A DNA stretch of 21,485 nt from a virus. The notes beneath the pieces were generated by a model. That model worked only from the letters and a program-made list of their open reading frames with translations. It did no database searches and was not told the DNA's origin. The stretch is taken from the IMG/VR virus record IMGVR_UViG_3300042987_001471, positions 1-21,485 of that record. One strand, written 5' to 3'. The position numbers and the translations under genes were made by a program. Of this stretch, positions 1 through 21,485 are shown one piece after another. Numbering within the stretch: position 1 is the first letter of the stretch; the number at the start of each line of letters is the position of its first letter.

Positions 1-164
1 CGCCACGTATCGGCAGACCAGTCGCGCATCACGGCGCCGCAGATCACGTCGCCCAGCATGAGCCAGTGGTCGCGGCCATAGTTGCGCGTCTTCCAGTGCG
101 TCAGGGACGCGGGATCGGCCGTCGGGTCAATGCGCAGTTCAGCGGGTGGGTTGTCCAGCGGCAC
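1..164 (-). CDS. Partial unknown phage early-left protein
   Basis: This minus-strand gene starts at a GTG (complement of 162-164) and runs off the left edge after 54 codons. The start is chosen because a strong Shine-Dalgarno sequence, GAGGAGG, lies five bases upstream on the minus strand (about 170-176), and because a promoter with a repressor operator lies directly upstream at 196-224. The visible part begins MPLDNPPAELRIDP and is rich in Trp and Asp; I see no signal peptide, membrane segment or domain I recognise. By position it is the first gene of the leftward operon under the phage repressor, the place where temperate phages keep recombination, excision or superinfection genes. No function is assigned. 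Confidence 0.6.
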   Translation of the reverse strand, partial: MPLDNPPAELRIDPTADPASLTHWKTRNYGRDHWLMLGDVICGAVMRDWSADTW

Positions 165-195
165 AGTGGCCTCCTCGCGGTTGCGATGGGAGGGA

Positions 196-224
196 CGTTA
201 AGCCGAACTGAACATCCGACGCAA
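196..224 (-). promoter_or_regulatory. Leftward early promoter (PL-like)
   Basis: Read on the minus strand, a -35 box TTGCGT (complement of 219-224) and a -10 box TTAACG (complement of 196-201) are separated by exactly 17 bases. The predicted start point, near 189, gives a leader of about 25 bases before the GTG at 164, with the strong ribosome site inside it. The spacer and -10 are covered by an operator copy at 197-213. The same -10 hexamer sits at the same place in the operator at the rightward promoter. The boxes match the sigma-70 consensus only partly, so the call rests mainly on this shared arrangement. Confidence 0.55.
197..213 (-). promoter_or_regulatory. Repressor/Cro operator OL
   Basis: The 17-bp sequence GTTAAGCCGAACTGAAC is an imperfect dyad (GTTMAGY, three bases, RCTKAAC). 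Its reverse complement matches the sequence at 664-680 in all but two central bases, and the two are placed identically on their promoters. Binding by the repressor at 257-604 and by the Cro-like protein is inferred. Confidence 0.7.
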
Positions 225-231
225 GCGAAAA

Positions 232-259
232 TGATCAGGTAAACTGAATTTTCTGATCA
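232..259 (-). terminator. Possible terminator of the repressor transcript
   Basis: TGATCAG (232-238) and CTGATCA (253-259) form a perfect 7-bp inverted repeat with a 14-base loop. Read on the minus strand, the right arm overlaps the repressor stop codon and the stem is followed by ATTTTCG, a short T tract. The stem is short and AT-rich, so termination would be weak. The same stretch also holds a degraded operator (233-249), so it could instead be a regulatory site. Confidence 0.4.
233..249 (-). promoter_or_regulatory. Possible weak third operator
   Basis: GATCAGGTAAACTGAAT agrees with GTTMAGYNNNRCTKAAC at 11 of 14 specified positions, with a near-perfect right half-site ACTGAA. It lies upstream of the leftward promoter and at the end of the repressor gene. 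It may be a low-affinity site for cooperative binding, or chance. Confidence 0.3.
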
Positions 260-604
260 GGCCGCTTGGGGTGAGTCGTCGTCGTCCGACGCGGGCGCGT
301 CAGTCGCCGCTAATATGAGGCGCAGCACCATCCCGCGCTGGCTCGCCGGCACCCGATGCCAATGCCGGATCAGCGCGCGCAATTCTGCATCATGATCAAT
401 CGGTTGAGCGTGAACGCCTAGAAGGGCGGCGGGATCACTGCGGGTTTGCGCCGCAATCGCCAGCAAATGCCCGTGCTTGGGCCGCGTGTCGCCCGCCTCC
501 CACTGCGCGACTGCGCTGGGGCTCACATTTAGAGCGCGGGCAAGCTGTCTCTGCGTCAACCCGGCGGCGGTTCGCACCGCTCTAATTCTGTCGTGCAATT
601 CCAT
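257..604 (-). CDS. Short HTH phage repressor (CI/C2 position)
   Basis: A 115-residue protein with an N-terminal HTH_3/XRE domain (about residues 5-58); the helix-turn-helix runs through LTQRQLARALNVSPSAVAQW, a classic lambda-repressor-family pattern. The C-terminus is charged and ends in an acidic DDDD run. An upstream in-frame ATG at 703 was rejected because it would place the coding region through the operator at 664-680 and across the Cro start; ATG at 602-604 gives the normal family start MELHDRIRAVR. It is divergent from the Cro-like gene and flanked by operators, so it is most likely the lysogeny repressor. It lacks the C-terminal S24 peptidase domain of lambda CI, so RecA-stimulated self-cleavage is not expected. 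No strong Shine-Dalgarno is visible before 604. Confidence 0.8.
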   Translation of the reverse strand: MELHDRIRAVRTAAGLTQRQLARALNVSPSAVAQWEAGDTRPKHGHLLAIAAQTRSDPAALLGVHAQPIDHDAELRALIRHWHRVPASQRGMVLRLILAATDAPASDDDDSPQAA

Positions 605-627
605 GGGATCAGTGTGCCTCTGGGGGA

Positions 628-644
628 GGCTAGCGACACTGAGC
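628..644. promoter_or_regulatory. Possible weak operator upstream of the repressor
   Basis: GGCTAGCGACACTGAGC matches the operator consensus at 10 of 14 specified positions, with a good right half (ACTGAGC). Its centre is 36 bases from the centre of the strong operator at 664-680. It lies between the divergent promoters and the repressor ATG, where a second, weaker site for autoregulation would be expected. Evidence is sequence similarity only. Confidence 0.3.
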
Positions 645-653
645 AAATAGGGC

Positions 654-681
654 TTGAACCCCTGTTCAGTTTTGCTTAACG
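654..681 (+). promoter_or_regulatory. Rightward early promoter (PR-like)
   Basis: A -35 box TTGAAC (654-659) and a -10 box TTAACG (676-681) are separated by 16 bases. The predicted start point (about 687-690) coincides with the ATG of the Cro-like gene at 690, implying a leaderless mRNA. The operator at 664-680 covers the spacer and -10, so a bound repressor would exclude RNA polymerase. Confidence 0.55.
664..680 (+). promoter_or_regulatory. Repressor/Cro operator OR
   Basis: GTTCAGTTTTGCTTAAC is a 17-bp imperfect dyad, the reverse-complement counterpart of the copy at 197-213. It lies in the repressor-Cro divergent region and overlaps the -10 of the rightward promoter. The recurrence of a 17-bp dyad at just these two promoters is the main evidence. 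Confidence 0.75.
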
Positions 682-689
682 TCGTCGGC

Positions 690-902
690 ATGACCAATCT
701 CACTGGTATGGCCCTCCTGCGCTCTCAGCGCGGCCTCCTGGCAAAAGTGGCGGACGGCTTGGGCATCACGCGCGGCGCGGTCGCCATGTGGCCGCGCATC
801 CCCGCCGAGCGAGTCCGCCGCGTTTCCGAAATCACAGGCATTCCTCGCCATGAACTGCGGCCCGACCTCTGGGACGCGCCAGCACGGGGCGACGCCGCGT
901 GA
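690..902 (+). CDS. Cro-like YdaS-family HTH regulator
   Basis: A 70-residue protein. An N-terminal LLAKVADGLGITRGAVAMW helix-turn-helix (about residues 16-34) is followed by IPAERVRRVSEITGIPRHEL (about 38-57), the signature of the YdaS/Cro-like family, in which the tail ends in HELRPD. It faces the repressor and is the first gene of the rightward operon, the position of cro. ATG 690 is preferred over the TTG at 654: the TTG would put the start inside the -35 box. No Shine-Dalgarno precedes 690, but the promoter predicts transcription starting at about the ATG itself, so translation is probably leaderless. It likely competes with the repressor for the same operators. Confidence 0.75.
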   Translation: MTNLTGMALLRSQRGLLAKVADGLGITRGAVAMWPRIPAERVRRVSEITGIPRHELRPDLWDAPARGDAA

Positions 903-1169
903 TCGCCTATCCCCATCCCCTTCGGGGGCTGTCCCGCGACGGACGCCAATCGTCGCCAGCGCGTTCCCATGCATTCGCGCGCTGCACCAGCCCAGACCGT
1001 CAACCGCGTGCGAATCGTGGCGGTCGGGCTGGCCGAATTTGCCGAGGCGGGGCCTCTCTCCCCTCTGCTCTCCCTGCCGGCCGGGGGCCTCGGTGATGGC
1101 CGGCACTTATAACAGGGCAACCGTGATGTGCGTGTGCGTGTCTTCATGCTTTGAAGATGGACCGCTCTG
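903..1169. other. Non-coding, hairpin-rich early leader/terminator region
   Basis: No convincing gene: the plus- and minus-strand ORFs here are GC-driven shadows rich in Arg, Pro and Ser. What is visible: a CCCC-TTCG-GGGG hairpin with a UUCG tetraloop at 917-928 just after the Cro stop; GAGGC-GGG-GCCTC at 1044-1056; CCGAGGC (1042-1048), which can alternatively pair with GCCTCGG (1087-1093); and TGCCGGCC (1075-1082) pairing with GGCCGGCA (1098-1105). None is followed by a T tract, so they are not classical intrinsic terminators. A TATAAC box at 1108-1113 could be a -10 for the next gene, but no -35 is evident. Attenuation or antitermination is possible but unproven. Confidence 0.5.
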
Positions 1170-1538
1170 ATGCCCAGCGCCACAGTCGCAAACCCGGATG
1201 TTGCCGGTGATATGCTTCACAATCACGTTCGGCGCGTCATTTCGCGGCTGCCGGTGCGCAACCGGGTGAAGTGGTTGGCGCGACTGGCCGGCGTCTCGTC
1301 ACGCACGGCGGAGGATTGGCTGTATCGCAATCGCCGGCCGAGTGCTGGCGCCGCGCTCGTGATCCTGTCGTCTGATCCTGCCGCACTGGCTGCCTTCCAA
1401 GCTGACATGACCGTTTTCGCCCAAAGCCGCCAAGCGGCCGATCGAGCGCGCAAGAGGTTGCATGATCTGGAAACAAGTTCTCGCGACCTTGGAGTGGCAC
1501 ATGGGGCTGATGCTGAGCCGCAGTGTGATCCGGGCTGA
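1170..1538 (+). CDS. HTH-containing early protein of unknown function
   Basis: A 122-residue protein. Residues about 33-55 (VKWLARLAGVSSRTAEDWLY) look like a helix-turn-helix that tolerates the conserved Gly-Val-Ser turn, followed by a helical stretch with many Ala, Gln and Arg. The last 20 or so residues are low-complexity. The start ATG at 1170 has only a weak purine stretch upstream; no better in-frame start exists before the HTH. It resembles small DNA-binding proteins of early phage operons, but I cannot name a family. It could be a second regulator such as a CII-like activator, although nothing specific in the sequence shows that. Confidence 0.6.
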   Translation: MPSATVANPDVAGDMLHNHVRRVISRLPVRNRVKWLARLAGVSSRTAEDWLYRNRRPSAGAALVILSSDPAALAAFQADMTVFAQSRQAADRARKRLHDLETSSRDLGVAHGADAEPQCDPG

Positions 1539-1608
1539 GGCGTGGTCTGACAGGTTGATCACGCGAGCGGCTGCTCGTGGGGTTCGGCCTTGGTTTCGGA
1601 GTTGGTGA
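1462..1608 (+). CDS. Possible 48-residue small basic protein
   Basis: This short ORF begins MIWKQVLATLEWHM and ends RGVRPWFRSW; it is rich in Trp and Arg and mildly hydrophobic at its start. An AAGAGG ribosome-binding motif lies about five bases upstream of the ATG at 1462. The ORF overlaps the end of the preceding gene in another frame, and its TGA (1606-1608) is immediately followed by the ATG of the GcrA-like gene at 1609, as expected for a coupled gene filling an otherwise empty 70-base gap. It is short and unrecognised, so it may be a chance ORF or serve only to couple translation. Confidence 0.35.
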   Translation: MIWKQVLATLEWHMGLMLSRSVIRAEAWSDRLITRAAARGVRPWFRSW

Positions 1609-2598
1609 ATGGCACACGTTGATTGGACGCCAGAGCTTGTCGAGAAACTCCGCGAATTGTGGCTAGCCGGCGTGTCCCCCATCGAGATGTCCCGCCAACT
1701 GGGCGTGTCAAAAGACGCGCTGATCGGCAAGGCGCATCGGATTGACCTTCCCATGCGGCCGAACGCGATCATTCGCGCATCGCCACAGGCCAAAGCACGC
1801 AACGCTGAGATTCTCAAACTGCTCGCGCGCGGCTTGTGCCAGAAAGACGTGGCCGACGTCCTGCGCATCTCAAAGGGCGTCGTGCACAACGTCCGCAAGC
1901 GCGCGCTGGCAGGCGGGTGGGACCCGGACGAGCATCGGGAGCCGCAGGAATCCACGCTGCCGCCGCTTGCGAGCCTTGAGCCGGTGCAACCCGCGCCACC
2001 GATCCGGGCGGCTGTTCACAATATTTCACGGGCCAAGCTGCGCAAGTTCAAGGCGTCCATACAGCTGCGCACACTCGAATGCTGGCCACGCGATCGGCTG
2101 CAGATGATGTGGGAGTTGCACTCACGCGGCACGATGCCGGTTGTCATGGCGAAACTGCTGACCAAGCAATTCCCCGACCTGCCGGCGCTTACCGGATACG
2201 AGATCAGCTATTTCATCAACCTGCGCAAAATCCCGCGCGGGACGCCGGTTCCTGATCCCATGGTGCGGCCGGATTGCTGGCTGTATCGCGATCTGCCCGA
2301 GATTATCGACGACGACGAGCCGGCCGAGAAGCCGGCGCCGGAACGCGCGCCGTTTGAGATCAACACGCTCCCGTGGTGCGAGATTCGCGATTGGGCCAAA
2401 CGCGCGCGGCTGCGACAGACGGACGATCAGTCAGACAAGGATTTCCTGCGCGTCGTCAACGGCGAACGGCTGCGCCACGGCTTGCCTGTGTTTCGGCCGG
2501 CGCGGGAGGACAAGCGGTGGATGCCGGGGTGGAAGCATTGGGCATATATCGACAGTTGGGCATCAAAGCGCCGCGCTGGCGACGCAGAGGCGCCGTAA
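1609..2598 (+). CDS. GcrA-headed multi-HTH regulator
   Basis: A 329-residue protein. Residues 4-50 (WTPELVEKLRELWLAG, then IGKAHRIDLPMR) match the N-terminal DNA-binding domain of GcrA, the alphaproteobacterial cell-cycle regulator that acts at CcrM-methylated GANTC sites. A second HTH (about 64-100) resembles resolvase or sigma-type helices, and residues 160-212 look like another GcrA-like unit ending INLRKIPRGTPVP. A linker rich in Pro and acidic residues (225-250) leads to a basic C-terminus. The sigma-70-binding cysteine region of GcrA is not recognisable. GGAG lies seven bases before the ATG. It sits at the head of the replication genes, so it may activate or reprogram transcription; methylation dependence is not shown by the sequence. 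Confidence 0.7.
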   Translation: MAHVDWTPELVEKLRELWLAGVSPIEMSRQLGVSKDALIGKAHRIDLPMRPNAIIRASPQAKARNAEILKLLARGLCQKDVADVLRISKGVVHNVRKRALAGGWDPDEHREPQESTLPPLASLEPVQPAPPIRAAVHNISRAKLRKFKASIQLRTLECWPRDRLQMMWELHSRGTMPVVMAKLLTKQFPDLPALTGYEISYFINLRKIPRGTPVPDPMVRPDCWLYRDLPEIIDDDEPAEKPAPERAPFEINTLPWCEIRDWAKRARLRQTDDQSDKDFLRVVNGERLRHGLPVFRPAREDKRWMPGWKHWAYIDSWASKRRAGDAEAP

Positions 2599-2604
2599 CC
2601 ACAG

Positions 2605-3978
2605 ATGCAACTGCGCCCCTACCAGGAAGCCGCAATAGCCGCCATCCGGGCCGCCTACAAGGCCGGCAAACGGGCGCCGCTGCTGTGCGCTCCGACCGGG
2701 GCAGGCAAGTCAGCCATGGTCAAATACATGCTCGGCCAGACGCGCAAGCGGGTGCTCTACCTCTGCCACCGCGCCGAACTGGCCGAAATGATCCACGCCG
2801 ATTTGGCGGCGGCCGGACTGCCCCACGGCATGATCACGGCCCGCAGCAAGACAACCGACGACGGCATGAACCTGCACGTCGGCATGGTGCAGACCGTCGC
2901 GAGGCGGTTGGACAAACTGCCGGTGTTCGATTGGGTGATCTCGGACGAGGCACATCTTGCCATGTCCGACACCTGGCGCGGGATACTGCATCACTACTCG
3001 GCAGCCTGGCACCTGGGCATGTCCGCCACGCCGTGCCGCTTGGACGGGCGCGGGTTGGGCGACGTGTATGACGAGATCGTTTACGGCCCCAGCGTTCGGG
3101 AACTGACGGACGGCGGCTACCTCACTCGGTATCGCGCGTTTGCCCCTGCTGTCGCGCTGGATGGCATCAAGCGGTCCGGCGGTGACTTCCAGATGGGCGA
3201 CGCGGCCCGCGTTCTCGACACCAGCACGATCACGGGCGACGCGATCCGCGAGTATGGCCGGCGCATGCCGGGCAAGCGGGCCATCGTGTTCTGTTGCACG
3301 CGCGAACACGCCGATCATGTTGCTGGGCAGTTCCGCATGGGCGGGATTGAGGCGGTGAACGTCGACGGGTCCATGTCGGCGTCGGAACGCGCGGCTCGGA
3401 TCTGTGATTTTCGCGACGGGCGTATCCCCGTGCTGACGAATGTGGACCTGCTGACAACCGGGTTCGACCTGCCGGCGATCGAGGGCGCGATTTTCCTGCG
3501 TCCGACGCAGTCGCTCGCGCTGTATCTGCAAATGGTGGGGCGCGTGTTGCGCGTCGCACCCGGCAAGGACTGCGCGCTCCTTCTCGATCACGTCGGCAAC
3601 GTGCTGCGGCACGGGTTGCCCGACGCGGACCGAGAATGGACGCTGGACGGCAAGCCTGCGCGGGCTGCGGCGCTGGCCGTTCGGCAGTGTTCGGAGTGTT
3701 TTGCCGCGTTCCCGCCTGCGCCTGTCTGCCCTGAATGCGGGTTTCAGTTCCCCGAGGCCGAGGGTCGCAAGCCCAAGAAAGAGGTCGAAGGCGAATTAGC
3801 AGAGGTCCAGCAGACCGACGCCGAACGCTATCAGGAATGGCTGGCGACCGGGCCGTTGCGTGAGGTTATGCGCGGCCGGCGAACCGTAGACCAAATCGAG
3901 GAGGTCCGGCGCGCCCGCGGGTATCATCATCGATGGACCATGCACCAGATGCAATTCCGCGGGCCACGCGCAGCATGA
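2605..3978 (+). CDS. SF2 DEAH-box helicase with C-terminal zinc ribbon
   Basis: A 457-residue superfamily 2 helicase. In order: Q-like LRPYQ (3-7), Walker A APTGAGKS (29-36), DEAH (114-117), SAT (140-142), and motif VI QMVGRVLR (309-316). This is followed by a four-cysteine zinc ribbon (C362, C365, C375, C378) and a helical tail. The layout is that of phage DEAD/DEAH helicases related to the UvsW/RadD type, which unwind branched or duplex DNA using ATP. Only six bases separate it from the GcrA-like gene. A VRR-NUC nuclease and a DnaB helicase follow, pointing to a role in replication, recombination or fork processing. Its stop codon lies in the first copy of a 20-bp tandem duplication (3961-4000). 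Confidence 0.9.
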   Translation: MQLRPYQEAAIAAIRAAYKAGKRAPLLCAPTGAGKSAMVKYMLGQTRKRVLYLCHRAELAEMIHADLAAAGLPHGMITARSKTTDDGMNLHVGMVQTVARRLDKLPVFDWVISDEAHLAMSDTWRGILHHYSAAWHLGMSATPCRLDGRGLGDVYDEIVYGPSVRELTDGGYLTRYRAFAPAVALDGIKRSGGDFQMGDAARVLDTSTITGDAIREYGRRMPGKRAIVFCCTREHADHVAGQFRMGGIEAVNVDGSMSASERAARICDFRDGRIPVLTNVDLLTTGFDLPAIEGAIFLRPTQSLALYLQMVGRVLRVAPGKDCALLLDHVGNVLRHGLPDADREWTLDGKPARAAALAVRQCSECFAAFPPAPVCPECGFQFPEAEGRKPKKEVEGELAEVQQTDAERYQEWLATGPLREVMRGRRTVDQIEEVRRARGYHHRWTMHQMQFRGPRAA

Positions 3979-4020
3979 GCGGGCCACGCGCAGCATGAGC
4001 GGGCCAGGCGCAGCGCTAGA
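3961..4020 (+). repeat. 20-bp tandem duplication at a gene junction
   Basis: The 20 bases at 3961-3980 (GGGCCACGCGCAGCATGAGC) are repeated exactly at 3981-4000, and a third, degenerate copy follows at 4001-4020. The first copy holds the helicase stop as an ATGA overlap (ATG 3975, TGA 3976-3978), and the second copy holds the nuclease ATG at 3995. Because 20 is not a multiple of three, the ATG at 3975 now reads only seven codons before a stop. Confidence 0.95.
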
Positions 4021-4396
4021 AGCCGCGATCCGGCTTGCACTCGGCGCCGATCCCGACACGCGCATTTTTCGCAACAACGTCGGGAAGGGCTGGCAAGGCC
4101 GGCTTGAACGCCGCACGCCGTTTTCGGTCACGTTGTCCAGCCCGCGTCTGATCGGGTTTGGATTGGCCGAGGGATCGGGCGACTTCATTGCCGTCCGTCG
4201 CGTTGTCGTCACACCCGAAATGGTGGGCCAGACGATCGGCGTATTCGGGTCCATCGAGGTCAAGTCTGGCAGCGGGCGCACCGATCCGGCTCAGCGGGCT
4301 TGGCTGCGGACCATGCGCGCGTTCGGTGCGCGGGCTGGGGTTGCGCGGTCGGTGGATGACGCACGGGCTATTTTGGATGGGGAGTTGGTCGGGTGA
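3995..4396 (+). CDS. VRR-NUC family nuclease
   Basis: A 133-residue protein of the size of stand-alone phage VRR-NUC domains, a branch of the PD-(D/E)XK nucleases. Visible active-site features are E9 in the first helix, GSGD (60-63) supplying the Asp, EVK (88-90) supplying the Glu-Lys pair, and a Gln (Q100) in the following helix. Family members cut branched or flapped DNA, and stand-alone phage versions commonly sit beside an SF2 helicase, as here. The start is in the second copy of a tandem duplication; no Shine-Dalgarno is seen, so translation probably depends on coupling to the helicase, whose stop is 16 bases upstream. Its stop overlaps the GTG of the next gene. Confidence 0.85.
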   Translation: MSGPGAALEAAIRLALGADPDTRIFRNNVGKGWQGRLERRTPFSVTLSSPRLIGFGLAEGSGDFIAVRRVVVTPEMVGQTIGVFGSIEVKSGSGRTDPAQRAWLRTMRAFGARAGVARSVDDARAILDGELVG

Positions 4397-5835
4397 ACGT
4401 CGTTGCACCGTTCGGCATAACCCCGCGCCAGCCCCCCACGAACATCCAGGCGGAACAGGCGCTCCTCGGCGCGATCCTGGCCAACAACCGCGCATATGAC
4501 CGCGTCGCCGGATTCCTGGCGCCGGACCATTTCGCAGACCCGATCAACGGGCGGATTTTCGGCGCGATCCGAACCCATATCAGCGCCGGCCGCGTCGTCG
4601 ACGGCGTCACGCTCAAATCCGAGTTTGAGAACGCCGGCATATTGGATCAGGTCGGCGGCACGGCTTATCTCGCGCAACTGCTGACCGCGATGGTCGGGAT
4701 CATCAACGCGGCGGAATACGGCCGCGCGATCCACGACGCATGGAAACGCCGCGTCCTGATCGAGCTAGGCGAGCGCATCGTCAACGCGGGGTTCGGGCCT
4801 GCCGACGCTGAATCACTCGACGCCATCGCATCCGCCGCGACTGCCGACGATATCGTTGCGGCCTCCGTAGCTGCCATGGAAGGCGCGTTCGGCGTCGATC
4901 AGGACCGCAAGGCCACGACGCTCGACAGCGCCATGGACGCCGCCATACAGGCCGCAGAGCAGGCTCGCACGCGAGAAGGGCCTGCCGGGCTGGAAACGGG
5001 CTTCCCGTCGCTTGACGCGGTTCTAGGCGGCCTAGAGGACGGGACTATGAACGTCGTCGCGGGCCGGCCTGGTATGGGCAAGTCCTCGCTGGTCTGGCAG
5101 ATCGCACTACACGCTGCGCGCGCCGGGATCGGCGTTGTCGCGTTCTCGCTCGAAATGTCCGCCATGCAGCTAGGCCGTCGCGCCCTGTCCGTGGCGTCTG
5201 GCGTGCCGCTCAAGGCGCTGCGCAGCGGCGACATGACAACCCGTCACGGCGAGGCGCTGCTACAAGCCCGGCGCGAAATGGCTGGCTTGCCGCTGTCAAT
5301 CGAGGACGCGTCGGGGCTGACCGTGGCGCAGATTGATCTACGCATCAGGGCAGCGCATCGCCGGCATGGCGTCGGACTGATTGTGATCGATCACCTGCAT
5401 ATCGTGCGGCCAGACGACGCCGACGAGCGGAACGGGTCAACCTGGGCAGTCGGCAAGATTTCGCGCGGCATGAAGACCCTTGCCAAGCGCCACAACTGCC
5501 CCGTCATCGTCGCCGCGCAGCTTAACCGTGGCGTAGAGGGACGCGACGACAAGCGTCCGACGCTGGCGGATCTGAGGCAGGCCGGGGACATAGAGCAGGA
5601 CGCGGACAGCGTTTCATTCGTCTATCGCGAAGCCTACTACCTGCGCGATCCCGCCCGCCGAGAGGGCGAGTCCGAACAGAAATTCGCGGAACGCTGCGAG
5701 CAATCTGCCGAGCGTTTGCGTGAGGTCGCGGACAAGGCCGAGGTCATCATTGCGAAACTTCGCGACGGTGAACCCGGCTCTGTCAGTCTGCAATGGCGTG
5801 GCGAAACCACTAGCTTTCATGAGGTCGGACGATGA
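4393..5835 (+). CDS. dnaB: Replicative DNA helicase, DnaB type
   Basis: A 480-residue DnaB-family hexameric helicase of full length. The N-terminal DnaB domain (about 15-125, beginning NIQAEQALLGAIL) is followed by the RecA-like core: Walker A GRPGMGKS (224-231), FSLEMS (251-256), Walker B LIVIDHLH (329-336), AAQLNRG (374-380), and the DnaB signature RPTLADLRQAGDIEQDAD (388-405). It unwinds DNA ahead of the phage replication fork. The GTG start at 4393 overlaps the previous stop as GTGA and has GGGGAG upstream; an ATG would lie too far inside. A phage-encoded DnaB implies that the phage does not need to recruit the host helicase. No intein is present. Confidence 0.95.
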   Translation: MNVVAPFGITPRQPPTNIQAEQALLGAILANNRAYDRVAGFLAPDHFADPINGRIFGAIRTHISAGRVVDGVTLKSEFENAGILDQVGGTAYLAQLLTAMVGIINAAEYGRAIHDAWKRRVLIELGERIVNAGFGPADAESLDAIASAATADDIVAASVAAMEGAFGVDQDRKATTLDSAMDAAIQAAEQARTREGPAGLETGFPSLDAVLGGLEDGTMNVVAGRPGMGKSSLVWQIALHAARAGIGVVAFSLEMSAMQLGRRALSVASGVPLKALRSGDMTTRHGEALLQARREMAGLPLSIEDASGLTVAQIDLRIRAAHRRHGVGLIVIDHLHIVRPDDADERNGSTWAVGKISRGMKTLAKRHNCPVIVAAQLNRGVEGRDDKRPTLADLRQAGDIEQDADSVSFVYREAYYLRDPARREGESEQKFAERCEQSAERLREVADKAEVIIAKLRDGEPGSVSLQWRGETTSFHEVGR

Positions 5836-6767
5836 ACGAGTTGCCTGCGCCCATGAGCGCACCAGAGTGCGATTTGCGTGATTTCCAGTTCATGCCGCTG
5901 CTGATCACGCGATTGAAGCGGTCAAAAGCGTGGCTGAAATGCAAGCGCCGGCCGGAACTGGCGTTTTACATGCTCAACCTGTGGACTGCCTCATGGCACG
6001 AAACCCCGGCCGGCAGCCTTGAGGACGACGACGACGTGCTGGCCGACCTGGCCATGTGCGACCCGGCGAAATGGGCCAAGATCAAGTCCGACGCACTGCA
6101 CGGGTGGGTCAAGTGCTCGGATGGCCGGCTCTATCACAGGGTTATCGCAGAGCAAGCCACAGAAGCGTGGCTGCACCGGACAGGCTATCGCGAGCGTCTA
6201 TCAAAGGCCCGTGAGGCGCGCGAAGCCAAGCGCAATGGGCGCGCCATAGGGACTGTCATAGGTTCTATGATAGAGACTATCACAGAGCCTATCACAGACG
6301 GTGTGACAGCCCATATCACATCGACTGTCACAGAGCAGAGGATAGAACAAAGCACAGTTCTTAAGGGACAGGGACAGGGACAGGGACAAGTACAAGAACC
6401 CCCTGTAGTCCCCCAGCCGGCCGAGCGGCCATGGGCGCACCGGGATTGGCTGGCACCGTGGCACCCCCATGCCGAGCGATGGGAGGTTGACCCGGCGCGG
6501 CCGACCATGGGATTAAGGCCGGTGGTGGGTGGTTGGTTCGCAGACGTGATCTGGGAAAAGGCGAAGGAGGCCGGCGATTTGCCCGAAAATCGTTACGACA
6601 CCGTTGAAGGCTTGCGTCCCATGGCTGACTGGCTGAAATCGGGGCGCGACCCAGACGAAATCTACGCGGGAATTCAAAAGGTTGCGCGGCGATCGGGGTA
6701 TTCGCCGCCGGACTCGCTGCGGTATTTCGACCGGGCGGTTCAGGACGCGAAGAGGGCCGTGGCATGA
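5832..6767 (+). CDS. DUF1376 protein, candidate replication organiser
   Basis: A 311-residue protein. Residues 15-110 carry the DUF1376 pattern (PELAFYMLNLWTASWHETPAGSL, then CSDGRLYHRVIAEQ), common in phage genes next to dnaB. Residues 115-137 are basic. Residues 140-175 are four-residue repeats of the form xx(V/I)T, followed by four GQ pairs (179-186). The C-terminal region (about 200-311) is probably a separate domain with several Trp residues. The ATG overlaps the dnaB stop as ATGA, with GAGG seven bases upstream. The repeat-coding stretch (6251-6389) is much AT-richer than its surroundings and holds iteron-like DNA motifs. The layout of N-terminal domain, iterons in the middle and C-terminal domain recalls lambda O, but this is inference. 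Confidence 0.75.
   Translation: MNELPAPMSAPECDLRDFQFMPLLITRLKRSKAWLKCKRRPELAFYMLNLWTASWHETPAGSLEDDDDVLADLAMCDPAKWAKIKSDALHGWVKCSDGRLYHRVIAEQATEAWLHRTGYRERLSKAREAREAKRNGRAIGTVIGSMIETITEPITDGVTAHITSTVTEQRIEQSTVLKGQGQGQGQVQEPPVVPQPAERPWAHRDWLAPWHPHAERWEVDPARPTMGLRPVVGGWFADVIWEKAKEAGDLPENRYDTVEGLRPMADWLKSGRDPDEIYAGIQKVARRSGYSPPDSLRYFDRAVQDAKRAVA
6251..6346 (+). repeat. Iteron-like cluster, candidate replication origin
   Basis: The 8-mer CTRTCAYA occurs exactly at 6253-6260, 6277-6284, 6289-6296 and 6325-6332, and inverted at 6266-6273 and 6302-6309; 6313-6320 differs by one base. All fall in a 12-bp register. Another exact copy is at 6131-6138. By hand count 6252-6365 is about 45% GC, far below the flanking coding sequence. 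Lambda-type phages carry iterons and an AT-rich zone inside the initiator gene next to dnaB-related functions. Origin function is inferred. Confidence 0.55.
6366..6389 (+). repeat. GGACAG hexamer tandem repeat
   Basis: Three exact GGACAG units are followed by GGACAA, encoding Gly-Gln four times. It directly follows the iteron-like cluster. It may be a flexible linker, part of the same origin structure, or a slippage-prone tract. Confidence 0.9.
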
Positions 6768-6961
6768 AGCGGGTCAAGCTTGAGGATTTTCGATTTTCCA
6801 AGCAAATTTCTACGACTTCGCCGCATTGGCCTGCGGTGATGGAGTGGAAAAAGCGCGGCTTGCTGACCGTCACCCCGCAGACAGCGACGCTTGCCGCCGT
6901 GGAACTTTCCAGTGATGGGCTTGAGGTTGCGAACCGGGAGCGGACGCAGTGGCGGGGGTGA
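6764..6961 (+). CDS. Small protein of unknown function
   Basis: A 65-residue, basic protein beginning MKRVKLEDFRFSKQIS, with no recognised domain, signal peptide or membrane segment. Its ATG overlaps the stop of the DUF1376 gene (ATGA) and has GAGGG about seven bases upstream, so it is almost certainly translated as the last gene of the early operon. An 86-base GC-rich gap with nothing I can name follows it. Confidence 0.6.
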   Translation: MKRVKLEDFRFSKQISTTSPHWPAVMEWKKRGLLTVTPQTATLAAVELSSDGLEVANRERTQWRG

Positions 6962-7047
6962 GCGGGGGTGTGTCGCTTGGTGGGAGTGCCGCCGCCGAGC
7001 CGTGAAACGCCGCGCGCGCGGGTCGGTTTGATAGACGGAGGCGGGGC

Positions 7048-7263
7048 ATGAGCGCTGGGAAAACTACAACGCCGCATCTGGCGGAAATGGACGCCATCAC
7101 CGAGTGCAAGCGGCAGATTGAGCCGCTATCCCCGGCCGCGCGTCAGCGGGTCATCTCGTGGCTGCAAGCGTGGGCGCATGATGAACAGGCGGAAAGTTCG
7201 AGGCTTGGCGGGTATGCCATCGTCCCGTCTGGCTATCACGGGGCAAACACGATCCCTGTCTAG
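7048..7263 (+). CDS. Small phage protein of unknown function
   Basis: A 71-residue protein. The central helix IEPLSPAARQRVISWLQAWA (about residues 28-47) resembles a motif seen in many short phage early proteins of the form L-P-ARQRVL-WL. The start is well supported by GGAGG eight bases before the ATG at 7048. The C-terminus is Gly/Tyr-rich. No enzyme or membrane feature is visible. It opens the cluster of small genes between the replication and packaging modules. Confidence 0.65.
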   Translation: MSAGKTTTPHLAEMDAITECKRQIEPLSPAARQRVISWLQAWAHDEQAESSRLGGYAIVPSGYHGANTIPV

Positions 7264-7334
7264 CCCGCACTTCAATCGGCTCTGACGCCAGGCGCCGCGC
7301 CCGAAAAATAGCCGGCCTCGCGCATTTTCTCCGT

Positions 7335-7369
7335 TGACGCCCTGGCGCACTTGTGGGACAAGGGCGTCA
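7335..7369 (+). promoter_or_regulatory. 9-bp inverted repeat in leader of the 7389 gene
   Basis: TGACGCCCT (7335-7343) and AGGGCGTCA (7361-7369) are perfect inverted repeats with a 17-base loop. CTTGT-GGG-ACAAG (7350-7362) can form an alternative inner hairpin that shares two bases with the right arm. The structure ends five bases before the GAGGAG ribosome site at 7375. A TTGACG hexamer at 7334-7339 could be a -35 box but has no good -10. It may be a protein-binding dyad or an mRNA hairpin affecting ribosome access. Confidence 0.45.
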
Positions 7370-7388
7370 GACGAGAGGAGACGCGCAG

Positions 7389-7589
7389 ATGACAGACGCT
7401 CTGGTCTTGGCCCGCAAAGCGGTCAACGCATGCCAATTCGGGTCCCCGGAATGGGAGGACGCCATGGGCCGGGTCCGGGCCATGGTTGCGGCGCAGCCGG
7501 TCAAAGCGTCGCTTGATTGCGTCCTGGCGCGGACTAGCCAGAATACATACCGCGCCATTGCCAAGCGCCGCCAAGGCGCAAAAGGCTGA
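7389..7589 (+). CDS. Small protein of unknown function
   Basis: A 66-residue protein beginning MTDALVLARKAVN and ending in a basic tail (RAIAKRRQGAKG). The start at 7389 has a strong GAGGAG site about eight bases upstream; the in-frame start at 7353 was rejected because it lies within the inverted-repeat leader and lacks a ribosome site. A 125-base gap containing that inverted repeat lies before it, and the next gene begins two bases after its stop. No domain recognised. Confidence 0.65.
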   Translation: MTDALVLARKAVNACQFGSPEWEDAMGRVRAMVAAQPVKASLDCVLARTSQNTYRAIAKRRQGAKG

Positions 7590-7591
7590 CC

Positions 7592-7897
7592 ATGCCCCTC
7601 TATTCCTACTGCACCCAGGGCGGGCGAGTGGATATCCGCCCGCACCGGACGCGCGAGGAGGCGTCGCGGTATCTGCTGGATACGTATGGGCTGCGCGCTG
7701 ACGGCAGGGACGTTTTTGGGGCCTCGTGGTATCCGCCTGCGACTGGCGCGACCTGGCACGCCTCGCTACATCCCAATGAGACTGAGCTAATCCGCGCGTG
7801 CCTGGACTTGTATCCAAGCGCGATGCCGGATTCCCTGCGCGCCGCTGCGGACGCGATCGAGCTAGCCAACGTGAGGGAGGCAGTCGGAGATGAGTAG
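7592..7897 (+). CDS. Protein of unknown function
   Basis: A 101-residue protein beginning MPLYSYCTQGGRVDIRPHRTREEA, with aromatic residues spread along its length (SWYPPATGATWHASLHP at about 45-61) and a helical C-terminus. AAAGG lies about six bases upstream of the ATG, and the previous stop is only two bases away. The composition suggests a small folded cytoplasmic protein; no motif I recognise. Confidence 0.65.
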   Translation: MPLYSYCTQGGRVDIRPHRTREEASRYLLDTYGLRADGRDVFGASWYPPATGATWHASLHPNETELIRACLDLYPSAMPDSLRAAADAIELANVREAVGDE

Positions 7898-8105
7898 AAT
7901 CCGATACGTGATAGAGGCGGATACCGCCGAGGACATGCGTCAGGAAGTCTTGTCGCTGCTCGCCCGCGTAATTGACGCCACAAAATCGACTGCGCATCTG
8001 TCGTCGGAAGGCCGCAAGGAATGCCGGGCGCGGGTATCGGCGCTTGAAGGCGTGCGGTCCGTGCTGGCGGCTGCTGACTTGGCACCGAAAGTGGATCGCT
8101 CATGA
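7890..8105 (+). CDS. Small helical protein of unknown function
   Basis: A 71-residue protein, mostly predicted helix (AEDMRQEVLSLLARVIDAT, then a second helix through GRKECRARVSALEGVRSVLAA). It overlaps the preceding gene by eight bases and has a GGGAGG ribosome site eight bases before its ATG. Its own stop overlaps the ATG of the following gene. Function unknown. Confidence 0.65.
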   Translation: MSRIRYVIEADTAEDMRQEVLSLLARVIDATKSTAHLSSEGRKECRARVSALEGVRSVLAAADLAPKVDRS

Positions 8106-8476
8106 GCGCTGAAACCTACGCTTATTGGCAGTCCATGGCTGAGCATCACGAAGCCCGCATGAACGCCGTGATCGCCCTGCCATCGTGGCGCCGCTGGCGA
8201 TCGCTGTGCGACGAACGCATGCACCATTCGACGTGGCAGATGGTCGCGTCGGACAAGGCGGAGGGACTGAAACATGGAGCCGATTTGGACGTTGACGGAG
8301 CCGGGGACGCTGAGCCTGAGCGGCACGCGGTTCGCGGTCGTGATGCGAGAGCCGGGCGACTACCGCGTGTGGTTCGACGGGAAGCAAGCGGCTTGCAGCG
8401 GTTCCTACAGCGTGCTTTCGAGTGCAAAGCAGGGCGTGCTCGATCTCGTCGCGGAAACACTCGAAATGGGGCTTGA
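8102..8476 (+). CDS. Unknown protein with out-of-frame-looking C-terminal extension
   Basis: A 124-residue ORF whose ATG overlaps the previous stop (ATGA). Residues 1-59 (MSAETYAYWQSMAEHHEARM, then WRRWRSLCDERMHHSTWQM) look like a genuine small protein. Residues 60-124 are Arg/Ala/Gly-rich and of the type produced by reading GC-rich coding DNA in the wrong frame, and they overlap the whole of the better-supported 8274-8483 gene. A TGA lies in the next frame at 8268-8270, just before the ATG at 8274. A single-base indel would therefore make this an ordinary 55-60-residue protein coupled to the next gene. It may be a sequencing or assembly error, a real frameshift, or a true extension. Confidence 0.5.
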   Translation: MSAETYAYWQSMAEHHEARMNAVIALPSWRRWRSLCDERMHHSTWQMVASDKAEGLKHGADLDVDGAGDAEPERHAVRGRDARAGRLPRVVRREASGLQRFLQRAFECKAGRARSRRGNTRNGA

Positions 8477-8483
8477 GCCGTGA
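8274..8483 (+). CDS. Small protein of unknown function
   Basis: A 69-residue protein beginning MEPIWTLTEPGTLSLSGTRF, which reads as a beta-rich fold (TRFAVVMREPGDYRVWFDGK) followed by a C-terminal helix. A strong GGAGGG site lies eight bases upstream of the ATG, making it more credible than the overlapping frame of the 8102 ORF. Its stop overlaps the GTG of the next gene as GTGA. No family recognised. Confidence 0.65.
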   Translation: MEPIWTLTEPGTLSLSGTRFAVVMREPGDYRVWFDGKQAACSGSYSVLSSAKQGVLDLVAETLEMGLEP

Positions 8484-8629
8484 CCTTCCTAGCAACCGCC
8501 TGCATGGTCGCCGGCATCGCCCTGTCGATCATTGCCGCCGCGCTGTTCTACGGCCTTGCGGGCGGGATCGGCATGACCGCTGTTTGGCTGCTTCTCTATG
8601 CCGTGTGTAACAGTGGCGCGACCAGCTAG
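8480..8629 (+). CDS. 49-residue membrane protein, possible holin
   Basis: The GTG at 8480 overlaps the previous stop (GTGA). The protein has two hydrophobic stretches, about residues 3-24 (LATACMVAGIALSIIAAALF) and 27-43 (AGGIGMTAVWLLLYAVC), separated by only a short glycine turn, with almost no charged residues. This is a small integral membrane protein, probably two helices. Small membrane proteins upstream of terminase genes are often holins or spanin partners, but there is no endolysin in the window, and the chain is shorter and less charged than typical class II holins. Superinfection exclusion or another membrane role is equally possible. Confidence 0.5.
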   Translation: MTFLATACMVAGIALSIIAAALFYGLAGGIGMTAVWLLLYAVCNSGATS

Positions 8630-8828
8630 ATCGCCTGTCCCGCTAGCCCGCGTCCTGGCGCGCATTGGTTGGTCCGTCTCGCATGCCGCGCGTCTTGCCG
8701 GGGTGTCGCGTCGGACCATGACGCGCTGGGCGATGGGGGACATTCGCGCGCCGTATGACGTGGCCCGCTGGCTGGTCGCGGTGGCGCGTTCGATCGAGCG
8801 GATACCGAAACCGCCTGCGCGCGATTAG
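8598..8828 (+). CDS. HTH protein upstream of terminase
   Basis: A 76-residue protein. Residues about 17-48 (ARVLARIGWSVSHAARLAGV, then SRRTMTRWAMGD) form a clear helix-turn-helix resembling those of small phage regulators, followed by a helix and a Pro-rich basic tail. The start is uncertain: ATG 8598 overlaps the membrane-protein gene by 32 bases and lacks a good ribosome site; GTG 8613 is an alternative. It lies immediately before the late promoter and the small terminase gene, so it could regulate late transcription or assist DNA recognition for packaging, but neither is shown by the sequence. Confidence 0.6.
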   Translation: MPCVTVARPARSPVPLARVLARIGWSVSHAARLAGVSRRTMTRWAMGDIRAPYDVARWLVAVARSIERIPKPPARD

Positions 8829-8830
8829 GT

Positions 8831-8859
8831 TTGACACTGCCGCGCGCGTTTGGGCAAAT
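8831..8859 (+). promoter_or_regulatory. Probable late promoter for the packaging/head operon
   Basis: A perfect consensus -35, TTGACA (8831-8836), is followed after 17 bases by GCAAAT (8854-8859), a weak -10; AAATAT at 8856-8861 with a 19-base spacer is an alternative. It starts two bases after the HTH gene stop. The predicted start point (about 8866-8868) coincides with the ATG of the small terminase gene, again implying a leaderless message, as at the Cro promoter. The weak -10 suggests it may need an activator. Confidence 0.5.
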
Positions 8860-8867
8860 ATGCGCGC

Positions 8868-9287
8868 ATGGTAGAGCGGCTTCCGAACGGACGGTTCCCG
8901 AAAGGCAAGGGCGCAGGCTGGGGTGGCTCGGCGAAGGGCGCGTCGAAATCCCGCCCGCACGTTCTCGGCCCTGGGCCTGGCCGTCCGACGTTTAAGGGGG
9001 CGGCTGATGTCCTGCTGCGGGAGGCGTCCCGCGAGCTACAGGCCGAGGCGGTCAAGGATACGATCTTCCGCATCGCCCTGGAATCCGACGACGACAGCGT
9101 GCGGGTAAACGCCGGCAAGGCGTTCCTGGACCGCGTCGAGGGCACGCCGGTTGCCCGTCAGATGACAATCGCGGTCGATGCCACGGACCGGGCTGCAATC
9201 GACCGGCCGCCGGCTGAAACGCGCGAGGAATGGCTAAAGCGAAAGGCGGCGGAACGTGTGGTCACCACAGCCCGGGCCGCAGGCTGA
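8868..9287 (+). CDS. terS: Terminase small subunit
   Basis: A 139-residue protein. The N-terminus is Gly/Lys/Pro-rich and probably flexible and DNA-contacting (LPNGRFPKGKGAGWGG, then GPGPGRPTF). It is followed by a helical region (about 40-90) ending FLDRVEGTPVARQ, a phrase typical of small terminase subunits, and a charged C-terminal helix. It recognises the phage DNA and starts packaging with the large subunit. The upstream TTG at 8850 was rejected because it lies inside the promoter; ATG 8868 has no Shine-Dalgarno but coincides with the predicted transcription start. It overlaps the large subunit by 32 bases. Family assignment rests on context and the C-terminal phrase. Confidence 0.7.
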   Translation: MVERLPNGRFPKGKGAGWGGSAKGASKSRPHVLGPGPGRPTFKGAADVLLREASRELQAEAVKDTIFRIALESDDDSVRVNAGKAFLDRVEGTPVARQMTIAVDATDRAAIDRPPAETREEWLKRKAAERVVTTARAAG

Positions 9288-10647
9288 CGCGATCGCGGCG
9301 GACTGGTGCCCCGAACTTTTCTTCGGTGGCGCGCGCGGTGGCGGCAAGTCGGATTTCCTTCTAGGCGATTTCCTGCAAGACGTGCCGCGCTACGGGCCGG
9401 CATGGCGTGGCATCCTGTTCCGCCGGACGTATGAGCCGGAGCTGAAGGAAATTCTACTCCGGTCGCAGGAGCTATACCCGCCGTCCGGTGCGACCTGGCA
9501 CGAGAAGGACAAGACGTGGAAATGGCCGAACGGCGCGTTCCTCCGGCTGCAATACCTAGAGCGGGAACAGGACGCATCGCGCTACCAGGGGCAGCAATAC
9601 ACGTGGATCGGTTGGGACGAGTTGACGCAGTGGCCTAGCGACGCGGCATACCGGATGATGTTCGCCTGCCTGCGATCGGCTGCGGGTGTGGCGACGAAGC
9701 GGGTGCGAGGCGCCGGCAACCCGGGCGGTCCGGGGCACCAGTGGGTTAAGGCTCGGTTTATTGATCCCGCGCCGCGTGGGTTTGAACTGATCAACGATGG
9801 CCCATGGGAGCGGCTGTTCATTCCGAGCCGCGTGCAGGACAACGCTATCCTGCTCGCATCAGATCCGGGCTATGCGGCACGGCTGCGCGGCGCGGGATCG
9901 GCGGAGTTGGTGCGAGCGTGGCTTGAGGGTGACTGGTCCGTCGTGTCCGGGGCCTACTTCCCGGAGTGGTCGCCGGACAAGCACGTGATCGAGCCGTTTG
10001 AGATTCCGCCGGATTGGCCCCGGTTCCGATCGTTTGACTGGGGATCGGCGCGGCCGTTCAGCGTCGGGTGGTTTGCCGTGTCGGACGGGTCTGACCATCG
10101 TTTCCCACGCGGCGCGCTGGTCCGGTATCGCGAATGGTATGGCATGAAACCCGGATCGCCTAACGTCGGGCTTAAACTGACGGCCGAGGCTGTCGCGCAG
10201 GGCATACGGGACCGCGAGACGGAGCGGGTGCAACTCGGCGTCGCTGATCCAGCCATTTTCGCCGAGGATGGCGGACCGTCGATTGCGCAGCGTATGGCCG
10301 GACACGGCGTGTTGTGGCGCAGGGCGGATAACAAGCGGGTCCCGGGCGCCGGAGCGATGGGCGGCTGGGACGCTGTCAGGTCGCGGCTTGTTGGCGAGGA
10401 TGGCAAGCCGATGTTATTCGTGTTTACAACCTGCCGCGACCTTGTTAGGACGCTCCCTGCACTACAGCACGACGCGCTGCGTCCCGAGGACGTGGATACG
10501 GACGGTGAAGACCATGCGGCGGACGAGTTGAGATACGCCTGCATGTCGAGACCGTGGGTTCCGGCGGCGCGCAAGGCGGCTGTGGTGCAGATCAGCGACT
10601 ACGGTCGCAACAGGCAAAGGGCAGCCCCGGATTGGCGGACGGCGTAG
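9256..10647 (+). CDS. terL: Terminase large subunit (ATPase-nuclease)
   Basis: A 463-residue packaging motor of the Terminase_6/P22-like group. It starts directly with the ATPase: Walker A GGARGGGKS (24-32), Walker B YTWIGWDE (115-122, with D121 and catalytic E122), and motif III GAGNPGG (152-158). The RNase-H-like nuclease follows, with the acidic triad D261 (FDWGS), D331 (VADPAIF) and D423 (AADELRY). It pumps DNA into the prohead and cuts the concatemer. GTG 9256 is used because nothing shorter leaves Walker A in its usual place near residue 25; the gene overlaps the small subunit by 32 bases. All key residues are present. Confidence 0.95.
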   Translation: MWSPQPGPQADAIAADWCPELFFGGARGGGKSDFLLGDFLQDVPRYGPAWRGILFRRTYEPELKEILLRSQELYPPSGATWHEKDKTWKWPNGAFLRLQYLEREQDASRYQGQQYTWIGWDELTQWPSDAAYRMMFACLRSAAGVATKRVRGAGNPGGPGHQWVKARFIDPAPRGFELINDGPWERLFIPSRVQDNAILLASDPGYAARLRGAGSAELVRAWLEGDWSVVSGAYFPEWSPDKHVIEPFEIPPDWPRFRSFDWGSARPFSVGWFAVSDGSDHRFPRGALVRYREWYGMKPGSPNVGLKLTAEAVAQGIRDRETERVQLGVADPAIFAEDGGPSIAQRMAGHGVLWRRADNKRVPGAGAMGGWDAVRSRLVGEDGKPMLFVFTTCRDLVRTLPALQHDALRPEDVDTDGEDHAADELRYACMSRPWVPAARKAAVVQISDYGRNRQRAAPDWRTA

Positions 10648-10658
10648 CGACTGATGAC

Positions 10659-12611
10659 ATGCTCCCAACGCTTCGCGAGTGGTTTCGCGAGGCAGAGGAC
10701 ACCAGCGCGGACGCCAGACAGGAAAGCGAGCGGGCCAGGGACTACCTTGATGGGCGTCAGCTAACCAGCGAACAGGTCGCGACGCTGGCAGAGCGCGGGC
10801 AGCCGGCGGTGGTCGATAACCGCATTCGCCCCAAGGTGAGCTACATCCTCGGCGTGGAAAAGCGGACCCGGACTGATCCCCGGGCATATCCGCGGACGCC
10901 AGATCACGAGCAGGACGCGAACGGCGCGACGGACGCGCTGCGGTATGCCTGCGACGCGGCGCATTTCGAGGAGACCAGCCCGCGCGTGTTGGAGGATATG
11001 CTGGTCGAGGGCACGGGCGGCGTGGATGTCGTCTACAACGAAGCCACGGGCGATATCGACGTCATACAATACCCGTGGGATCGGCTGTTTTGGGACCCGA
11101 GGTCGCGCAATCTCGATTTCTCCGACGCCAAGTATCTCGGCGGCGTGGCGTGGCAGGACGAAGACGAAATTCTGGCCAAGTGGCCCGGGTCAGAGGATGC
11201 GATTGCCGCCGCGCACGTGCTGGAGGCGTCCGACGCGACGACGTATGGCGATCGTCCTAGCGCCACGTGGGGCGATAAGAACCGCAAGCGGGTGCGGGTC
11301 ATCCAATTGCATTGGGTGGACGGTGAGGGTTGGTGGTCCGCGACGTTTACGGGAGGCGGGTTCCTGACGCCGCCGGCACCGTCGCCGTATGTGGACGAGA
11401 ACGGCGCTCCGTCATGCTCGATGGTGCTGCAATCGGCGTATATTGACCGCGAGAACACCCGCTACGGGATCGTGCGGGACATGTTTGATCTGCAGGATGA
11501 GGTCAACAAGCGCCGCTCCAAGGCGTTGCACCTCATGACCGTGCGCACGGTGATTGCCGAACAGGGCGCGGTGCAGGACGTAGACGAAGCCCGGGCGCAG
11601 GTGGCCAAGCCTGACGGTTTCGTAGAAGTCGCGCCGGGGATGCGGTTCGAGATCGGCGACAACGTGAACCTGGCGCAAGGGCACGTCCTGCTGCTGAACG
11701 AGGCGAAGAGCGCGCTAGAGGGGCAGGGACCTAACGCGTTCCTGATGGGCAAGCAGTCGCAGGGCGCGTCCGGTCGGGCGATCATGGCCAGCCAACAGGG
11801 TGGCGTGACTGAGATCGAGGGCACCGTTCTAGAGCGGTTTAAGACCTGGAAACGCCGCGTCTACACGGCAATCTGGCTGCGTATCCGGCAGTTTTGGACC
11901 GCCGAGAAGTGGGTGCGGATCACCGACGACGAGCGCAACGCCAAGTTTGTCGGGCTTAACCAGCCGCTAACGCTGTCGGATGCGTTGGAGGATATGCCGC
12001 CTGAGCAGCAACAGGCGATGGTGGCGCAGCTTGGCGTCATGCCGGGCGATCCGCGTCTGTCGCAGCCGGTGGTAAACGAGGATGGTTCGCCGGTTTTGCG
12101 GAACGACGTGTCGCGCGTGATGGTGGACGTTGTCATTGACGAAGCGCCGGACGTGGTGACGCTACAGCAAGAGCAGTTTGCGCTACTGGCCGATCTGGCC
12201 AAGATCCCCGGCCTGATTCCGCCCGACGCGCTCATTGAGGCGTCGGCGCTGAGAAACAAGGAGACGTTGCTCAAGCGCATGCGCCCGCCGACAGGGCCGA
12301 ATGGTGAGCCGGTTCCGCCCCCGCCGCCGCCCGAGGTGGTGAAGATGCAAGCGGAATTGGAAATGAAGCAGCAGGCAGCGCAGATGGACGCACAGATGGA
12401 AGCGCAGCGGTTGCAGGCGCAGATGGCGGCGGACCAGGCGCGTCTACAGGCAGAGATACAGGCCATGCAGGCTCGTGCGGCGGCTGAGATTGAGATCGCA
12501 CGCCAGCGGGCCGAGGCAGACATACAGATCGCCAGAGCGAAAGCCTTGGCGGATGCAGAGCTACGGGCGCAGCAGGCTATGGCGGCGTCTGAGACGGCTA
12601 CGGTTCAGTAG
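10659..12611 (+). CDS. P22-type portal protein
   Basis: A 650-residue portal, close to the 725 residues of P22 gp1. Residues 53-66 (DNRIRPKVSYILGV) and the WDP/FWDPRSR segment near 145 match P22-type portals. After the Pro-rich run near residue 550 comes a roughly 80-residue coiled coil of Gln/Ala/Met/Glu, corresponding to the long C-terminal barrel helix of P22-like portals. It forms the dodecameric DNA gate at one vertex and docks the terminase and the gp4-like adaptor. ATG 10659 is preferred over the in-frame GTG at 10554: the longer form would add 35 Gly-rich residues that lie within the terL coding frame. No strong ribosome site is visible; TTG 10632 with AAAGGG upstream is an alternative. 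Confidence 0.85.
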   Translation: MLPTLREWFREAEDTSADARQESERARDYLDGRQLTSEQVATLAERGQPAVVDNRIRPKVSYILGVEKRTRTDPRAYPRTPDHEQDANGATDALRYACDAAHFEETSPRVLEDMLVEGTGGVDVVYNEATGDIDVIQYPWDRLFWDPRSRNLDFSDAKYLGGVAWQDEDEILAKWPGSEDAIAAAHVLEASDATTYGDRPSATWGDKNRKRVRVIQLHWVDGEGWWSATFTGGGFLTPPAPSPYVDENGAPSCSMVLQSAYIDRENTRYGIVRDMFDLQDEVNKRRSKALHLMTVRTVIAEQGAVQDVDEARAQVAKPDGFVEVAPGMRFEIGDNVNLAQGHVLLLNEAKSALEGQGPNAFLMGKQSQGASGRAIMASQQGGVTEIEGTVLERFKTWKRRVYTAIWLRIRQFWTAEKWVRITDDERNAKFVGLNQPLTLSDALEDMPPEQQQAMVAQLGVMPGDPRLSQPVVNEDGSPVLRNDVSRVMVDVVIDEAPDVVTLQQEQFALLADLAKIPGLIPPDALIEASALRNKETLLKRMRPPTGPNGEPVPPPPPPEVVKMQAELEMKQQAAQMDAQMEAQRLQAQMAADQARLQAEIQAMQARAAAEIEIARQRAEADIQIARAKALADAELRAQQAMAASETATVQ

Positions 12612-12671
12612 CACCGCCGCCGGGTTCCGGGCGCAAGCGTCGCCGGCTTACGGGCGTTAGTGGGGCTAGCA

Positions 12672-13457
12672 ATGAGCGAAACGACAGCGGACACGAATTC
12701 GGACTACACTCCGACTCCCCTTTCCGAGCTTCTAGGCACTGGCGCACGCACTGCGCCCGTTGATACGTCAGGGCACGACGTAGAGGCGGGCAGCGATGCG
12801 GAGCCGGTGACGGGCGAAACTCCGGTTGCGCCAGTCGCGCTGGAACCTGCGACGCCGGCAGTTGAAGAGCCGAAGGACCGTGTTCCGGTTGCAGCCCTGA
12901 CGGCAGAGCGAGCCAAGCGGCAAGAGTTGGAGCGGCGCATTGCAGAAATGCAGGCGCAGATGGAGGCGACGAAGGCGCAACCCGCGCCGGAGCAGCTTCC
13001 GAACCCCGCGTCAGACCCGGCTGGGTATCACGCGGCGATCCAACGGACCTTGCTCAATGAGCGGATGAATGTGTCGGAGACGATCGCGCGGACCCGATAC
13101 GCGGACCTTGACGAAAAGGTCGCGGCGTTCCGGGAAGAGGCGGAGAAGAACCCGGCACTCGCGGGGCAACTGTTCGCACAGCCTGATCCGTATGGATGGG
13201 CGTATGAACAGGGGCGTCGCATCCTTGCGATGAAGGAAATCGGCCCTGATCCGGCCGCGTTTCGTGAAAAGGTAGCGAGCGAGCTACGCGCCACGATCCG
13301 CGCCGAGTTGCTGGCCGAGCTTGGTGTTGCGAACGCCGAACAACCTGACGACAAACCCGCTGTGCCCGTAACGCTGGCGACGGCGCGATCCGCCCCCACA
13401 CAGGCGAACGTCTATCGTGGCCCGCCGCCTCTCAAATCACTCCTGCGTATGGGATAA
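12672..13457 (+). CDS. Head scaffolding protein
   Basis: A 261-residue protein. The N-terminus is acidic, Pro/Ala/Thr-rich and unstructured (1-70). A coiled-coil segment follows (about 75-110, AERAKRQELERRIAEMQAQM), then helices and an ending RGPPPLKSLLRMG, a short basic tail of the kind that binds the coat protein in P22-type scaffolds. It guides prohead assembly and leaves or is degraded before DNA filling. The GTG at 12660 would add only four residues; ATG 12672 is preferred, with GGGG nine bases upstream. A 60-base spacer separates it from the portal, and the coat gene starts six bases after its stop. Confidence 0.8.
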   Translation: MSETTADTNSDYTPTPLSELLGTGARTAPVDTSGHDVEAGSDAEPVTGETPVAPVALEPATPAVEEPKDRVPVAALTAERAKRQELERRIAEMQAQMEATKAQPAPEQLPNPASDPAGYHAAIQRTLLNERMNVSETIARTRYADLDEKVAAFREEAEKNPALAGQLFAQPDPYGWAYEQGRRILAMKEIGPDPAAFREKVASELRATIRAELLAELGVANAEQPDDKPAVPVTLATARSAPTQANVYRGPPPLKSLLRMG

Positions 13458-13463
13458 CCACAC

Positions 13464-14555
13464 ATGACGGTCACTACGGTTGCATCTGGCAATCGCGTTC
13501 AGCAGTGGAGCGACAGCTTCTATGCTGAGTTCATCAGGGAAAATCGCTTTGCCCAATATATGGGCGTCAGCGAAAACAGCCTGATCCACGTCAAGGAAGA
13601 CTTGGCCAAGAGCGCCGGCGACAGCCTGACGTGGACCACCGTGCGCAAGCTGGCGCAGTCTGCCACGCGCGGTGCAACGACGCTCTCCGGCAACGAAGAG
13701 GCGCTAAACAACCGTTCGCTGCGCGTCTACGTCGAGTTGGTCCGGCACGGTGTCAAGATCGACACCAAGGTCGAGCAGATCAAGACGCAACTCGATCTGT
13801 TGGAGACGGCTCGGTATGCCCTCAAGGAGTGGCATATGGAGACGCTCAAGATGGACGTGATCAACTACGGGCTGATGTCCATCGACGGGACCAAGTTTTC
13901 GGACGCGACGACGTCGCAAAAGAATACATGGGTCACGAACAACAGCGATCGCGTCCTGTTCGGCAAGCTCAACTCCAACTACTCGACGACGTTTGCCACG
14001 GCGCTGGGCAACATCGACGCGACCGACGACAAGCTGACGCCGGCCGCCGTCTCGCTGATGAAGCGCATTGCCCGCACGGCCAGCCCCGCCATCCGCCCCA
14101 TTCGGATTCGGAACGACGAGGAATGGTTCGTGCTGTTCGCGCCGTCGTATTCGTTCCGCGACCTGGCGACGCATTCGGACATGCTGAGCGCGAACCGCGA
14201 TGCGTGGGACCGTGGCCGGGAAAACCCGATCTTCACGGGCGGCGATCTGATCTGGGACGGCGTCATCATCAAGGAAATCCCCGAAATTCCCGTGCAAGCT
14301 GACTTGGGGGCTTCTTCCTGCGACGTCGCGCCGTCGTTCCTGTGCGGTCAGCAGGCCGTCGCCATGGCGCAGGTTCAGCGTGCCAAGGCGATTGAGGATA
14401 CGCCGCAGGACTACGGCCGGTTCCGCATGCCGGGCGTTGAGATGATTCGCGGGATTACCAAGGCGCGGTTTGGCACGTCAACGTCGGCGGACACGACCAC
14501 TCCCAAGGATCACGGCATGGTGACCGGCTGGTTCGCCGCGCAGCCTGACGCCTGA
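13464..14555 (+). CDS. Major capsid protein, N4-gp56/DUF4043 type
   Basis: A 363-residue protein of the size and order expected for the coat. It contains the family pattern SLTWTTVRKLAQSATRGATTLSG near the N-terminus, ELVRHGVKIDTKVEQIKT (about 91-108) and a long helical spine (LDLLETARYALKEWHMETLK), plus the C-terminal GVEMIRGITKARFG. This points to the N4-gp56/DUF4043 coat family, HK97-fold proteins found in podoviruses, rather than classical P22 gp5, although the surrounding order is P22-like. Codon use is markedly optimised (many GTC, ATC, AAG), consistent with very high expression. The ATG is six bases from the scaffold stop, with only a weak ribosome site. Confidence 0.8.
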   Translation: MTVTTVASGNRVQQWSDSFYAEFIRENRFAQYMGVSENSLIHVKEDLAKSAGDSLTWTTVRKLAQSATRGATTLSGNEEALNNRSLRVYVELVRHGVKIDTKVEQIKTQLDLLETARYALKEWHMETLKMDVINYGLMSIDGTKFSDATTSQKNTWVTNNSDRVLFGKLNSNYSTTFATALGNIDATDDKLTPAAVSLMKRIARTASPAIRPIRIRNDEEWFVLFAPSYSFRDLATHSDMLSANRDAWDRGRENPIFTGGDLIWDGVIIKEIPEIPVQADLGASSCDVAPSFLCGQQAVAMAQVQRAKAIEDTPQDYGRFRMPGVEMIRGITKARFGTSTSADTTTPKDHGMVTGWFAAQPDA

Positions 14556-14579
14556 TCGCACTGACTGAGGGACACTGAC

Positions 14580-15047
14580 ATGGCTTTCTCCTACTCGAAG
14601 ACGATCGCGGCGACTGATCCGCTGTTTTGCCCCAACGCGGGCGAGGTGGCGTCGTTCACGCAGATCATCACTGTCGGCACGGCTGACCTGACGCAGAACA
14701 ACACGTTCGACATCTGCTATATCCCGCCCAACTGCAAGGTAGTTGACGGGTATCTGGCAGCCACGGACATGGACAGCGCTGCGTCGCCGGCTCTCACGAT
14801 CATCGTGGGGGATAGCGGCGATACCGATCGGTTTATCAATGCGGGCACGATCGGCCAGGCCGCGATGCGCATGAGTTTCGGCAATAACGCCACGTCGGCC
14901 GCGACGCTGATTACTCACCAGAGCACCGTCTATACGTCTGCCACCAAGATCTATGGGACGTTCACGAACGCCCCTGGAACGGCGGTGGCGGGCACGATCG
15001 CGGCGACGGTGTTCTACACGACGACTGAGCCGCCGACCACCATCTGA
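14580..15047 (+). CDS. Probable capsid decoration or head accessory protein
   Basis: A 155-residue, Thr/Ala-rich protein, beta-strand-like throughout, with many small polar residues and no Lys-rich or membrane segment. GAGGGA lies eight bases upstream of the ATG. It directly follows the coat gene, is of similar codon optimisation, and has the composition of a trimeric head-decoration protein (phrases such as TDRFINAGTIGQAAMRMSF). A minor head protein or head-completion protein is an alternative. Its TGA overlaps the next ATG by one base. Confidence 0.65.
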   Translation: MAFSYSKTIAATDPLFCPNAGEVASFTQIITVGTADLTQNNTFDICYIPPNCKVVDGYLAATDMDSAASPALTIIVGDSGDTDRFINAGTIGQAAMRMSFGNNATSAATLITHQSTVYTSATKIYGTFTNAPGTAVAGTIAATVFYTTTEPPTTI

Positions 15048-15358
15048 TGCCGCTGTTCAGGTGGATAGGCGGGCCTGAGTGTGGGGACGCTACCGAGACG
15101 GTAGCGTTCCGCCTCACGTTCCTGCTGGGCGACGCGGTGGAGGTATCGGACCCGATCGCGGTTGCCAAGTTGCGCAATAACCGGTTTTTCGAGGAAGTCG
15201 AGGATGGCGACGGTGGCGGCACTCGGGGCGCGGGCGTTGCGGAAGCTGGGGCTGGCCCCCGTCGCCGTGGCAGACCGCCCAAGCAGCGGCTCGACGGTGA
15301 CGGTGGCGCTGATCGCGAACCGGGCGTTGCGGATCCTGGGGGTGAACCCGATTGCTGA
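15047..15358 (+). CDS. Small head-region protein with AT-hook-like motif
   Basis: A 103-residue ORF whose ATG overlaps the previous stop (TGATG). Residues 1-52 (FRLTFLLGDAVEVSDPIAVAKL, then FEEVED) read as a real small phage protein of a type often found next to coat genes. Residues 55-103 overlap the adaptor gene in another frame. They include RRRGRPPKQR (about 72-81), an AT-hook-like GRP motif often seen at the end of such small proteins, so at least the first part of the overlap may be truly dual-coding. The last 20 residues are probably shadow-like sequence. Function unknown. Confidence 0.55.
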   Translation: MPLFRWIGGPECGDATETVAFRLTFLLGDAVEVSDPIAVAKLRNNRFFEEVEDGDGGGTRGAGVAEAGAGPRRRGRPPKQRLDGDGGADREPGVADPGGEPDC

Positions 15359-16475
15359 ATCCGACGCCGCGAGCAATTCCGGCACGGTTTCGGTGACGAT
15401 CATTGCAGCCCGGGCGCTTCGGCGTCTGGGCTTCAATCCGCATGTGGAAAGCGCGGTTCCGGCTGAGAGCGGGACCACCGATACCGACGATATTGCGGAG
15501 CGTGCCTTGCGCATGCTGGGCATCGTGAGCGCGACGGAAACGCCGGCGACAGAGGATCAGACGCTGGCAGCCGAAAAGGCGACGGCGGTGCATCAGCATC
15601 TTTTGTCCGTCAATTTCGTGCCGTGGGCATACAACGAAATACCGGCGTCGTGCGCCGAGCATTACGTCATCATGACCGCGCACCTGTTGGCGCCGTCGTT
15701 TGGCATCACGCCGAACCTGCCGGCGAGCTTTGAGGGGGCGCGCGATGGCGTTCGGGCGGTTGCGTGGTCTGGCGCGTATGGGCAGACGGCGGCAGAGGAT
15801 CGCGTCACGGCGGTCCATGAGATGCTTGCAGCGCTGAATTTTGTCTCGTGGGCGTCGTCTGCCATCCCGACATGGGCGGCTGATCACTATGCCGCGATGG
15901 CGTCCTATCTGCTGGCACCCGGCAGTGGCGCGCAGGTTGATCCCGCCGTGTATGACAATGCGCTGAACACGATCCGCACCATTTCCCTGACGGGCAGCGC
16001 GGGGCAGACGCGCGCTGAAACTGCGGTGAACGCGGCGCATCAGACGCTCAACTCCATGGGCTTCGTCACATGGGCCACCTCGGCCATTCCAGAGGGGGCG
16101 GCGGAGCATTACGCCATCATGGCAGCGGCGCAGCTGGCGCCCGTCTACGGCAAGCCTAGGGACGATACGGCCTATGCTAGCGCCATCGCCATGGTGCGGC
16201 GGTTTGCCTACTCCGGCGCGACGGGGCAGAGCATCGCAGAGGCGAAGGTTCGGGCGGCGTATGGATCGCTTGCGGCGCGTGGGCTGTCGCGGTGGACGCT
16301 CGCCAGCATCCCGGAGGAAGCCGAGGAGCCGATTGTCATGATGGCGGCCGCGCTGTTGGCGCCGGACATTGGCGAGCCGGCCCCGCCGGGCATCTATCAG
16401 GCGGGCGAGGCGGAAATCCGGCGCATCACAGCGCTGGGGACTAGCCGGACGGGCGTCGTAGCGGAGTATTACTGA
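15204..16475 (+). CDS. gp4-like tail adaptor with fourfold internal repeats
   Basis: A 423-residue protein; P22 gp4 is 166. ATG 15204 has GAGGAAG six bases upstream; the in-frame 15162 start lacks one. Residues 1-119 are four 30-residue repeats with ALRKLG, ALRILG, ALRRLG and ALRMLG at 11, 41, 71 and 101. Residues 120-423 are four 74-75-residue repeats, each with a Trp (141, 216, 290, 364), an IP turn (147, 221, 295, 369) and an (L/Q)LAP box (161, 236, 310, 385), the first three ending GQT or GQS. The last short repeat plus the first long one matches the plan of gp4, which ties the tail to the portal and has the same ALRKLG phrase near its start. The gene lies between head genes and a gp10-like gene, as gp4 does in P22. 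The repeats imply nested duplication. Confidence 0.75.
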   Translation: MATVAALGARALRKLGLAPVAVADRPSSGSTVTVALIANRALRILGVNPIAESDAASNSGTVSVTIIAARALRRLGFNPHVESAVPAESGTTDTDDIAERALRMLGIVSATETPATEDQTLAAEKATAVHQHLLSVNFVPWAYNEIPASCAEHYVIMTAHLLAPSFGITPNLPASFEGARDGVRAVAWSGAYGQTAAEDRVTAVHEMLAALNFVSWASSAIPTWAADHYAAMASYLLAPGSGAQVDPAVYDNALNTIRTISLTGSAGQTRAETAVNAAHQTLNSMGFVTWATSAIPEGAAEHYAIMAAAQLAPVYGKPRDDTAYASAIAMVRRFAYSGATGQSIAEAKVRAAYGSLAARGLSRWTLASIPEEAEEPIVMMAAALLAPDIGEPAPPGIYQAGEAEIRRITALGTSRTGVVAEYY

Positions 16476-19400
16476 TGAGCGCATACGCCGTCCCGTTTGC
16501 CATCCCCAAGCAGCCGCGCAGCCTGTTGCAGCCGACGCGCCGGGACTTCGCCACGACGGCGGGCGATGACTTCACGATTGAGATCACGGTCTATCCGACC
16601 GACACCGACACCTCCGCGTATAACGTCACGGGCGCGACATCTGAATTTGTCGTGTATGACGATAGCAGCCGCGAGGTTTTGACTGTCGTCGGGGCGGTGT
16701 CGGACGGTGCGGCCGGGCGTATTGACATTGACGTTGACGGCGACGACACAACCGAGCTTGCCGGGCGGTATTCCTTCCGTGTGACCGTCGAGTTCGCGGA
16801 TGGCACGTCCACGGTCACACACGGCGCGGTCCATATCGCGTCGCGCGCTGGGACGGAAATGATTTCCGGGTCCGGGTCGCTGCCCAGTTCCACCGTCCTA
16901 GATCTGACTGAGGTTACGATCCAGACGGCCACCATCACGACGGCCGAGATCGGCGCGCTGACGGTGACGGGCGGCTTCGTCGGAGAGGGGACGGGATCGT
17001 TCGGCGGCAACTTGTCGGTTACGGGCAACATCACGGCCACGGGCGATATCTCGGCCGGCGATGATATGGCGGTGACGGGCGATGCCACGATTGGCGGAAC
17101 CCTGACCGTCACAGGCAATGTAACTACAGGCGACGTGACGGCGGGCGAGGTAGACCTTACTGCCGTCCGTATCTCGACGACGCACGACGCGGAAGGCGCG
17201 ACGGACCCGGACACGTCGCCTTTTTCGATGCAAATCCAGTTGCCGCGCGTCACGGGCGTAACCGCCCCGACTGGCAACCGCGAGATCATGCCGCTCCGCA
17301 TTCAGTCGGATAACATCCTGACCGAGACATCGGCGGGCGGGTATGGCACGGTCCGGCATTGGTCCTTGTTGTCGCGCCTTGGGACCGCCGGCAAGGCGGC
17401 TGCGGATAGCTGGGCTGGCGCGCGTGTGGCGTTCACGATCGGGCTGCAAGAGAAGTCGCAGCCGGTGGAAGCGGTGGCGCCGCGCAATCCGTCCCGATCG
17501 CAGCCGGCGACAAATGCCTTGTGGCTGTCGCAGTTCCACTCGGTGAACCGAGGCGGGACGGGGCTTGCGCGGGCGTTCTGTCGCGGCTCGACCTTCAATC
17601 TGTATTCCATCATGGTCCTGCAGGGTGCGACGTTCCTGAACGTCACGCGCCAGATGGAACTTGGCTTCCAGATGGAAAGCACGGGGTCGACGCGGGCCTA
17701 TCGTGTGATTGCCGCGCCGATCATCAAGGTTGATGGCCCGATCCCGCCTGGCCCGTTCACCGTCGTCGGGGCGACGCGCAACCGTCTTGCCACGCCGGGC
17801 TATGTGTCCGGCTTCCTTGCCGGCGGTAGGCAGGGCGTTGGCGGGATGGACCCGTTCAACGGGATCGCCTTTGAGCATTCGGCTTCCTCGGCTGACGTGC
17901 GTCCGCAGGCTCTGGCGGGGCTATCCATCCGGGAGGTGAAATATCTCCGCAACGCCATTGAATGGGCAGGCGGTGACATCGGAGGCGGGACGCTCGGCGC
18001 CGCTGGCACGGGCCGCCTGCGCCTTGGGACGGCGTTCTTTGAGACGACATCAAGCGGCCTTTCTCTGGACGTGTGTGGATACGAAGGATCGGCGGCCGGC
18101 TCGATTATATCGTTGTCGTCTGGCGATACCGTCATCTATCCCGAGCTGGGCACGTTCCTCGAAGATGAACACGAGGGCAATGGCGTGTATCGCGCTCGCG
18201 CGCGGTATCCGACCAAGATCGGCAACGTCGAGGTTGTGCTTCCTCCGGTCAGCAAGACCAATCCAGGATCCGCTAAGACGCAGATCGAGATCAAGCCGCA
18301 CACACAGACAACGCCGGTCTACTCGTTCAACGTCACCAGCACCGCGACGACAACGACGCACCCCGCGCCGATCCTGAACACGACTGATGACTTTTGCGTC
18401 GGCATGTATCTTGAATACATGTCGGGTGTTTGCGCCGGCGAACGCCAGATTATTACCGACTACAATGCGACGACGGGCGTCATTACGACGGCTGCGTTCT
18501 CGGCGGTGCCGACGACGACAAACGACGCCATCACGAATGGCAACTTCACGACAAACCCGACTACAGGCGCGGAAGGCGTCATCACGGCGGGATGGTCGTG
18601 GTTTGCGGATGGCACCGCGCCACAACCATCGTGGGTGTCGCATCAGGTCTATATCGCGGGCGATGGGACGAACGCGGCTGGCATAGACCAGCAAGTCACT
18701 GTCGTCGCGCTCACGGACTACATTCTCGGTTTTACCTTCAAGGGTTCGGAATCCTTCACCGTCAAGTTGGGCACGGCGCAGGGTGACAGCGACGTGCATG
18801 AGACGGTCATTGATCCCGACCTGACGGACGAAGACGACGTCACGACGCCGCAAGTCGCGCAGGTTCGCTTTTCGGTCCCGTCCGGCACGAGCGTATGGCT
18901 TCGCATTCAGAACACCGGCGCGGGCGAAGCGATCATCGACCGTGTGACGTGTCAGGCTGTCACGGACGCGGACAGCATCTATGGCGTGCGGGCCAAGATC
19001 GTGACGCCGACGCTGGAACTGGCGCACACGTGGACGCAGAAGAACACGCTCGCGTTGCAAGGCTCTGGCGGGCCGATGACGGTCGGCGGGACGGCAGATA
19101 TCGCGGGCAACTTCTCGGTCGCCACGTCCAAGTTCACCGTCGCTGCGTCCACGGGCAACACGGCGGTTGCTGGCACATTGGGCGTGACGGGTGCCACCAC
19201 TGTTGCCGCTCTGACCACCTCCGGGGACGTTATCGTCGGGTCGTCCAAGGTCACGGTCGCAGCCGCGTCCGGCAACACTGCCATTGCGGGCACGCTAGCG
19301 GTTACAGGGGCCACAACGGCGGCGGCTGTGACGACCAGCGGGGATGTGACGGTCGGATCGTCCAAGGTCACCATTGCGGCCGCTACGGGCAATACGGCCA

Positions 19401-20638
19401 TTGCCGGCACGCTGGCCGTCACGGGCGCGACGACGGCGGCAGCGGTGACGGCATCGGGCACGGTCACGGGCGCAACCTTTGTCCCGTCCAGCGCATCGGC
19501 GCCGACGAACGGGCTGTATCTACCGGCGGCAAACACGCTTGGGCTTTCCGTCAACTCGGCGGCCGAGGTGCAGCTCACCAGTTCCGCTCTGTCTCCCGCC
19601 GCGAATGACGGCAACGCGCTGGGCACAAGCTCGCTTTCTTGGTCCGATCTGTTCCTTGCGTCGGGCGGCGTGGTGAACTGGAATAACGGGACTGTCACCC
19701 TGACGGAAACGTCTGGCGTGCTGGCCCTGACTGCCACGTCCCTAGAGATTGCCGGTGGACTTGGCGTTAGCAGCAGCTTCGCCATCAACACGAACAAGTT
19801 TTCCGTCGTTGGATCGTCGGGCAATACCTCCATTGCTGGCACGCTATCGGTGACGGGCGCCACGTCCGTAACCAGCACGATCACGGCCAATTCGTCCGGC
19901 ACGACGCTCGCGTCTCTGCAAGGGACGATGATCTATGCGGGCGCGGCCGATGGCAGTCCGACGCGCGTCACAATCGACGCGGCTGCCAACGATCCATACG
20001 TGCAGTTCCGCCGCTACGACGGGACCTATGCGTCACCAAGCGCGGTGGCCTCGGCCGCTGGCTTGGGCAAGATTGGATGGCGTGGCTACACGGGCAGCGC
20101 TATGTCGGGCGAGCGTGGATACATCGAGGCTGTCGCGGCGGAGGCGTGGTCTACATCCGCGAACGGCGTTCATATTGACTTCGGCACGACCACAACGGGA
20201 TCAGTCAGCCTCGCCAGCCGTCGCATGCGGCTCACGGCGGCGGGGCAACTTCTGATCGGCACAACGACGGCGTCGGCAGAACTGACCGTCACCGGCAATG
20301 TGTGGTGGTCCGGCTACTCGCTCGCCAGCGTCGGCAATGCCCTGACCGCGACAGGCACAACCCGCACCGATGCCTTGCAGTTGGCCAAGCAATACAACCG
20401 CCTGACAACCGTGGCATCGGGCACGGGCGTAATCCTGCCGACCGGCGTTGTGGGTATGGCGATCGTGCTATTCAACGCGGGCGCGAACGTGTGCAAGGTC
20501 TACGCAAACGGCTCTGAGACGATTGACGGCACGGCGGGATCAACAGGCGTCAACCTGACAAACGGCAACCGTTGTGTGTATATGTTCATGGCGTCCAACA
20601 CGTGGATTTCCGCGCAGATGGGCGCCGTATCGGCATAG
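16475..20638 (+). CDS. Large modular tail fibre/appendage protein
   Basis: A 1387-residue protein whose ATG overlaps the previous stop (TGATG). Residues about 20-125 resemble the BppU-type N-terminal Ig-like domain (DFTIEITVYPTDTD, then YSFRVTVEFADGTS), which anchors to the virion. Residues 160-225 are repeated VTGN/TGD strands, likely a beta-helical shaft. About 685-828 is a jelly-roll-like, probably carbohydrate-binding module (NGNFTTNPT, FTFKGSESFTVKLG, VWLRIQNTGAGEAIIDRV). From 885 come three 39-residue repeats (SSKVTVAAASGNTAIAGTLA) and a degraded copy near 1105. The C-terminal 90 residues form a small domain ending in a WISAQMGAVSA strand. It probably recognises the host surface. No enzymatic motif is visible. 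It sits between the gp4-like and gp10-like genes. Confidence 0.8.
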   Translation: MSAYAVPFAIPKQPRSLLQPTRRDFATTAGDDFTIEITVYPTDTDTSAYNVTGATSEFVVYDDSSREVLTVVGAVSDGAAGRIDIDVDGDDTTELAGRYSFRVTVEFADGTSTVTHGAVHIASRAGTEMISGSGSLPSSTVLDLTEVTIQTATITTAEIGALTVTGGFVGEGTGSFGGNLSVTGNITATGDISAGDDMAVTGDATIGGTLTVTGNVTTGDVTAGEVDLTAVRISTTHDAEGATDPDTSPFSMQIQLPRVTGVTAPTGNREIMPLRIQSDNILTETSAGGYGTVRHWSLLSRLGTAGKAAADSWAGARVAFTIGLQEKSQPVEAVAPRNPSRSQPATNALWLSQFHSVNRGGTGLARAFCRGSTFNLYSIMVLQGATFLNVTRQMELGFQMESTGSTRAYRVIAAPIIKVDGPIPPGPFTVVGATRNRLATPGYVSGFLAGGRQGVGGMDPFNGIAFEHSASSADVRPQALAGLSIREVKYLRNAIEWAGGDIGGGTLGAAGTGRLRLGTAFFETTSSGLSLDVCGYEGSAAGSIISLSSGDTVIYPELGTFLEDEHEGNGVYRARARYPTKIGNVEVVLPPVSKTNPGSAKTQIEIKPHTQTTPVYSFNVTSTATTTTHPAPILNTTDDFCVGMYLEYMSGVCAGERQIITDYNATTGVITTAAFSAVPTTTNDAITNGNFTTNPTTGAEGVITAGWSWFADGTAPQPSWVSHQVYIAGDGTNAAGIDQQVTVVALTDYILGFTFKGSESFTVKLGTAQGDSDVHETVIDPDLTDEDDVTTPQVAQVRFSVPSGTSVWLRIQNTGAGEAIIDRVTCQAVTDADSIYGVRAKIVTPTLELAHTWTQKNTLALQGSGGPMTVGGTADIAGNFSVATSKFTVAASTGNTAVAGTLGVTGATTVAALTTSGDVIVGSSKVTVAAASGNTAIAGTLAVTGATTAAAVTTSGDVTVGSSKVTIAAATGNTAIAGTLAVTGATTAAAVTASGTVTGATFVPSSASAPTNGLYLPAANTLGLSVNSAAEVQLTSSALSPAANDGNALGTSSLSWSDLFLASGGVVNWNNGTVTLTETSGVLALTATSLEIAGGLGVSSSFAINTNKFSVVGSSGNTSIAGTLSVTGATSVTSTITANSSGTTLASLQGTMIYAGAADGSPTRVTIDAAANDPYVQFRRYDGTYASPSAVASAAGLGKIGWRGYTGSAMSGERGYIEAVAAEAWSTSANGVHIDFGTTTTGSVSLASRRMRLTAAGQLLIGTTTASAELTVTGNVWWSGYSLASVGNALTATGTTRTDALQLAKQYNRLTTVASGTGVILPTGVVGMAIVLFNAGANVCKVYANGSETIDGTAGSTGVNLTNGNRCVYMFMASNTWISAQMGAVSA
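19127..19477 (+). repeat. Three 117-bp tandem repeats in the fibre gene
   Basis: Units begin with TCCAAG at 19127, 19244 and 19361, exactly 117 bases (39 codons) apart. Copies two and three are the most alike; the end of the third diverges. A degraded fourth copy lies at about 19790-19868. They encode a repeated beta-shaft element; such tracts can expand or contract by recombination and change fibre length. Confidence 0.9.
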
Positions 20639-20648
20639 GGATTGAAGC

Positions 20649-20951
20649 ATGGCACTGGCTATTCAGATTGAGGCAGACAATACCGGCGTGATGGCCACCT
20701 ATTGGCGCATCCGTGGCGTCACCATCCACACGCCCCCAGATGGCGAGGATACCGTCACGCTGACCGTGGAGGGTTACGCCACCGAGGCGGCGCGGCAATC
20801 CGGCAAGGATCCGCTCATGGCGTCGCAATTCTCGGTGCCGCTGTCGGTGATGGAAAGTCCCGGCAGCAACGCGCTGCGTGACCAACTCAAGGGGATGCTC
20901 TATACGGTCGTCAAGGCGCGGCCGGAATTTGCGGGAGCCTCGGACGTCTGA
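20649..20951 (+). CDS. Small tail-region protein of unknown function
   Basis: A 100-residue protein beginning MALAIQIEADNTGVMATYWRI, followed by TLTVEGYATEAARQSGKDPL and a helical end. The first half looks like a two-sheet beta domain; its pattern of a modified amino-acid string for a changed parameter is common in small phage tail proteins placed after a fibre gene. GGGATTGAAGC provides a possible ribosome site. It overlaps the next gene by one base (TGATG). It may be a fibre chaperone or minor tail component; the sequence does not decide. Confidence 0.65.
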   Translation: MALAIQIEADNTGVMATYWRIRGVTIHTPPDGEDTVTLTVEGYATEAARQSGKDPLMASQFSVPLSVMESPGSNALRDQLKGMLYTVVKARPEFAGASDV

Positions 20952-21485
20952 TGCCTCGTATCCCTTTCGCAGTTCATAGCTACAAGTTGGATGCTCTTGC
21001 CGCTTCCGCGCAGGACATCATCAACTTGTATGCCGAGGAGCTGCCGGAAGGGTCTATCTCGCCTGTTCTCGTGCGGCATGTGCCAGGGTTTGAACTGTTC
21101 GCGACGGGCGGATCGTCCAAGGTCTGGGCGATGTGCGAGTTCCAAGGCGAGATGTATTTCGTCACCGGCTTTTCCACGCTTGTGCTCTACAAGGCCACAA
21201 GCGCGGGCGTGGTGACGAGCATCGGGACGCTGACGGGCGGCGGCTCGCCTGTCTCCATGGCGGCCAGTGCATCGCAGCTTGTGGTGGTCGCGTCGCCCTA
21301 TGCGTGGGTGGTGTCAGGCGGGACAGCTACCAAGATCACGGATGCGGACTTCCCGTCCGTGCAGAACGTCACTTACCTCGGCGGGTATTTCGTCTATACG
21401 AAGACCAGTTCGGATCAATACGTGGTGTCCGACCTGAACGACGCATCGTCCTATTCCGCGCTCATGATTGCCAGTGCTGAGGGGG
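20951..21485 (+). CDS. gp10-like tail hub / DNA stabilisation protein (partial)
   Basis: The first 178 codons of a gene that runs off the right edge. The N-terminus MPRIPFAVHSYKLDALAASAQDIINLYAE followed by LPGF-like VRHVPGFELF resembles P22 gp10 and relatives, the packaged-DNA stabilisation/tail hub protein of about 470 residues, which begins with the phrase PVNMLATPKEILNSSG-type and a beta-propeller-like set of strands. Strand repeats such as VWAMCEFQGEMYFVTG and QLVVVASPYAWVVSGG fit a propeller. The order gp4-like then gp10-like also agrees. In P22 gp10 seals the portal after DNA filling. Only the N-terminal part can be judged. Confidence 0.7.
   Translation, partial: MPRIPFAVHSYKLDALAASAQDIINLYAEELPEGSISPVLVRHVPGFELFATGGSSKVWAMCEFQGEMYFVTGFSTLVLYKATSAGVVTSIGTLTGGGSPVSMAASASQLVVVASPYAWVVSGGTATKITDADFPSVQNVTYLGGYFVYTKTSSDQYVVSDLNDASSYSALMIASAEG

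Follow-up and report, generated by a model that had tools for sequence, protein, structure and literature searches.

Does a phage begin its replication within the gene of its own initiator when that gene belongs to a family without a known function? The question is raised by a patch of short repeats inside a DUF1376 gene in the window, which is the whole stretch of DNA analysed here, a virus record of 21,485 bases. Genes of the DUF1376/YdaU kind occur widely among the phages and prophages of Pseudomonadota and make up a Pfam family with no assigned function. Those parts of the DUF1376 literature that were available give neither a function nor an origin, and print outside open access is not excluded. 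On the evidence set out below we consider it very likely that the patch is the replication origin of the phage and the DUF1376 protein an initiator resembling lambda O, although binding and origin activity are both inferred and no experimental data exist.

Relatives were collected in three scans that yielded 207 DUF1376 loci, 47 and 80 from viral contigs (the second viral scan keeping 80 of 580 relatives) and 80 from bacterial genome contigs (80 of 93 kept). Removal of near copies via shared 12-mers left 138 non-redundant genes from phages and prophages, belonging to Pseudomonadota wherever the tree names a phylum. Tests that require the hexamer tract described below use 108 of these 138 genes, and tests on C-terminal domains 104. 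Alignment A2 comprises 61 proteins, and alignment A3 comprises 109 of 257 flanking ORFs (131 downstream, 126 upstream). Automatic labelling of iterons left 16 of the 138 genes unassigned, 28 under an earlier scheme.

The DUF1376 gene and its neighbours

The DUF1376 gene was called as an ORF of 311 aa at 5832-6767 on the plus strand, which carries all the stranded features described here; we propose that it encodes the replication initiator and contains the putative origin. Its product matches the PF07120 (DUF1376) profile with E 1.5e-15 and 57.7 bits against a gathering score of 30.1, and finds in PHROGs phrog_22470, 'replication protein' (E 1.2e-26), where it is grouped with replication and primosomal proteins. 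DUF1376 was the sole domain found at E up to 0.001 and 0.01, with no PF04492 (Phage_rep_O) match, and the Pfam scan matched neither the RepA_N nor the bZIP profile. The part coding for the domain, placed at 5889-6158 by the profile match, appears weakly winged-helix-like in a predicted model with a pLDDT of 91.5. Structure comparison with this model (VIA) listed plasmid Rep initiators among its rows, but the best Z was 4.5 (4pql), with 5kbj_C at 4.3, below the level at which a relative is marked. Foldseek returned no row at E <= 0.001 and no significant PDB match, and a search of a viral structure library returned DUF1376 proteins, a lambda GpO-like row appearing only at E 0.18.

Overlapping the start of the DUF1376 gene is a gene for a DnaB-type replicative helicase (4393-5835; PF03796 E 2.5e-75, PF00772 E 1.9e-26), which confirms the claim of the first-pass annotation that the phage carries its own DnaB at this place. 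In named phages the DUF1376 gene stands at the position of lambda's O: phi297 has CI, Cro, short ORFs, a CII-like gene, a short ORF, DUF1376, DnaB and RusA in this order, and D14L has DUF1376, a DnaC/DnaI loader and the DnaB helicase. Only 28 of the 138 loci had a DnaB relative in their flanks, with one fusion in addition, and 18 of the 109 scanned flanking ORFs encode DnaB. In L037 (2618-4843) DUF1376, linker, tract and DnaB are fused in one frame, and L036 has the same fusion but runs off its contig. One ORF of alignment A3, flanking a DUF1376 gene, encodes a Thoeris anti-defence Tad2-like domain (E 1.4e-22). Elsewhere in the window, a 117-nt unit occurs 2.8 times at 19125-19450 within a large ORF (16475-20638), and a 20-bp tandem repeat (2.8 copies, 97% alike; 3959-4014) spans the end of a DEAD-type helicase gene and the start of a VRR-NUC gene. 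The protein encoded at 1609-2598 has a GcrA-like N-terminus, and in Synechococcus phage Ssp-JY42 a putative GcrA gene likewise lies near the DUF1376 gene.

An array of pseudo-palindromic iterons

The repeated motif of the window is a 9-bp pseudo-palindrome, CTRT-S-AYAG, with C or G as the middle base. Seven units lie exactly 12 bp apart at 6253-6333. Five are exact, namely iteron 1, CTGTCATAG (6253-6261), iteron 2, CTATGATAG (6265-6273), iterons 3 and 4, both CTATCACAG (6277-6285 and 6289-6297), and iteron 7, CTGTCACAG (6325-6333); iteron 5, GTGTGACAG (6301-6309), has one mismatch, and a degenerate iteron 6 read from the sequence, ATATCACAT (6313-6321), keeps the register with two. Half units, read in the same way, stand in register before the array (CATAG, 6245-6249) and after it (GATAG, 6341-6345, and CACAG, 6353-6357). 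The first-pass annotation had described CTRTCAYA copies in both orientations and in a 12-bp register. The copies and their register stand, with seven exact CTRTCAYA in the window (six in 6253-6332 and one at 6131) against 0.93 expected, a number that none of 100 shuffles reached; the two orientations do not, being only apparent because the middle base of a single pseudo-palindrome is either C or G. The further copy reported about 120 bases upstream is indeed an exact 9-mer (CTATCACAG, 6131-6139), but it is out of register (122 = 10 x 12 + 2) and overlaps the codons of a conserved Tyr-His motif, so that its role is doubtful and it is possibly a coincidence.

The number of copies is not accounted for by the encoded protein. 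Synonymous rewriting with the phage's own codon usage gave a mean of 0.025 exact copies in 20,000 rewrites, none of which reached five, and 5,000 reorderings of the synonymous codons within the array gave the observed copies in no case; chance is thus excluded even given the protein. The patch also bears out the low GC content noted earlier: the 120 nt from 6245 are, at 45%, the lowest-GC 120 nt of the whole window, and 6241-6360 has 48%, whereas the gene has 61% and the window 64%. Its threonine codons are six ACA and three ACT, with no ACC or ACG, whereas ACG and ACC together make up 82% in the other genes of the phage, where the array's two codons are rare. Cumulative GC skew, which had been suggested as a check, remained ambiguous, since the best change point falls at 6100 within 1-13000, where 2 of 500 block permutations reach it, and at 2900 when the window is taken as a whole, which shows no change of sign.

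Conservation of the repeats at the DNA level

Most of the 138 relatives carry palindromic arrays at the same place in the gene, with a sequence that differs by family; the types include TGTCCCnnGGGACA, TTCCnnnGGAA, TGTCACGCGTGACA, GATCGnnnnnCGATC, CTGTSACAG, to which the window belongs, ATGCCACGGCAT, GTCTAC half-sites and others. Judged by a dyad score, the arrays beat codon shuffles in 81 of the 138 genes and synonymous shuffles in 60, and repeated 10-mers did so in 78 and 54, respectively; gene by gene, over half of the 138 fail the synonymous-shuffle tests. In a positional control of the dyad score, another window of the locus outscored the linker in 56 of 138 cases and equalled it in 31, and the linker topped every other window in only 51, with a coarse statistic that misses several classes.

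Among genes with at least three dyads, copies occupy more than one reading frame in 47 of 54 and all three frames in 17 of 54, which argues that DNA, not protein, is what is conserved. The same oriented half-site is spread over two or three frames in 38 of 40 genes of the TGTCCC type, 11 of 13 for TTCCnnnGGAA, 10 of 13 for GTCACG, 12 of 13 for GATCGC and 5 of 8 for the ATGCC type, but in only 1 of 5 for CTGTSACAG; the copies of the window's own class share one frame, and frame independence therefore rests on the other classes. Third codon positions, compared between pairs 60-99.5% alike with at least three dyads, differed at 9 of 109 sites in dyad arms against 114 of 572 in the rest of the linker (p 0.003). 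This comparison of relatives at the DNA level, proposed beforehand as a check, thus finds the dyads kept in any frame while the encoded peptide changes, the opposite of the outcome that would have counted against an origin, i.e. a protein repeat retained without its DNA motifs.

A predicted basic helix that varies with the iteron type

Between the domain and the array, the gene encodes at 6162-6251 a basic helix module which we propose as the DNA-reading element, on the grounds of an AlphaFold2 helix and of co-variation with the iterons. AlphaFold2 predicts the last DUF1376 helix to be one continuous helix over residues 103-147 (block mean pLDDT 97 for 111-130 and 86 for 131-140), and the linker that follows the module is predicted to be disordered. 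A net charge of +4 or more is found for the module in 102 of 138 relatives, as compared with 11% of fragments drawn at random from these proteins, and the stretch after the Tyr-His motif goes with the iteron type even across different DUF1376 clades.

The association was quantified by taking for each gene its nearest neighbour by the 32-residue module, among pairs with DUF1376 domains less than 70% identical, and ranking the 6-mer similarity of their iteron regions. Neighbours by module reached a mean percentile of 0.903 (median 0.959, n=108), as compared with 0.571 for neighbours by DUF1376 domain (n=108) and 0.478 by C-terminal domain (n=104), and shared the iteron class label in 77 cases as opposed to 25 and 12. 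With the synonymous expectation from the encoded protein removed, the values were 0.876, 0.561 and 0.503 in the same order. The partial Mantel correlation of iterons with module given domain was 0.48 (0 of 200 permutations as high), and that with domain given module 0.056 (6 of 200 as high). Prediction from the module held at 0.813 with neighbours less than 60% identical and fell to 0.649 below 50%. Iteron class as a property of the DUF1376 domain itself was considered and rejected: the labels do cluster on the domain tree (46 changes against a shuffled mean of 72.2, with 0 of 200 shuffles as low), yet the module explains them far better. Since module and iterons adjoin on the DNA, joint inheritance contributes to the co-variation, but the changes of reading frame argue that it is not the whole cause. 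Recognition of the iterons by the basic helix is likely, though inferred from co-variation and a predicted model without binding data.

The pattern mostly holds in named phages from outside the sample: the iterons of Magia (TGTCCC), phi297 (TGTCAC/GTGACA) and Ostro (GATCG type) agree with their modules. In BgManors32 the module resembles class D, but the frame is short and stops ahead of a tract; Solano presents a further iteron type, GCGTTTC/GAAACGC; and Achromobacter phage CF418P1 and Shewanella phage QDWS combine TGTCCCACGGGACA iterons with a module of another kind and with another hexamer tract, GGAACC. In these last two, distant DUF1376 genes (L215 and L216), the GGAACC tract replaces GGGACA and is then followed by an A-rich stretch.

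Hexamer tract, A-rich step and hairpin

The tandem GGACAG tract noticed after the array in the first pass is present as four copies of GGGACA at 6365-6388, which fit a G3N3 quadruplex pattern. It is followed by a short A-rich step, AGTACAAGAA (6389-6398), with A or T at 7 of 10 positions, a candidate unwinding site whose melting is inferred. The earlier placement of an AT-rich zone beside the iterons holds in so far as the step exists, but the strongest A+T-rich step of the family lies after the GGGACA tract. The hexamer is enriched family-wide, its density in the 600 nt after DUF1376 being 5.26/kb against 0.16/kb in the flanks, about 32-fold, and 115 of 138 genes have at least two GGGA[C/G]A. 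A tract by rule was found in 108 of the 138 genes, starting in the three frames in 86, 13 and 9 of them, so that here too the DNA is what is kept. Just behind the tract, A+T makes up 69% of the first 5 nt and 68% of the 5 nt after them, as opposed to a gene mean of 37%, and a stretch of at least 60% A+T over 12 nt occurs in 74 of 108 genes as compared with 3% of random windows.

The quadruplex pattern occurs in the tract of 65 of 108 genes on the gene's strand and of none on the opposite strand. As a universal role of the tract, quadruplex formation was nevertheless rejected, with 34 of 108 genes having just two or three G-runs and with other hexamers in CF418P1, QDWS and Rac. Within 70 nt after the tract, a hairpin with a stem of 7 bp or more and a loop of 4 nt is found in 31 of 108 genes, at 4.13/kb against 0.107/kb elsewhere (about 39-fold), with the loop about 23 nt after the tract and mostly beginning with T (TGAC 7, TAAC 6, TAAA 3, TATC 3). 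The window itself lacks this 3' hairpin, its best stem being 4.

Proposed mechanism and alternative explanations

In the mechanism that we propose, the DUF1376 protein, probably as dimers, would bind the pseudo-palindromic iterons through its basic helix, which is predicted, binding and dimerisation being inferred. The array with its 12-bp spacing could then form a nucleoprotein complex that strains the adjacent G-rich tract and A-rich step; these elements are conserved, and their melting is our inference. The C-terminal domain would recruit the helicase, which in this phage may be its own DnaB encoded just upstream; in relatives the place is taken by genes for DnaC/IstB loaders or lambda P, or by a DnaT-type C-terminal domain or a DnaB fused to the protein, all of them observed, whereas the contact is inferred. 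The linker peptide would largely be a by-product of the DNA elements. For the family as a whole, we incline with more reserve to the view that DUF1376 proteins constitute a large unnamed class of initiators, in which a short exchangeable basic helix, encoded immediately upstream of its iterons, is a self-contained specificity cassette that passes from one initiator to another even where their N- and C-terminal domains differ. The origins of this class would follow a fixed plan in which cognate palindromic iterons are succeeded by a G-rich tract (quadruplex-capable in 65/108), then by an A-rich step for unwinding and, in roughly one gene in three, by a hairpin whose tetraloop mostly starts with T.

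Palindromic sites with cognate specificity would look identical if they were operators through which the DUF1376 protein or another phage regulator controls the replication operon, replication itself starting elsewhere, and the lambda origin is itself dependent on transcription according to the available part of PMC5043065. We regard this as improbable, given that the sites sit in the middle of the gene, that the hexamer tract and then the A+T-rich step follow them in fixed order, and that the C-terminal domains and partners are replication proteins. Still less credit can be given to selection on the (V/I)T repeat as a protein linker with the DNA repeat as its consequence, even though the CTGTSACAG class keeps one frame and relatives likewise encode (V/I)T repeats. 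This protein-repeat reading was rejected on synonymous rewriting and on reading-frame use, no rewrite in 20,000 having restored the array and other classes running in several frames; in addition, the linker is predicted to be disordered and its third positions are constrained. The same findings uphold the earlier suggestion that the xx(V/I)T peptide is a by-product of the DNA repeat.

Arrays resembling iterons also act elsewhere as parS or pac sites, and the patch might accordingly be a site of partition, packaging or recombination instead of an origin. The large terminase gene, however, starts at 9256, about 3 kb from the patch, no partition gene was recognised among the ten window proteins scanned, and the array of relatives is located within the replication gene and is of the type that goes with that gene's module, which leaves this explanation very unlikely. 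A replication origin served by the DUF1376 protein is the reading we retain, and with it the evidence assigns to DUF1376 genes an initiator role and to each of their carriers a likely place of the origin. It also suggests a readable code between a short helix and a DNA site, and the pairing of helix and iterons may explain the compatibility of co-resident prophages.

Comparison with known systems

The DUF1376 proteins include YdaU from the Rac prophage of E. coli. Over its last 120 residues it shares 46% identity with the C-terminal part of Gifsy-1 O, a protein with Phage_rep_O (PF04492) as its N-terminus. In two E. coli strains a near-identical YdaU-type N-terminus and module, accompanied by similar iterons (the first altered in L220), precede a C-terminus of the DnaT type, and the gene after this version is annotated as replication protein P and matches the lambda P family in L219. 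The C-terminal domain shared with Gifsy-1 O and the DnaT swap indicate that DUF1376 stands where the DNA-binding domain of lambda O stands. Like the window gene, ydaU has exact palindromic sites after the domain, TGTTCAAACA, TGTTCAAACA and TGTTTGAACA within 66 bp, i.e. three exact TGTTYRAACA, followed by an A-rich hexamer-like tract, and it adjoins a replication gene, that of a DnaC-like ATPase; the iteron and tract sequences differ from those of the window. None of 20,000 synonymous rewrites of ydaU reached three exact copies, but this exact-match threshold was chosen after a looser test, allowing two mismatches, had not been significant (748 of 3,000 reached it). The gene is annotated as frameshifted in two E. 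coli strains (L221 and L223), where the C-run after the tract varies in length, and the available part of a list of heat-evolved strains includes a ydaU frameshift at 178/285 (PMC10044804). The Rac prophage has an active origin, oriJ, whose position within Rac is not placed in what is accessible of PMC3945230. The DUF1376 evidence turns oriJ into a concrete candidate for mapping.

The lambda-like arrangement invoked in the first-pass annotation is supported by gene position, partner genes, the A+T-rich step and domain swaps of the lambda O type. In lambda, iterons and an A+T-rich region lie within the O gene, and O dimers bind the inverted-repeat iterons, as far as the accessible text of PMC5043065 and PMC7466680 goes. 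With O and its origin in lambda, Stx phages and Gifsy-1, the DUF1376 genes share, within the limits of these partial sources, the in-gene iterons, for which binding by the DUF1376 protein is inferred, the A+T-rich region and the gene position, as well as the C-terminal domain common to YdaU and Gifsy-1 O. The A+T-rich region of the lambda type is matched by a step of 69% at its peak, and 7 of 10 in the window, that is shorter than the 40 bp of lambda given there. Unlike lambda O, the N-terminal domain is DUF1376 and not Phage_rep_O, the dyads belong to many sequence families with an exchangeable basic helix tracking the iteron type, and a G-rich hexamer tract lies between iterons and A+T-rich step.

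The RepA_N initiators provide a second parallel. In pSK41 Rep, the accessible portion of PMC5703833 places the Rep boxes centrally in the rep gene, with an encoded linker that is dispensable, an NTD that binds and a DnaD-like CTD. Repeat boxes inside a known or proposed initiator gene are common to both, and the DUF1376 domain resembles the RepA_N NTDs only weakly in structure (Z 3.8-4.5, under the level for relatives); yet RepA_N systems are Firmicutes plasmids, the window protein has no RepA_N Pfam match, and that portion describes neither an exchangeable helix nor a hexamer tract for pSK41 Rep. With bZIP proteins the likeness is only one of working, a basic helix with a pseudo-palindrome around one central base, and the module differs in continuing the last DUF1376 helix and in lacking a leucine zipper. 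The sites of bZIP proteins are pseudo-palindromes with one central base, in an AP-1-like geometry. In-gene iteron origins being known from lambda and pSK41, the kind of system is already familiar; what is new, as far as literature searches show, are the initiator family, its exchangeable module and the plan of tract and hairpin.

Follow-up and report, generated by a model that had tools for sequence, protein, structure and literature searches.

Papers on phages T7 and SU10 describe a dodecameric adaptor ring on the portal clip that seals the head once DNA has been packaged and to which the hexameric nozzle attaches. The tail barrel of crAss001 contains gp4-type rings that stack into five dodecameric tiers over about 23 nm and are encoded by four separate genes, and according to the same study only one gp4-type ring has been shown in other podoviruses (PMC10172136). 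Twelve adaptor chains are likewise present in the structure entries of the Pseudanabaena cyanophages Pam1 and Pan3 (7eep and 9vyg). Here we describe a viral locus in which a single gene at the adaptor position encodes several gp4-type units in one chain.

The stretch of DNA that we analysed (the window; 21,485 nucleotides, IMG/VR record IMGVR_UViG_3300042987_001471) contains an open reading frame whose 423-residue product is made up of two blocks of repeats (Table 1). Residues 1-122 form the A block of four units of ~30 residues, with an ALRxLG motif at exact 30-residue spacing (residues 11, 41, 71 and 101), and residues 123-423 form the B block of four units of ~74 residues, each with a Trp (141, 216, 290 and 364), an IP turn (146, 221, 295 and 369) and an LAP box (162, 237, 311 and 385) at spacings of 75, 74 and 74. 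No insertion beyond the A and B units, and no fibre-dock insertion, is present in the 423 residues. Self-comparison of the protein revealed seven diagonals (offsets 74, 149, 75, 30, 148, 223 and 60) with scores from 84 to 45, all above the best diagonal found in 100 shuffles (44), and both length and repeat layout were maintained in two relatives, L002 (91% identity) and L003 (87% identity). The shuffles and this conservation rule out a chance origin of the repeats. Substitutions between the window and either relative fall mostly at third codon positions, with a dN/dS of 0.085-0.087 in both comparisons and low values in each block (0.12 for A, 0.07 for B). Because the repeat layout is kept in L002 and L003 and dN/dS is this low, the product is, as judged by sequence comparison, a translated protein under purifying selection. 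An antisense open reading frame of 456 aa (15114-16484), open in L002 and broken in L003, is without support as a gene.

Table 1. Coordinates of the adaptor gene, its units and its neighbours in the window.
Feature	Position	Strand	Basis
P22-type portal protein	10554..12611	+	PF16510, E 5e-107
Major capsid protein, Phage_capsid_3	13464..14555	+	PF13252, phrog_334
Probable cement/decoration protein, at the place of the Pam1/Pam5 cement gene	14580..15047	+	phrog_8455, E 1e-4; synteny
Small conserved protein, 3' 155 bases overlapping A1-A2 in another frame	15047..15358	+	ORF, relatives
Multi-unit tail adaptor gene, A4B4, 423 aa, ATG start	15204..16475	+	repeats, profile, model, selection
A1, residues 1-30, helix and linker, predicted partner B4 (base domain)	15204..15293	+	pairing read from aligned range 1..405
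A2, residues 31-60, predicted partner B3	15294..15383	+	aligned range 25..318
A3, residues 61-90, predicted partner B2	15384..15473	+	aligned ranges 61..243/264
A4, residues 91-122, continuous into B1; A4+B1 a contiguous gp4-fold tip domain	15474..15569	+	structural match 89..188
B1, residues 123-197, three helices	15570..15794	+	profile and model
B2, residues 198-271, three helices	15795..16016	+	profile and model
B3, residues 272-345, three helices	16017..16238	+	profile and model
B4, residues 346-423, with C-terminal tail ending EYY	16239..16472	+	profile and model
Long repetitive fibre-like protein, directly after the adaptor	16475..20638	+	phrog_697, E 3e-10
Nozzle, gp10-like, Phage_stabilise; cut by the window end	20951..21485	+	L003 orthologue

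The neighbours of this gene, which according to Pfam and PHROGs also include a terminase, follow the order portal, scaffold, coat, cement, adaptor, fibre and nozzle; this order, shared with Pam1 and Pam5 apart from the place of the nozzle gene further downstream, agrees with the identity of the protein as an adaptor. The orthologue of the truncated nozzle gene in the L003 contig scored 29.4 bits versus a Pfam cut-off of 25. The nozzle gene lies after the fibre gene in the window and directly after the adaptor gene in Pam5. The fibre-like protein (1387 aa) carries repeated 'GTLxVTGATTxAAxTTSGDVTVGSSKVT' stretches, and its L003 orthologue (1492 aa) has a different number of repeats. Upstream, the 3' end of the small conserved gene runs over A1 and half of A2 (15204-15358) in the window and in L002, with a similar overlap in L009-L012. 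In the codons that overlap, synonymous divergence is low (0.28 and 0.46, versus 0.71 and 1.06 overall), so that both frames may be constrained there.

The protein is almost certainly a portal-proximal tail adaptor with the P22 gp4 fold, and very probably holds one gp4-type domain per A-B pair. First, an HMM built from the four B repeats of the window alone retrieved the single-copy adaptors that distant phages encode at this position (E 2e-5 to 8e-3), among them Pam5_08, which is annotated as 'adaptor'. Second, an HMM of 17 single-copy adaptors had this protein as its sole match among 204 open reading frames of the window (E 1.3e-56) and recognized four B-type domains in it: the A4+B1 stretch nearly fills the profile, B4 reaches the C-terminus of the profile, and B2, B3 and B4 match with i-E values of 1e-9 to 2e-15, their A partners being read only from alignment ranges. 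Third, in an AlphaFold model of the adaptor (pLDDT 83.2, pTM 0.56, alignment of 8 rows), A4+B1 (residues 89-188) superimposes on P22 gp4 with Z 10.9 (rmsd 2.6 over 99 residues) and on Sf6 gp7 with Z 10.3; the top 11 structural matches are all P22 gp4, Sf6 gp7 or Pan3 adaptors (Z 8.5-10.9), and the next, unrelated chain follows at Z 4.2. An unrelated solenoid fold is ruled out by these matches. Similarly, A2+B1 in the model of a two-unit relative matched the P22 gp4 fold with Z 10.7. The secondary structure of the window model is helical except for two-residue EE pairs, with no beta-sandwich domain. The sequence-only reading had noted the four 30-residue and four 74-75-residue repeats and had proposed a tail adaptor of four gp4-like units, with each long repeat as a possible gp4-equivalent core. 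The motif positions and the self-comparison against shuffles bear out the repeats, the profiles in both directions, the fold of A4+B1 and the gene order bear out the adaptor, and the single-copy relatives at the same position, together with the two matches to the gp4 fold, bear out one gp4 core per A+B equivalent; the one-chain structure prediction that it had called for gave a match to gp4-fold adaptors and no sign of an unrelated solenoid.

Other searches were less sensitive. Foldseek with the whole sequence returned E-values of 0.2 or worse because one domain is only a quarter of the model, and P22 gp4 was reached by sequence search alone only at E of about 0.1. Pfam and PHROGs scans of the adaptor yielded no clear match, only sub-threshold entries or entries of unknown function, and the Pfam result has no power as a test of family since Pfam also misses the annotated adaptors of Pam1 and Pam5. 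The annotated Pam5 adaptor is matched by phrog_29314 (E 1e-9), and phrog_29314 and phrog_12985 weakly match multi-unit adaptors; these two PHROG families, annotated as of unknown function, are probably tail adaptors, judging from such matches.

Relatives of the window were collected via the coat protein from IMG/VR, GTDB genomes and the cultivated cyanophages Pam1, Pam5 and Pan3, and units were counted by scanning A and B profiles over all fetched loci. Adaptors with n = 1, 2, 3, 4 and 5 units of each kind occur at the same genome position. In Pam1, Pam5, Pan3 and related phages the gene at this position encodes a single-copy adaptor, mostly of 110-190 residues. Complete multi-unit adaptors comprise 91 with n = 2 (about 214 aa), 30 with n = 3 (313-320 aa), four with n = 4 (423-429 aa) and two distinct proteins with n = 5 (L010 and L011; 527-529 aa). 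Across the series A units are mostly of 30 residues and B units of 73-74, and the W, IP and LAP features are kept in all units. The number of A units equals that of B units in all complete multi-unit adaptors (127/127). Tandem repeats usually follow the order ABABAB, and none of the 127 has its units in ABAB order. Candidate exceptions to the equality proved spurious: L267 (one A, three B) has its 5' end cut by the contig, and the 'exceptions' with n = 1 are divergent single-copy adaptors in which the profile missed the lone A helix.

The unit number changes at least 11 times on the tree of capsid proteins and at least 13 times on the tree of the adaptors' terminal units, counts that exchange of adaptor genes between phages may inflate, those on the capsid tree among them. 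Close relatives can differ in n, as do L153 (three) and L135 (two), and the best-supported branches of these trees alone force several independent changes, all of which keep A equal to B. This combination of variable n with equal A and B is the strongest feature of the family and lies beyond the reach of the window sequence alone. L072 encodes a second, distant four-unit adaptor (6001-7287, about 40% identity); in the capsid tree it branches elsewhere, which suggests that n = 4 was reached twice. The nearest single-copy relative of the window clade is L073 (10705-11556), from a Porphyrobacter MAG, where the adaptor and a cement-like stretch upstream of it share an uninterrupted frame, so that a fusion or a frameshift is possible. 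Open reading frames of 207-229 aa occupy the adaptor position in L074 (2717-3337), L076 (10553-11176), L154 and L052. The one in L076, a Nitrospirota MAG, apparently consists of one gp4 domain that carries an alpha2-alpha3 insert like those of Pam1 and Pan3, which looks like a second way to enlarge an adaptor.

How the A and B units pair was read from the first and last aligned residues of structural matches in two AlphaFold models that rest on shallow alignments (8 and 30 rows), and from which existing units the additional ones resemble in sequence. Both lines make it likely that pairing is nested, with A(i) packing on B(n+1-i). Minor matches of the window model to short compact folds span 61..243 (A3/B2), 25..318 (A2/B3) and 1..405 (A1/B4), and those of the n = 2 model (pLDDT 84.0, pTM 0.66, alignment of 30 sequences) span 1..~180-200 (A1/B2), while neither model has an aligned range of the kind that pairing of equal numbers would give, for instance 1..~129. 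In 27 of the 30 adaptors with n = 3, the extra A and the extra B are both of the junction-side type of n = 2 relatives, which would indicate copying of the domain nested innermost. A parallel arrangement, A(i):B(i), accounts for only the other three (L096, and L123 with L271; one or two lineages) and for no aligned range of either model, and was set aside. Two further comparisons do not discriminate: L012 (n = 3) versus L010 (n = 5) is compatible with nested and parallel pairing alike, and mean-field DCA (87 sequences with n = 2, Neff 34.5) is too shallow to choose a pairing. The unit counts and the 27 histories support an origin of A-A-A-A-B-B-B-B by repeated nested duplication around one A-B gene, as the sequence-only reading had suggested.

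On this basis we propose how the protein may fold and assemble. The one domain of a single-copy adaptor is made up of helix alpha1 (A) together with helices alpha2-alpha4 (B), and entire A-B domains would have been inserted repeatedly in the loop that joins alpha1 to alpha2 in a domain already present. The chain of the window adaptor would then run out via A1-A2-A3-A4, turn, and come back via B1-B2-B3-B4, packing A4:B1, A3:B2, A2:B3 and A1:B4 at mirror positions; a lone A or B would be unable to complete a domain, which would keep the two numbers equal. The A1:B4 pair on the outside, which would bring both chain ends together and carries the conserved EYY tail found in similar form (EYF or YY) in most single-copy adaptors, is the putative ancestral portal-binding unit; the inserted domains, one inside the next, would reach outward from there. 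With twelve chains, as many as the portal has subunits, the adaptor would then build four stacked rings, with n setting the length of the neck; scaled roughly from the 23 nm of the five crAss001 rings, four tiers would make a neck of some 15-20 nm. The adaptor would bind the portal after DNA packaging and then take the nozzle. We consider this whole account, a nested string of gp4-type domains in twelve chains whose stacked rings set neck length by n, somewhat more probable than its opposite, and we regard the stacking of rings itself as about evenly balanced. More tentatively still, and a shade below even, one gene may encode n bracket-nested gp4-type domains as n covalently linked dodecameric rings, the neck growing or shrinking as phages gain or lose whole bracket pairs.

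The main rival to stacking, which we hold to be unlikely but worth serious consideration, is that only A1:Bn sits in the twelve-fold ring and that the inserts form an outward wreath, docking the neighbouring fibre-like protein or shielding the neck. T7- and SU10-type adaptors do have an extra fibre-dock domain; in the window, L003 and L010 the gene after the adaptor encodes a long fibre-like protein; and the adaptors of Pam1 and Pan3 have an insert elsewhere, between alpha2 and alpha3. However, the inserts keep the gp4-type signature, which in known phages belongs to channel-lining rings, with the W, IP and LAP features conserved in every unit and no divergence into a dock.

Quite improbable, in our estimate, is a ring built from fewer chains, in which each chain fills n of the twelve gp4 positions and 12/n chains (three for the window adaptor) suffice. 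Every unit is gp4-sized, twelve is divisible by 2, 3 and 4, and the geometry of one ring would require no new interfaces. Against this, two distinct complete proteins have n = 5 and 12/5 is not a whole number; with nested pairing, the two ends of the chain share a domain and the domains are not equivalent to each other; and the ABAB order, a simpler source of head-to-tail neighbours in a ring, is never seen. The sequence-only reading had offered three chains replacing twelve subunits, or else a larger ring or a longer neck: the five-unit relatives remove the former as a general rule, and of the latter, which stands, the longer neck is favoured. A very improbable reading, that an A-helix array and a B solenoid reached equal counts by chance with no one-to-one pairing, can appeal to two contiguous blocks that could expand separately and to the look of a two-unit tandem duplication in both blocks between L010 and L012, but it conflicts with equality in 127/127 adaptors, even though n changed 11 times or more, and with models in which A helices complete gp4-like domains.

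We favour the nested string of gp4-type domains, and the family as a whole, A(n)B(n) with equal counts throughout for n between 1 and 5, points to recursive insertion of domain in domain. No multi-unit adaptor was found in 50,697 phage records, nor in 385 alphaproteobacterial genomes or in scanned genome contigs, where an empty result says little, and no earlier report of a multi-unit adaptor or of a recursive A(n)B(n) virion protein was found in the literature that we searched, many subscription journals lying outside it. As far as could be checked, the parts are known and the recursive layout with variable n is new. The natural series n = 1, 2, 3, 4 and 5 offers a test of whether one gene can lengthen a podovirus neck step by step, where crAss phages use separate ring genes, and such adaptors provide a clean test of evolution and folding under repeated domain insertion.

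Compared with described systems, the window adaptor resembles P22 gp4 and Sf6 gp7, the dodecamers between portal and nozzle, in the fold of A4+B1, the genome neighbourhood, the P22-type portal and the gp10-like nozzle, but has four domains per chain, probably nested, where they have one. With Pam1, Pam5 and Pan3 it shares a related capsid gene, gene order, core motifs and a YY/YF C-terminus, whereas their adaptors are single copy and those of Pam1 and Pan3 carry the alpha2-alpha3 insert instead of extra domains. T7 gp11 and SU10 gp11 are likewise helix-bundle cores that form a dodecamer between portal and nozzle, but unlike the window adaptor they have a fibre-dock domain and an embracing helix or loop and no domain repetition. 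The R1-R5 tail barrel of crAss001 (PMC10172136) shares extra gp4-type units in a podovirus, their stacking into rings and the resulting longer tail being only proposed for the window; crAss001 spreads its rings over four paralogous genes whose products each have an additional beta-sandwich domain, whereas the window has one gene whose units are fused, probably nested and made of helices only.
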